Shown: positions 1 to 64,000 of the stretch, in pieces | Layout of the letters: each line of letters opens with the position of its first letter | How positions within the stretch are numbered: position 1 is the first letter of the stretch | NCBI GenBank assembly: GCA_018466975.1 | Contig: CM031557.1 | Coordinates: forward strand, 1,488,001 to 1,552,000 | From: Sparassis latifolia | Taxonomy: Eukaryota > Basidiomycota > Agaricomycetes > Polyporales > Sparassidaceae | Direction of reading: 5' to 3' | Length of the DNA: 64,000 nt | Notes under the pieces: model-generated | Told to the model about the DNA's origin: nothing | The model's database searches: none | What the model saw: only the letters and a program-made list of their open reading frames with translations | Position numbers and translations under genes: made by a program

Positions 1-488
<488 letters not shown>

Positions 489-1845
489 AACTTTACACCT
501 TCAGATGAGTCGTATAATCGATTCGTGAAGTCGCAGTCGTTAGCCAAAGAACAAGACAGTTTTGCGTGACAATGACTCGGGCTTTGTAGAGGGATCGGAG
601 GCAGGTTTAAAGTCACAATTCTGGACGCTCTCGGGAAGGTAATGTGCAGAAGAGGAAGAAGTCGGTGGTCAGCCGGCTGCAACACCAGAAAATGCGAAAT
701 TTGTGAGAGCGAGCAGACAGATAACGAGCGACGGATGATGTGACCCACCCGTGCCAGCGCGCCACAGCAGAGGAGGCGGAGTTTGTCGGAGTTTGTCCAT
801 TCCTTATCGGACTTTTGTTCCTTCTGTGACTTTTGTCCTTGCCGACGACGGTCGTCGACCTGGCCGTTGTCAACAGCAGCCATGGTTGTCTTTGTTTCCT
901 CCATTTCCTGAGTACTTCCTGACATCTGACATTGACATTTCTCTGAAAAGCCAGTTCGATTTCTCGGATGTTGCAAACGATTTCCAATTACCGATTCTTA
1001 CGTCCCTCCTCTTGCTCACGGTGGACCGGAAATCAATGATGCCTGTGGTTCCGGACTGGTGATTTCTTAGAATCAGATATACCCAAAGAGGACTCTTGTC
1101 GTATTTTGCGTCAGAAAAATTGCCAACGAGGTCAGTTTTCATTCAATGACATGTTCGGAAGGAATCGGCTCCGGAAGCACATACCTGGAGGAAATTTTAC
1201 AGCTTTTCTTTGACTATACTCTTTTGCCTTGGGTGGCCCACGTTCGAAGTCGTTCTTAGCTTCTGGCTGGTGCACCCTACTCACGCCTGTCCTGTGGAAA
1301 GAAACTCGTTTCAGCAGAATCAGCACTGCTCTGATTGTTTGAATTGAGAGACCAATCATCCGGGCTATGTTGTTCCATCCGCTCTGCCGTGCTTCCATCG
1401 GCAGATCGCCGACACTCCTGAAGCAGCCTGGGTCTACGCTGAGTTGAGAGGTGGCTGCTGGTTCACTTCTTGCGCGACTAGATTTCACATGGCGTCAAAC
1501 ACAATAAAAGAGTACAGTTCACATTTACAGGCTCCATTCCGAGAGTGTACACATTAAATGCTGAAACCATGTGTTGTAAGGTAAGTATGCGGGTATAGCG
1601 TGATGACGGCGCGGATCATGCAGCATGACGTGAATGGGATCAAAAACGAAGGGCGACGATGTAGTGGGTGTGAAGAAGGAGCGTCTGTAGCATATACGCA
1701 AAAAACAGGCAGATGGAGCGATGGGTTTGCAAACCGGGAGAACCGACAGCAAGAGCCGAAACATATCCAAGAAAGGCTGGAGTAAGGTTGAAAGTCGTGT
1801 ATCGTTGCGGACTTGACGATGAGACGTCGTGTGGTAGGGCTCAAT
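489..1845. other. Intergenic region with no gene I can support
   Basis: This holds the upstream region of the PP1 gene and the downstream region of the PH-domain gene. A minus-strand reading frame at 1132-1488 (118 codons) and two overlapping minus frames at 389-987 are open, but I recognise no domain. The latter overlap PP1 exon 1 in another frame. The 1132-1488 frame could be an exon of an unknown small gene; no matching neighbour exon was found. Confidence 0.4.
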
Positions 1846-4554
1846 CTACACGCCCTCAGGTCTGGGACTTCTGAGGCTTTGCACGGTCTCATGGCCAGTA
1901 GCGGGGCGTCTTCTACGTCGTCTCCTGTAAAATAACGTCAGGGAAAAATCCCTCATGTCCAAAGAAAACTGACCGGGGAAACATTGGCCCCCTGGGCATC
2001 GGACGTTCGTCCAAGTCAAGCGCAATATTCGTCGCGGCTTGGATCCCCTGTGGCGACAACCGTCACAAATGCACAGATTTAAAAAGTATCGCAGAGATGC
2101 GCGCACCTCTATCCACTCTATGACCGAGGCGACATCCTGCGCCTGTAGTAAGGACTGCTCCCCTTCCAGACGGACGCGTATGACATTCTTGCGCTTCGTG
2201 TAGTCACTTGCAAGCCCGCTCTCTGCATGCTGCAAGGTGAAGGAGCTGATAAGGTCCCTCTTGTCCGGTTCCACAATCGATTGCGCAGAATTTGGAGGAA
2301 ACTCCGAGTTAACCGAAGGGCTGTGGGGCATACGAGACCGCAAAAAGGAGGATGCGGACGAAGTACCGTTGGAGTTCGATCGCGCCGTGGGCGAGGGAAC
2401 GGTCACCGTAGTACGCGAGGTCGAGTTTGACATGTAACCGGATCGAGAAGACGACGACGTATTATCGGAGGACTGTCGGCTGCTGATCGGTGGTGAGACT
2501 GGAGAATCCTCTCGTTGGGTGTCCACACTCAGGCGTGATCTCGAATTGGTACTACTCGAGGGTAGGACCGAGCGACTTAAGCTGTTCGTACGATTAGGAT
2601 GAAGGAGGCTTGCAGCAAGATGAAACTTCGATCGAGAAGACGGTGACGGCGAAGGCTGCACGGGCTGTGGTTGTGTCGGAGCTCGCTGGCTCGCAGTGAG
2701 CGATCCGCTTGGTACGGAATGTGTAACCTTCTCGTCTCCCCCCTCGGTGCTGGGCGTGGACTTCACCGCAGAAACACGGGTCCCGCTGGAAGTTCCTCTG
2801 TTCGGATTGATGACTGTGATGTCACCGACACCAACCTTGTTTTCCCACCACGCTTCGATCGCGGTAACTCCTGCAGCACTAGGAGGGCACTTGTACACCC
2901 TGAAGACGGTGCCGTCTAGTACACAAAGCACGCGCCGCCATTTCCGGTCCTTCGCTTGCTCGCCTGGCTTGGAGAACTCCACCTTGCGCGGCATGATCGC
3001 ACATAAGTATATCGAGTTCGAATAACATGGCAAGTGCTCCTTGCCCTCTTCATCGCGCGGCTGGACCGGAGGACCACCACGGGGGTGGAAGGAAGGATAA
3101 GGTGGAGGTTCGGAGGTGTGCTTATATGTTGGCAACGAACGCCGTCGACAGAGAATCGGGGACGACGGGTCCATATCTTCTGGCGAGTCTGGGCGGACTC
3201 TCGACGGGCCCTGCTCGTCCTCAACGATCGTGGGAGGGCCAGCGGAAGCCAGCTTGTTTTTCCGTGGAGAATCTGCAGTCATAGTCGGCGTGCCCATGAC
3301 TTCCTTGCCCTTTCGTGATACTGACAGCAGGTCCACCATGCTTCTCGACCCATGGTGGTACAGACCTGGACGCGGAGACGCGGGCGACGTGAGCAGTGGG
3401 GAAGAATTCCCTACGCCCGCAAATTGCCGTGACCCAGAAGGCATCAAGTCCGCTGGCCGTGGCGTCCGGTTCACGATCGACGACCGACTCGATTGTCGCG
3501 TGAGGTCCTTCGCATTGAAGTAATCGATCGTAAAACCCGGCTTGGGCACTGGCGTGGGTTGCGCATCACCGGAACCCGTGGAGTTCCAAGTCTCCCGCCG
3601 AGATTCCGCCGGATCACCGTCGAGGAAAGATGCCCCGAACGAAGAGGTCGTAGCGACTTGCGGAAGGTTCATGCTGCTAGGACTCACCCGCTCGGGGGAC
3701 GACCCGCCGTCTTCGTCTTCGTCCCCGTCCGCCTCATGCGCAGGTGCGCTACGCTCCGCATCCGCGAAGTCTTCCCCGTCCTCTTCCGAGTCTGAGTCTC
3801 CCAGCACCGCATTCTCGTGGTCCGCATCCTGCTCACACTCGCTCGGCCCCTGCATCGGCAACGCAGGGATGCTCCGCAGAGGCGCCTGCGGTCGCCCCAG
3901 CCGCTCGGGCTGCGTCGGCGTGGGTGGAGGCAGCATCGGCAAATGGAGAAGGGGCATCGGTGGCTGGCGTGTAACCATCGAGTGCGTCACTCGAGCTGCC
4001 CCCTGTGCATTATACCGCGCCATCATCGGGGCGGGAAGCGTCGCGAGACGAGGTGCCAGGGTGCCAGCTGCCGTCGCGTCCTCTCGCTCCTGCGTGTGCG
4101 TCCGCGTGGTGGAGGATTCTGGCGGGAGCCCTTCGATCGCCTCGACCGACTCCTGGTGTTGAGCTTCCGGCATCCCAGGCGAGCGCATGGCTTGCATGCA
4201 ATTTACAAGCACCGGCTCGGGCGCATTCGCGGATGTATGTCCGTTGGACGAAGGTGTATCAGAGTTGTCTGCGGAACGGCGCGAACCGATGGCTAGGACG
4301 TTCTGCGGCATGAATGCCTTGTTATTGAGGTCCATAGAGCGCGTGCCGCGTTCGTACAGTCCGACGACCTCCTTGCTCTTGCTCTTTCTTCGCTGGCTGC
4401 GGAAGTTGGATACCTTTTTGAAGATTTGGCTTGTGCGAACCTGCGGATAGTGCGTGAGAAGCCGAGAGTTGAAAGTAGTCACAGTGCTCGCCATGAAATG
4501 GGAAGTCTTCACATCTGGGATGGGCTGAGGTCGAGGAGGGTCCTCCATGGTCAT
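1846..4554 (-). CDS. PH-domain protein with a long Ser/Thr-rich insert in the PH domain
   Basis: A large, mostly disordered protein with a pleckstrin-homology domain, so a likely membrane- or phosphoinositide-binding adaptor; the partner is unknown. The first ~500 residues are low-complexity and rich in Ser, Pro and acidic stretches. The PH domain begins near residue 512 ([12 protein letters not shown], then [20 protein letters not shown]). It is interrupted by ~180 Ser/Thr-rich residues and resumes with [20 protein letters not shown] and a final helix with VASVIEWIE. The frame is open throughout, but two introns are evident near the 3' end: 2106-2048 (59 nt) and 1973-1925 (49 nt), both GT..AG. 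Splicing gives [20 protein letters not shown] followed by an arginine run, which is what this family has after VIEWIE. The two introns total 108 nt, so retention of both keeps the frame. The spliced protein would be about 866 residues. Start chosen at the first ATG. Confidence 0.85.
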
Positions 4555-5531
4555 CGTGATGTTCCGGGTCGCGGATCGTTGAAAGCGTTCCTACGAACGG
4601 TTATACCCAGAGTGCTCGTGTGCAATAAATCCAGAACAGAAAATGGCGAGAAAAACAGAAAGCCGAGAGCAGTTACGAACCGGGTACAGAGCAGAATTGC
4701 CCAGCGGTGCAGCAAGACATGGGAGTTCAGCCGCAGCCGTGGTTTTAGTTCTGACGAGATTGGAGGAGCCGATGCGGCACGAGGGTACATGCTGTAAACG
4801 GCAATTCTGAGACTGCGTCATGGTGGATCAAGATCTGCGGGCAGAGGGAGAAAGCGGAGAAAGGAAAGGAGAGCCCGAAATGCGCCAGTAGTGATAGAGG
4901 TGCATATTTTATTCTTAAAGAAGAATGACTCCAGATTTATTGAAACATGCATGTTTAGAAAAGTTATTGTTTACACTGTTATTTTTTGCCTAAAATTTTC
5001 TAATCCTCAATTCAATCATGGCACATTTCTGAAAAATTTTGAGTAGAGATTGTGTGATAGAGCTAAACGTATTAGACAAAAGTACGTGAAAAGTTAATAT
5101 CCATATTGTTGTAGAAAGAACACTTCAATGAATGATGTTCTCTCACAGTATGGATTTTCGAATGTTCTTGTTAAACTTTGCCGAGCATGAATGAAGAGGT
5201 AAGAGCAAGAGGGCCCAGCCGGCACATTCCGAGACCGGAGGTTAGGGAGGGAGGGTGGTCCCTGGGGTCCTTATCTTGGTTTTGGTAGCAACCTTACCTC
5301 CGCCTCTGAAATGGCTCCCGACGTGCTCAAAACGCGTATCTCTAGCTCAAGACGCGTCAGAAATGTCTGGAGATTATTTGGAATGCGTAGGTGGCTCGGA
5401 GTCGACTGTGCTGTGGATCGTGTTGCGAATGTCGCGGCCGTCTATGAGGTATACTACTGTGACAATGTTGAGTCTATCATGCCTCACCCCCCTTGCTCAG
5501 GTGCGCCTTTCTCTCCACGGACGCATCCCAG
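4555..5531. other. Intergenic region; AT-rich stretch and G-rich tract
   Basis: This is upstream of the PH-domain gene and of the transposon gene on the other strand. About 4900-5180 is AT-rich with no coding sign. Near 5240 lies GGGAGGGAGGG followed by a TCCTTATCT motif; a similar G-rich tract plus CCTTATCT lies near 12376-12420, on the far side of the transposon gene. These could be element ends or only simple sequence. A plus-strand open frame at 5255-5590 has no recognisable domain. Confidence 0.3.
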
Positions 5532-8406
5532 ATGCCTCGCAAGAAGGACAAAGGAAAACAGAGGAGGTGAGAACTGTTTCGTGTGTGTAAATACTGATAC
5601 CTGAGGTCTCGGCTAGGAGTTTGCGGAGACGTCGCGCTTTTGCTTGGAATGCGAAAAGGAGATCAAGTTGGGCAATGGAGGTTCCACAAATTGGTACCAG
5701 CACATTGCAGGTGTTGCTCACCAACAAAATGCAATATATTGGAAGACTGCGGGAGGTAAAGACCAAAAGCTGACAGCGTTCTTCAGCCGACAGCTTTCTG
5801 CCAGTACTACACTGTCTGTCCCAAAACCTACCAAGATTTGAGTGCAAGGCCTTGCCCGAGACGATTCTCTGTTGCTGTCATCCACCGATGTTTTACAGCC
5901 TGCTGACGGGTCATCTGTGCACCTGATATATGTCGACGATACACCTGTCGACAGCCAGCCATCGTCCTGTATGCGATTGTCCCCAGCTTCTAGTTCGTCA
6001 TGCACTAGCTCATCTCCAGCTGCAGGTCTAGCTGAATGCATACTCAGCAAACTATGGCGGCTAGCCTCTACCCTCCCTGCTTCTGTCCCTATGGGATGTG
6101 CTGATAATGCTCTAGCTGCCTTCTCACAGGAACCGTATTTCAATGCCGATGAAGATTATGAGTCTGAGTGGGAGTTTGTAGATCATACACTGAACCGCGT
6201 GTTTGGTTACGGAGACGTGGATGAGCAGATAGCAGAACTCATCTGCCGAGGCCCTCTGGGAATTGACGGGCTTATTCATTGGCTAGAGGTCTGTTTAACA
6301 TGGCCTACTGTCTCTTTTGATCTTCTGGAGGGCAAAATTTGCACGCTTGTGCCGCGCTATGGTTCTGAGGTAAAGTTCATTTTTCCGGTCTCATTTTCAA
6401 CATGTATATAGGCTGAATACATCTCCGTGCAGAGGGGCGACTATTGGACCATTTAACCCAAGTCCTGTCCATCTTGACTTGTCCCGACATGGCGCGGATG
6501 AGTCTTCAATAGTGCCACCGGCCAAGGAGAGCCTGCAAGCACACACCTCCCTAGTACAAGTGTCATTGTGCCTGCCATCCATGAGCTCATCCTCGCCCTT
6601 GCTGGTCTGTCCGAGATACGTGCTTGACTTTGCGGGTGGGCACTCGCCTTACGCAATATACCCTTTTTCACTTCACCTCGGCCAGTCGCTTCCGTGGGAC
6701 ATCTACATCAATGATGCCACGCTGTTTTTAATCTCGAAGAGCTGTGCAAAAGTAGAAAGGCCTCGTTCTAACTCTGTCATGCCATGTAAACCCTGTGCGG
6801 AGTTGGGTTCACATAATATTGTGCAAGGGATCGAGAATCGTGCATACAATGGTGTGCATAAGAACGCACCTTGGAACTATCAGACAGTGTCCTCAATGAA
6901 GGCACTCCTCGAGCAAAAGAATGCTTAAATCGACGAGTTGCGCTTTTCGAAGCTCAACTTATTGCGCCTCTACCTGGCTCGAGGACGTGCTCTAGATGGA
7001 CACAAACACTTTCTGGTTTCCATCTCTAGTGTGCAACTGCACACTCGTGTCCATCGGGTTGTGGCAGTGGCTCATCGGCATGGAGCAAGCATACACCCAA
7101 TTGTTCACCATGTGGATCAAGCCACAGCACAGTTGTGTGCAGTGTGTAGCGACAAGACCGAATTCCAGCAGGCATACTTGTTGTGGAAACTCGGAGGTCA
7201 GCGTGTCGCAAACATTGCGAATTGCTCGCTCGGACTGCCTGCCTTGTCTATGACATGACAACACTTTTCACATCATTCAATCCAGGCTTCATCTGGCATG
7301 CCAGAAGACATGGATCATAATCTAAGTGGCTATCCTCTTGCGATCCAGGCATGCACCATATTTACAGGGTATATGATTCTCATTGATGAGATCAAGTTCG
7401 AGGAGCGAATGCGATGGGATCTCGCAACAAACATGGTTCTGGGAATATGTCGTGAACATGGGCATAGATGTTCTCTCGAATTCTGCATGCTGGAAGAAGC
7501 TCAAGTGATCGCTGAATGTCTTCGAAGTGGAAAGGTGCATTTTGCGACAGAGGTATGTGCATCTCGTCTCTTGATTTTCACCCAATACTCACGTGTAGTT
7601 ATCATTCACTCGGCAGGCAACATTCATAGCCATATCTGCTCTATCGTCGAACCATCATGATTATGCCGCCTACCCATTTGTGATATCAGGAACGTGCAAG
7701 ACTGAAGATGCACAGGCTCATAAGGGTTTTCTCCAGTCTGCGATTGATGCATTTTATCGCAAGTCAGCAGGAACAGCGGCGAGGCTCTACTGCATAGCAT
7801 CTGATGGAGAAATGTGCAGAGGAAAGGCTCTGGCCATGTTGACCATGACACAGGAATTGGCGCCATCTTCAGTGCTCTATCGTGCGCTCAGCCCCCTACC
7901 ATTCTTCAACTTGCTTGTAGGTGACAACGGGATCACATGTGACAAGGACTGGAAACACGTTCTGAAGCATTTCCGAAACATGATCTTACGCAAGAGCGGA
8001 TGCTCAATCAATGGTTGTATGTTCCTTCGTGCAACCCTAAAATGTCACCTTATGGATGGTTTGGACATGGCGGGAAGTACGGCCAACTCGTTGTCGACTC
8101 GGGGTATGCATGGGCCTTGGCCGGAGGAGCTTTTGACTCCCGGTCAAGTGAGTGGTACTTCACTGTGGTTCACCGGGCGTGGCAAACGGGAAAGTACGCC
8201 AGGCTATCACAGTTGTTCGGTGATATCAAATTTATGATAATGGGTTAGGGACGCCTGAGCTATATGTGTGATTTGTTGTCTGAAGTCGGGATGGTAGTCT
8301 GTACAATACAGACAGGGGAATGTAGAGGGGAATGCCTAGCAACCGTGTGCAAGGGCTTGCGTTCTGTCTTCTTATATGATGCTGAGTCTTCTGTGTTCTC
8401 TTATCC

Positions 8407-8550
8407 GTGTGCCTACAACCATGTGCAGGGCTTACCGAGTCTTCGTTGTCTTCTTAACTGTGTGCCTACAACTGTGTGCAGGGCTTACCGAGTCTTCTGT
8501 GTTCCTATCCGAGTGCCTACAACCATGTGCAGGGCTTTACCGAGTGCGTG
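8407..8550. repeat. Tandem repeat, ~52-bp unit, about 3 copies, inside the solo LTR
   Basis: Units begin GTGCCTACAA at about 8407, 8460 and 8511 and share TGTGCAGGGCTTACCGAGTC. A weaker partial copy precedes them at about 8344. Confidence 0.8.
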
Positions 8551-9004
8551 TGTCCTAATACAATGTGCCTGGCTGATAATTTTCCTACGTGTTGTCCGAG
8601 AACTTTCCGAGAACGGGTTGAGTATCTAGCAACCGTGTGCTAGACTACCCAACAGAAACGATACGAGAGTGCAGTAGTTGTGTTCGTAACAACTCACTGC
8701 CTGCGCTGAACTGACTTTGTCGGGATCCTTTTGATTACAAGTAACAATGTTACTGGGAGGAGTGGAACAAACTCCTATTCTTTTAGTTTATCACTTTGTA
8801 GGGTAAGCTACAAGCGGAGGGAGAACTCTTCACTTATAGGGGTGCTACAAGTGGGGAGAGAAGACTGAGGGTCGGGGCACCTCGGGGGTCCTTTTATACC
8901 CCTCGGGTGTCACCTGTTGTGACTGTTACATAGTAGTGTTACATGGCAGATTGGCCAATAGCAAAATAAGAGCATCACGTGATCAAAGGGGAAAGTAGGA
9001 AGGA

Positions 9005-9165
9005 AAAATGTCTTAGGACCTTCGTGTCCAATAGCATAAAGTGAGCAGGGAGAAACAGGGAAGACAAAACTCTTGAGACCTCCGTGTCCAATAGCATAAA
9101 GTGAGCAGGGAGAAGTAGGGAGAAAGCACTTTCCGAGTTTTTCCCGTCCAATAGCATAATGTGAG
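9005..9165. repeat. Tandem repeat, 60-bp unit, 3 copies, inside the solo LTR
   Basis: The motif GTCCAATAGCATAA recurs at 9025, 9085 and 9145, exactly 60 bp apart, followed by GTGAGCAGGGAGAA in the first two. In LTR orientation these lie near the 5' end, where U3 promoter repeats are expected. Confidence 0.8.
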
Positions 9166-12100
9166 CATCAGGTGACACGCTCGGCCAAACATTCTCGGGT
9201 TCCGTCTTAGTCACGTGACTTCTTCGTCGAGCGCTTCACCGGTGGTTACGTGTTCACAAGCCAAACACTTTTGGTGCGTGACATCGTTACTCTCCCTGAA
9301 TGATCCCCAGGATGTGGTTCTCGCATATCGCCTTCTTCATGCCATTGTCATGCTACCACCAGCACCTGAAGGTTCAAAACCTATATATCATGAGATCCGT
9401 CGTATTCTCAATCTACTCGGCTGTCTGTATGCACATCTACTGGAGGTCTACACGAATGTCTGCTGCTCTCTTCGTGAGCAGTTGATACATCTTGCTGCTG
9501 CGGCACACCTTATTCTCGTGCTATACGCAACGATAGGGGCCATTTCATTTCTGCTCCTCTATTTCTCGATGTCATGATCATGATCAAAAACGCATATTTC
9601 TGTGTTGTGAAGACTGTGTGCGATGATCCAGATGCTCTCTTCTGGTTGATCCTGCTTGGCATGGATGAATTAGAGAAGATATTTGCCTTGATATGTACCA
9701 TGGTGGGAGTGATGCCAATGTGGATCAGCTGCAAGCTGCAAACCGCACCACCAGTGTGACTATGTGTGCCAAGATCCTGAAGGAACACCCAGAATGGGAT
9801 CGTGGACCGCGCCATCTATCCATACGGCCTCTGGCAGAACAGGGAGATGACATAAGCAAGAAGGTTGACCACATCAATCCAGAGTCTTGGAAGGGTGATG
9901 TCTCCATCTGGAATGTTGTCCTCCAGACTTGCTGGAGTCTCGGACAAGGAATCGCTGAGTCGAAGCTTCGGGCAGCTCACATAGCAGTTCCTTTCGAGGC
10001 GTATGAAAGCTCAAATCATGACATAGACATGCTAAGGCCATTCGGAGATGGTAAGGTTGTTTACATCGCGAGACTTTGGATGGATGAAGCGGATGAAGAG
10101 CCTTCCGTCATCGCAGATTCATCGAAATCTACAGGCACTGCAGAACTGCACACATCTATGGCAGCAGAAGATTTGGCACTCAAACACGATGTGGAGGATT
10201 TGCTAGGTCCTGAGGATGTGGAGAAGGAGAAGGGGCAGAAGGTCGAAGCATGGTTAACTGTCAGTGATGACCCTGCTGCAAAGAAACAGCACAAGAGTAC
10301 AATTCTTCGCTGGCTTTCCGACCCTCACATCAGCCCTGGTTTGACTGATCACCTCAGTCGAATATGCAGTTTTACATGCTATTCAAATTCCGCTGTTGTG
10401 ATGGACATGGAGACTGAGTTCGGGACTCCCCTACTTACTATCGATGATCCAGCGCTCACTCTATTGCAGCACAATCCAACCGAATCTGTCTTTCTTGCAG
10501 TGGTACGCGTCTGTGACATTCTGCATGACGGTATCAGCAAATATGCACTTCCGCGCCAGGGTAAATGAACCTAACATCTGTATCAAGTTCGACATACTAT
10601 CACTCTCCTCAATCACCCCGACGGAGGATAATCACCATGTGGACTGGCAGTGGAACATTAAATATGAGCAATCAAGCTCCTCGATAGCCCAGGAAGTTGA
10701 AGGATGAGGGGTACAGCTGATTGATCCGCAGACGGCCAGAGTGTCTAATCCACATACTGGTGAAAATCGCATTACTTATCAGTTCAAGACTGAAGAATTG
10801 TGTGTGCTCACATGTGATCTCTTTCACTGTGGATGCAATGATGTGCAGTGGGCAACCGCACCTCGTTCAGATCGATTTTCCTATCGGATACCAACAGGTA
10901 GGTTTTTCGTTCATAGTAATAGTGGTCATAGGCTTATCTCACTTTGCTCAAGGTGAACTATGCTTCCTCTGTGAGGGAGACAGCATCAACCTCGAGTGTC
11001 CAACAAATAAGCACATTTGTGCACACTGTCCCTCAGTTTATCTGGCAATAACAGATGGGAAGAAGATTCTTGAGCACATGGGCTGTCACATTCTCCATGA
11101 TGCTACAGTCAGCAGGGAAGCCATGCCATGCAGATTCTGCCTTAGTGTGGGTGCTACTTGTGTGGTGTACCTCCGAAAGTCGCGTGAGCGGCATGGTGGT
11201 TTTGGCATTGACATGGAGCGCACTCACTGTCACAACAAGTACAAAGTCTCTGTTACACGAAGCACAAAGTTCATGAAAACCTCACCTTGTACAAATGTAC
11301 CCGTCAATTGCCCACTGTGTCCAAAATCTCCACAGGCTCCAGCAGTCTGGAAATACAATCTCGAGGTGCATTTGCACCGTGCACATCCGGACACCACACT
11401 GTCGCTTTACGAAGATTTGTGGAAAGTCAGTAATGAGGAACATGCAGCCATGGAGGTGAAGTTCCTGGTGCGACACAGGGTGAGCAAGCGGAAATGACAT
11501 GAGGATGCTAGCAACAACACGAAGATTTCTGACATCCACAAATGTACTGCAGTGAGTCTCATCCTGATAATTTTGACATTCATTCTGATGTCTCTTCATT
11601 ACAGTACCACCGACTTAGAGCCATCAGGGTCTAGTTCGGGTATCCGAGACATTGCTAGCTGCTCTTCAACAACCTCGATGCCAGGAAATCCTATACTTCC
11701 TGACTCAGACTCAGACTCAGCATCCAGCTCTGACATTGATAGTGATGAAGAAGACAGGCAATGAAGATGGCAAGAGCATCTCAGGCTGCATAGATATAGA
11801 TGAATGCGGCATTGGAACTGAGCCTACAACCTCTGACAATTCATTGTTTGCAGAAGCCTTGAGTTCGCTACAGCAGCCAGATATCATGGCACCAGTGTCA
11901 GCTGATTGTATAAATCCATCGAGTGACCTTGGTGACAGTTCCGTAAATCCACCCTCCATCATTGGCGCTGTGCACTGAAGCTAACATGCACGACTGGGAC
12001 GGCAGCCAACAGTAGCGTCAGAGGATCAAAATTCACCATCGATTCTTTGCGAGGCATGCGAGGGCCCAGCTCAAGGTGATATGGTACGATGTGATGGCCC

Positions 12101-12298
12101 TGCATGTGGACAATGGGTATGTCATTCATCACCGCATTTACTTGTGTACTAAGATTAAATGTGTAGTATCACCTCGACTGTATAAATGTACATGAAGCAC
12201 CGGCCGCTGACTGATTTTGTGATCAGGTCTGTGCAGAGAATGCGGGAGTTACAGTATGCAGACCCAGGAAGAAAGCACGTAAGGCTACTAGAAGTTAA

Positions 12299-14548
12299 TT
12301 GCGAAGCATAAAGTATGTACACCACCCATGTAGGCGAGAGTTTTGTGGCGTAGAGTAAAATATTTCCCAATTTGGAAGGAGGGAGGGAGGGAGGGTAACC
12401 TCCGAATCCTTATCTGGGTTTCTCGACCTGCGGTAAGAAACTGAGAACCCGGAGCCCTCTTGGTAAGAGATCTGGTTTTCCAATAGCATGATATAGCACA
12501 GAGGCACCAATCAATTCTGGACAGTGCTGAATTAATGACAAATAAGCTTTGCAAATTTTCTGAGATTTTGAATATCTTATATGATATAATGACCTGTTTA
12601 AAAGAGCTCACCAAAGTTCAAGATCTGCAAAGTTACAACTTGTCAGTGCTCTCAGAACTTCTGTTGAAACTACTTACCACAATACCCTCAAGATCTTAAC
12701 AGAAAGCTGTACCACACACAATGTTAGAACCCACAGGCTACTCTTGATGTCTCTGCAAAAACAGTGCTAAGACTGAGATGTGATGATCAGTGTGTAATTC
12801 CATTCTAATGGTTATCAGCTTGTTACTACATAGGATGAACATCATACACATTTGTGCACAACTTACATTACTGATATTGCAAGTAATTCTTTGAGCAAAT
12901 AAAATAATGCTGCATCAATGCAGGCCTGAAGTTATCCATGCTCACTTCATGTACAGGGCCTGCATCATCAACCAGCTGAAGTAAATGCACGGATGGCCTC
13001 AGAAACTCTAGACAAATAACATGCACTTCAATCTGACCGATGAGCTGCATATTTCATTTCTAAGAACTCATATTGTCACCACCTTCAACAAAGTAAACAT
13101 TGTGAGTATGCTACACCTTTTCAGTCTCAGTCAGTCAGCACACCTGCCTACTCAGCTAGTCTAGGTTCTGACACGCCTCCTTGTCGAGAGGTCGGACAAT
13201 TTAGACAGAGTTGTAATTTTACTAGTGGTTGATAACACTGAGTCACAAATTTTTGTGATCTCACGTAATGTACCTATTCCAACAAATCTGTTGAAGACTT
13301 TCTGCAGTTATTCTTTACTGCAGTTTCCCCACCTGGCATGCACGGGGTGTGTGATAGTGCACAGGTGATAGCAAGATCGTATCTGCTAGAGTTGATGATG
13401 CAGAAGGTGTAGAGATTTCTGCGTAGGAGACTAATCACAACAAATCAAATCTCAGGCTGCTTGGACTACCATAAAGCATATGACATAGCCATGAACACAG
13501 AGAAAGTGTTAACTTGTCTACATGCACCTCGGGGTGACATACTGTGGCAAAACAGATGAACGGGGACATTGAAAGGACAGAAACACGATGTGCTGGACAT
13601 GATTTACAGATGCATTGTGGGAGCACGTGACATGCCAGATCGGCAATCACAACCCACAATGGACCTCTTAGTAAGACCCCCCCTCTAGATAGCAGACGTC
13701 AGACATGGATATCTGAGGCACGAAGGTTGAAGCAAAGTGGCTACAACTGCCTTTGGGAGACTATACTCAGCATACATTGGCAAAATGAGGTGCCCATCCC
13801 TAAGCCTAATGGTGCTCTCCGATTGGAGAAACTCCCAAAGTGCTGCCTACAGGGCGCCACCAACTGTGTGATAAGGCACAGCATACTAGTACATCATACA
13901 GTACAGACGAGAATGGACGTACCGTCTATGACGAAAAGTAGAAACAGTCGAAACTCTCATCCCACTCACAATGATCCTGCCTTCCTCGTGAATATACTTT
14001 ACCCTTAATCTAAGATTATGAGGGGTGATCTAGGTAAAATGCTGGATCACATATATCCACAATTCTGTAGAGTCATGATTTGCCACAATAATGCTGAACT
14101 CTGTGGAACATACCTTGGCAGCTTCGCCCGCGACATAGACTTGGCACCCGTCATCAACCTGAAGTGTACATTGTACTCCTCTACGAACCTGTCATAGCGC
14201 TTGACGGTGGCATCGAGACAAAATAGAAGCACCTGCTAAGATACCATCTAGAGAGATGTAGGCCATCACAAAAAGGTGCGGAACTTGGAATGCCCTTATA
14301 TCGCAATAGAATGCCATTAGAATGGATAAAATCATCAGAATGACCGGAATGAATAAAATGGCATTAAGCCTTAACAATGAAGTGTTAGAAGTTTAATAGA
14401 ATGCCAATAAAATCACATAGTATATCAGTTCCAACGGGTGAAAGTATATTGCTTCTTAGAATGTCCAGAATGCTTGCGCCTGCTGCCGGTACAGTATCCA
14501 GGCTGCTTGCTGCAATTTGCTCCATGCCTCGTATATCAGAGGATACAA
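12299..14548. other. Non-coding or decayed DNA, no gene supported
   Basis: Contains a G-rich tract at 12376-12400. A stretch at 13380-14010 looks like degraded coding sequence on the plus strand (GCLDYHKAYDIA near 13450; a 93-codon frame at 13727-14008), interrupted by many stops and not assigned to any family. A short repeat of AATGCCATTAGAATG type occurs at 14290-14410. Confidence 0.35.
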
Positions 14549-15118
14549 CTAGAGATGACAGGGATAAAGCATATATATTTTGGGGCTATAAGGTACATGG
14601 GTACATGCCTTCACGCTGTGGTACATGCATGCAATGAGTCGGAAACTCCATATGCGTGCTGACAGCGGTGGCAAGTAGGCCGTGATTGCAGCGAGCCCGA
14701 AACTGCAAGGGTGCATCGAACTACACAAATGGCCAGCGGTGCACTGCATACAGTTGGGGATACGTTCAAGCATGTCGGTGAGTGACAAATCACCTTCGAT
14801 AAGAGGGAACTCATAGGGTCGTGGGTAGCACAGGAGTGCCGCCGGCACTGCGAGGGTCACATGGAGGGGCAGGTGTCCTTTGCGTAGGTATTCTGCCAGG
14901 TACCGCCAGAGGATCTGGAAGCTGTCCTGCACCGTGCACATGGGCCGTGACATGCAGGGAACGTCGAACAAGTGCTGCAATAAGTTGTGCTTGAGTGTTG
15001 GCTGCCGTGTTGGTGCTGGCCGGTGGGGTGCCACTGTAGGAGACTTGGTGCTGCAGTGGGCATTGCAAGAACCAGTACATGTTAGCATCCGCGCGGGAGC
15101 GCCACTGATGCTGAGCAC
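14549..15118 (-). other. Open frame of 189 codons, doubtful gene
   Basis: The minus frame contains a plausible protein-like middle (PMCTVQDSFQILWRYLAEYL, then LLCYPRPYEF and GDLSLTDMLERIPNC). I recognise no family, no neighbouring exon joins cleanly, and two other minus frames overlap it. It may be a decayed gene exon. Confidence 0.2.
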
Positions 15119-16479
15119 ACGAAGGGGATGATGCAGAGACAGTGACCTTGCAAGGGACCTTCACGAGTGCCGTATGATGTGCAGTGAGAGGCGGCACTGT
15201 GGACCTGTAGCCAGTGTATGAAACGTTGAGGTTGAGCTTCGCACAGAAAACTAGACGAATGGCTTCGTGATGTCAGGTACCCAGAGGCGCAGTAAGTGAC
15301 TAGTCACCGCAAACCCTGTTGAAGCCACAGACTCGCTGTGGTGGCAGTGAGCGTCGCTTGGAGGTTATTCTTCGTGTATGTCTTTAATTAAGATCCATCA
15401 GAGGGCGACACAGAAGGACTGCGGCCAGTGTATGGAAATTTGATGAAGAGTCTTGCATAGAGCACGCTGCACTCATGATTGATCCTGATGTATAGCCCCG
15501 GATGTATTCTTGCTTCTAGTGTTGCAATGTCCCAATGATGCGCTAGGGTATTCAGCAAGATGCTTGAGTCCGATCCATGGGCACGAGTCACCGCGCGAGA
15601 ATATAAGACACTTGCAGCTCTGAGAAGCCTCAAGCCGTTCGAGCATATAGGTAGAGACTATATTATGGCCAAGAAAAAGAAACAAGGTAGGACAGGTGTC
15701 GCAGTCCACGAGCGTGCAGACGACTAAGATGAATTTGCGGAGCCGCCGTGCGAGATTCCGACAGATACAGTAAGGCTGACCGGAATGCACCTTGATCAGG
15801 AGAAAATGTTGATTTAAGGTCGACATCTTGCTGAAATGACAAGGTTATCTAGAGAAGAACCACCGACAACGGTGGCGAAGGTTGAAGGGAGGCAGCAGCA
15901 CCGGGAACGGCAAGAGATGCTGTGGAGTTTACAGTTATCGGAAGTAGCCGGGAGTCGGACGTAAGTCACGACGTTCAGAGGCAGGGAGGACGAAAAGGCT
16001 TTAGAACATCGTACACCAATCCCAAGGAGATTCGAAGGCGGGCGGAACGAGATTCGAAGGCGCCGAAATCTCGCGTTTCCAGTAGAAGGTATAACATTAT
16101 TTGTTACGTTATTACACGATCCTAATTCCATTACAATCCGGTTACAATGGATAAAATTATTCTATCACTCAAAATGGATAACATCTGGCCGCGCTTTTTG
16201 TGAAGTAGTATCGTTAATTCCAGTGGGCAACGAGCACAGTTTAACTCGAAGTCGAGTGGCACGACACGAGGCGAAGGTACCTGGTAAGCAGAGTCGCGTC
16301 AGGCTGCGTGACGCGCTGTGTGGCACGGGTTCGTCGCGACAATGTGAGACAATTTACAAAACAAGTTCGCCTACTATGGCCCTATGCTACAACTAACACA
16401 AATGCGCTACAGGTACTTCTAATATACCAGAATATACCAGAGAAATAATACACCGTACAGTAGACCTACAGACCAAATG
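15119..16479. other. No gene supported
   Basis: Minus frames at 15473-15826 and 15814-16131 are open but carry no motif I know. The 3' flank of the DUF1769 gene occupies the right part. Around 16100-16180 the sequence is AT-rich with TTACGTTATTACAC-like runs. Confidence 0.35.
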
Positions 16480-17545
16480 TCAATCCAGCTTCTTGCTATC
16501 GTCCGCATCGTCCGTTAAGCCCTCAGAGTGCTCCGCCAGTGAGCCATCTTCCTCGACCCGTTCGATTACAACACACCAGAATACACGCCCCCAAGGTTTC
16601 CCGTTCGCTCCCTGGCCATCACGAACGCGTTCACAGCACACGAACCGTACCGGCTGGCCGTCCCAGTACTTCATGATGTCTATCGAGATCCCGCCGGGAA
16701 TGCGTAAGTCTATGCCCTTCGGACTGAAGTACAGGTGGCGGTGGCAAAAGTCTACCGTGATAAGATCCTAAATTACACGATGTGCTGAGACGTGAGGCTA
16801 GAGAAACAAACAGGTGGACGTACATCAGGCCCAAATATAACGCCCTGCCTATGCGCGCGATTCCGGAAATGTGTACGCCGCTTTTCGTTGTTCTTGCTCT
16901 CCATCGGCCGCGCGGCGCTGCTGCGCCCGTCAGCAGTACACAGCGCGGACGTGTCTTCGCCGGTAGGGTGTTCTGGGGGGAATGGTGGTGGTTGACCTTC
17001 CCTTTCTACCCGTTGGTGCCGGAGATACGGCATGGTCGCAATGAGGGGCGAGAATGCCCACGGCTTAGTTTTCGACGCGAGGTCCTGGTCGAGCGTCGGA
17101 TCTCGGAACCTGTTATGGAGTGAAAATGAGTGGTACGTGCTGAAGCGGATGGCAGAAGACACACTGCATGAATTTCACTGCTGCGCTGAACCCCCACGGT
17201 AGCTTAAGCGGCCTATCGAAGGTGTTGCCGAACAAGATGTCGTCTGCAGAATAACTCTGCAGAAATCGTCCTAGTTACCGCATACACGGTTCAGTTTTTG
17301 AACGCATATAGCGAGCCAGAAAACGTACCCTGCATCTGAATGCTCCATGTAATTCCCTTTCTCTCTTCAGCCTCGAAGTACGAGCTCTCATTGACCTTAC
17401 CGCAATGGTCTGCGAAGCCCTTGATGAACACGGCAACCTGGCCCTCGAATAGCTCGCTACTGATATGCACAGGGGTATGGGAGTTCGCACAGACTGGGTA
17501 CAACTCTTCGAGAGATGGTCCGGCGAGAACGCGGAGGCGAGGCAT
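16480..17545 (-). CDS. DUF1769 (UPF0590-like) family protein of unknown function
   Basis: Four exons join in phase: 17545-17329, 17270-17165, 17109-16824 and 16767-16480, with short GT..AG introns (58, 55 and 56 nt). The 298-residue product begins MPRLRVLAGPSLEELYPVCA and has FEGQVAVFIKGF, GITWSIQMQGRFLQSYSADD, DDILFGNTFDRPLKLPWG, SKTKPWAFSPLIATMPYL, GPDDLITVDFCHRHLYFSPK and DGQPVRFVCCERV followed by FWCVVIERV, all typical of DUF1769 proteins. The length is usual for the family. The family is found across fungi and has no assigned reaction that I know; a cytosolic soluble protein is likely, since no signal or membrane segment is seen. The start is the ATG at 17545 rather than the earlier in-frame ATG at 17647, because family members begin MPRLRV. 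The poorly conserved tail is acidic. It stands alone between unrelated genes. Confidence 0.88.
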
Positions 17546-18203
17546 TCTTCTACACAGGAATCTAATCGCAATACCACCGAGAAGCACGGCCGAAGGAACG
17601 AAGTAGAGTAGCCCTGCTACACAACAGTGTGAAAGGTGTGACTGCAATCGAGGAAAAGTATTAGTGCGTAAACGTCGATGCCCGGCTAATAATCATAATT
17701 CGCCACCTCTCATTCGCTCGTGATCGCCTACCACTTTGAGGAGCTTCTGTAGCTTCGTTCAACAAAATCGGGGCTGTCGACGTTGGGGGATATCGAATAA
17801 ACATCGAGAAAGGTGTGTCTGAGATCTGAGATCTATATAGTCTTGGTATGCTGCGTAAAGATCGCCGCAACTTGATTGCCAAGCCAGTTAAATTAGTGAG
17901 GGTACCAAACACAGCATCGATATCTCGAATTTCAGAAGACGAGCCTGCGTACGATAGGTCATATCGGTCTGTGCTATGTGGCGTAATAATAATTGGTTCT
18001 ACGATAAAATATTCACTGCGAACTATCCACCGAAAGCAATCAGTAAAAAGCACCAAGCCCAAAAAAAGCCTCGACAAATGAAGCCAAATAGACAGCCTAA
18101 AACCGAGGGGACTACAGTATTAGTGTCCTCGTACGGCGCAGCACCACAATCCGCACAACTTCACAAAAGCCCAAAAAGCCCAGTCCATATGAGTATCATA
18201 CCG
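17546..18203. other. Intergenic, no gene supported
   Basis: Upstream of the DUF1769 gene and downstream of the DUF7729 gene. A 138-codon minus frame at 17661-18077 is open but unrecognised and overlaps low-complexity sequence. Confidence 0.35.
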
Positions 18204-19873
18204 TCATGAAGCGAGCGTTCCAGTCATCGCCACCAACAGCGCCATAATCGTCCACAGGGTAGCACTCCAAACAGGCGTAGCAGCGTTCTTGTTCGTCACA
18301 GTCGCAACCTCCTGCACAAAACCCTGCCCGCACACCGCGTTCACGATCTCCGCCGCATGCTCGTACGTCTCCTCCAGGCCCGTCACGTTCCCAATATAAG
18401 AGACATATTCCCCCATCAGCATCTGCGTGCATCGTGTGCAGCTCGGGACGGACGAGTTCGGGAGCGGGGAGCCTTGTGGCAGCAAGTAAAGATACATGTT
18501 CGCCGCGTTTCCGCCTGCTACGGCGTCGATGTAGCAATATGTATCTGTCGTCGAGTTCGACAGGCATCCCGCCCTCCGCATCATTGCGTACGACTGAAGG
18601 CCTGGATAGCAAGAATGATGTCAGCCACTCAGGAGAGACTACCACCAAAAAATCACGGACGAACCTTGCAATGTGGTCGTCGCCATGACGTTGTTGAGCT
18701 TGAGCTCTGTCGCGCAGGACGCCTCCATCGTCTCCGCAAACCAGTCTATGTTTGCCGTGCACTGGTCCTCGCTGACGTCCGTATTGCAGGTGCCCCATAC
18801 AATTGTATTCAGAAGGGTAATGTTCGACTGGGCCTGCGCACGGGAGTCAATCACGTAGACTCATAGAACCAGAAATGAACAGGGAGGATGACAATGACCA
18901 CATCCAAGATTTTAGCAATCGGAACAGAAAAATTCGCCACAGCAAATGCAGGGGAAATTAAGACTATCTTCATCCTGTTACACTATGACATAACTGCAAG
19001 CTACGGCCTGAAGATACAGCAGAGTAAACGGAACGAATTGGGGAATCCCATGCGTTGGAGGGAAATTCATCTCATGCGTATGCGAGTCAAACATGGCGAT
19101 CACCCGTAGTGCAATAGGTGACTATGACAATAGAGGGACAAACGAACCTGAATGAACGCCGAAGAGCTCTGCAGGAGCATTCCAAAGGACCTACACTCGC
19201 GGAAAGTCTCCGTCTGTGTCATATTGACGAAGAATTCCTGGCAACTTTCTGTAGAGAAATTCTGCGAGAGCGTAGTATCCAACGGCTGTGGAAATGGCGT
19301 GGGGAGTACTGGGGGAACCACGGGGATAGTCGGATATACGGGGCTATGGGATGCGGACGAGGATGGCGACGCAGTCGCAGACGAACCTGTGGAGGATGGC
19401 GACATAGCCAGAGCGGACGAGATGGAGAACGACAACGATTCCGTCTCGGCAGGTGCTTGGAAGTCAGGTTCTGGGTGTCGCTTGTGTGGCTGCCAATTCG
19501 ATATCGTCGCCGCCCAAGTCGTCCAGTCTTGCGAAGACTGATCGGGCGAGAGCGCATCGAACGCTGTGGGGTGAGACAGGTAACGCGTGGATACTGTCAC
19601 GAGCACGAGAACAACGGGTACAAGAAGGATAGTCCATCGCGTGCGATGGCCTGTGCGACGCTTCGATGCGGCGGGAAGGTGGTACAGCTCTTCGCCGGAG
19701 AGCTGCTTCGGCTGTGCTGGTGATGAACCGGGCGTGAAGGGGGGCGTGCTGGCGGGCGAAGGTGAGAGCGAAGAAGAGCTGGATGGAGTCGCTGGTGATG
19801 GATCTCTTGGGTATGCGGTCTGAGGTTCACGCCGGATACGTTTGGGAGCGGGGGAGGCAGGGGGCGTAAACAT
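18204..19873 (-). CDS. DUF7729-type membrane/secretory protein
   Basis: Three exons join in phase: 19873-19148, 18833-18665 and 18601-18204, giving 430 residues. The first intron is long for this genome (314 nt), the second is 63 nt. The N-terminus is Ser/Pro-rich and cytosolic-looking, followed by one membrane segment near residues 79-100 (WTILLVPVVLVLVTVSTRYL), then a Ser/Pro-rich stalk. The conserved part has NFSTESCQEFFVNMTQT, FGMLLQSSSAFIQAQSNIT, LNTIVWGTCNTDVSEDQC, YAMMRRAGCLSNSTTDTYC, YLLPQGSPLPNSSVPSCTRC and a C-terminal hydrophobic tail (LWTIMALLVAMTG). The many paired Cys and N-glycosylation sites point to an extracellular or lumenal domain. The family is common in Agaricomycetes with no known activity. 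Type II topology and a possible GPI or tail anchor are inference. A small exon inside the long intron cannot be excluded. Confidence 0.82.
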
Positions 19874-22720
19874 CTTAAGAAGGGTAGCCTGGCAGATTCA
19901 GAGCACGTTCAGAATGTCCAGGGCAAAGGAGCGTGGCTTGAAACGAATGAATGCTGGTTCGCAGATGCGAATAACTCTGCAATAGATAGGACGTCAGTAT
20001 AGGCGTCGATTGACCGACTGCACAGCGAGAAATTGACACCCTCAGCACCTGTGGTGAGGGGGAGTACAGAGGAGAAACGCACAACTTAAGGGCCAAGGTC
20101 AAAAGGTAAAGGCACCTGCTGAGCGGCAAAGGTGCGACATCGACGAACACTGGCGCCGTGTTCTCAGCGCCGACTGCCACAGTGCTGCTCTGGACTGTCA
20201 AAAGTTATTCAGTTCCCAGGTACATGCGCACCAAAATGAGGTGATCTCGGGCTCTATAGCGGTTCGTTCTTGACCCGAATCAACACCGGAATCAAAATTC
20301 CGGGAGTTACACCAAAAAATATGGGGAGGACATTATCGGACATCAACCAGAGAAATGACTCATTAGTTGAAACCACAAAGCGGCAATCATCGCTGTTTAA
20401 AAGATCCTTTGTTCGTTCAAGTAGCTGAAGAATATGTTTAGCGCCAGGGAGACCCCCAGAAATAACCACATGCGATCTGCCCTGAGGGCCTCGACTCCGG
20501 GCCTCACGAAACCGGGTTTGACATCATACAGTAGCGTACATCTGAGGAGAATTTCTATCCAGAGCGGTGTATCTGATGCACTCCGAACTGAAAATGATGA
20601 AGCAAGTTTCGTCGAAATGCGTCTATCGTTTTCGACTTAGCTGGAACATATCGTTTCTGCAACAAGGGATGAACACCTTGTGATATTGTCCTGGTCTCTG
20701 AGAATATCAGAGGTGATATGATGTTACAGTCATAACAGCCTCGAGGTAAACACAAACAAAGGATAGGATCCTGTATCATTCTGAGTCGAAGACCGAACCT
20801 AGCAGCGCTTGCTGTCATCAGACGAGGTATCCAATAAGAAAAAAGCCAGTGCGGGCACTGCAGAGTATATTCACTCAGATCAGGGAGCGTCAAAAATGGT
20901 GGTAAGACTCATCGCTAACACATCAACAGGTCAGACGTGAATGAACGGCACAGCAAGTACTTGAAATTGCGCTAACCGCAAGTGACGAACGAGACAGAAC
21001 TTTGGCGCACCCACCACTAAGCACTCGCTACTGCTCACAGGTCTCGAGTGACTAGTGACTCGGTGGGATAAGATCCGCGGTGACCGCAGGTTCAGCTAGC
21101 AGCACTCAGGCGACATCTAAGGTTGGATAAGCTAGCGAGCGCTGTGGAAATACTTTCATCCACCGAAGAGCTTCGCATCGCGAGGACGACCAGAATGTGC
21201 ATGTGAGGCGACGCAGTGAACAAGCTCCCACGAGCATTCAACCTTACGATGCAATGATTCTTCGTGAGAAGGCGGCAAAGCTGGGAATCCGACGAAGGTT
21301 CAAGGCCAAATTAAGATGAACAAAAGATGAACAAAAGAAACAGCAAGGGGAAGCCCGACGAGAATATATGGATACTTGGGAAGGCTGCCCAAATTCTGTA
21401 TGTCCACGGGAGAACGCCACCTCAGTCCTTGGGATGTGCACCGGAGGCTGCACAATCATGATGCGCAGGTTCCCAAGGTCGTGCTTCGCACAGTACATTT
21501 GAGGGCAGCGTGTCATTGGGCCAGACCTAGAATTCAGGTGCACTCACACAGTACTTCTGATTCTGAACTTTTCCAATTCGAGATACGATTCGGGAATAAC
21601 AAGCAACAACACAATGGGTGGACGCCGCGTTGGTCTGCATCGCCCTCACAGCTTGGTTCTTCGTGAAGAGAAAAGAACGTACTTTAGTCTGGGACAGTAC
21701 GACGTAGGCTTCCTCGCATTCAGCACCGCGTCCGCCAGAAGTGCGATGGCGCATATTAAACGACTCATTGAAAGGGAGTATTTACTGACTGCGCACGATG
21801 GCCTGGGTGGAATTTGCGTTTCACTGCCAGATCTTGGACTGAGTTGTATCCCATAGCGATGAAGCCCTGACGACGAATTATTCTGCATGTATTGGCTACA
21901 AGGCAGGGCATGCAAAATAACGAAGTGATTACCTTCAACCTCCGCAGATTGAGGACACAGGGGATCGCGCACCATTGCACAATCTGCAACGGCTGCGGGA
22001 ATGCATTTGTTATTGCATCTCGATAACCGCGACGACACGATACTCTGGAACACAAGTGGACACAGCGTTTGGGACTTGGACGCGTGAATCAATCTTCGTT
22101 GTATGATACTCACCTCGGATACCCGTTCTTGCTCGGAGATCGGAGTCGACGACTCGCAATGCGCTCGGGGGAGGATCTGGGGTCGTCCAGTGACCTCACA
22201 CTTACCGCCAGGAACGCTTGGCACTGTTTCGAATACAGCGCTCACAACTCGTCCGAGTTGGACTTGGAAGCAGCAGGAAGAGCTGTATAGATCAAAAATG
22301 GTGCATCGAATTCCGCCACATGATATCCCTCCGACATGTTCGGCCCCTGACCTTGGATAGCGGATGATGGCCCACACAACTACACAGTCAGAAGTAGCAC
22401 AATCTGCGTCCATGTGTCGATGTACATCCGATTTTGTCTCCGAGGAAATTGCTTGTTTTCACATCCTCAAGATATCCGGAGTTGAGCTGTAAACTAGAGT
22501 TGTCTTAATATATGTCCACCTTGCAATGTACAAACGCCCTGTCAGTACGCCTAAACTTGCAAGTGATGACACTCACCGCTTAGCATATTGCAGATCTGGG
22601 GGACGTTTGACTCATGCAATGTCCAAATCCACATGCAGAAGACACACCGATAGCCTAAGCCAGCAGCAGTGCCAGTATAATCAGTACGATATAACTTACA
22701 TCCAAAGCCTAATCCCCGCA
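19874..22720. other. Long stretch without a confident gene; possible decayed multi-exon gene on minus strand
   Basis: A 255-codon minus frame (22413-21646) and adjoining frames to 21244 are open, and good donor-like sites occur, such as CCGAG|GTGAGTATC near 22115. Fragments such as SEGYHVAEFDAPFLIYTALP (about 22340) and CNNKCIPAAVADCAMVRDPL (about 22000) look protein-like but lie in different frames, and I could not assemble a model or name a family. The 19874-21240 part shows nothing. Confidence 0.3.
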
Positions 22721-24128
22721 TCACAACTCCTCACCCTCGCGCGCCCCAAAGCTCGTGCTGAGCCTCGCATCATATCTTCGGAGAAGTAGCCTGTCCAGCC
22801 ACCCGCCCAGGGGAAACGGCTTGCGCCACTGATTGTGGAGGTGCACCGAAAATACCTTGGCGAGGGCCCTGTCTAGCCCCCCGCCCTCCTCCCTGCCGTA
22901 GCCCAGCGTCCACTGCCCGTTGACAGGGTCCTGCTCGAACGGGTCGGGCAGTCGGTTGTCGAACCGGCACGAGCGTGCGTCGGTGAAGCACCATGGTAGT
23001 ACTTTGAATGGCGGAATAGACTCAGCCGTGAGCCGCCGCCAGAGTTTAAGATAGAGGAGGGCACCCCAGTCGGTCGAGCCCTCTCGTGGGGGTCGCGAGT
23101 TTAACATGATGTTGAAGGCTTCGCAGAGATAGGGCGAGTGCTCGTGAAAGCGCATCAGCGCACCATTGAAAGGCACGTAGATTTTGTCTGGTATTTCAAG
23201 TCAGCACAATACAAGACCGATGTGTGCGCAAAGACGCACCATAACAATCCCACTGTGTGACGAATTCATGCTCCAGCAGCGGTGCGAGATCTCTCGTCAA
23301 CAACGAGTCCATATCCACCCACACGCCCCCATATGCCCAAAGTACCAATAACCTGACCAAATCTCCGTCTATCCAGGCCTTCGTGTCCTGCACCCGCAGC
23401 AGCTCACTACCGTGTAGTACCGTCCCCCGCGCCAAGTCCTCATAGTTCACCACCTGCAAGACAAACGCGTCCGGAAAACGTCGCAGCCACCTCTGCAGGA
23501 TCGCGTTGTCCGACAGGTCTCCGTTAGACCATAGCACAAGGCGCGCGGTGTTCGTGTTCTGCGTTGCGAAGAACGACTTGAGCATCCACTCCTGGCGCTC
23601 GCCGAACGGCGCTAGGTCCGTCCGCCAATATGTGTGGTAGTGCACGCGCTCGTCGGGAAGTAACACCACGCCGTCGTGCGGCTCAGGCTCGATCGTCCCC
23701 GCGAAGTCGTAGCAGTCTACGCCTAGCCGTAGTGGGAGCCCCGCGTGCACCTCTGTTTTCTTCTGCCCGTGCAGAGCCGCGCTCAGGTTGTAGCGGGGCG
23801 AGACATTCTCTGGCCGAAAGCAGCCTGCGAGTGGGACGACTGTATTTATCTCCTGCTTCAGCCAGCCTCGCCAGTAGAAAGCTAGCTCAATGTGTGGCTC
23901 CCAGAGAATATAGCCGCCAAGGAGAACCAGGACGGCACACCCCAGGAAGATTTTGAAGAGCATGAGCACCGTCCGCGGACGGTGCAAGTTCCAGAGGGAT
24001 GAGTACCATCGCCGGCGGCGCGTTGGGTAGTAAGAGGGATCTGGAGAGGTTGAAGACGATAAGCTGTCTGCAGATGATCTTCGTGAGAGGGCGTGCAGCG
24101 GCAACCGGCCATAGTTCGCGCTCGACAT
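22721..24128 (-). CDS. GT32-type glycosyltransferase (DXD), type II membrane protein
   Basis: A sugar-transferring enzyme expected in the Golgi. Two exons join in phase: 24128-23240 and 23187-22721, with a 52-nt GT..AG intron, giving 451 residues. A basic cytosolic N-terminus is followed by one membrane anchor at about residues 55-78 (LMLFKIFLGCAVLVLLGGYI). The catalytic part has LVLWSNGDLSDNAILQRWL, then LARGTVLHGSELLRVQDTKA with AWIDGDLVRLLVLWAYGGVW, and the DXD sugar-nucleotide/metal motif WVDMDSLL near residue 270. After the splice site comes DKIYVPFNGALMRFHEHSPY. This order fits the DXD-containing family that includes OCH1-like mannosyltransferases and alpha-1,4-galactosyltransferases; the donor and acceptor cannot be told. 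The first ATG is used, since it gives a complete anchor. Transcribed the same way as DHH1 with ~740 bp between. Confidence 0.88.
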
Positions 24129-24867
24129 AGTAGTGAAAACGCCCGCAGACTCGGACGCCGTTGCTACTAGGCGTGTTATCCCACGAACTCTCTGGATGTG
24201 ACTGGCATTAGCAGCGAACGTCTAATTGACTTCGCGCATGAGAACATGCCTTCGTTCTATCTGCAAACTGTTCCGATGATAACCGTAGGCTACACCAGTC
24301 TTCGCGCCAGCAAAGGGACACAAGTGTCTCTGCTAGCTGCAGTACTCAGGTGGAAGGAAGGAGGAAGTTGTAATTTCGTAGTTGAAGCGCTTGGGCATGC
24401 AGGCGAAGCTGATAATTCGCTGTCTAACTCATGCACATCACCCAAGCAACATAAGACCAATCACGGGCATGCATTCTATCCACGTCAACATCTAGGCAAC
24501 AACTACAGCAGAAGGGGTAAGAGTAGGGGCGGTAATAGTGACACAAAGTAAACGGAATGTAGCCATAGAGAATAGATAGATGTCGAACACGCCGGATGTT
24601 GCAGTGGGATCGGGTGATCGATGGCGGGTGTCGTACCAGGCAAAGTGTGTAGGAGTGAGCGAGAGCCAATATGATACAGGAATGCCCTTCTGGTTGCGAT
24701 GTGTCCGCGAAGTCGGTGCGAATAAAGTCGTGCCTGGTATTTTGGTCTTAAAACCATCTCCCCTTCTCTTTCCCCTCCCACTACCACATCCTCGACCACC
24801 ACTTGCCCACCCTCACCCCTCTCCGCTCTCCTACATGTTCACCCACATACGATGTCCACTCAACAGT
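24129..24867. other. Intergenic between DHH1 and the glycosyltransferase
   Basis: No coding sequence seen. It should hold the DHH1 3' end and the glycosyltransferase promoter. A pyrimidine-rich run lies at 24755-24835. Confidence 0.5.
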
Positions 24868-26507
24868 TCATCGCGCAACGGGTACGCTCCCACGGAACGG
24901 TGTCTGGAAGACTGGTCGTGACTGTTGCGGTACAGCCACGCCATTCTGGCGAAGGGGGGCAGAGTTGTAAACGACCTGTGCAGGAAGCTGTGCCTGCGAC
25001 TGCGGCTGCTGAGGTGCCTGCTGCTTCTGTTGTGACTGACCCTGAGCCTGAACGGGCGCCTGCGTCGTGCGTGCGCTCTTTTGCTCTGCCGGCTCCTCGA
25101 TGGCGCTCGGTGCGACGTATAGAGTCTTATCAATCGCTTGAGGGATGGGCTGTATCTCCGTGCCGAGCTCTTGCTCAATCTTGTACAGGTTAAAGCGGTC
25201 CTCGTACGTGACGAGGTTGATTGCGAGACCAAGGTGGCCGTAACGCCCGGAACGACCAATGCGGTGAAGGTACGTCTCCGCATTCTTCGGGAAGTCGAAG
25301 TTGATGACGACGTTCACCGCCTGTATATCAATACCACGTGTGAGTAGGTCCGAGCAGACGAGGTTACGGCACACGCCGTTCCGGAAGTCGTGGAAGACAC
25401 GATTCCGATGCGACTGCAGCATCTTGGCGTGCGAGTAGAAACATGAGTAACCCAGCTCAGTCACCTTCTTCGCGAGCAGCTCGACACGGTTGGTCGAGTT
25501 GCAGAAGATGATGGATTGGTTAATTTGCAGCTACAGACCAGTCAGCTTCATGAGACTCCAAGTCACAGTACAACGTACCTTGGAGAATAGCGTGTTCAGA
25601 CAATGAACCTTCTGGCGTTCTTCAACGTATGCGTAATATTGTGTAACACCACGCAACGTGAGCTCGTCCATCAGGTTTATCTCGTAAGGTGATCGCATGT
25701 GCTTATCCTGCATCACTGTGAGCCATGTATTGAACGTAATACATCGAATCCCTCCCACCTTAAAGTCTTTGACGATCATGGGGAATGTGGCACTGAACAA
25801 CATAACCTGGCGATCCTTGGCCATGTACGATAGAAGCTGCTCCATTACTGGGGCGAACTCGGGGGACAACAATTTGTCAGCTTCGTCCATGACGAAGATA
25901 GGGCATTCGCTTAGGTCGGCAACGTTTTTACCTGCCAAATCTAGTATGCGACCGGGTGTACCAACAAGGACGTGAACAACCTCCGATAACCGCAAAATGT
26001 CGTCCTTGAGCGTGGTACCACCGGTAGTGACCATAACTTGCACGCCCATGTGCTTGCCGAGGATTTTGCACACTTGGGCGGTCTGCAGCGCGAGCTCGCG
26101 CGTCGGCACGAGCAGCAGTGCCTGAATCTTGTTCTTGTTCACGTCAATCTGCTGGAGGGAAGGTATAACAAACGCAGCCGTCTTGCCCGTGCCGTTCTTG
26201 GCGCGGGCGAGGACGTCACGCTTGGCGAGTGCGATGGGGATAGCTTCCTCTTGGATGGGAGACGGCTTCTCGAACCCGGCTTCAAATATGCCCATGAGGA
26301 GCTCACGGCGGAGGAACATGTCCTCGAAGTCCATGCCCTTGGTGGCTGTGACATCTTCGGTCTGCGGACGGTCGTCTCTTGGTGGCGGGCGCAGACTGGC
26401 CTTCCAGGCGTCGCTGTAACAAGCCAGAGGTCGTCCATAAGCTCTTTGAAAGATAAGCAGCGTAAAACTCACGATGTAGATGATGATGGACGGGCTGGCT
26501 GAGACAT
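24868..26507 (-). CDS. DHH1: DEAD-box RNA helicase DHH1/DDX6
   Basis: ATP-dependent RNA helicase of P-bodies that promotes decapping and translational repression together with Dcp1/Dcp2, Pat1 and Lsm proteins. Four exons join in phase: 26507-26473, 26413-25759, 25707-25579 and 25530-24868, with introns of 59, 51 and 48 nt, giving 493 residues. Motifs: Q-motif region [14 protein letters not shown], motif I AKNGTGKT (83-90), [17 protein letters not shown] (188-191), SAT (219-221), then [29 protein letters not shown] and HRIGRSGR (362-369). The sequence [20 protein letters not shown] and [20 protein letters not shown] is typical of DHH1 rather than eIF4A. The C-terminus is a Gln/Pro-rich low-complexity tail, common in fungal DHH1. 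The start ATG lies in a tiny first exon ([11 protein letters not shown]). The 51-nt intron is in frame without a stop, so its retention would add 17 residues. Confidence 0.95.
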
Positions 26508-27108
26508 TGGTGATGAATTATGTGTTAATGGAGTGTGTAGAGGGATGAGTAGAGATGAGTGGGGTGATGTTCAAGTTTTGCTGGAGTTCGGGTACGACTG
26601 TTGGTTGTTCTTTGCGTACACGCAAGCGGGCGGTGGAGACTCTGCTTTCACAAAAAATATGGAGGAAACTTCTGTTGTGTGTTTTCGCAGAAGTTTGCTG
26701 GTGGTTGGAATTGGGAAGAGTGAGCTGGGTTGTGTCGAGCGGAGGGAAACGGTGAAGGTACGAGAGGATGTACGGCAATTTCGAATTTGAGCCTCAGGTG
26801 GATGTCTACGTGACAGTATGTGACAGTAACATGCGTTACTGTGACCTCCTAGCTGTCACGTCCGTTCACGTGAGACATTCTAAGCGCTCTTATGCTCTGT
26901 TCCATCATGTACCAATTGACTTGTTCTCGTCCGAGGGTCCGTTTGCTGCCTTTATCGTGAAGACCCCGCGTAATAATCTGCCGGAACCCACCCTCGCAAC
27001 GGACGCGTACGAAACACGAACCAATTCGTCGACTTTACGCCCATTCTACCTCAGAATCATTGCGCGTTATCAGATCACGAGATTGAATCAGACACCTTCG
27101 TGAGCATT
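26508..27108. other. Intergenic, shared promoter region of DHH1 (-) and STN1 (+)
   Basis: The two genes diverge from about 600 bp. Open frames in it (26518-26790, 26768-27103) have no recognised domain. TGACAGTATGTGACAGTAAC near 26811 is a short direct repeat of TGTGACAGTA type. Confidence 0.45.
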
Positions 27109-29612
27109 ATGTCTGAGTCTGTAACTGTAGGAACATCGCAGTCTTCAACCTCACACTCACCGTCGGCGGCGGAGATCTGGAAGTGGACGTTAACCAGCGA
27201 TGCAGTCGCCTCGTGCTTCGTGAAAGATGTGTTTGATATGCGAGATAGTGGAGTCAAAGGTACGTCTCAAGTACTTGTGTTTCGCAGGTTGGGTGGACTT
27301 GTTCGTAGTCCTACTGCTTTGGGCCACCGAATCTCCGTTGTCCATCCAATTTGCTGAGCAGTGAGAAGACGAATTCATCTCTAACCTCTATTGTATTTTA
27401 TGAAGAGCTTTAATCCACTTGCTTTGCTGCTTCTGCGCACATTTCTCCCAGACTCTGGCTAATTGCCTATCCCTTCTTTCAGATGCCGAATTTTTCTGGC
27501 TGGGACGTGTACCGTGTCGCACCGTTCGCATCATTGGGATCCTGGTTGGCGTGCAGATATACGAACAACGCACTGTTTATTCCCGTATGTTTTCTTCCAT
27601 TCCTCGATGTTCTGATATTACAACGTGAATTGATGGGCGCTTTCTACAGTGGATGACGGATCGGCCGTCATTGAATGCGTGCAACGCCATTCTAGGCCGA
27701 ATGTCGCCAGTCCGATGAAATCGGTTACGAGCTGCTGTGATTCACCACTCAATGCTCTACCTCCCAAGCCGCCAAAACCCGTGGCGCAAGTTGGCAAGTC
27801 CGTATGCATCGTGGGCCGTGTCACCAGACACTTCGAGTCCCGGAAGATTCTGGTTGATAGCATAGGTGAGTGTTCTCTCCTACATGGTTTTCCGGTCATC
27901 CTACATGCGTGACTGCCTGATTAAATGTGACCTAACCGTCTTGCTTCTGAATCAGTGCCTTGTGCTGCAGCAAACGACGAACCTAAGCACTGGCTCGCCG
28001 TTCTCGACCTCCACAGTTCGTACTACTTCGCATCGCACCTACCAGCATTCACCGTTCCCGCTTCCACCGCCCAACGCCCCCATGCTCCGAAAACATACAC
28101 CTTGGCCGTCGACGCTGACGATAGCCGGAAGACTCCGAAGAAGCCTCAGTGTCAGACAGGCCGACACAATCACGAGAGGGACGCTGTTCAGCCAGAGGCG
28201 CGAGATATACCCACTCCGATGTCTATTGCGTCGTCCGTGGCTGGCTCTTCGCCGTCAAGCTCCTCCACGTCATCGCCAGTGAAACCAGGACAGGTGGGTA
28301 TTTACGACCATCCCTCCTGGCGTCGTCCTGCTCTTCGTTGTTGCAACGCAGCACGCTGATCGTCTCATATTTCCAGTCGCCGCCTCGTCTGCGCCATCCC
28401 TCACGCCTGCACACCCGCGACCTCACAGCAAACACCTTCCGCATATACATCAAGCACTACATGGACCACGCTCCGCCACCAACCGGGCGCTCCCATTTCG
28501 CTTCCACGTCGTCATCGCGCTCTCCGTCGCCTTGCCCCCCACCACGCAAGGGCAAGGCAAGGGTTGACATGCTCACATCTGTCTACAGCGTGGATGTGCT
28601 AGACACGCCAACGAAACGTCCTCGCTACGACACTGTACGCAGGCGTGAGATACAGATCGGTCTGCTAGGAGATGCCACACCGCGTCCCTCGAGGAACACG
28701 AAGTACTCACTGCATGCCGAAAGCGGGGGAGCAGGGGAGCAGACACCCCGACCACCCCTGTTACCCGACATGTTTGGTAATGAGCACATGCCTGACGACG
28801 ACGACGAAGAAAACACAGAATACTCTTGCAATACCACCTACGGCGTGACGCTCTCCCACCTCCGTCGCGTCCCCGAGCTCGCCCAACTCGCGTATCGCGT
28901 GGTGGACGCAGAAGGCCGGCGGCGCGCACGCGAGGAACGCAAGCGGGCGGAAGCGGGGAGCATGCAAGACAGAGACCACGCACGGGAGGGCGCACGCCAG
29001 CGCGAGAAAGAGCCGAAGGGGCCGAAGATGAGGCGGCTCTTCCGTTTTGCGATACGCCAGCTGTACGAGGAGGGCAGCATCGTCCTGTGGGACGGGCCTG
29101 CGCGACCTCTGCCCTCTGATCTGGTGTCGCTGTCCAGTGGACTTGGCCCTGCTGCGATGGATGCGCTTTGGCGCACCAATGCCAACACTTCGATTGTGGC
29201 GACGTCGAATGTTACAGTGCGTAGTTCCGTGGCTCGGGGATGGCATGAAGACGAAACCGAAGAACCAAGTGATCCCCCGCCCGGCGAGGAGGCGTACATC
29301 TCACTTACACCAGCATACTTCCTGAAAGTCGTCGAACAAACGATCAGGAGTATGATGGCCGCAACCGCCTCGGACATGGAGAAGGCGAGAGCAAGGGAGA
29401 AACAAAAACATCGGTCTCGCGCAGCCGTGTCGCTAATGGAGAAACCTTCTGTGCCATCTGGACCCACTCCACATGAAATCCTGGTTTGGCTCCATCGTGA
29501 CGAACGCTGGGCAAGGGTCGGGGAGTGGACGGTGAGAGAGGCGCTCGAGTGGGGGAGGAGCGAAGGGAGGGTGTGGTGTGTCGGGCGCGAACGCTGGGAG
29601 GTTTGCGGATGA
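27109..29612 (+). CDS. STN1: STN1, CST telomere-capping complex subunit (OB fold)
   Basis: Telomere end-protection protein that acts with TEN1 and CTC1/CDC13-like partners and binds single-stranded DNA. Five exons join in phase: 27109-27259, 27483-27584, 27650-27865, 27956-28293 and 28377-29612, giving 680 residues. The first intron is 223 nt, the others 65-90 nt. The OB fold runs about residues 25-190: CFVKDVFDMRDSG, FFWLGRVPCRTVRIIGILVG, VYSLDDGSAVIECV, VGKSVCIVGRVTRHFESRKI and NDEPKHWLAVLDLH. This is followed by a Ser/Pro-rich linker and LRHPSRLHTRDLTANTFRIY, the region after the OB fold in fungal Stn1. The C-terminal third has a basic/acidic coil and an HEILVWLHRDERWARVGEWT segment that may be a winged-helix part (inference). 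The first exon start is the ATG giving MSESVTVG. A missed small exon in the first intron is possible. Confidence 0.85.
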
Positions 29613-30434
29613 ATGTGGACGACCAGGTCTCAAATTGTTGCCGGTCGTTCATGGTGCTCCAGATTTCTTGCTATTCGCATGCATGAAGTCCGAAGCTTGA
29701 GCTTGAAGAGTTAATCTGTCTCCGAGGCACCAAGTGTGGGCGTCACATTAATATTTTGGGACACAACTCGCAGCATCCCGCACCTCTTATGGGCTGGTGT
29801 GAAGTCATCACATGCGAGTCGAGATTTATTATCCTTACAAACTACACCGACTATAATTATTAAGGAGGCTTGCAGAAGTTAAGAAAAAGTACGATGAACT
29901 AGGGTATTTAGCTGCGGAATATAAGTATTGTCGTCGGCCTCAATCGTCCAGTGTCAAGTCTGCCATGTCCCCATGCATGGCACTCACAAGTGTAACCTTC
30001 GAGTCAGGCGCACTACGAAGGTATGTTCCGCCGCCGTATCGGCGGTATCTCGACCTCGTTTCACTGGATTTGCAGTCCCGTGTGCTCTTTTGCTTACCCC
30101 TCACTTCGAAGTTTGTTCAAGTTGCTCAGCTGGATGGAGACGATGGGGCAGGTAGGTGTCTCCTGGACATATATTGACAGCCCGGGCATGCCAGTGTCTG
30201 CCAAGTCTTACAACGTTACTCTGTGCATCTTCCGTGCTATGCCGTGCTCCCTCTCTCTTCCCGTTCGCTCGCGATATTCAGCGGATTTTCTTCGAAGTAT
30301 ATGTGTTGGAATTTAGCTTTCCGTCGCTCCGGTGCCGCCGCCAACAGTGTCTCTACACAGGCGCGGGGGCATACTGATATCTGCACTATGTTCTTTATTT
30401 TCCGTAGGGTGTTTGAGCACTGCTGCTAGCAGTA
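29613..30434. other. STN1 downstream region; one short doubtful open frame
   Basis: A plus frame at 29965-30177 (70 codons, containing LRRYVPPPYRRYLDLVSLDL) and one at 30156-30377 read like protein, but joining them would need a 29-nt intron, which is too short. No family was recognised. GC content drops sharply at about 30430, where repeat-rich DNA begins. Confidence 0.25.
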
Positions 30435-30617
30435 CCCAACTTTTACTTAAAAGGGTACTTAACTGGATTTATGATCCTTATTTAAGAATATAAAGTCAAA
30501 AAGGGGTGTCTGAAATTAGACTTATTGACACTTATTTGAACACTTGCCTTAAATAAGGATTGTCAGACCAAAAAGTCTAAAAATAGCTCTCTAAGAAAAA
30601 GTCGGGTTTTGCTAATG
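30435..30617 (-). mobile_element. MITE, truncated copy (family with CATCAGSAAAAC ends)
   Basis: This copy carries AACTTTTACTTAAAAG at one side and GTCGGGTTTTGCTAATG at the other, and its body (TGTCTGAAATT, ACTTATTTGAACACTT, AAAAAGTCTAAA) is the inverse of the copy at 30746-30958. The left CATCAG end is missing. Its own halves are not paired over their full length. Confidence 0.6.
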
Positions 30618-30745
30618 TGCTGATGGATGGGAAAAGTTGTTGAATGAGGTCTGTGGACATTGACACCCAGTTTGCACAAGGAGATGGCAAAGGTTAAGCA
30701 CTAAATACTAACTATCCCCAGTATTTAATACTCTTGAGCAGTTTG

Positions 30746-30958
30746 CATCAGGAAAACTCAACTTTCTCTTATGGACTTATTTAGACTTTTGGGTCTGAGA
30801 ACCCTTATTTAAGACCATAAGTGTTCAAATAAGTCGAATTTCAGACACTCAGGGAATATGCCTTAGGCCCTTTTTGTCCTTATGACCTTAAATATGGACT
30901 ATAAGTCCATTTAAGTTATTTAAGTGTCATTTTAAGGAAAAGTGGGGTTTTCCTGATG
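30746..30958 (+). mobile_element. MITE with ~20-bp terminal inverted repeats
   Basis: Begins CATCAGGAAAACTCAACTTT and ends AAAGTGGGGTTTTCCTGATG; these are inverted with two or three mismatches. Length is 213 bp with no coding capacity. Flanking dinucleotides are TG on both sides, not TA as at another copy. Related copies lie at 31877, 54811 and 55399. Confidence 0.75.
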
Positions 30959-31876
30959 TGAGGTCCTACTTTCTGCTGAACTTTCTGATAACAGTACCAC
31001 ACACACACTCTGGGTAGTTGTTGAATTTAGATATGAGTTTCACAAAGTAATTACATGGACCTCCAACATTAACCCTCAGGAGAATGTGTCATAAGAGGGC
31101 GTAGGAATATTCTGGCACGACATGAGCAGAGCTGACTAACTGACACTAATTGTAACTCAAAATGGGCGAATTTGATGCTGAGCAATCAGTGGCAAGAAAT
31201 GCTTAAGCAGCACTGATTCATGTTGTGCATGTCAATGAAGGGGCTAAAAATTTTTCTAGCATGCAGAAGGTCAATAGCTATCGTAAGGAGCACTGATGTG
31301 GGATAATTTGATTATTTCTCTCTGGTCATTTTAAGGCTCCTTAAAAAAGTGATTATTTGTTCCTCAAGCTCATGAGAAAGTGGTGAGCTCAGAGGAATCA
31401 ATTTGGGTATTGGGGTATTCCAAACATGATTCGGGGTGTCACCTGAACTTTAGGGTAGTTAGATCAGAAACTTTTAGTATTGCCATCTCCTTGGGTTTGC
31501 ATGAACACCATGCAGAGATACACCATTCAGTGCATACATGGTCGAGCATTGCTATGCGAGCTGCTGAAAAGTTACTCCACAAGTTATGGGATATACATTG
31601 CTAGGCCTGCAAGAACAACAACTTTGAACTCACAGCTGTAAGCACTCTCAGGCTGATATTGAATGTACATAAATGTTAAGATAAATATTGGAGTGCATGT
31701 CCGTACAATATGATGACAAAGTAAGACATAACACAAGAGTGAGAAAATGCCATAAGAGTTCAAATGTTCGAGTTTGGGGATATATTAAAGCACACGATAG
31801 TTCTGAACGGCAAGCTAGCACAAAAATATGAGAGTAACCTGCGAGGAGAGATCAGAGGGTTGACTATTCCTCGAGA

Positions 31877-32082
31877 CATCAGCAAAAGATAACACTTTCT
31901 TATGTAATAATAACTTAGCTGACTTTTGAGTCTTAAATAAGACAATAAGGACATAAGACCTTTAAGCTATATTCTTTCAAGGTCTCAAAGTGATTTTTAA
32001 TTAAAGCTATTCACTATGATTAAGAATTATAAGATGATAAGTTTGAATAAGTTTAAAAAGAAAAAGTTATATTTTGCTGATG
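31877..32082 (+). mobile_element. MITE, same family
   Basis: Begins CATCAGCAAAAGATAACACT and ends AAAGTTATATTTTGCTGATG, inverted ends with mismatches. The inner sequence (AGTCTTAAATAAGACAATAA) matches the family only in part. Confidence 0.65.
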
Positions 32083-34506
32083 AATGTAGACCTTACATTT
32101 ATGAGTTTATCTTGTCAGTTGCTATGGGCCCTTGTATATGCCAGACAGTAGTCTTGTGCTACCACTAATTCATTACTATGGTTCATCCCAAATCATGGTC
32201 GTGTGTTCATGTCCATCAGATTCAACTGCATAGATAGATTTGGAGCCAAATACATATCTAGCTCAATATAAAATAAGTGGCTTTCAGATCAGAATCACTG
32301 TAATGGAACTCACTTCCTAATTTGCGAGATCATCTTTTTGAGCTCTGGAAGGTCAATTACTTCAGGCAAACTGTCCTGTGTCACTGTCAAAAATTGTGAA
32401 GATTGGTCTCATATGTTGCCAATAATCTGTTTCATTAGCATTAGCAAGGCTGCAACTGTGTTGCAGATGTTCACACACCTTCTCTTCATAAAGGACCAAA
32501 GGAATGCCCTCTGGATGATTTACATTATACAAGACTAACATATGGTCTACAGCAGAATTTGAGATATTAATGTCATTAGAAAAACCTTTCTGGTCAATAA
32601 GATCATATTCTGCAGAATAATGACTTTATTCGCCATTATCCGCATAATAGTTATTTTTTCTGTGAAACTGTCCTTATTAGTAGTAATTACAACCATTTGA
32701 ACTTCATAATGAGACCTTCATCATAGCTGTACAATCTTCATGAGTTATTTGCACTCCTCTGGTCTGAATTCTATCATACTATGCTTTGCTTCCTCTAGGC
32801 ATCTTGCTCATTAAGTTACGCATTTTCAGTGCCATCCAGAATTATATGAGCAATTTGGAACAATTGTAATTTCTTCAAATAAAAACAATTAGCACAGTCA
32901 GATTACATCGAGCATCCATTCTTTGTAAGTCCCACAATGCTAGCATCACCTTGTACACACAGCTTTGCACTCAAAGATGCACCATTTGCACTGCAACATT
33001 GATTCTCACCCTAAAAATAAGCTTCTCAAGGCCTTCAAAATTAAGTGAACAATAGCAGGTCAAAGTGGAAGCAGTCTAGACAACAAGAAAGATAAGACAG
33101 GACTACAATTATCCACTGAGAAAAACACATACTTTAGATGCTTTCATTTTCATCTCACAGCCAGCAGAAAAGGTAACTTTGAGTGCATGTATTATGTGCA
33201 TAATTATTCAGCGAGAATTCAAGGGCAGCAAGGACGATAAGATAATTGAGAGATGCTAGCTATTCTGTTACTAACAGAATAGCTAGCATCTCTCAATTAT
33301 CATTAGTAACAAGAATTATGAAGAGACACATAGTGAGGCAGTAAAAGTGAGTTGCGACATGTTGATGAGACTGCCTCATAGCACAGCAGAATTCGAGCAT
33401 GAATGTTGCTTCCAAAAGTTCCAGTTGACTGTGAATTAATATGATGGTGCAACAAGTACATTCATACATGACATTGTTGAGGAGAATAAGCAATCCAAAT
33501 TAGAGTCAAATAGCATTTGTTTACTTCGCACCAAGTTGTCATATCAAATTTCTCTTAAAGTCTCTCCTCCAACTCTCAGTTGAATAATGCTCTTTTATTA
33601 GCTGTTCAGAGCTTTAGGCAGCACAGTTTCTTTTCATTTTTGTCAACCTTGATATACAAGACTATTTATTTACCATCTGCTGGTGATGTCTCAGTCTGCT
33701 CCTTCAACTTTGGTCCTCATTCTTTCCTGTCTTGCTCACTCTTGCATATCTATAATGTCTTTCACTCATTCCTCAGCAAAATTGTCTTAGTGCCTCTGTT
33801 CTGCCTGCTTCACCTACCTTTCCTTTATACATTATTGTAGGCCAATATTTGGCAAGTGTATTATTGCATGGAGATAAGACAGGCCCTTGTCATTCTCAAT
33901 TACGCAAGAGAAGGTCAATACCAGCAGCACAGCACAAAATCTTCTGATTTGTTGCTCTCTCTCACTCTGTCACATGTCAGACAACTGATGTTTATTCCAC
34001 AAGTATTTCCTCACTTAGTTGTTAGTTTTGGTAGAGATGGTGAGGATATGTAGGATGAGGATGTAGGTTTAGCCTTTTAGAGACTAGGGTCTAGCTATAG
34101 CTTATGTACATGTACCAATGCACTTTAACTAATATATCACATCTCTTCTACTGCCTTGGTCTAAATAAAATGGAATCATCATATGTGCTCAATTGCTTGA
34201 ATTTGACAGAACTTGTGTGCAATGATATTGAATAAGTGCAAATAAGTGTAGATAATTTTTTGCCAGGTGAGGGGAACTAACTGATTTAGTGTTATTTTGC
34301 AGTATTGCACTAACAAACTTAATAAACTTAATCCCGAAAATTTGGTCAAATTCTGATTTTTATTACCATATTTGTGTGAGAGACTTTTCCTGATGGTAAA
34401 TGTGAATATCAGGATGGCACAGTAACAAACCTTCACGATTCCTTCATACCTCAGGAATCGTTCTTTATGGGATAGGGCTTCTGCCAAATTCTGAGGGGCA
34501 GATCCA
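32083..34506. other. AT-rich DNA without genes
   Basis: No open frame with a recognised motif. It holds one perfect palindrome (separate entry) and a few low-complexity runs. The frame at 33580-33840 is Phe/Leu-rich and looks like chance. Confidence 0.5.
33241..33301. repeat. Perfect 30-bp palindrome with a 1-nt centre
   Basis: The 30 bases at 33241-33270 (start GATAATTGAGAGATGC) are exactly repeated in reverse complement at 33272-33301, around a single C at 33271. The core holds GCTAGC. No coding frame or flanking duplication explains it. Confidence 0.95.
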
Positions 34507-34514
34507 AGTGCCTC
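34507..34514. repeat. Left target-site duplication of the fold-back element (AGTGCCTC)
   Basis: AGTGCCTC lies immediately before the element. The matching copy is at 47500-47507, after the LTR element that was inserted at the right end. Confidence 0.75.
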
Positions 34515-34597
34515 ACACCTTTCAGTCATGTTACCTGAACTGAACTCCCATTTACCCTGACATTGTCATGAACTGGACAGCCAGCGGATGTCGGCCC

Positions 34598-35710
34598 ATC
34601 GTCACCATGTTGACCTCTACCAGCAGTGGGCCCATATCTTTCATGTGTGGGATACCAGCAGTGGGCCCACTGCTAGTGTTCTTCTCCTAGTGCTCGGCCC
34701 ACTAGCAGGGCATATTACAGTGTTGTAACCGTTAAGCAATGGGCCCACCGCCACAGGTCAGAAGGTGGGCCGATGCCAGAGCATATTATTGCCATCAATG
34801 GGCCCACTGCCAGAGCATGTTACCACCATCAATGGGCCCACCGCCAAAGTGTGATCAATGAGCAGTGGGCCCACCGCCAAAGGTCGGAGTGTTGGCCAAC
34901 GCCAGAGCATGTTTCTCTGAGCAATGGGCCCACCGCCAGAGTATGATGAATGAGCAGTGGGCTCATCGCTAAGAGTGTAAGATGACCGATGGGTCCACCG
35001 CCAAAGGTTAGAGGTTGACGATTGCCAGAGCATGTTATCGCCAGCAATCGGCCCATCGCCAAAGCACCCTCAGTGAGGGTCTTACTGCAAGCACTCATGG
35101 GATAGGTCATCACCAGGACATGTTTCCGCCAGCAATTGGCCCACCGCCAAAGGTCAGAGGGTTGGCCATGGCCAGAGCATGTTTGTCTGAGCAATGGGCC
35201 CACTGCCAGAGTAGTCAAAGGTCAGAGTGTTGGCCATCACCAGAGCATGTTATCGCCATCAATGGGCCCACTGCGAAAGTATGATTAATGAGCAGTGAGC
35301 CCATCACCACGAGTGTAAGATGAAGGATGGGCTCACCGCCAAAGGTCAGAGGGTTGGCCATCACCAGAGCATGTTATCTCCACCAATAGGCCAATAGCCA
35401 GAGTACAATAGCTGAGCAGTGGGCCCATCTCCAAGAGTATCAAATAAAAGATGGGCCTACTGCCACAGGCCAGGGGGTAGACAATCACCAGGACATGTTT
35501 CTCTCAGCAATGGGCTCACTACCAATGTACAATGAATGAGCAGCGGGCCCACCACCATAGGGGTATGTCTAAGCAGTGGGCCCATCATCATGATGCTATT
35601 ATTTACCGATGGGCTCACCACCATAGGGGTACCTCTGAGCAGTGGGCCCACCAACATGATGTTATTAGTCAGTGATTGGTTTACCATCATAATGCTGGCA
35701 GTGCCTGCAC
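34598..35710. repeat. Outer minisatellite, left arm of fold-back element
   Basis: Irregular units of ~50-60 bp built on AGCAATGGGCCCACCGCCA, GGTCAGAGGGTTGGCCAT and CACCAGAGCATGTT. Units drift to the form ATGGGCTCACCACCATAGGG near 35560-35660. It is the inverse of the right-arm array. Confidence 0.85.
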
Positions 35711-35739
35711 TCAGCAATTCACCTAATCGCTAACCTGAC

Positions 35740-37200
35740 ACTACATCTCTGGTGAAGTTTTTACAACATGGAGTCCTGTCTGAAACTTATTGAAGCTATC
35801 GTATAGACTGCAGTGCCACCATTTTATGAGTTCCTGATATATGGCAAACCATGGCTTTACATTCTGGTGATGGCGAGACTCAATTTGCCAAAAAGTCGCC
35901 AACCTGGCTCTTCTTCTCTGGCGAAGTTATTAAACTTGAAGGTCAGTCTGAAACTTGCAGAAGAGGACTTATAAAGTGCAGTTCCACCATTCTATAAGTT
36001 CCTAGTATATGGCGAGCCATGGCTTTACATTCTGGTGATGGCGAGACTCAATTTGCCAAAAAGTCGCCAACCTGGCTCTCCTTCTCTGGCGAAGTTATTA
36101 AACTTGGAGGTCGGTCTGAAACTTGCAGAAGAGGACTTATAAAGTGCAGTGCCACCATTCTATAAGTTCCTAGTATATGGCGAGCCATGGCTTTACATTC
36201 TGGTGATGGCGAGACTCAATTTGCCAAAAAGTCGCCAATCTGGCTCTCCTTCTCTGGCGAAGTTATTAAACTTGGAGGTCAGTCTGAAACTTGCAGAAGA
36301 GGACTTATAAAGTGCAGTGCCACCATTCTATAAGTTCCTAGTATATGGCGAGCCATGGCTTTACATTCTGGTGATGGCGAGACTCAATTTGCCAAAAAGT
36401 CGCCAACCTGGCTCTTCTTCTCTGGCGAAGTTATTAAACTTGAAGGTCAGTCTGAAACTTGCAGAAGAAGACTTATAAAGTGCAGTGCCACCATTCTATA
36501 AGTTCCTAGTATATGGCGAGCCATGGCTTTACATTCTGGTGATGGCGAGACTCAATTTGCCAAAAAGTCGCCAACCTGGCTCTTCTTCTCTGGCGAAGTT
36601 ATTAAACTTGAAGGTCAGTCTGAAACTTGCAGAAGAGGACTTATAAAGTGCAGTTCCACCATTCTATAAGTTCCTAGTATATGGCGAGCCATGGCTTTAC
36701 ATTCTGGTGATGGCGAGACTCAATTTGCCAAAAAGTCGCCAACCTGGCTCTCCTTCTCTGGTGAAGTTTGTTAAACTTGGAGGACTGTCTGAAACTTGTA
36801 GCAGAGGATTTATAAAGTCAAATTTCATTATTTTATGAGTTTCTAGTATATGGCGAGCCATGGCTTTACATCCTGGTAATGGTGTGACTCGACTAGTAAA
36901 AAACTCGCCATCCTGGCTCTCCTTCTTTGGTGAAGTTTGTTAAACTTGGAGCACTGTCTGAAACTTATAGTAAGGGATTTATATAGTGAAGTGCCACCAT
37001 TCTATGAGTTCCTGGTATATGGCGAGCCATGGCCTCACATTCTGGTGAAGGTGAGACTCGACCAGTAAAAAACTCAGCAATCTGACTCTCCTTCTCTAGT
37101 AAAGTTTGTCAAACTTGGAGGACTGTCTGAGATTGATAGTAGCTGCGGTATCAAGTGAAGCACCATCATTGTTTGAGTTTCTTGTAGTTGGGAGCTATGG
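35740..37200 (+). repeat. Inner 168-bp satellite, left arm
   Basis: ATGGCTTTACATTCTGG recurs at 35851, 36019, 36187, 36355, 36523 and 36691, exactly 168 bp apart; more diverged units follow at about 36860 and 37029. Copies near the middle are nearly identical and decay towards the core. Confidence 0.95.
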
Positions 37201-38880
37201 CAAACCAATAAACACATTGTTAACCTGGCTCTTCTTCTCTGGTGAAGTTAGTCAGACTTGAAGCACTGTCTGGAATTTATAGTAGACATTTCATAATGTG
37301 AAGTGCCATCACTTTCTGAGTTCCTGATCAATGGTGAGCCACAGCTTCTTATCCTGATAATAGCTAGACCCAACCAGGAACAAAATGACCAATCTGGCAC
37401 TTGTTCTCTGGTAAAGGTTGTATAACCTGAAGCACAGTTTAAAAATTGCAGTAAATGTTATATCAAGTGGTGCCAGCATTTCGTGTGTTCCTTATAGATG
37501 GTGAGCTACAGTGAAAATGTAACTGGCAACCTGATGCTTCTTTTTTCACATACACTGATAAATTTCATATGATATGAAGTACTGACTATAAGTTGTAGCA
37601 GTGGCTATATACTGTGATGTCCTTTTATATGGACTTCTGGCTGATGTCAGGCTATGTTTGTACAAAGTGTGGATGCACTGAGATTCAATGCTGACAATCT
37701 GCTATTTATTATAAAGTGAAGTATCTAAGCCTTTCAAAACTTAGAGCAGCAGTTGCATTACTGTTCAATGTCAGTGTTGTATGACTTCGTAGTTGGTTGT
37801 GAGCCACATCTAATCATCCTAAATACACTCACAAGTTAGCATGCTAACTGGCTGTGATAATCTTATATATATATAACATGAAAGAGTGACTAAATCTTAT
37901 AACAGCAGTTGTATGCTCTAAATTAGAAGCCTTGCATTACTTCTTGAAGTTTAGCAAGATACACACAGCCATTCTAATGATCTGTGAACACTTTGAGAAG
38001 TTCAGCATACAACTTACCATTTCTCTGCATGATACTATGTGTAATAAAGTACAACACTTTATATGCGAGATATGAAGTTGTGGTTAGTTTTGATTGTAAT
38101 CACTTAGTGTTATGTGAAGAATTCAATATTGTCTACCTTTAATGAACTTCACGTGACTTGCTGAACTGGTCAAGGAATCACACTTTCCTTTTTAGTCTCT
38201 GAGTGCACATACATCTACATGAACGTAATGGCTCCTATATGTGTTTTCTTCTATACATTTGAGATTCTTCTTTAATACATTTTTCTATCTACATTAAATG
38301 ATGATGATTATATAGACCTTATATCACAGCTAGATAGATTCTTGACAAGCTTATAAGAAGTCTATAGAGCTTGGAGTAAAATATTGCTAACTCTTCTGAA
38401 GTGAACTTTGCTGTTTTTTAAGAAGTAAAGCTTGCCAATCACTTAACATTACAGTTGACTACATGTTGTCTTGAAAAAGATATATCTGTCATTTTCTAAT
38501 AAATATCTGGCATTTAGTTATCTGAGAAGCAAAACACACTTCATGAACATAAGTGTAGCTCTTTCCAAAGAGTTACACTTAATTGTTATTGAGAATTAAT
38601 ATCTATTAAGTCACAATATGATATTAGTACTCTAAGTTGCAGTTCATACTCCACAGTATATAACTTTGGCCATAAGTTTCAGATGATACTCCATTGCATA
38701 CAGACTTCATTACAGAAGCAGTGCCGGCTGGTCGTTTAGCATTTTTATGTGTGAAACTATGGCTGGCTATTAATCAGGAACTCATAACATGGTGGCCCTT
38801 CACTTTATACAACAGCTGTTATCAATTTCAGACAGTGCTTCAAGTTGAATTAACTTTACCAGAGAAGGACCACCAGGTTA
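37200..38880. other. Core of the fold-back element, no gene
   Basis: AT-rich, unique sequence with faint decayed satellite copies on both sides (as at 37250-37500 and 38700-38900). No transposase motif or long frame. Confidence 0.6.
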
Positions 38881-39694
38881 GTGAAGAATCACCAGATTAA
38901 GTTTAGCCATTGTCAGGATGTGAAGCCATGGCTCAACGTTTATCAGGAACTCATGAAATGGTGGTGCTTTACTTTATATACCAACTACTATGAATTCCAG
39001 ATATGCTCCAAGTTTTATGAACTTTGCCAAAAAAGGAGAGTCAAATTGCTGAGTTTTTTACTGGTTGAGTCTCACATTCACCAGAATGTGAGGCCATGGC
39101 TCTCCATATACCAGGAACTTATAGAATGGTGGCACTTCACTTTATAAATCCCCTACTACAAGTTTCAGACCGTGCTTCATGTTTAATGAACTTTGCCAGA
39201 GACAGAGAGGCAGGTTGGCGAGTGTTTACTGGTTGAGCCTCACCTTCACCAGAATGTGAAGCCATGGCTCTCCATATACCAGGAACTCATATAAATCCTC
39301 TTCTACAAGTTTCAGACAGACCTCCAAGTTTACCAAACTTCACCAGAGAAGGAGAGTCAGGTTGGCGACTTTTTGGCAAATTGAGTCTCGCCATCACCAG
39401 AATGTAAAGCCATGGCTCGCCATATACTAGGAACTTATAGAATGGTGGCACTGCACTTTATAAGTCCTCTTCTACAAGTTTCAGACAGACCTCCACAGTG
39501 ATGTCAGTTATGAAAGATAATCTTTTCCATCAATAAGTAGCAAATTTTCATGAGAATTGCTACTTTTAAGTAGACTTATTTGTAGGTGCATAGATTAACT
39601 CAGGATAATCTTAATATAATCTTCCAGATAATCTGAGGATAATCTGAGGATAATCTGAAGATTAGCAATAAAACACAATTTTAACTTTAACACC

Positions 39695-39785
39695 AGCCAG
39701 GATTGAACCCTGGACCTCAGGCCGATTTTATAGAATATAATTCTAAGTGACACTTTAGACCACTTGACCATTAGGCCATACATCA
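39695..39785 (-). other. tRNA-like segment (SINE head) in left arm of nested element
   Basis: Read on minus: A box TGGTCAAGTGG, then after ~50 nt B box GGTTCAATCC within CAGGGTTCAATCCTGG, a proper T-stem and loop. The anticodon region is enlarged and the ends do not pair, so it is not a functional tRNA gene. Confidence 0.6.
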
Positions 39786-40110
39786 TAACTATCTTATCTT
39801 AAATTAGACATATTTTTTTTGGAAAAGGCTTAGCCAAATTCTGTCTATTAGAAGAGAGTAAGTAAAAGGCACTTGACTTTTATCATAGATAGACAAGCCT
39901 TATAGACAAATAGTACTCTGCATCTTATTATAGTCTTGTCCTACAGCTTACAGTTTTTGTAAACTATCATGCAGTACTTAATGTTTGTCTATAAGTCTTG
40001 TCTTTCTATGATAAAAGTCAAATGTCTTTTACTTACTCTCTTCTAATAAACAGAATTTGGCTAAGTCTTTTCCAAAAAAAATATGTCTAATTTAAGATAA
40101 GATAGTTGTG

Positions 40111-40203
40111 ATGTATGGCCTAATGGTCAAGTGGTCTAAAGTGTCACTTAGAATTATATTGTATAAAATCAACCTGAGGTTCAGGGTTCAATCCTGGCTA
40201 GTG
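40111..40203 (+). other. tRNA-like segment in right arm of nested element
   Basis: Same A and B boxes as the left-arm copy, in opposite orientation, with small differences. An RNA polymerase III start could occur from either arm, facing the element centre on one side only; this is inference. Confidence 0.55.
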
Positions 40204-41539
40204 TCAAAGTTAAAATTGTATTTTGTTGCTAATCTTCAGATTATCTTCAGATTATTCGGAGGATTATATTAAGATTATTCTAAGATTATCTGAAAGATTA
40301 TCCTGAGTTAATCTATGCACCTACAAATAAGTCTACTTAAAAGTAGCAATTCTCATGAAAATTTGCTACTTATTGATGGAAAAGATTATCTTTCATAACT
40401 GACAAAGATGACCTCCAAGTTTAACAAACTTCGCCAGAGAAGGAGAGTCAGGTTGGCGACTTTTTGGCAAATTGAGTCTCGTCATCACCAGAATGTAAAG
40501 CCATGGCTCGCCATATACCCAGGAAGTCTAAAATGGTGGCGCTGTACTTTATAAATTCTCTTCTCCAAGTTTCAGACAGTGCCCTAAGTTTAACAAACTT
40601 TGCCAAAGAAGAAGAGCCAGGATGGTGCATTTTTTACTAGTTGAGTCACACCATTACCAGGATGTAAAGCCATGGCTCGCCATATACTAGGAACTCATAG
40701 AATGGTGGCACTGCACTTTATAAGTCCTCTTCTACAAGTTTCAGAGTCCTCCAAGTTTAATAAACTTCACCAAAGAAGGAAAGCCAGGATGGCAAGTTTT
40801 TTACTAGTTGAGTCACACCATTACCAGGATGTAAAGTCACAGCTCGCCATATACTAGGAACTTATAAAATGATGGAATTTAACTTCATGAACCCTCTGCT
40901 ACAAGTTTCAGACAGACCTCCAAGTTTAACAAACTTTGCCAGAGAAGGAGAGCCAGGTTGGCGACTTTTTGGCAAATTGAGTCTCGCCATCACTAGAATG
41001 TAAAGCCATGGCTCACCATATACTAGGAACTTATAGAATGGTGACACTGCACTTTATAGGTCCTCTTCTGCAAGTTTCAGACCAACCTCCCAGTTTAATA
41101 ACTTCGCCAGAGAAGGAGAGCCAGGTTGGCGACTTTTTGGCAAATTGAGTCTCGCCATCACCAGAATGTAAAGCCATGGCTCGCCATATACTAGGAACTT
41201 ATAGAATGGTGGCACTGCACTTTATAAGTCCTCTTTTACAAGTTTCAGAGTCCTCCAAGTTTAATAAACTTCACCAAAGAAGGAAAGCCAGGATGGCGAG
41301 TTTTTTACTAGTTGAGTCACACCATTACCAGGATGTAAAGTCACAGCTTGCCATATACTAGGAACTTATAGAATGGTGGCACTGCACTTTATAAGTCCTC
41401 TTCTACAAGTTTCAGACAGACCTCCAAGTTTAACAAACTTCGCCAGAGAAGGAGAGCCAGGTTGGCGACTTTTTGGCAAATTGAGTCTCGCCATCACCAG
41501 CATGTAAAGCCATGGCTCACCATATACCTAGGAAGTCTA

Positions 41540-42720
41540 AACTAGTGGCACTGGGCCCATCACTCAGTACTACCACGGTGACAGTGGGTCGATGGCTGTA
41601 TAATAGCAGCGTGGCAGTTGGCCGATGGCTCAGAAATACACCTATGGTTGTGGGCCCATCGCTCAGAACACTACCTACGGCGGTGGGCCAATGGCTGTAT
41701 AATAGCAGTGTTCGTGGTCAGTCGATGGCTCAGAAATACACCTATGGTGGTGGGCCCATCACTCAGAACGGCTCCTATGGCGGTGGGCTAATGGCTGTAT
41801 AATAGCCTCGTGGCGGTGGGCCGATCGCTCAGAACACTACCTATGGCGGTGGGCCGATTGCTCAGAACACTACCTATGGCAGTGGGCCCATCGCTCAGAA
41901 TACTACCTATGGCGGTGGGCCGATGGCTGTATAATAGCCCCGTGGCGGTGGGCCGATCGCTCAGAAATATACCTATGGCGGTGGGCCAATGGCTCAGAAC
42001 ACTACCTATGGCAGTGAGCCCATCGCTCAGAACACTGCCTATGACAGTGGGCCCATCACTCAGAACACTACCTATGGCGGTGGACCGATGGCTGTATAAT
42101 AGCCCCCTGGCAGTGGGCCGATCGCTCAGAAATAGACCTCTGGCGGTGGGCCGATGGCTGTATAATAGCCCCGTGGCGGTCAGCCCATCGCTCAGTACTA
42201 CCACGGTGGGTGGCGGTGGGCCGATCGCTCAGAACACTACCTATGATGGAGGGCCCATCGCTCAGAACACTACCTATGGCGGTGGGCTGATGGCTGTATA
42301 ATAGCCCCATGGCGGTGGGCCGATGGCTCAGAAATATACCTATGGCGGTGGGCCGATGGCTCAGAACACTACCTATGGCAGTGGGCTCATCGCTCAGAAC
42401 ACTACCTATGATGGTGGGCCCATCACTCAGAACACTACCTATGGTGGTGGGCCGATGGCTGTATAATAGCCCTCTGGCAGTGGGCCGATCACTCAGAAAT
42501 ATACCTATGGCGGTGGGCCGATGGCTGTATAATAGCCCCGTGGCGGTCAGCCGATCGCTCAGAAATACACCTATGGCGGTGGGCCCATCGCTCAGAACTA
42601 TCACCGTGGCGGTGGGCCCATGCCTGTATAATAGTAGCATCATGGCGGTGGGCCGATCGCTCAGAAATACTCCTATGGCGGTGGACCCATCGCTCCAGCC
42701 TTCCCTTCGTCGCCATGAGC
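41540..42720. repeat. Outer minisatellite, right arm, 33-bp based units
   Basis: Units of 33 bp such as CGCTCAGAACACTACCTATG followed by GCGGTGGGCCGAT alternate with forms carrying GGCTGTATAATAGCCCC. Because 33 is a multiple of three, long frames stay open on both strands (41810-42301 plus, 42309-42797 plus, 42820-42068 minus); these are not genes. Confidence 0.9.
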
Positions 42721-42830
42721 CGATCGCTGACAGCTCCTTACACAGACCAATGGGCCGACGTCCGCTGGCAGTCCAGTTCATGACAATGTCAGGGTAAATG
42801 GGAGTCCAGTTCACAAACATGACTGAATGG

Positions 42831-42835
42831 GCTGA
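42831..42835. repeat. Left target-site duplication of the LTR element (GCTGA)
   Basis: GCTGA precedes the 5' LTR and follows the 3' LTR at 47496-47500. It overlaps the last bases of the fold-back element and the first base of that element's own duplication. Confidence 0.85.
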
Positions 42836-43654
42836 TGTTACAAAGCTCCTCTCTGAGGAACGCGCGGACGACTTCCGCCTTTACCTTTACCGATCATGTG
42901 ACAATGATGTCACAGAGCCTAGACTGACCATGTGACAATGACGTCACCGACCACATGACCATGATGTCATCATGGTCATCGCCCTTATCTATCCGGCACG
43001 GAACTACCTGATCATCTGACGATATGCGCCTTGTGCTCAAGGCATGTTTACCTCATGTGCGAGATCCAGACCTAGGACGCACTTCCTATCACACACACGA
43101 CAAAGGCATGTTTGCCTCACCTTTGCCTTACCCTTACGATACAGATACCGAACCTCATGGGCATGGCCCTAGACCCTGACACATGCGCTAGACGCACGAC
43201 AACCTCGCTGCTGCCTTGTCTTTGCAGCACGACCTATTCCCCATATGGACAGATTGTCTCTCACGCAGAGTCATGACTGACTCAGCATTCTCACGACCGT
43301 GGGACAGGTGTACGAACCCTGTGCCCTTGTATTGATACCGATGGACCAATCGTAGTTCTAGTATTACAGGTAGACAGACGCCTGTACTTGTATATAAGAC
43401 CGACAGGACAAGCTGGAGTCCCCATCTTGTCCTGGTTACACATCAACCAGTTTTACCATCTACATCTGTGCGATAGATCGACCTTGGTCCGCAGACAGCG
43501 GCCAAGCGTTCATAAGACAGCTCCACTGGGCCGACCTCTGGTCATCGCTATGACTGGAGGTCGGACCCCTCACGATTGACTTGAGCCCTTGCGAAGGCCT
43601 AGTCACTGACGACGACGAACCGGATGTACGGTGGCACGACTGGCCCCCGTGACA
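42836..43654 (+). repeat. 5' LTR of the non-autonomous element
   Basis: Begins TGTTACAAAGCTCC and ends GCCCCCGTGACA. The U3 part has a cluster of ATF/CREB-like sites: GATGTCAC, TGACGTCA (42939-42946) and GATGTCAT, followed by the TATA box at 43391. Confidence 0.9.
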
Positions 43655-43754
43655 TTAGGACAAGATGATATTTCTTTGGCTCAAGCTCCTATGCTTTAGA
43701 GCCTGACGACCCCGACTTCGACCAGTTCGCAGACAGCGACTGTGTCCTTTGACC

Positions 43755-43897
43755 ATTCGACCGAACAAGGCGACGGATACCTTGCACCTCCTGAGCAGAC
43801 AGCTCATTCGACCGAACAAGGCGACGGATACCTTGCACCTCCTGAGCAGACAGCTCATCCGACCGAACAAGGCGACGGTTACCTTGCACTTGATTCC
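43755..43897. repeat. 51-bp tandem repeat, 3 copies, in the LTR element interior
   Basis: CCGAACAAGGCGACGG occurs at 43761, 43812 and 43863, 51 bp apart. The period of 51 keeps frames open on both strands. Confidence 0.9.
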
Positions 43898-46678
43898 TCG
43901 TCTTGTCCGAATTGACATTAGGACGACACTACCCGACCTCGACTCGTCCATGTTCGCAGACAGCGTAACATTAGGACACCTGTGACGACAGAGATGGAGA
44001 TACCGCGATTGACACTCCATTCTCTCGATATCCAACATTGGAACGACGAAGAAGACCCTTGTCTGGTCATTCCTAGGTGAGACCAGATTTTCGAAAGACA
44101 ATTGATTGGCACCTTGTTCGAGACGAACTCTCAAGAGTTTACCCTTCATTGGGTGACTCTCAGGGGTCGAATCCCCTCATGCGAGGAAAGCTACGACATG
44201 TGTAATAATCAAAGACATGTACGAGCCGCATGTGACTGCGAATCGGAAAGGTTTGGCCACCGTAGAATTAGTACCGATTCTATGGACCGTGATGAACTGA
44301 GGACGGTGCGCAGCCTTTGACGAAGGACTTAAGTCGCACACTTAATGATCATAGCTGACAACACCGAGTGCGGCGAGATACCCACGGTGCAGATTGATCC
44401 CGGGAACGGCAACCCGTATAAACCGTAGACTCTTAATTGAGTCCGATCTGATGACCATTTGATGATTGTGATCCCTGAATGGGAGCTCGGACTGAGCAAG
44501 TGGACACTCGCTCTCCACTATAAACAAACGATAGATCTTGGCTGAGAACACCCTGCATGGCGAGTTACCTGGGGTGCAGAAAGATTGACAACTCGATGCC
44601 ATTACGAGTTGATGACCATGGAATGTTTGAAGATACCGCGAGTTGACACTTCAAAACCATTCCCTGTCGAAGAGGCTCTCGACATTAAAGAAACCGACAA
44701 TCCGAAGAAGATCCTGATGTAACAAAAGGATCTGAACGACGACTGTCGATCACAGCTCTCGACGATAAAGAAACTGAACCTGGATGAACCTTGAATGACA
44801 TAGAAAAAGGTTCTGACAGAAGACGGATCCTGGCTCTCCGTATAAACCAATGATCCATACCGAACCCAGGCCGAAGGTTTGACGAGGCGACGATTAGCCT
44901 GATGATTGAACTTAACAAGAGATTACATCACCGAAGAACGACTTGGAGTTAACAGTACACGACACTCCAATCCCCGATAACGACACCTGATATTAGGAAA
45001 TCCCTAATGGTCCTTTGTTGACCACCACGATGATGACTCGAGCATGATCAGACAGACATGACTCATTCGATGATGTCTGGAAGTCCCAGACGGTCCTTTG
45101 TTGACCACCACGATGACGACACCCGATGCTAGATGCCTAAATAGGTCTAGCAACCCTCGACGATCAGACAGATCTCGATGGGCGAAACTACTATGAACGA
45201 CAGCCTTCGATATGGCACTTTTGATGACATGCGCGGGGTAGTTCCCCATGGATAGAAAGGATACTGGGTCACGGCCGATCCTTGGATTTGATGTAGACTG
45301 TTGTCTCATCATCTGGAAGAATAAACTTGACAAATAGACGAAATTCGATATACGACACAGCGACGAATAGGGCATCCATGGAATATGGATGGAGGTAGTC
45401 GATTCAATTCGATACCAACACACGACAAGACCCGACATGAAATATTCGATGAAGTATCATGCTAGGCCGGGGTAGTTCAAACCTAGGCCGGGGTACTTTA
45501 ATGATGAAGACATGAAACCGGACATGAAACGTGAATGGGAGCTATCGCTTACCATTGGATATTTGATCTGAACCTTTGCTGAGAACACCTAGTAGGGCGA
45601 GATACCCGGGGTGCAGAAAGGTTATCAGAAGGATGAACGACCTTGATGAAAGCCAAAAGGCAGGATTATGGCATTCATGGAACGTGAAGGAAGATAACCG
45701 ACAAAGTGCGGTATCAACCCAAGATAAGGCCACAATTATCCCGATGATTAGAAACATCGAAGACAAGAAACCTGAATGGGAGCTATCGCTCACCAGAAGA
45801 CGATTAACCATGCTGGCATTGACGATGACCAGCCAACCACGATACATGTCCGCAATGACTTGAAACTAGAAGACGATACTTGTCCGCAATGACTTAAAAC
45901 TAGAAGACGATATTTGTCCGCAATGACTCGAAACTAGAAGACCCTTGCTGCCCACCCTCTTTTTCCCTTTACGATTTGTTACCTGTTTTGATCGGTTTCA
46001 GATCCAGGGTATCTGGTTTTTTTGAATGGGAGCTGATAGGGGATAGTAGGCGAGGATGCATATCCGAGCCAAAGGAATGAGCCCGAGTGCCCGGGTGACG
46101 AGGAACGAGTGGAATCGAGGAGTGACGAGTGGAATCGAGGAACGACAAGAGTAATTGAGGACGAGGAACCCTCCCACAAGGGCAAATTTTTTCCCCCCCT
46201 CCTCCCTTCCACCACACTCTCATTCCATCTTGCGAATTTTTGAAGACATCACTACACCATGAGCCCTCCTGATTTTTAGGCCGGGGTAGTAGTAGGGAAG
46301 AATGGGCAACGCGAGTTGACCATTCACGTCTTAAGCACAAAGAAACAAGACTAATGGAAGACGATGAACATAGCTGAACAGCTTATGAGAAGAAGACGAA
46401 CGATGAACATAGCTGAATAGCTTATGAGAAGAAGACGAACAGAAGACTTGCAGTTGGAGCGAGCAGTCCTAAAGGGATGCGAGCGACAAGCAAAACGAAG
46501 TTTGCGAAGCTGATTAACACCCAGTTCAATTTTTTCATTTTCCGCCTCTGATTTACCCAGAATCATGCGACGACATGACACGATGAACGACGACACATGG
46601 AATTTCTCCATTCCATTTTCTCTACCGACTTTCCTGACGACTTCAATCCAGGGAATTGAAGACCTGAATGGGAGCTGA
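43898..46678. other. Interior of the LTR element, repeats but no genes
   Basis: A 34-bp unit (TGTCCGCAATGACTTGAAAC) occurs three times at 45840-45942; a ~40-bp unit (GATGAACATAGCTGA) twice at 46360-46440; GGTCCTTTGTTGACCACCAC twice at 45009 and 45093; and CTGAGAACACC..GGGGTGCAGAAAG blocks at 44545 and 45580. No retroviral protein motif was found. Confidence 0.7.
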
Positions 46679-47495
46679 TGTTACAAAGCTCCTCTCTGAG
46701 GAACGCGCGGACGACTTCCGCCTTTACCTTTACCGATCATGTGACAATGATGTCACAGAGCCTAGACTGACCATGTGACAATGACGTCACCGACCACATG
46801 ACCATGATGTCATCATGGTCATCGCCCTTATCTATCCGGCACGGAACTACCTGATCATCTGACGATATGTGCCTTGTGCTCAAGGCATGTTTACCTCATG
46901 TGCGAGATCCAGACCTAGGACGCACTTCCTATCACACACACGACAAAGGCATGTTTGCCTCACCTTTGCCTTACCCTTACGATACAGATACCGAACCTCA
47001 TGGGCATGGCCTAGACCTGACACATGCGCTAGACGCACGACAACCTCGCTGCTGCCTTGTCTTTGCAGCACGACCTATTCCCCATATGGACAGATTGTCT
47101 CTCACGCAGAGTCATGACTGACTCAGCATTCTCACGACCGTGGGACAGGTGTACGAACCCTGTGCCCTTGTATTGATACCGATGGACCAATCGTAGTTCT
47201 AGTATTACAGGTAGACAGACGCCTGTACTTGTATATAAGACCGACAGGACAAGCTGGAGTCCCCATCTTGTCCTGGTTACACATCAACCAGTTTTACCAT
47301 CTACATCTGTGCGATAGATCGACCTTGGTCCGCAGACAGCGGCCAAGCGTTCATAAGACAGCTCCACTGGGCCGACCTCTGGTCATCGCTATGACTGGAG
47401 GTCGGACCCCTCACGATTGACTTGAGCCCTTGCGAAGGCCTAGTCACTGACGACGACGAACCGGATGTACGGTGGCACGACTGGCCCCCGTGACA
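46679..47495 (+). repeat. 3' LTR of the non-autonomous element
   Basis: Same sequence as the 5' LTR, followed by GCTGA at 47496-47500. Confidence 0.9.
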
Positions 47496-47499
47496 GCTG

Positions 47500-47507
47500 A
47501 GTGCCTC
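47500..47507. repeat. Right target-site duplication of the fold-back element (AGTGCCTC)
   Basis: Matches 34507-34514 exactly. Its first A is shared with the LTR element's duplication. Confidence 0.75.
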
Positions 47508-50500
47508 TATGTGTGAAAACGACTTTTTAATACAAATTTGTATGCATGAGATGCACCTAGTCCTGGGTTAGGTTTAGGGTTTAACTACAAACTTTGTAGT
47601 GCCTGTTCTTACTCTACTACATTTTGCATACAGTCGGTCTTTCAAAGTAATTGTAGTGAAAACCAACACGACTTGCACAAATAGTGATCAATAGAAGTGC
47701 CACAGCAGTCACAGAGGACCAATGCATCATAGTCAGTGAAATTATAGAAGCACATACTAATTTCAACACAGAAAAAGCAGTATTATTGAAATCTGTGAAG
47801 GAAATGGAGCATAATGCTCTCTTAATTCAAGTAAATCTGAGTAAAACTGGCTGAGATATCTCATTTTGAATTAGAATGCTCAGTGTGAAGTGCAGACAAA
47901 TTGGATAAATGCCAGAAAATTTTGTGAATGACTCTAAAATGCACATAAACATGTTAGATTGGGTGTCTTAATTTTTACATGCAGTGCACATTGAAGAAAC
48001 AAGTAGAAGTGAGAGAAAACTAAGAAAATGGATTGTAGCACTCCAGCATGTGATCCTGATGTTTGAAGAGTAACACCGTCAGATTCAGCTTGAAAATCCG
48101 GTCAGAATGGCTATCGGGTTTATTCAAATCTGAGCAAAATTGAGTGAACTACAAGCCTGGCAAGTTTGGTTAGAAGTGTGGTAACAAGTGCTTGGTCACG
48201 TGACCTGCAGGGCATGTGATGTGCACATGCTTGTGGCTGAAGACAAACATGCAGAATAAAATGCAAAACAATCGCAGAAATACAAGAAAAATTATGGTAT
48301 GGCCCTTTAATGACATTAGGCTTGTAGAAGTAACTAGACAATGTTGTAAGCCATTGTAAAGTCCTTACAAGTCCATGCTAGATGGCATATTAGAATATTG
48401 TAAGGCCTTACAAACCAATACTAGAGGGTGTAATAGAATTCAACAAATGGTGAATAAGGCATTGAAGCAGGGTTACTAAACAGCACTAGACATACTAGGA
48501 GTCAATATAACACTTTGTAGGCTATTGTAAGGCCTTTATCAACCAGTGGTCAGTGGTCTACTAGACTATTGTAAGCATCTTACAAAGTAACACTAGATGA
48601 CATATCTAACTATTGTCGGGTTATTGTAAACATGTTCACTAGGACTTACAAGGGATTACTAGACACTATTGAAGGTTACTGAAGATTTTTACAAAGTGAT
48701 GCCCGGTAACATTTCTGACTATTGTAAGCTTATTACAAACTGATACTATAGGATATATTAGGGGCCAGTATCATAGGGTGTTGTTGACTTGCTGAACATT
48801 ACTAGACAATATACTAAGAGTCAGTAGGCGACTTTGTAGACTATTTAATAGTATGGCCCTTATTAACCCACACAACTTATCAATGTACCTGTGGGACGTT
48901 GTAGGACACTTATTAAACTGCATACTAGGAGTTAGTGGAGGAGTCAGTAGGCGACTTTGTAGACTAGTTTGTCTAATGTCACACTCACCACCTGAGAGGC
49001 AGGGCTGAATGAGAAAGGAGGCAGAAGCCATGAGATCCACTTTTGTAATAAATTTTTGATCCCCTTGTCTGTTTCTCAAGTCTTCCATCCTTGCTGAGTC
49101 ACAAAATTATGCTCAATCATCCACATGACATGAGAATCCCATGCTAGAAACTGTGTTTCCCGACCTATGATTAGAAGGCACATCCTTGTCCAACTTCTCC
49201 TTCACCATATCACTGTTCAGTGCATCATAAAAGGGGCAGGACAAGGCCGAGTGCAGTATTTGGTGCCTCATCTTTATCCCCAATCTAGCTGCAATATACC
49301 TCGCCAAATAGGGGAAAGCTTTTACTGGCGAAGGTGCTAGGTGGAGCATTGCCTTTATCCTGTCTCTTCTTAAATTTTTCATAATCAGTATGTATGTTAT
49401 TCATGAAGGCAGTAGTGATAGCTGCATGTGCCTGTAATGATTGCATAGGGCTGATGTTTCATCAGCATGATAAACTTCTAAGAAGAGCTTATGGCCTTAC
49501 CCGTGCTCCACCATATAACGAATCAGCTCCTTCACTGCCATTTTCAGTAAACACTCTTCAAGAACCTCGTGACTGTCCAGAAACTTGATGCAGTCTTCGA
49601 GTTTGAAGTGGTTATATGTGAGAGCACAGCCATTAAATGAATGGAATTTACAGTAGCAGCATATATGACACCTTTGACCCATGATAGCAGCTGGCCAGAC
49701 AGTGAACCAGTTGTTACTGTGCATAAGTTAAATTCTTCCTGAGGATCTTGTCATTTGCTTCACAAAGCAAATAACTCATGTTTCTGCGAGCTCATGCTTT
49801 GTGATTTGAATCATCCTCTCCAGGGATGATACCAAGTGTATTGATGGCAAGCTTCCCACTATAGGTTTTATTTAGCAGGCCATTGAATGAGGCTAGGAGT
49901 TCATTCATGCGAGCATTGCTGACTGCAACACTTGCGACTTTGTGGTGGTGCACAAACAGTGCTGTGATCAAATTAAGGCTATGAAGGAGGTATGACTCAC
50001 CTTTCAAGTAGCCAGTGACCCTGAGGCTGAGTTCTTTCAAATTGAACTCTCGATTTAGGCCTGTTTTTCATTCAAGTGCACCCAGAAGAGTAGTTAGTGC
50101 TTGGAACTCCTCAGTCAACTCACTGGCCCTAACATTTTTCAGAGACTCTGCATCGAATGTGAATTCCGAAGCAAGAGGATCCTCCTGATGGTGTTGCATG
50201 TTAGAGAGTGCTGAGCCTTATTGCAATAATGTCAATATTGTGCTAGAATCATCATCAGCACACTCACATGTGAGATATACAAATCAAGAATGATGAACTA
50301 ACAGCAGTTGAGAAGCAGCATATAGAACTAAGTTGATCCTGTTTGTCTGTGTTGTCTCTGAAACGCCTTGCAAGCCCTTTTCCATATGGCATAATAACTA
50401 ATAATCGCAAGTGAATGGCAATTTTTAGATTCATGCAAGAACAGCAAACTGGGTGGACATCGCCGAGATAGGTACCACCAGCATTTTCCAGCATGCACCT

Positions 50501-50700
50501 CAGCAACTGTGGCTAGCATTGTCCCGCATTAAGCTAGCTTGAAGCACACCTCAGTGTGCCAGGCTTAAGCTAACTCAAGCGGACCATGAGTTAGCTTGAG
50601 GTCCTCCTGACTGCATGTCCAAGAATTATTTGAGCAGGAGGGGTTTCACATCAATTGGTGAACTGAGTAGCAGTTGATGATCAGGTGCAATGTCACTTTT
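47508..50700. other. Degenerate repeat DNA with traces of minus-strand coding sequence
   Basis: From 48340 to 48990 a diverged repeat of TTGTAAGGCCTTACAAACC and CATACTAGGAGTCAGTAGG type is scattered with ~60-bp spacing. On the minus strand at 50520-49090, several frames separated by stops read like protein (NLKELSLRVTGYLKGESYLL at about 50045, YLGDVHPVCCSCMNLK at about 50470) but I recognise no family. AAGCTAACTCA and TGAGTTAGCTT form a small hairpin near 50560-50600. Confidence 0.4.
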
Positions 50701-50744
50701 GCGCTGTGAGAGAATTAAATGGATAGCTGATCATTGTTTCTTAT

Positions 50745-50905
50745 TAGTCAATTCATGTCATTGAGGGCTGGGAGTTCCACAACATGTTGCTGTATGTTGG
50801 TAGCATGATCATTGATGATGATGACATACCATGTTGGACAAAACTCACCAATCTCATCATGCAACACTATAAAGGAGAGCTGAAGAATCCACATACAGTG
50901 AAGAC
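50745..50905 (+). pseudogene. hAT transposase remnant
   Basis: The plus frame reads GWEFHNMLLYVGSMIIDDDD then IPCWTKLTNLIMQHYKGELK. The DDDIPHRTKLTELI-like block is typical of basidiomycete hAT-family transposases, just before the part that carries the first catalytic residue. The following sequence does not continue the family: the catalytic core is missing, and what follows (to 51250) is an unrelated Ser/Lys-rich frame. It is too short for activity. Confidence 0.5.
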
Positions 50906-51247
50906 AATGAAGATGGAGCTGAGAAAGAAGAAAATGGGGTCAAGTGCAATGGTAATTACAACTATCCATCTGGATCTGAGGACGATGATTACTCATTCTC
51001 AGAGACCAAAACTTCTCAGACATCAGGTCAGAAAGTGAAAGATATGTTTGCAGCAATGCCTCAGAGGCTGCCTTGGGCAAGGCAGCTGGGCACGGTTGTG
51101 GCTCATATACTGGCAACTTTCACCAGAAAAAGGGCTAAGAAAGTAGTGAGAGCTACTTCTCGATGAGCCAAGAAACCTGAGCCCAGATTCTATGATTCAC
51201 CCAGGGGATACATTCTAGATGACTGTTCCTGCAACCTCATTAATCCT

Positions 51248-53595
51248 GTGGCTGATTGAGATGGTGGCAAAAATTTCTGCATGGTCATGATATATCTTTG
51301 ACTCAAATTCATCTCTGAGGTCAGATTCCTGATGTGCTGTAAGGTCGTGATTTTCTTTGCTCTTCTTTGGGCTTATTTATTGTGTTGTCATGTAACCCTC
51401 ATCAGTGTTGACACTTGGGGAAAGAACTATGAAGAAAGTCCTTGATCATATCTCTGCGACCTTTGGCATTTGTCAGAAGCAGAATGAGGCTGATATTTAC
51501 AATATGAGCTCTCATACAGCCCACATTCTTTAACACCACCAATTGAGTGCTACTTCTGCACCCAATGTCATGCTTGGTACTAGTGCGAGAATGAGTTTTC
51601 AAAACACTATGCCTGTGTATGTCCTTTGATGGCAAAATTTCAGGAACGGCCCCTTCGCAGGTGGATGATTACTCTCCACAAAGGTAGTGGTCCTTCTGGC
51701 TCTATTGAAGGCAACATCAGTCATTTTCTTCACTTGCCTCTTTGTGAGGATTAGTCTCCTGAAGCAGAGGAAGAGGTCAGGGTGAACCTCCTTCCATCTG
51801 TTGTCTTGAACACACCAATTCTCTTAGAGGTTGCTGCAGTGACTGGATCAAGACCGTTAGTATTTGCACAATGCAAACAGGTTTGCATCAAAGTCCAGCA
51901 AGCATATTTGAGCTGCAATTGCTCATAGTGATGGATGGGTAAACTTCTTCTTCTAACAGATTCATGATACTTACAGTGGAGTCACTGCTTACCAAAAATT
52001 GAAAAAGCGGACAACATTAAAATATTCATCTCTCACTGCTGCAAATGGTAGCTTTTATGCTGAGGGTGAAAACAATATATGCTACAGGACACAAGCAGCA
52101 TGATCTTGGGAAGTTTCAACTCCCCATGACACCTGTGCAGATTGAACCTCACAACAAGCTGTATGACCTTGTTATCAGAATAGAAGAATCAATCTTGGAT
52201 ATGCAGATTGCTCCTGGAGAGGCATACAGTACATCTTTTATTCAATGGTGCTTCATGTCACTCAAATTGCTTCTGGAGAGGCATACAGTCACCTCATCTG
52301 TGCTTGTTGGAGTCAGAAAGATGGTGAGAATGATGAGATGGATTCATCTGAGGATTCAGATTCAGATTCATATGACATTATCCTAAACAGTGAAACTTGG
52401 CAATGAAAGTCATGAAGCTGATGGTTCATCATGTGAGGAGCCTGTGAATATTACTATTATTGGTGGACCTTCACCATTGTCAGAAGAAGGCGGTAACATG
52501 ATGCAAACAGGTAATTTCAACCAATATGATATTTTGAGATTTGAGCATTTCTGCCATCACTGGGAATGTTTTTACTCATCAGAGCATTTTTATGTGTCAA
52601 ACATCTGGAGGAAGAGGCACAATGGATAAAGCTGTTGGTTGGAGAAGCTCGAGAAATTTTTACATCTTATAATCACATGAAGAGTATGTGGCTCGAAGCT
52701 AATGAAAGTACACATTGCTACACTGATGTTATACATTTCACATGGTCTGAAGGGAGGGCATACCTAATTAGCTAGGTGCAGGTAGCAGATATAAGCTCCC
52801 TCAGCTTCTGCATATGTATTGTCTGCAATTTGTGCCAGGGACTGTCCACAACTAGCAGTGGCTCCACTGTAAGTATCATGAATCTGTTAGAAGAAGGAGT
52901 TTACATATCCATCACTATGAGCAATTGCAGCTCGAATATGCTTGCTGGACTTTGATGCAAATCTGTTTGCATAGTGCAAATACTAACGGTCTTGATTCAG
53001 TCACTGCAGCAACCTCTAAGGGAATTGGTGGGTTCAAGACAACAGATGGAAGGAGGTTCACCCAGACCTCTTCCTCTGCTTCAGAAGACTAATCCTCACA
53101 AAGAGGCAAGTGAAGAAAATGACTGATGTTGCCTTCAATAGAGCCAGAAGGACCACTACCTTTGTGGAGAGTAACCATCCGCCTGCGAAGGGGCCGTTCC
53201 TGAAATTTTGCCATCAAAAGACATACACAGGCATAGTGTTTTGAAAACTCATTCTCGCACTAGTACCAAGCGTGACATTGGGTGCAGAAGTAGCACTCAA
53301 TTGGTGGTGTTAAAGATTGTGAGCTGTATGAGAGCTCATGTTGTAAATATCAGCCTCATTCTGCTTTTGACAAATGCTAAAGGTCGCAGAGATATGATTG
53401 AGGACTTTCTTCATAGTTCTTTCCCCAAGTGTTAACACTGATGAGGGTTACATGACAACACAATAAATAAGCCCAAAGAAGAGCAAAGAAAATCACGACC
53501 TTACAGCACATCAGGAATCTGACCGCAGAGATGAATTTGAGTCAAAGATATATCATGACCATGCAGAAATTTTTGCCATCATCCCGATCAGCCAC
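51248..53595. repeat. Long inverted repeat, two 742-bp arms around an 864-bp loop
   Basis: 51248-51989 and 52854-53595 are reverse complements with about 4-6% mismatch by eye, and are equal in length. Each arm has a matching open frame beginning MPSKDIHRHSVLKTHSRTST (51635-51402 minus; 53208-53435 plus), ending FPKC. The loop at 51990-52853 is unique and holds weak frames (52045-52386) without known motifs. No clear target duplication is seen at the outer edges. Confidence 0.9.
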
Positions 53596-54810
53596 AAACT
53601 ACTGTAAGGTGCTTACAAACTGGTATTAGGTGTCATACTAGAAATCTGATGATATAGTAGACTATTATATATATAACACTTTCAGACATTTTTTTGTATG
53701 ATGAAAATGATTTGAGTCATGTAAGACTCAACTCATTTTTGCTGTCAAATAGGTGCCTATTGGAGCAAACATGTAGAAAAAAGTCGGAAAAATTTATAAA
53801 GATATTAGGAAAATTGTAACATGACTATATAATCTAAAATTCTATGAAACTTCTATGAGATAGTTACCTTGGAGTAGATACATGACATTGTAGGCTACTA
53901 AAGGAATCTTTGTAAAATAAATATTAATGACTTTTTAGTCATATTTTTATATAGATTTTATAAAAGGACATAGTAATATCATTTTAAAGTCATTTTCAGC
54001 CAATTCTTTTAGAATGCATAGTAGTCACTTTTTGGTAACATTTTTATACACTTTTTGCAAAACAACATAGTAATATCGTTTTGAAGCCATTTTTCAACCG
54101 AGTCTTTTAGACTGCATACTAACTTTCTTTCTTCAGCTTAATGAGGTCATTCATCATGACAATAATGGAACACAGGATGTGGAGGATATACATATTTCTG
54201 TAAGTATTTGTTAACATGCGAGCTTCATTGACACTAAGAAAAAAAGGCTTACACCACATTGCCCTTGATGTTAGTGTAAATCTGCATGGCCTTCTCACTG
54301 TAATAGATCTCATTTATAGATGCAATGCCAGCATCAAGATGAGCTGGAATTTGCAGTGATGAATTGTTGTTGGAGAATATAGGCAGAAACTTGATTGAGT
54401 CAAGGCTGAACTACACATTGGATGGAGAATTTTCAGAAGAGTTTTGGACTCTAACAGTAGACCATAGTTCTAATGCCACATTTAGAAAGATTTGTGCATT
54501 CATTAGAGCTCCTAGAGTCTGACCAAGTAACAGTGGATTAGTGAACTTATCAACAAAGTCATGCAGTTGTGGTGCAGTCAATGAAGTCAGGATCTTGAGT
54601 AGTCAGTTGAACTGTGTTAAGCTGCTTGATTGGGAGATAATTGTAGATAACCTTTAGAGGTAATACTCTGCATCTGTTAGGTGATTTGCAAAGAGTTAAA
54701 AAAATTTACAACTAAGATTATAGATATTAGTTATAGTAAGCTGAATTTGGGAGTTGGCAGCAAGTTGAAAGAATGTAAAGAAGAATGAAGGAAATGTTAT
54801 TGTGAATATA
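53596..54810. other. AT-rich DNA with a diverged ~97-bp tandem duplication
   Basis: 53929-54025 and 54026-54121 are related copies sharing CATAGTAATATC and TCTTTTAGA..GCATA. The start (53596-53670) resembles the repeat at 48340-48990 (GTAAGGTGCTTACAAACTGG). A minus frame at 54313-54119 is unassigned. Confidence 0.5.
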
Positions 54811-55032
54811 TCAACAAAACTTACCTTTTTCTTAGAGAGCCATTTAGACTTTTGGATCTTACAGCTCTTATTTGAGGCAATAAATGTTTAAATAAGTGTT
54901 AATAAGTCTAATTTTAAACACTCATATAATATGCATTAGGTCCCTTTTTGATCTTATACCCTTAAATAAGGATCATAAGTCCATTTAAGTTAGTTAAGTA
55001 CCATTTTAAGTAAAAGTTAAGTTTTGCTGATG
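54811..55032 (-). mobile_element. MITE, same family as 30746
   Basis: Begins TCAACAAAACTTACC and ends AAAGTTAAGTTTTGCTGATG; TA lies on both sides. The inside carries ACTTAAATAAGG-like and AGTCTAATTTTAAACACTC family blocks. Confidence 0.7.
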
Positions 55033-55398
55033 TATATGGTGAGTGGAAAGGCATCCAATGAATGTCTAATAGATCCAGAACAAGACAGAGTGAAGCTCAG
55101 GCTCAGTGCAATAGCAAACAAGTGACAGTATTAGTGCTCACCTACAATAAGACAGAGTGAAGATACTGTAGGTCAGTAAGGAGATAAAACTTAGTAAGAA
55201 AAAGTAATCACCTTAGTTTCAGTGCAATAGCAAACAAGTGACTAGATTAATGTTGACCTAGACTGAGACAGACCAAAGCTATTGTAAGTCATAACAAGAT
55301 AAAACTAAGTTAAAAAAGTATTCACCTTAGTCCTGATGCAATAGCAAATCAGTGACTGAGGTGCATCACCTAAATGTTCGCTCCGCCAGCAGTAATTA

Positions 55399-55756
55399 CA
55401 TCAGGAAAACCCAACATTTTCTTAGGGACTTATTTGGACTTTTCATTCTAACAACTCTTATTTAAGACCATAAGTGTTCAAATAAGTTCAATTTCAGAGA
55501 ATACTGTCCCATCATGACTAATTCAGCCAACATTTACCTTTTTCAAACAGTCTTAAAAATCCATAATATGTCCAAAAATTCAGAAACAATTATTGGTGAG
55601 GTCTCTGAAAATTACTGTGACATGTGACTGGCCTGATTAGTTGTGATTGCACAGTATGACTTAGGTCCTTTTTATTCTTATATTCTTAAATAATGATCAT
55701 AAGTCCATTTAAGTCAGTTAAGTGTCCTCTTAAGAAAAAGTGGGGTTTTTCTGATG
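55399..55756 (+). mobile_element. MITE, same family, with extra internal sequence
   Basis: Begins CATCAGGAAAACCCAACATT and ends AAAGTGGGGTTTTTCTGATG, with TA on both sides (target duplication of the mariner/Tc1 type). It is 358 bp long because about 130 bp of unrelated sequence lies in the middle. Confidence 0.75.
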
Positions 55757-56276
55757 TACGTGATTACAAAAGGAGCATGGTGGCACTAGCTGCCACATCT
55801 GTATCTTGCGCTTCTTTTCTAAATTAATCTTAATCTCATATGACTTTGACTTTACCACTACTCTATAACCACTACCTACCTTCAGGACTTACTAGCTCCA
55901 GCCTAATGGACGATAATTTCTTCTGCACTGTGTACTCAGAAACAAATGCTGAATATCTCAATTTTTATCTTTGTAGAGAGCAAGATGTGATAGCATGAGT
56001 GCCATATAAGGATGTGCTGTTCACTGTAGAACTGATTGATCGCTGGCTCCATCGCCCAGTCAAGTTGATTTTGTCATACTTGCTCAAGAATGCATCTTCT
56101 AATTATTGCCCTGTTCCTGACAATGTATGAAATGGTGCATTTATTTATCAGAACTGCAAGATCACCCTTACCACGGCCCATCTGCTGCAGACTGGGCCGC
56201 AAAAGTGCTCACAGGTGTGACATGACTGCATAGTGGTGTCAAATATGAACGATAATGAACAAGAGTTCCAAATCAC
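55757..56276. other. No gene seen
   Basis: AT-rich, with stops in all frames and only short protein-like pieces near 56100-56220. Confidence 0.45.
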
Positions 56277-57216
56277 TGTCACACACTAATAGGGTTTGGC
56301 TTGTGGACATAGAATATGTAACCAGATTACCAGAAGTCAAACAAGTAGTATAGAAGTCAAAGAAGACAGTATAGAAGCCAAAAAAGACTGAAACTTCTCA
56401 AAGCAGCAAGTAATTTGCCGAATTTGGTAGTAGATGCCTATTTGGGCAATTATTACATAATCAAGCCCAAACTGCTCACTTTCAAGTATCAAGCAGACAG
56501 ATTCTAGGCTTCCACAGCCTAGCCCAGGTCTATTCAAGTAACTCACAGATAGTACTAGCCATGTTGGGTTAGACATAGAGAGAATTCTGTCATTGGACAA
56601 GGAAATGAGTCAAAGATAAAACACTTCATTATATCTATTTCAGCATACCATTTGTCGCAGGTTCACCTAGATGACTCACCGTGGGAATGACACAAAGGGC
56701 TAAAGAGGAGACCATCAAATATGTTAAATTTAGTGGATGATCAAGTTGGGAGAGAGTTTAGGCTATTAGACAGTGCAATTTGTCAAGAGTCCTGGACAAA
56801 TATGAGTCAGCATGACTCAAAATGACTAGAAATAACTAGGACTAATAGTACTTAGTAAGCTACATAATCAGGCTTTATAAGAGGGTTTGTGATCATATAT
56901 AAAGGCCCCCCTCCCCCCTTTTTACTGTTACTGCTTTACTCCCAGTCACCACAGTTCAGTACACTGCAGAGCTACTGCAGAGCTGTACTGTTATCAGTTA
57001 TCAGTTCAGTTTACAGTTCAGTTAAATTTGATCAGCTTGGAGCCACTAGTGTTTGATTATAAAGAAGACTTGACTCAACAGTATTAAAGTTTGACTCTCA
57101 GCTTGATTTTACTTGATTCTGGTCTCAGTGCTTGGTTAATTTGAATATCAATCATCTGGCAATTAAAGACACAGTTTAATCTAGCTAACCCTCCACTATC
57201 CTCTTAACAGACAAGG
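56277..57216 (+). mobile_element. Ty3/gypsy LTR (plus orientation), likely solo
   Basis: Begins TGTCACACACTAATAGGG and matches the LTR at 62666-61710 in inverse orientation at roughly 85-90% by eye, up to CTCTTAACAGACAAGGT near 57216. A TATA box TATATAAA lies at 56896-56903. Compared with the other LTR, many differences are G-to-A or C-to-T. No gag or pol follows on the right, so it is not the 5' LTR of an intact element. The right end is uncertain: AATCAC before the start recurs at 57230-57235. Confidence 0.8.
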
Positions 57217-57768
57217 TCTGCATCAGGAAAATCACCTGTGACCCTGGAGCAGCCTAAGCTGTCCTAGGATGTCCTGAGATGCTCTCAGAGCTGCCAGGGC
57301 ACCAGGGTTGCCAGAGCGTCCTAGGATGCTCTGAGAGCAAGGTCCACACAGCATTTTTCCTGAGGCAGCCTAGGTCACTCTGAGCAGCACTGAGGATACA
57401 GCTGATTTCCTAGATTGCACTGAATTGATTATGCTCTGAGACGCTCTGAGATGCTCTGAGATGCTCCAGTTTGTCCTTAGATGCTCAGATTTGTTTTCAG
57501 GTATCATGATATATTAGACGCATTCTTCTACTACATCGAAAGCAAGTATCATAAGTGTAAGAACTAGTATCAACATGTACAGGAATAGAGAGATATTAGT
57601 ATAAAAGAAGATACATTCTTTGCAGCATCGCATAATGAGTGATGACGATTGAAAATAAACGAGTAACGTGAATGATGATGATTGAAAACACGATGAAAGA
57701 AGCTATATAACTAATAGTCAATAAAATTGTGTTGAGCTATAGCACGATAAACTTACAGTAAAGATTGG
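57217..57768. repeat. CTGAGATGCT-type minisatellite and flank
   Basis: From 57250 to 57490 the decamer-like units GATGCTCTGAGA and GTCCTAGGATGCTCTGAG recur irregularly. After that comes the 3' flank of the DUF6532 gene with short repeats of ATGATGATTGAAAAC. Confidence 0.6.
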
Positions 57769-59738
57769 TTAGTTCTTTGCTGAGCATTCAAGAGCATCGA
57801 AGTCCAAATCATCTATATCAGCAGCTTCATCTGCTACGTACAGATGACTTCGATTTACAGACTTGCTATAAAAATGAATTGTTAGTAAAGTCTTAATGTG
57901 AATACAATAATATACGTAATCTGTTTGAACAGATTTTTCTCAAAATTCTCCATCCATGTCGGTGACTTCTCAGCAAGATGATCCCACAGAGCAGTGAAGT
58001 GAATATATCTGAACACCTTATCAGAAAAGAATCTAGCAATTGTCCTTAGACGTACCTAGCCTTCGCAGTTTCATCGCTAAATGGCAGTGGACGATATTCA
58101 CCACTCGCCCACTCCTTGAGAGCATTTTCAATCTAAATAATGATCAATAATATGTGTGTAACCTCAGTTTATCATAGTGCTTACTGTGGTGATTACAAGA
58201 ACGAGAAGAGGACCTGGAATCCTCTTTGCAGCCACCATCGTGTTGTACGTCGTAATATCAGCCTTGCCCTTACCTGTAAACCATTGCGCACGGATGATTT
58301 CTGTGATAAGAGGATGACTGAAAGGCTCTTGACGATTGACGGTACAGTCCTAAAAGTATTGAAGCCTTTCATTTGAATCACGATGCAAATTCAGTTTTGT
58401 AAAACTTACATTTGCATCCACTTCACCATACATAAAGTTTGCTTTGAGTAGGAGCCATTGCACGATGTCCTTAATTTCAGATTCGACCAGCTTGCCAGGA
58501 AGATCAAAATGACCAGAGAGACCATCTTTGGCTTGTTTCTTAAGGTCTCCTCATATTCGACTTATTGCATACCCAACCTGAAGAGTAAGTAGAAGAAATG
58601 AGGACATAGGTCAGACTGTAAAGAGAACAATCTACTTACATACTTCAGCAAGCGTTCCTGCAACTCAACGTCAATTATAGCTCGATCTAAGACATCTTCC
58701 AAGGACGCCTTGGCTGCACCTGAATTCTGCAGGGCCTCCCACAAAAAATCATCGGTATTAGTGGGAAAGGCATCCATTAAAGAGACGCGCTCTCTAGTGG
58801 CACATTTTCCTGCTGCAGCAAGCTTGAGACTAATAGGACTAAATTCCCCCATAACAACCTTCTCGTTACAGCTGAAGACACTTGAAGCAGAAGACGTGGT
58901 TGAGATAGTCTGTCCAGATGCTTTTTTGTGTCTTATGGACTTGCGAATTTCCTTGCTTTCCTCGCTTTCCTCAATCGCAATCTAATAATTGTTAGTAGAA
59001 TTACCCAAAAATTAATCACAATTGGAACGTACCCCGTTGCTAGCCTCATTACCAGCAAGCACTATACCTGGCTTTAACGACATGTCTTGAATGCTGCCGT
59101 CCTCCTCATCATAATCCCCTGCAGGAGAGACACCAGTATAGTGAGTCTCATTCTCATCGTCTAAAAACAATTAATGCTTTGAAAACTGAGGCAAATAATT
59201 AACATGATCACGTACCATCTGAAAAATCTGCCAAGTTCGAAGATGGATCTCCAAGAAGGTCATTAAGCTCCTCCTCATCATGTGTAAGCTTCTTCCTCTT
59301 GGACCCTGTGTGATTCTCATCCGGGCTTTCTTCAGCTTCCTCCCCCTCTTCCTCTGCAATCACCATATCTGCATTACGCTTGCGGATTACTTCACAAATG
59401 ATACACATTATATTTCTATAATCCAGTAATAAAGAAGGCTTACCTTGATCCTGCTGCTCATTGTAAACAGTAATCGCATGCTTGCTTTTGGCCTGAAGGG
59501 CCTTTAGTAGCTTCAGATCAGCAGGCGAGAGACCAGTATCTTCTGTAGAAACATCCTCGCTTAGTGCAGCTTTAGTAGCTTTTCCACCAGTCTTTTGCGA
59601 AGTTACTTTGGAAGTCTTAGCTTTTGAGATAGACTTGGGTGCAGACCTCCCAGACGTCTTTACTGATTTAGCAGTGGGCTTTATCGTAGGTCCAGCTGGA
59701 GTAGCACGTGCACGTGCACGCAAAGTTCTGTCGCTCAT
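57769..59738 (-). pseudogene. DUF6532 protein gene, nine exons, one in-frame TGA
   Basis: Nine exons join in phase: 59738-59444, 59389-59216, 59160-59033, 58981-58640, 58577-58410, 58349-58185, 58132-58056, 58008-57916 and 57865-57769, for 512 residues. The first ~230 residues are a basic, then acidic, disordered tail (KTSGRSAPKSISKAKTSK), suggesting a nuclear, DNA-associated protein. The DUF6532 domain follows: AAGKCATRERVSLMDAFPTN, DDFLWEALQNSG, DLKKQAKDGLSGHFDLPGK, FMYGEVDANDCTVNRQEPFS, HPLITEIIRAQWF, ENALKEWASGEYRPLPFSDE and HLAEKSPTWMENFEKNLF. The domain is frequent in Agaricomycetes, often near repeats; its role is unknown. Codon 322 is TGA (58553-58551), where the family has Arg before GDLKK; CGA to TGA is the simple explanation. 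All splice sites are intact, so loss is recent, or the stop is read through or a sequencing error. Confidence 0.82.
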
Positions 59739-59927
59739 AAGAAGTAAATGAGAGTGAAAGATTAAGGAACAGTGATTGAGTTAGACTTTACAGTTGACAG
59801 AAAAGATGCAAGATAGAAGTCTTGACACCGTCCTGTCTTCAAGTTCAACATTGCGCAAATAGCTATCAATATATGCACATGCAGCACCACAACAATTCAC
59901 ATTATGGTATGCCTATACATTTGAGGA

Positions 59928-61634
59928 TTAATAAGTCATATAGTTATGATCCTGCCAACCATTACAATCCTCTGCCCACTTGAGACCTGCACGATCAGAG
60001 TGTAACACAAGAGAGGCCCGCACACCTTGATAGTGTAAGTTGAAATGTGTGATACGGCCTGAAGGAAAAAGGACCATGTCGCCTGAACATAGACGTAAAA
60101 CTAGACCAGGCTCCACAAGACATAGTTCTCCACCAATATGAGATCCAATCACAAGAACCAAACAGACATTCAAGTCTTTAACATCACGATGGGGTCGGGT
60201 TGCGACATTGAGATTGACAACAAAACCGCTGAATGGGTAAACTGGTGATGCCACGTTTCCAGGAAGAACATCTGCGTAGATCGCCAGACTACCATAGAGT
60301 TCTGGAAGCTGCTCCTTCAACTATTGGTTAAGCGTGTCAGCATAATAATCAGGCAAAACATTGCAAAACACCTTACCGTCTGTTCAATCCAGGAAAATAA
60401 TGCCGCAAATGAGTGACAAAGATTATTGTACTCCCGCTCATGTTTCATTAGCTCCTGTGAGACATGAGGAATTAGTTCTCCATAATTTGTCTTGATTTCT
60501 TCGGTGGAACTGTTATTTGTTGAGAGCCGGATGCGTCGAAGCATGTTAGGATGAGTGTCCTTTGGTGCATCGTCACCCTGTGATATTGTAAGCATTCAAT
60601 AAGAATGAAACTAAACAGTTTGATCACTTACACATGTGGCAAACCTAGCGTAATAATCGAAGTGAATTGCAGGAAAGGTATAATCACCTTGAGTCTGAGC
60701 ACTATCTATGTTTTGAAGTCCGACTCCTCCTTCAACGCAAAATGCACTTTGCAGGCTGCGCTCCAAGCTCTCCCGATCCATCCACGCAATTCAATTTGAC
60801 TTGTTTACTGCACACGCTGTTGTCAGACATATTGTACTGTCTGAGAGGTAACAGAATACGCACTTATCGAAGAGATTAGAGTCCATTAACATATAATTAT
60901 CAGGTGTTTTGACACCTTTATCATTATACAGTTCTGATATCTACAGTTGCCGTTATATAGTTAGCCACTTAGAGTTAACCACTAATAAAGATAACACACC
61001 TTTGCTTCAAAATCCTTTACATCTGTAGGAACAATGGCTGCTTCGGCAAAGGCTCTCTGCTGATAAGACCAGGACTTGTGCGCATCCTCACCTTGGTCGC
61101 AAGGGAATTTTCTATTTTCAGTTGCATTAATGTCAAAATTAGTTGGTATCGTTGTCGTATGACGGTCAGGAGAAACTGAAGGGGAAACTTCTGGAAAATC
61201 CAAGTCATCCATTTCATCATCAGACAAAGGTGACGGGGGACGCATAGAGACATCTGTTATGCGAGTAGCTGTGTGAGACATCAGCATGTTCTGATTCATA
61301 TTGTAAAGACGATGTTGGTTATCTGAAAAGGGCAGTGGCTGAAGACATTCATGCCAGGGTAAGAAATTGCGTGATAGAGGTCGGAAACTACTGCATTCAG
61401 AAGTCAGACTAGCTGAGACCGTCAATAAGAGATTAGAACCTACTTTCGGCCCATACCTTCAAAAAATGTGTCTGATTCAGAGATATTTTGACATGATAGA
61501 TTGCTGCTCAGGCCACGTTCATCTAGCAGAGACTTAGGAATTATGGTCTCCAACTGCAAAGGGATTTCTTTGCGAAGATGCGTTGTTGTACCAGAATCGG
61601 GTTTCTGCCGTGGTTCACCGGGTGAGTCCATCAC
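59928..61634 (-). pseudogene. 2-oxoglutarate/Fe(II) dioxygenase, possibly TET/JBP-like, six exons, one frameshift
   Basis: Six exons join: 61634-61457, 61412-61000, 60940-60864, 60799-60632, 60577-60377 and 60320-59928. The product would be about 476 residues. The C-terminal domain is a double-stranded beta-helix dioxygenase: NLNVATRPHRDVKDLNVCLV gives the metal HxD (His390, Asp392), GGELCLVEPGLVLRL is the core strand, ITHFNLHYQG has the distal His438, and VRASLVLHSD has the 2-oxoglutarate-binding Arg447. Upstream is WSYQQRAFAEAAIVPTDVKD and a low-complexity N-terminus. Agaricomycetes have many such genes near transposons, and TET/JBP enzymes (5-methylcytosine oxidation) are expanded in them; membership here is inference. 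One base is missing in the A run at 60711-60714 of exon 4, shifting the frame; a fifth A would restore it. The gene lies 190 bp upstream of the DUF6532 gene, same strand. Confidence 0.78.
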
Positions 61635-61709
61635 CGGGCTATCACGGTCGTTCGTTTATTTGTTTTTGAGGGATAATATGTTGCACTAGAATAGGACAAT
61701 TGGGTCACC

Positions 61710-62666
61710 TGTCACTCCTATAAACCTTGTCTGTTAAGAGGGTAGTAGAGGGTTAGCTAGATTAAACTGTGTCTTCAATTGCCAGATGATTGATATTCAA
61801 ATCAACCAAGCACTGAGACCAGAATCAAGTAAAATCAAGCTGAGAGTCAAACTTCAATACTGTCAAGTCAAGTCTTCTTTAGAATCAAACACTAGTAGCT
61901 CCAAGCTGATCACATTCAACTGTACTGTAAACTGAACTGGTAACTGTATAGCTCTGCAGCGGCTCTGCAGGGCACTGAACTGTGGTGACTGGGGGTAAAG
62001 CAGTGACACAGAAAAGAAGGGGAGAGGGGGCCTTTATATATGATCCCAAACCCTCTTACAAAGCCTGATTATGTAGCTTACTAAGTATTAATCATTCCTA
62101 ATTGGTCCTAGTCATTCCTAGTCATTCTGAGTCACACTGACTCGTATTTGTCCAGGACTCTTGACAAATTGCACTGTCCAATAGCACAAACCTCTCCCCA
62201 ACCTGATCGTCCACTAAAATTCAACACATTTGATGGTCTCCCTCTTCAGCCCTTTGTGCCATTCCCACAGTGAGTCACCTAGGTGAACCTGCGACAAATG
62301 GTATGCCGAATTTGGGTATAATGAAGTGTTTCATCTTTGACTCATTCGTTTCATCTTCTTTCCTCATCCAATGGCAGAATCCTCTCTATGTCTAACCCAA
62401 CATGGCTAGTACTGTCTGTGAGTCACTTGAATAGGCTTGGGCTAGGCTGTGGAAGCCTAGAATCTGCCTGCTTGATACTTGAAAGTGCGCAGTTTGGGCT
62501 TGATTATGTAATGATTGCCAAAATAGGCATCCACTACCAAATCTGGCAAACCACTTGCTGCTTTGGGAAGTTCCAGTCTTCTTCGGCTTCTATACTGATT
62601 GTTTGACTTCTGGTAACCTGGTAACATATTTCATGTCCACAAGCCAAACACTATTGGCGCGTGACA
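61710..62666 (-). mobile_element. 3' LTR of the Ty3/gypsy element at the right edge
   Basis: On the minus strand it runs from TGTCACGCGCCAATAG (62666) to TTATAGGAGTGACA (61710), with perfect 6-bp inverted ends TGTCAC..GTGACA. The polyprotein at 62793-64000 on the same strand ends 127 bp before it. A minus-strand TATA box TATATAAA lies at 62040-62033, so transcripts starting in this LTR would run left, into the dioxygenase gene whose ATG is 76 bp past the LTR end. Confidence 0.85.
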
Positions 62667-62792
62667 TCCGGTCAACACAAGAAAATGCAACTGTCCCCAG
62701 TTGCCTCTTAGAAAGTGGGGGGCATATAAAAAGACAAAAGCATAGAGTTGATAGGCATAGGGCATATGATAATGGTGTGCATAGTTTCGCAT

Positions 62793-64000
62793 CTAGTTGG
62801 TGTCAGAATCCAATACTGAATCACTGTCTTCTTCGTCACTTGTCTCTAACTCCACTCCTTCTAGCATATCAATTTCATCGGCTAACTCCTTCAGTCTGGG
62901 GTCTCCTCGTGGAACATATGGTAAAAGGTGAAAGGCAGCTATTCCTTGTTTCCATAGTGTCCCATCTAATTCCTGTAAAATATAGGATCCACCTGTCATT
63001 CTTCAAACCACTTCATATGGTCCCAAATAGCGTTGCTTGTGCTTGTGGTCCATTTCCTTCTCCACAGCTGTGTTGCATACTAAGACAAGTTCTCCCGGTT
63101 CATACATTTCTCACCGCATTCGACGCTCGAAATGCCGTTCAAATATCTCCTTGGATCATAGTCTGGATTTCTGTAATGCTTCTGCTGCATATGCAAGATC
63201 TTCTGGCTTCTTCTGTAGTTGGCGAATACGTAAGGCCAATAAATCACTGGTGGACATTCCTGAGTGATAGCCTTCCACCATGAATGTTGCCTCTGTCAGG
63301 TCAAAGGGAAGTACTGGCTGGACTCCATATAGCAGATAGTATGGGGAAAATCCTGTCACCCGACTGACAGATATGCGGTCGGTAAAGAATGCATGGTGTA
63401 CATGGTCTGGCCATTGAGAAATTTTGCCATCACATGACTTGACAAGTGATTCCCGAATAATGAAGTGTCCTCGCTCAACAACTCCATTGGCTTTAGAGTT
63501 ATATGCAGATATCTTGACTTGTGGAATATGGTAGCATCGCATGAGCTCGGAGAATGCACCCTTGACTTCATTCCCATTGTCTGTGGTTACTTGTCCCACT
63601 GCACCATAACGGCAGAAAACTTCCTCCCAGATAAATTGTGCAACAGCCTTTGCAGAAGCTTTGCATAATGCACGTCCTTCTGCTGCTCGTAAGAGGTCAT
63701 CACGAGCTGCAACAATGTACTTGAAACCCTTGGCTTCTGGCATAAACATGATGTCGAGGTAGATTTTGGTGAAGATAGTGGAAGGTGCAGATATAATGAT
63801 AGGCACTTCGACTTTCTTGACACTCCGGATTTGACACTGGTGACATGATCGCACATGATGTCGAATATCATTCCACATATTTGGCCAGTAAAATCGCTCC
63901 TTTAATGTTTGCATAACAGCATGCTCTCCTCGATGTCCAAGTTCTTCATGTGCCTGTGTAAGGATGGCTAGCCGAGATTTCTCACTGAAAATCACTTTCA
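62793..64000 (-). pseudogene. Ty3/gypsy polyprotein, integrase end (runs off right edge)
   Basis: Integrase of a Ty3/gypsy element, with the reverse transcriptase part beyond the window. Reading left: an H2C2 zinc-binding region (AHEELGHRGEH, CHQCQ); the catalytic core with IYLDIMFMPEAKGFKYIVAA (first Asp), QVTTDNGNEVKGAFSELMRC (second Asp) and NGVVERGHFIIRES (Glu); GFSPYYLLYGVQPVLPFDLT; then the C-terminal region YEPGELVLVCNTAVEKEMDH, KQRYLGPYEVV and GGSYILQELDGTLWKQGIAA. Three TGA stops break the last part at 63156-63158, 63111-63113 and 63003-63005. Where relatives have Arg (SRARSK-like and VVRR), CGA to TGA explains at least two. The integrase core itself is intact. Confidence 0.88.

Follow-up and report, generated by a model that had tools for sequence, protein, structure and literature searches.

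A satellite-armed fold-back transposon of Sparassis latifolia, very probably a non-autonomous derivative of a Kyakuja-type (KDZ) element

Within a window of 64,000 nucleotides of the Sparassis latifolia genome (assembly GCA_018466975.1, contig CM031557.1, positions 1,488,001 to 1,552,000), we find a fold-back element of 8321 bp (914 bp of which are a nested insert) that is very probably a non-autonomous derivative of a Kyakuja-type (KDZ) parent of ~20 kb residing in the same genome; it would be mobilised in trans by this parent, and its arms would recombine with one another. Its copies have their ends and core in common, are flanked by a 7-bp target duplication, occupy many insertion sites, one of which is also seen empty, and carry the core in two orientations.

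Results

Architecture of the element

With its long inverted arms of tandem repeats, its target duplication and its many copies, the element falls into the fold-back class (Table 1). An earlier, sequence-only reading of this DNA had described a non-autonomous, satellite-armed fold-back element flanked by a target duplication, a structure that proved to be real and to recur many times in the genome. The inverted ends, which that reading put at ~85 bp, comprise 82 bp at 91.5% identity (34518–34599 versus 42750–42830, self-comparison of the window). Inside them, as it had also noted, each arm contains two repeat layers: an outer GGGCCCA minisatellite (TRF rows between 34735 and 35657, and 41612–42695) and an inner 168-bp satellite (TRF), inverted between the arms (nhmmer). 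The CpG observed/expected ratio of the central spacer is 0.17, and the interior (35727–41554) holds no open reading frame of ≥150 aa among those listed for the window. The first base had been placed at 34515, one position too far inward as judged from the left ends of other copies: CACACC opens all 40 left ends read, and the first base is a C in 57 of the 58 left-end pattern matches in the genome and a T in the other one. The termini read CACACC..GGGCTG, i.e. 5'-CA..TG-3'.

Table 1. Features of the fold-back element and its flanks (window positions).
Feature	Position	Strand	Evidence
Left target duplication AGTGCCT, 7 bp	34507..34513	+	Family-wide duplication pattern
Whole fold-back element	34514..42834	+	Ends fixed from other copies
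Left terminal inverted repeat, CACACC start	34514..34599	+	91.5% over 82 bp versus right end; 58 left ends genome-wide
Left end, putatively Kyakuja-derived, with GGGCCCA minisatellite	34514..35726	+	Element 1-1163 matches 19.4-kb Kyakuja copy; motif counts
Left inner arm, 168-bp satellite with 11 matches to the unit	35727..37508	+	nhmmer, TRF
Central spacer, 1241 bp	37509..38749	+	28 near-full genomic copies; CpG
Right inner arm, inverted 168-bp satellite with 13 matches to the unit, one of them split by nested insert	38750..41554	-	nhmmer
Nested MITE-like insert, 914 bp, 8-bp duplication GACCTCCA; outside fold-back proper	39496..40409	.	Other copies uninterrupted
Right end, putatively Kyakuja-derived, with minisatellite, outermost ..GGGCTG	41545..42834	-	Element 7032-8321 matches Kyakuja copy; 65 right ends
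LTR-retrotransposon-like insertion, duplication GCTGA	42836..47495	.	LTRs 42836-43654 and ~46679-47495
Right target duplication AGTGCCT, displaced by LTR-like element	47500..47506	+	Family-wide pattern

Copies and target duplications across the genome

A pattern search of the whole genome (≤3 mismatches) returned 58 left and 65 right ends, and an end pattern read backward as a control gave 0 matches. Querying the genome with the ends had been the check proposed in the earlier reading, and it bore the prediction out, as other copies carry these ends and differing duplications. Near-full copies of the spacer number 28 in the genome, which we count as a fold-back family of at least 28 copies; Kyakuja ends bracket 26 of these 28 spacers within 32 kb, two spacers lying within one common pair. 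At one precise site, the fold-back at locus L012 interrupts Kyakuja sequence that runs uninterrupted at locus L009, and at C10:2940361-2941152 there is a cluster of the satellite for which neither spacer nor ends are listed.

The boundary of the target duplication is sharp at 7 bp in the 17 flank pairs compared: position -8 matches in 1/17, positions -7 to -1 in 15–17/17 and position 0 in 3/17. Matches of at least 6/7 occur in only 8 of 1591 unrelated flank pairings; among elements with both flanks read, they are present at 18/23 fold-backs and 13/25 Kyakuja copies. Of the fold-back duplications 14 are exact and four match at 6/7, and they represent 16 independent sites when two pairs with shared flanks are merged. 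Five of the 23 fold-backs and 12 of the 25 Kyakuja copies are without a matching duplication, and at least two of these 12 look mis-bracketed (29.9 kb; one in opposite orientation). The 16 independent sites and the precise empty site argue against an assembly artefact, in which the arms or copies would have been made by misassembly of repeats; we regard this as very improbable, even though the ends are common to ~20-kb repeats that are ~97% alike and prone to misjoining, and a 226-kb contig is involved in a duplication match between C7 and C19.

The target duplication had been read as the 8-bp string AGTGCCTC, but in the family as a whole it is 7 bp long (AGTGCCT here), and the eighth base counted, a C, is where the element starts. 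On the + strand of the window the string is found at three places (33789, 34507 and 47500), so that by itself it is weak proof, and it is its position and the family-wide pattern that carry the duplication. The length of 8 bp had led to the element being assigned to a hAT-related, non-autonomous fold-back type. Consistent with this assignment, AGTGCCTC stands on both sides of the element, the right end starts with CAG, and the hAT dimerisation domain PF05699 is matched 27 times in the genome; against it, the duplication of the family is 7 bp, none of the 27 matches lies inside the 47 bracketed elements (25 fold-back, 22 Kyakuja), and a KDZ transposase is encoded by a 19.4-kb partner that shares the ends. 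As rust hAT families with 7-bp duplications are described (PMC12730594), the length of the duplication is insufficient to exclude hAT, and it is the transposase of the partner that excludes it. On the duplication, the KDZ partner and the lack of PF05699 in bracketed elements taken together, we reject the hAT superfamily and give the assignment next to no credence.

A Kyakuja-type partner with the same ends

Elements of ~20 kb bounded by the ends of the fold-back exist in the same genome. The 19.4-kb copy that was scanned encodes a KDZ transposase domain (PF18758, 1.6e-31) and a CxC2 cluster (PF18803, 8.4e-27), the combination of KDZ domain and associated CxC cluster by which the KDZ superfamily is recognised, as well as a Tet_JBP dioxygenase (4.2e-20) with CcTet as its PDB match (8.4e-26). 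Akin to the Kyakuja elements reported from Agaricomycetes (Kojima 2025, PMC12730594), which have 7-bp duplications, 5'-CA..TG-3' termini, a KDZ transposase and a TET/JBP gene related to CcTET, the elements seen here have such duplications and termini and, in the 19.4-kb copy scanned, such a transposase and TET/JBP gene; Zisupton and Dileera are given 8-bp duplications in the same source. The 7-bp duplications and CA..TG termini fit an assignment of the partner to Kyakuja, and the ~20-kb element is the likely candidate for the autonomous element. As opposed to the two Laccaria Kyakuja families, which are described as having no terminal inverted repeats (PMC12730594), the elements here possess imperfect inverted ends (82 bp, 91.5%), subterminal GGGCCCA arrays and a fold-back derivative; we do not take the inverted repeats to exclude Kyakuja, since other KDZ elements have them.

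The two repeat layers differ in their relation to the partner. Scoring palindromic sites in both counts, GGCCCAY and RTGGGCC occur 18 and 15 times in positions 1–1200 of Kyakuja and 7 and 12 times in its last 1.2 kb, where ~0.2 of each are expected, versus 2 and 0 times in the 17 kb between the ends, where ~3 of each are expected. On these counts, the outer GGGCCCA minisatellite is a property of Kyakuja ends that the fold-back inherited, so that the amplification of satellites within the arms, which had been suggested earlier, can apply to the inner layer only. The model of the 168-bp satellite had no nhmmer match in the 19.4-kb Kyakuja copy, and neither satellite nor spacer was found in 15 Kyakuja stretches, namely the leftmost 10 kb of 14 copies and of L033; on that copy and these stretches, we reject a derivation of the satellite from Kyakuja sequence. 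Alternatively, there could be two nested origins: the satellite-spacer-satellite module, formerly a fold-back element or other repeat in its own right, would have inserted into a derivative of Kyakuja and been carried along by it from then on. The module's lack of a match in the Kyakuja stretches examined would agree with such a history, as would the CpG observed/expected ratio of 0.17 in the spacer compared to 0.71–0.90 in stretches of the Kyakuja interior. Yet 26 of 28 spacers lie within Kyakuja ends (≤32 kb) and the module was not seen standing alone between duplications of its own, and we consider nested origins unlikely, though tenable.

According to the derivation from Kyakuja that we favour, the fold-back would have retained ~1.2 kb of each Kyakuja terminus, with the inverted ends and the subterminal GGGCCCA arrays, while the gene-bearing interior would have been replaced by an inverted pair of 168-bp satellites enclosing a 1.24-kb spacer that has no long open frames. 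The Kyakuja transposase would bind the GGGCCCA repeats and, as the shared ends suggest, cut and move the fold-back in trans; the ~20-kb Kyakuja transposon is thus probably what moves it. Recombination between the arms would invert the core and mix the middle satellite units. The outer layer looks like a set of putative transposase binding sites, and the inner layer like a putative recombination substrate.

Orientation of the core and recombination of the arms

The core lies in one orientation in 14 of 26 copies and in the other in 12. In the nine copies read, the innermost satellite units are flipped along with it: the three innermost units of copies with the same orientation are 0.965–0.987 alike in the same arm and 0.68–0.74 across arms, whereas for copies of opposite orientation the opposite arm is the closer match (0.92–0.94 versus 0.69–0.72). 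The middle units have lost their arm identity in orientation-A copies. In three orientation-B copies, by contrast, they are more alike in the same arm (0.89–0.92) than across arms (0.82–0.87), and this retention of arm identity counts against free mixing there. A tree built from 14 spacers is split at 100/97. For the most part, the orientation of the core is one old split. A core that acts as a frequently flipping switch is only partly supported: the two orientations almost coincide with two sequence groups, and the evidence for repeated flipping comes from three discordant copies (C12:2122896, C5:1955953 and C10:4361354) which, being without clean duplications or brackets, could be ectopic recombinants.

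On one contig, the target duplications of two Kyakuja copies are reciprocally swapped, reflecting either a Galileo-like inversion or a misassembly. If the assembly is right, these duplications are evidence that a transposon has mediated rearrangement in a fungus.

Comparison with known fold-back and KDZ elements

According to the Tetris report (PMC4079207), described fold-backs belong mostly to the Mutator superfamily, Galileo (P superfamily) being an exception. Some fold-backs have no known partner. The closest likeness is to Galileo of Drosophila (PMC2775673, PMC3688188), which has long, internally repetitive inverted arms whose tandem repeats hold transposase binding sites, 7-bp duplications that are exchanged between opposite copies at inversion breakpoints, and a middle segment found in both orientations; it differs by its P/THAP transposase, as opposed to KDZ/CxC2 here, and by its kingdom. 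Conceivably, though we hold this tentatively, Sparassis harbours a fungal counterpart of Galileo from an unrelated superfamily, consisting of a TET-bearing Kyakuja and its fold-back satellite parasite, in which recombining arms would flip the core and swap target duplications, thereby inverting or translocating parts of chromosomes, and in which CpG decay would have stripped the fold-back and, to a lesser degree, its partner.

Tetris of Drosophila virilis (PMC4079207) is likewise a non-autonomous fold-back, with ~220-bp tandem repeats in its arms from which satellite arrays arise. However, its duplications are 8–10 bp, Mutator is the superfamily suggested, and its report names no autonomous partner, whereas the present element has a partner in the genome and its two repeat layers differ in origin. 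KDZ1-3 of Cryptococcus neoformans (PMC12810828) are KDZ transposons with inverted repeats and demonstrated movement; they differ in their repeats of 139–241 bp, duplications of 4–8 bp, CxC1 instead of CxC2, and length of ~9–11 kb, and neither "foldback" nor "fold-back" occurs in the main text of their report. Literature searches whose coverage left out most subscription papers found no KDZ fold-back and no fold-back in basidiomycetes. In this one genome, both repeat layers of the fold-back can be seen with their separate origins and together with the likely autonomous partner, and the question of why fold-backs gain repeats becomes testable.

Later insertions

The later insertion that had been proposed to separate the right end from the second flank is indeed present and looks like an LTR element, with LTRs that are ~99% alike and a 5-bp duplication. 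The MITE-like insert sits inside the right arm, and the right arms of the other copies read continue without these 914 bp, so that the element proper measures ~7.4 kb.

The fold-back element is a Kyakuja derivative

The fold-back element of the window is a genuine fold-back transposon of unusual anatomy, for which we could demonstrate structure, further copies, target duplications, a partner sharing its ends and inversion of the core (the satellite-spacer-satellite interior). The inverted ends and both repeat layers described in the sequence-only reading, an outer minisatellite and an inner 168-bp satellite, were found, as was the displacement of the second flank by a later insertion, which is LTR-like and carries a 5-bp duplication (GCTGA). 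The start had been placed at 34515, but the actual first base is the C at 34514: CACACC begins 40/40 left ends read, and C is the first base in 57 of 58 left-end pattern matches in the genome. The bases preceding the 3' LTR (window 46660-46680, CTGAATGGGAGCTGA) resemble the fold-back right end that received the LTR-like insertion (42815-42835, CTGAATGGGCTGA), a likeness that may reflect chance, target homology or template switching.

Copies bounded by these ends proved to exist elsewhere, as had been expected: a pattern search (≤3 mismatches) of the genome (41.4 Mb, 22 contigs; the window is C6:1488001-1552000) matched 58 left and 65 right ends, and a backward-read control pattern gave 0 matches in the same search. 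The spacer matched 33 times (28 near full length); an exon from the large element's transposase matched 35 times, of which 33 were kept (fragments C8:724995 and C8:726169 were left out). At least 202 matches to the 168-bp satellite came from the 40 candidates scored; on visual inspection, the matches listed form 25 clusters, 24 of them adjoining a spacer and one, C10:2940361-2941152, without a neighbouring spacer.

Among the first 20 left-end copies examined, 14 continue into one common element of >10 kb, a Kyakuja transposon whose duplication-bearing copies are 19.3-24.6 kb long; ten copies are 95.5-98.7% identical across ~6.5 kb (45 pairs). In the copy scanned for domains, the TET/JBP, CxC2 and KDZ matches occupy separate open frames, and seven further open frames gave no domain family above the cut-off. 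The closest solved relative of the TET fragment is CcTet (8.4e-26), which comes from Coprinopsis (PMC12730594). This CcTet-like gene, and genes interrupted as though by introns, suggest a basidiomycete. Given a KDZ transposase in a partner with shared ends, and a 7-bp duplication, the element is a Kyakuja/KDZ derivative and not, as first assigned, a hAT; it is probably mobilised in trans. As Kojima reports (PMC12730594), Kyakuja elements make 7-bp duplications and have CA..TG termini, and the duplications of Zisupton and Dileera are 8 bp long; the S. latifolia family agrees with this description of Kyakuja in duplication length and termini, but departs from it in having inverted ends.

Features of the window and of the scanned Kyakuja copy
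Feature	Location	Size	E-value	Other
MITE-like insert	window 39496-40409	914 bp		8-bp duplication GACCTCCA; CpG observed/expected 0.09
Kyakuja copy scanned for domains	C9:391555-410964	19,410 bp		
TET/JBP dioxygenase, PF12851	in C9:391555-410964		4.2e-20	
CxC2 cluster, PF18803	in C9:391555-410964		8.4e-27	
KDZ transposase, PF18758	in C9:391555-410964		1.6e-31	

Target duplications are 7 bp long

Family-wide comparison of flanks shortened the proposed 8-bp target duplication to 7 bp. In the initial set, with 40 ends on the left and 41 on the right (40 of 125 candidates scored), 17 of 30 nearest left-right pairs agree in at least 6 of the 7 bases directly outside the ends, and in those 17 the agreement ends sharply at 7 bp (position -8 is the same in 1/17, position 0 in 3/17); 8 of 1591 unrelated left-right pairings reach 6/7. 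Where both flanks were read, a matching 7-bp duplication borders 18 of 23 fold-backs, in 14 cases exact, and 13 of 25 Kyakuja, in 12 cases exact; a missing duplication is thus commoner in Kyakuja (12/25) than in fold-backs (5/23). These counts derive from 28 fold-back spacers, 3 with an unread flank (2 assigned to one 29.6-kb pair) and 2 without a bracketing pair, and from 33 Kyakuja, 3 with an unread flank and 5 without a bracketing pair. Kyakuja copies lacking a matching duplication may reflect exchange, misassembly or mis-bracketing. Because two pairs of fold-backs have common flanks (C10:2838182 with C11:3042893, and C8:1962096 with C8:1511390), the 18 duplication-bearing fold-backs represent 16 independent sites. 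One fold-back is inserted within the Kyakuja of left-end copy L012, that Kyakuja sequence is unbroken in left-end copy L009, and a 7-bp stretch single in L009 is double around the L012 fold-back (one mismatch).

Two duplicated loci were also observed. The fold-backs C8:1504721-1511390 and C8:1962096-1968757 share their flanks and are oppositely oriented, and they probably arose by an inverted segmental duplication within C8; C10:2829356-2844661 and C11:3036251-3051688 contain an identical fold-back-in-Kyakuja insertion with a common outer left flank, and are probably a segmental duplication.

The two repeat layers differ in origin and the core has been inverted

Fold-back positions 1-1163 and 7032-8321 match the 19.4-kb Kyakuja copy, solely in its two end regions. 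Matches to GGCCCAY and RTGGGCC (a palindromic site was scored in both; expectation by shuffling) number 18+15 in Kyakuja positions 1-1200 and 7+12 in its last 1.2 kb, with ~0.2 each expected per end, and 2+0 in its 17-kb interior, with ~3 each expected; the two ends of the window element contain 17+14 and 8+23, and its 5.8-kb core contains 0. This concentration in the Kyakuja ends makes the outer layer a trait of Kyakuja termini. Akin to Galileo, whose arm repeats contain transposase binding sites (PMC3688188), the outer GGGCCCA repeats are putative transposase binding sites. The 168-bp satellite has no match in the 19.4-kb Kyakuja copy, and neither it nor the spacer has one in the leftmost 10 kb of each of 14 Kyakuja copies and of left-end copy L033. 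The inner repeats may serve recombination.

Nine fold-backs, read fully or largely, have a spacer of 1239-1242 bp flanked by 9-16 satellite unit matches on the left and 7-13 on the right (the 13 of the window element takes in one split unit). We compared 186 units from six copies with the core in orientation A and three in orientation B, the other direction between the Kyakuja ends. In A, the three innermost units per arm score ~0.98 against the same arm of other copies and 0.68-0.71 across arms, and by the sixth unit outward the arm difference is gone (same vs across 0.89/0.87, 0.87/0.88, 0.91/0.90). In B, innermost units score 0.97-0.99 in the same arm vs 0.70-0.74 across, and outer units keep partial arm identity (0.89-0.92 vs 0.82-0.87). 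The loss of arm identity in A outer units and its partial retention in B argue for inter-arm mixing in A, weaker in B. The spacer is reversed in the three B copies, whose innermost units match those of A at 0.92-0.94 in the opposite arm and 0.69-0.72 in the same arm; the core was therefore inverted along with its nearest units. Recombination between arms would invert just these parts, the core plus the nearest satellite units.

Bracketed copies genome-wide divide into 14/26 A and 12/26 B. In 18/18 duplication-bearing copies orientation is concordant with sequence group (defined by identity to the spacer of the window element, 96-100% for A and 91-95% for B), which argues that a single old flip accounts for most of the split. 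In a tree of 14 of the 28 spacers the groups part at 100/97, and two orientation changes are required because of C10:4361354, a copy without bracketing. Two further discordant copies, both without duplications, are C12:2122896 (A, 94%) and C5:1955953 (B, 96%); the left flank of the former and the right flank of the latter agree in 6/7 bases, which would suit exchange between them, with ~1 such match estimated to arise by chance among unpaired ends.

Exchanged duplications

Comparison of 55 left flanks (of 58 ends) with 54 right flanks (of 65) yielded 31 exact 7-base matches, 26 inside elements and 5 between elements. Two of these 5 trace to the duplicated C8 locus, and two to the oppositely oriented Kyakuja C10:495586-515388 and C10:538596-560016, in which GGGTGAC and GATGGCA are swapped reciprocally. 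Swapped duplications in opposite copies are the signature used for Galileo inversions (PMC2775673), and the C10 pair bears the same signature. Misassembly via the 20-kb repeats is an alternative that would yield an identical pattern; inversion of the 23 kb between the two Kyakuja is likely. The fifth match, a 7-bp duplication common to C7:1758602 and C19:40252 on different contigs, could be a translocation or a misjoin. Unpaired ends (24 left, 23 right) gave 3 exact matches against a permutation mean of 0.06 (maximum 2 in 2000 rounds), and swapped duplications do not explain most ends without a partner.

CpG decay

Among ten Kyakuja copies, 444 of 563 C-to-T type differences lie in CpG vs ~26% expected, suggesting CpG methylation in this fungus; CpG observed/expected is 0.90 in the stretch compared. 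Protection by TET does not follow from the pattern. In spacers (observed/expected 0.17), the corresponding counts are 9/36 for five A copies (3% expected) and 1/13 for three B copies, and the pattern is consistent with CpG methylation acting on old non-coding sequence. The ratio is 0.93 in the first 30 kb of the window and 0.36 at 48000-64000; since the latter and the MITE-like insert (0.09) are low too, low CpG is not peculiar to the fold-back. Judging by the length of its duplication, this insert is possibly hAT-like.
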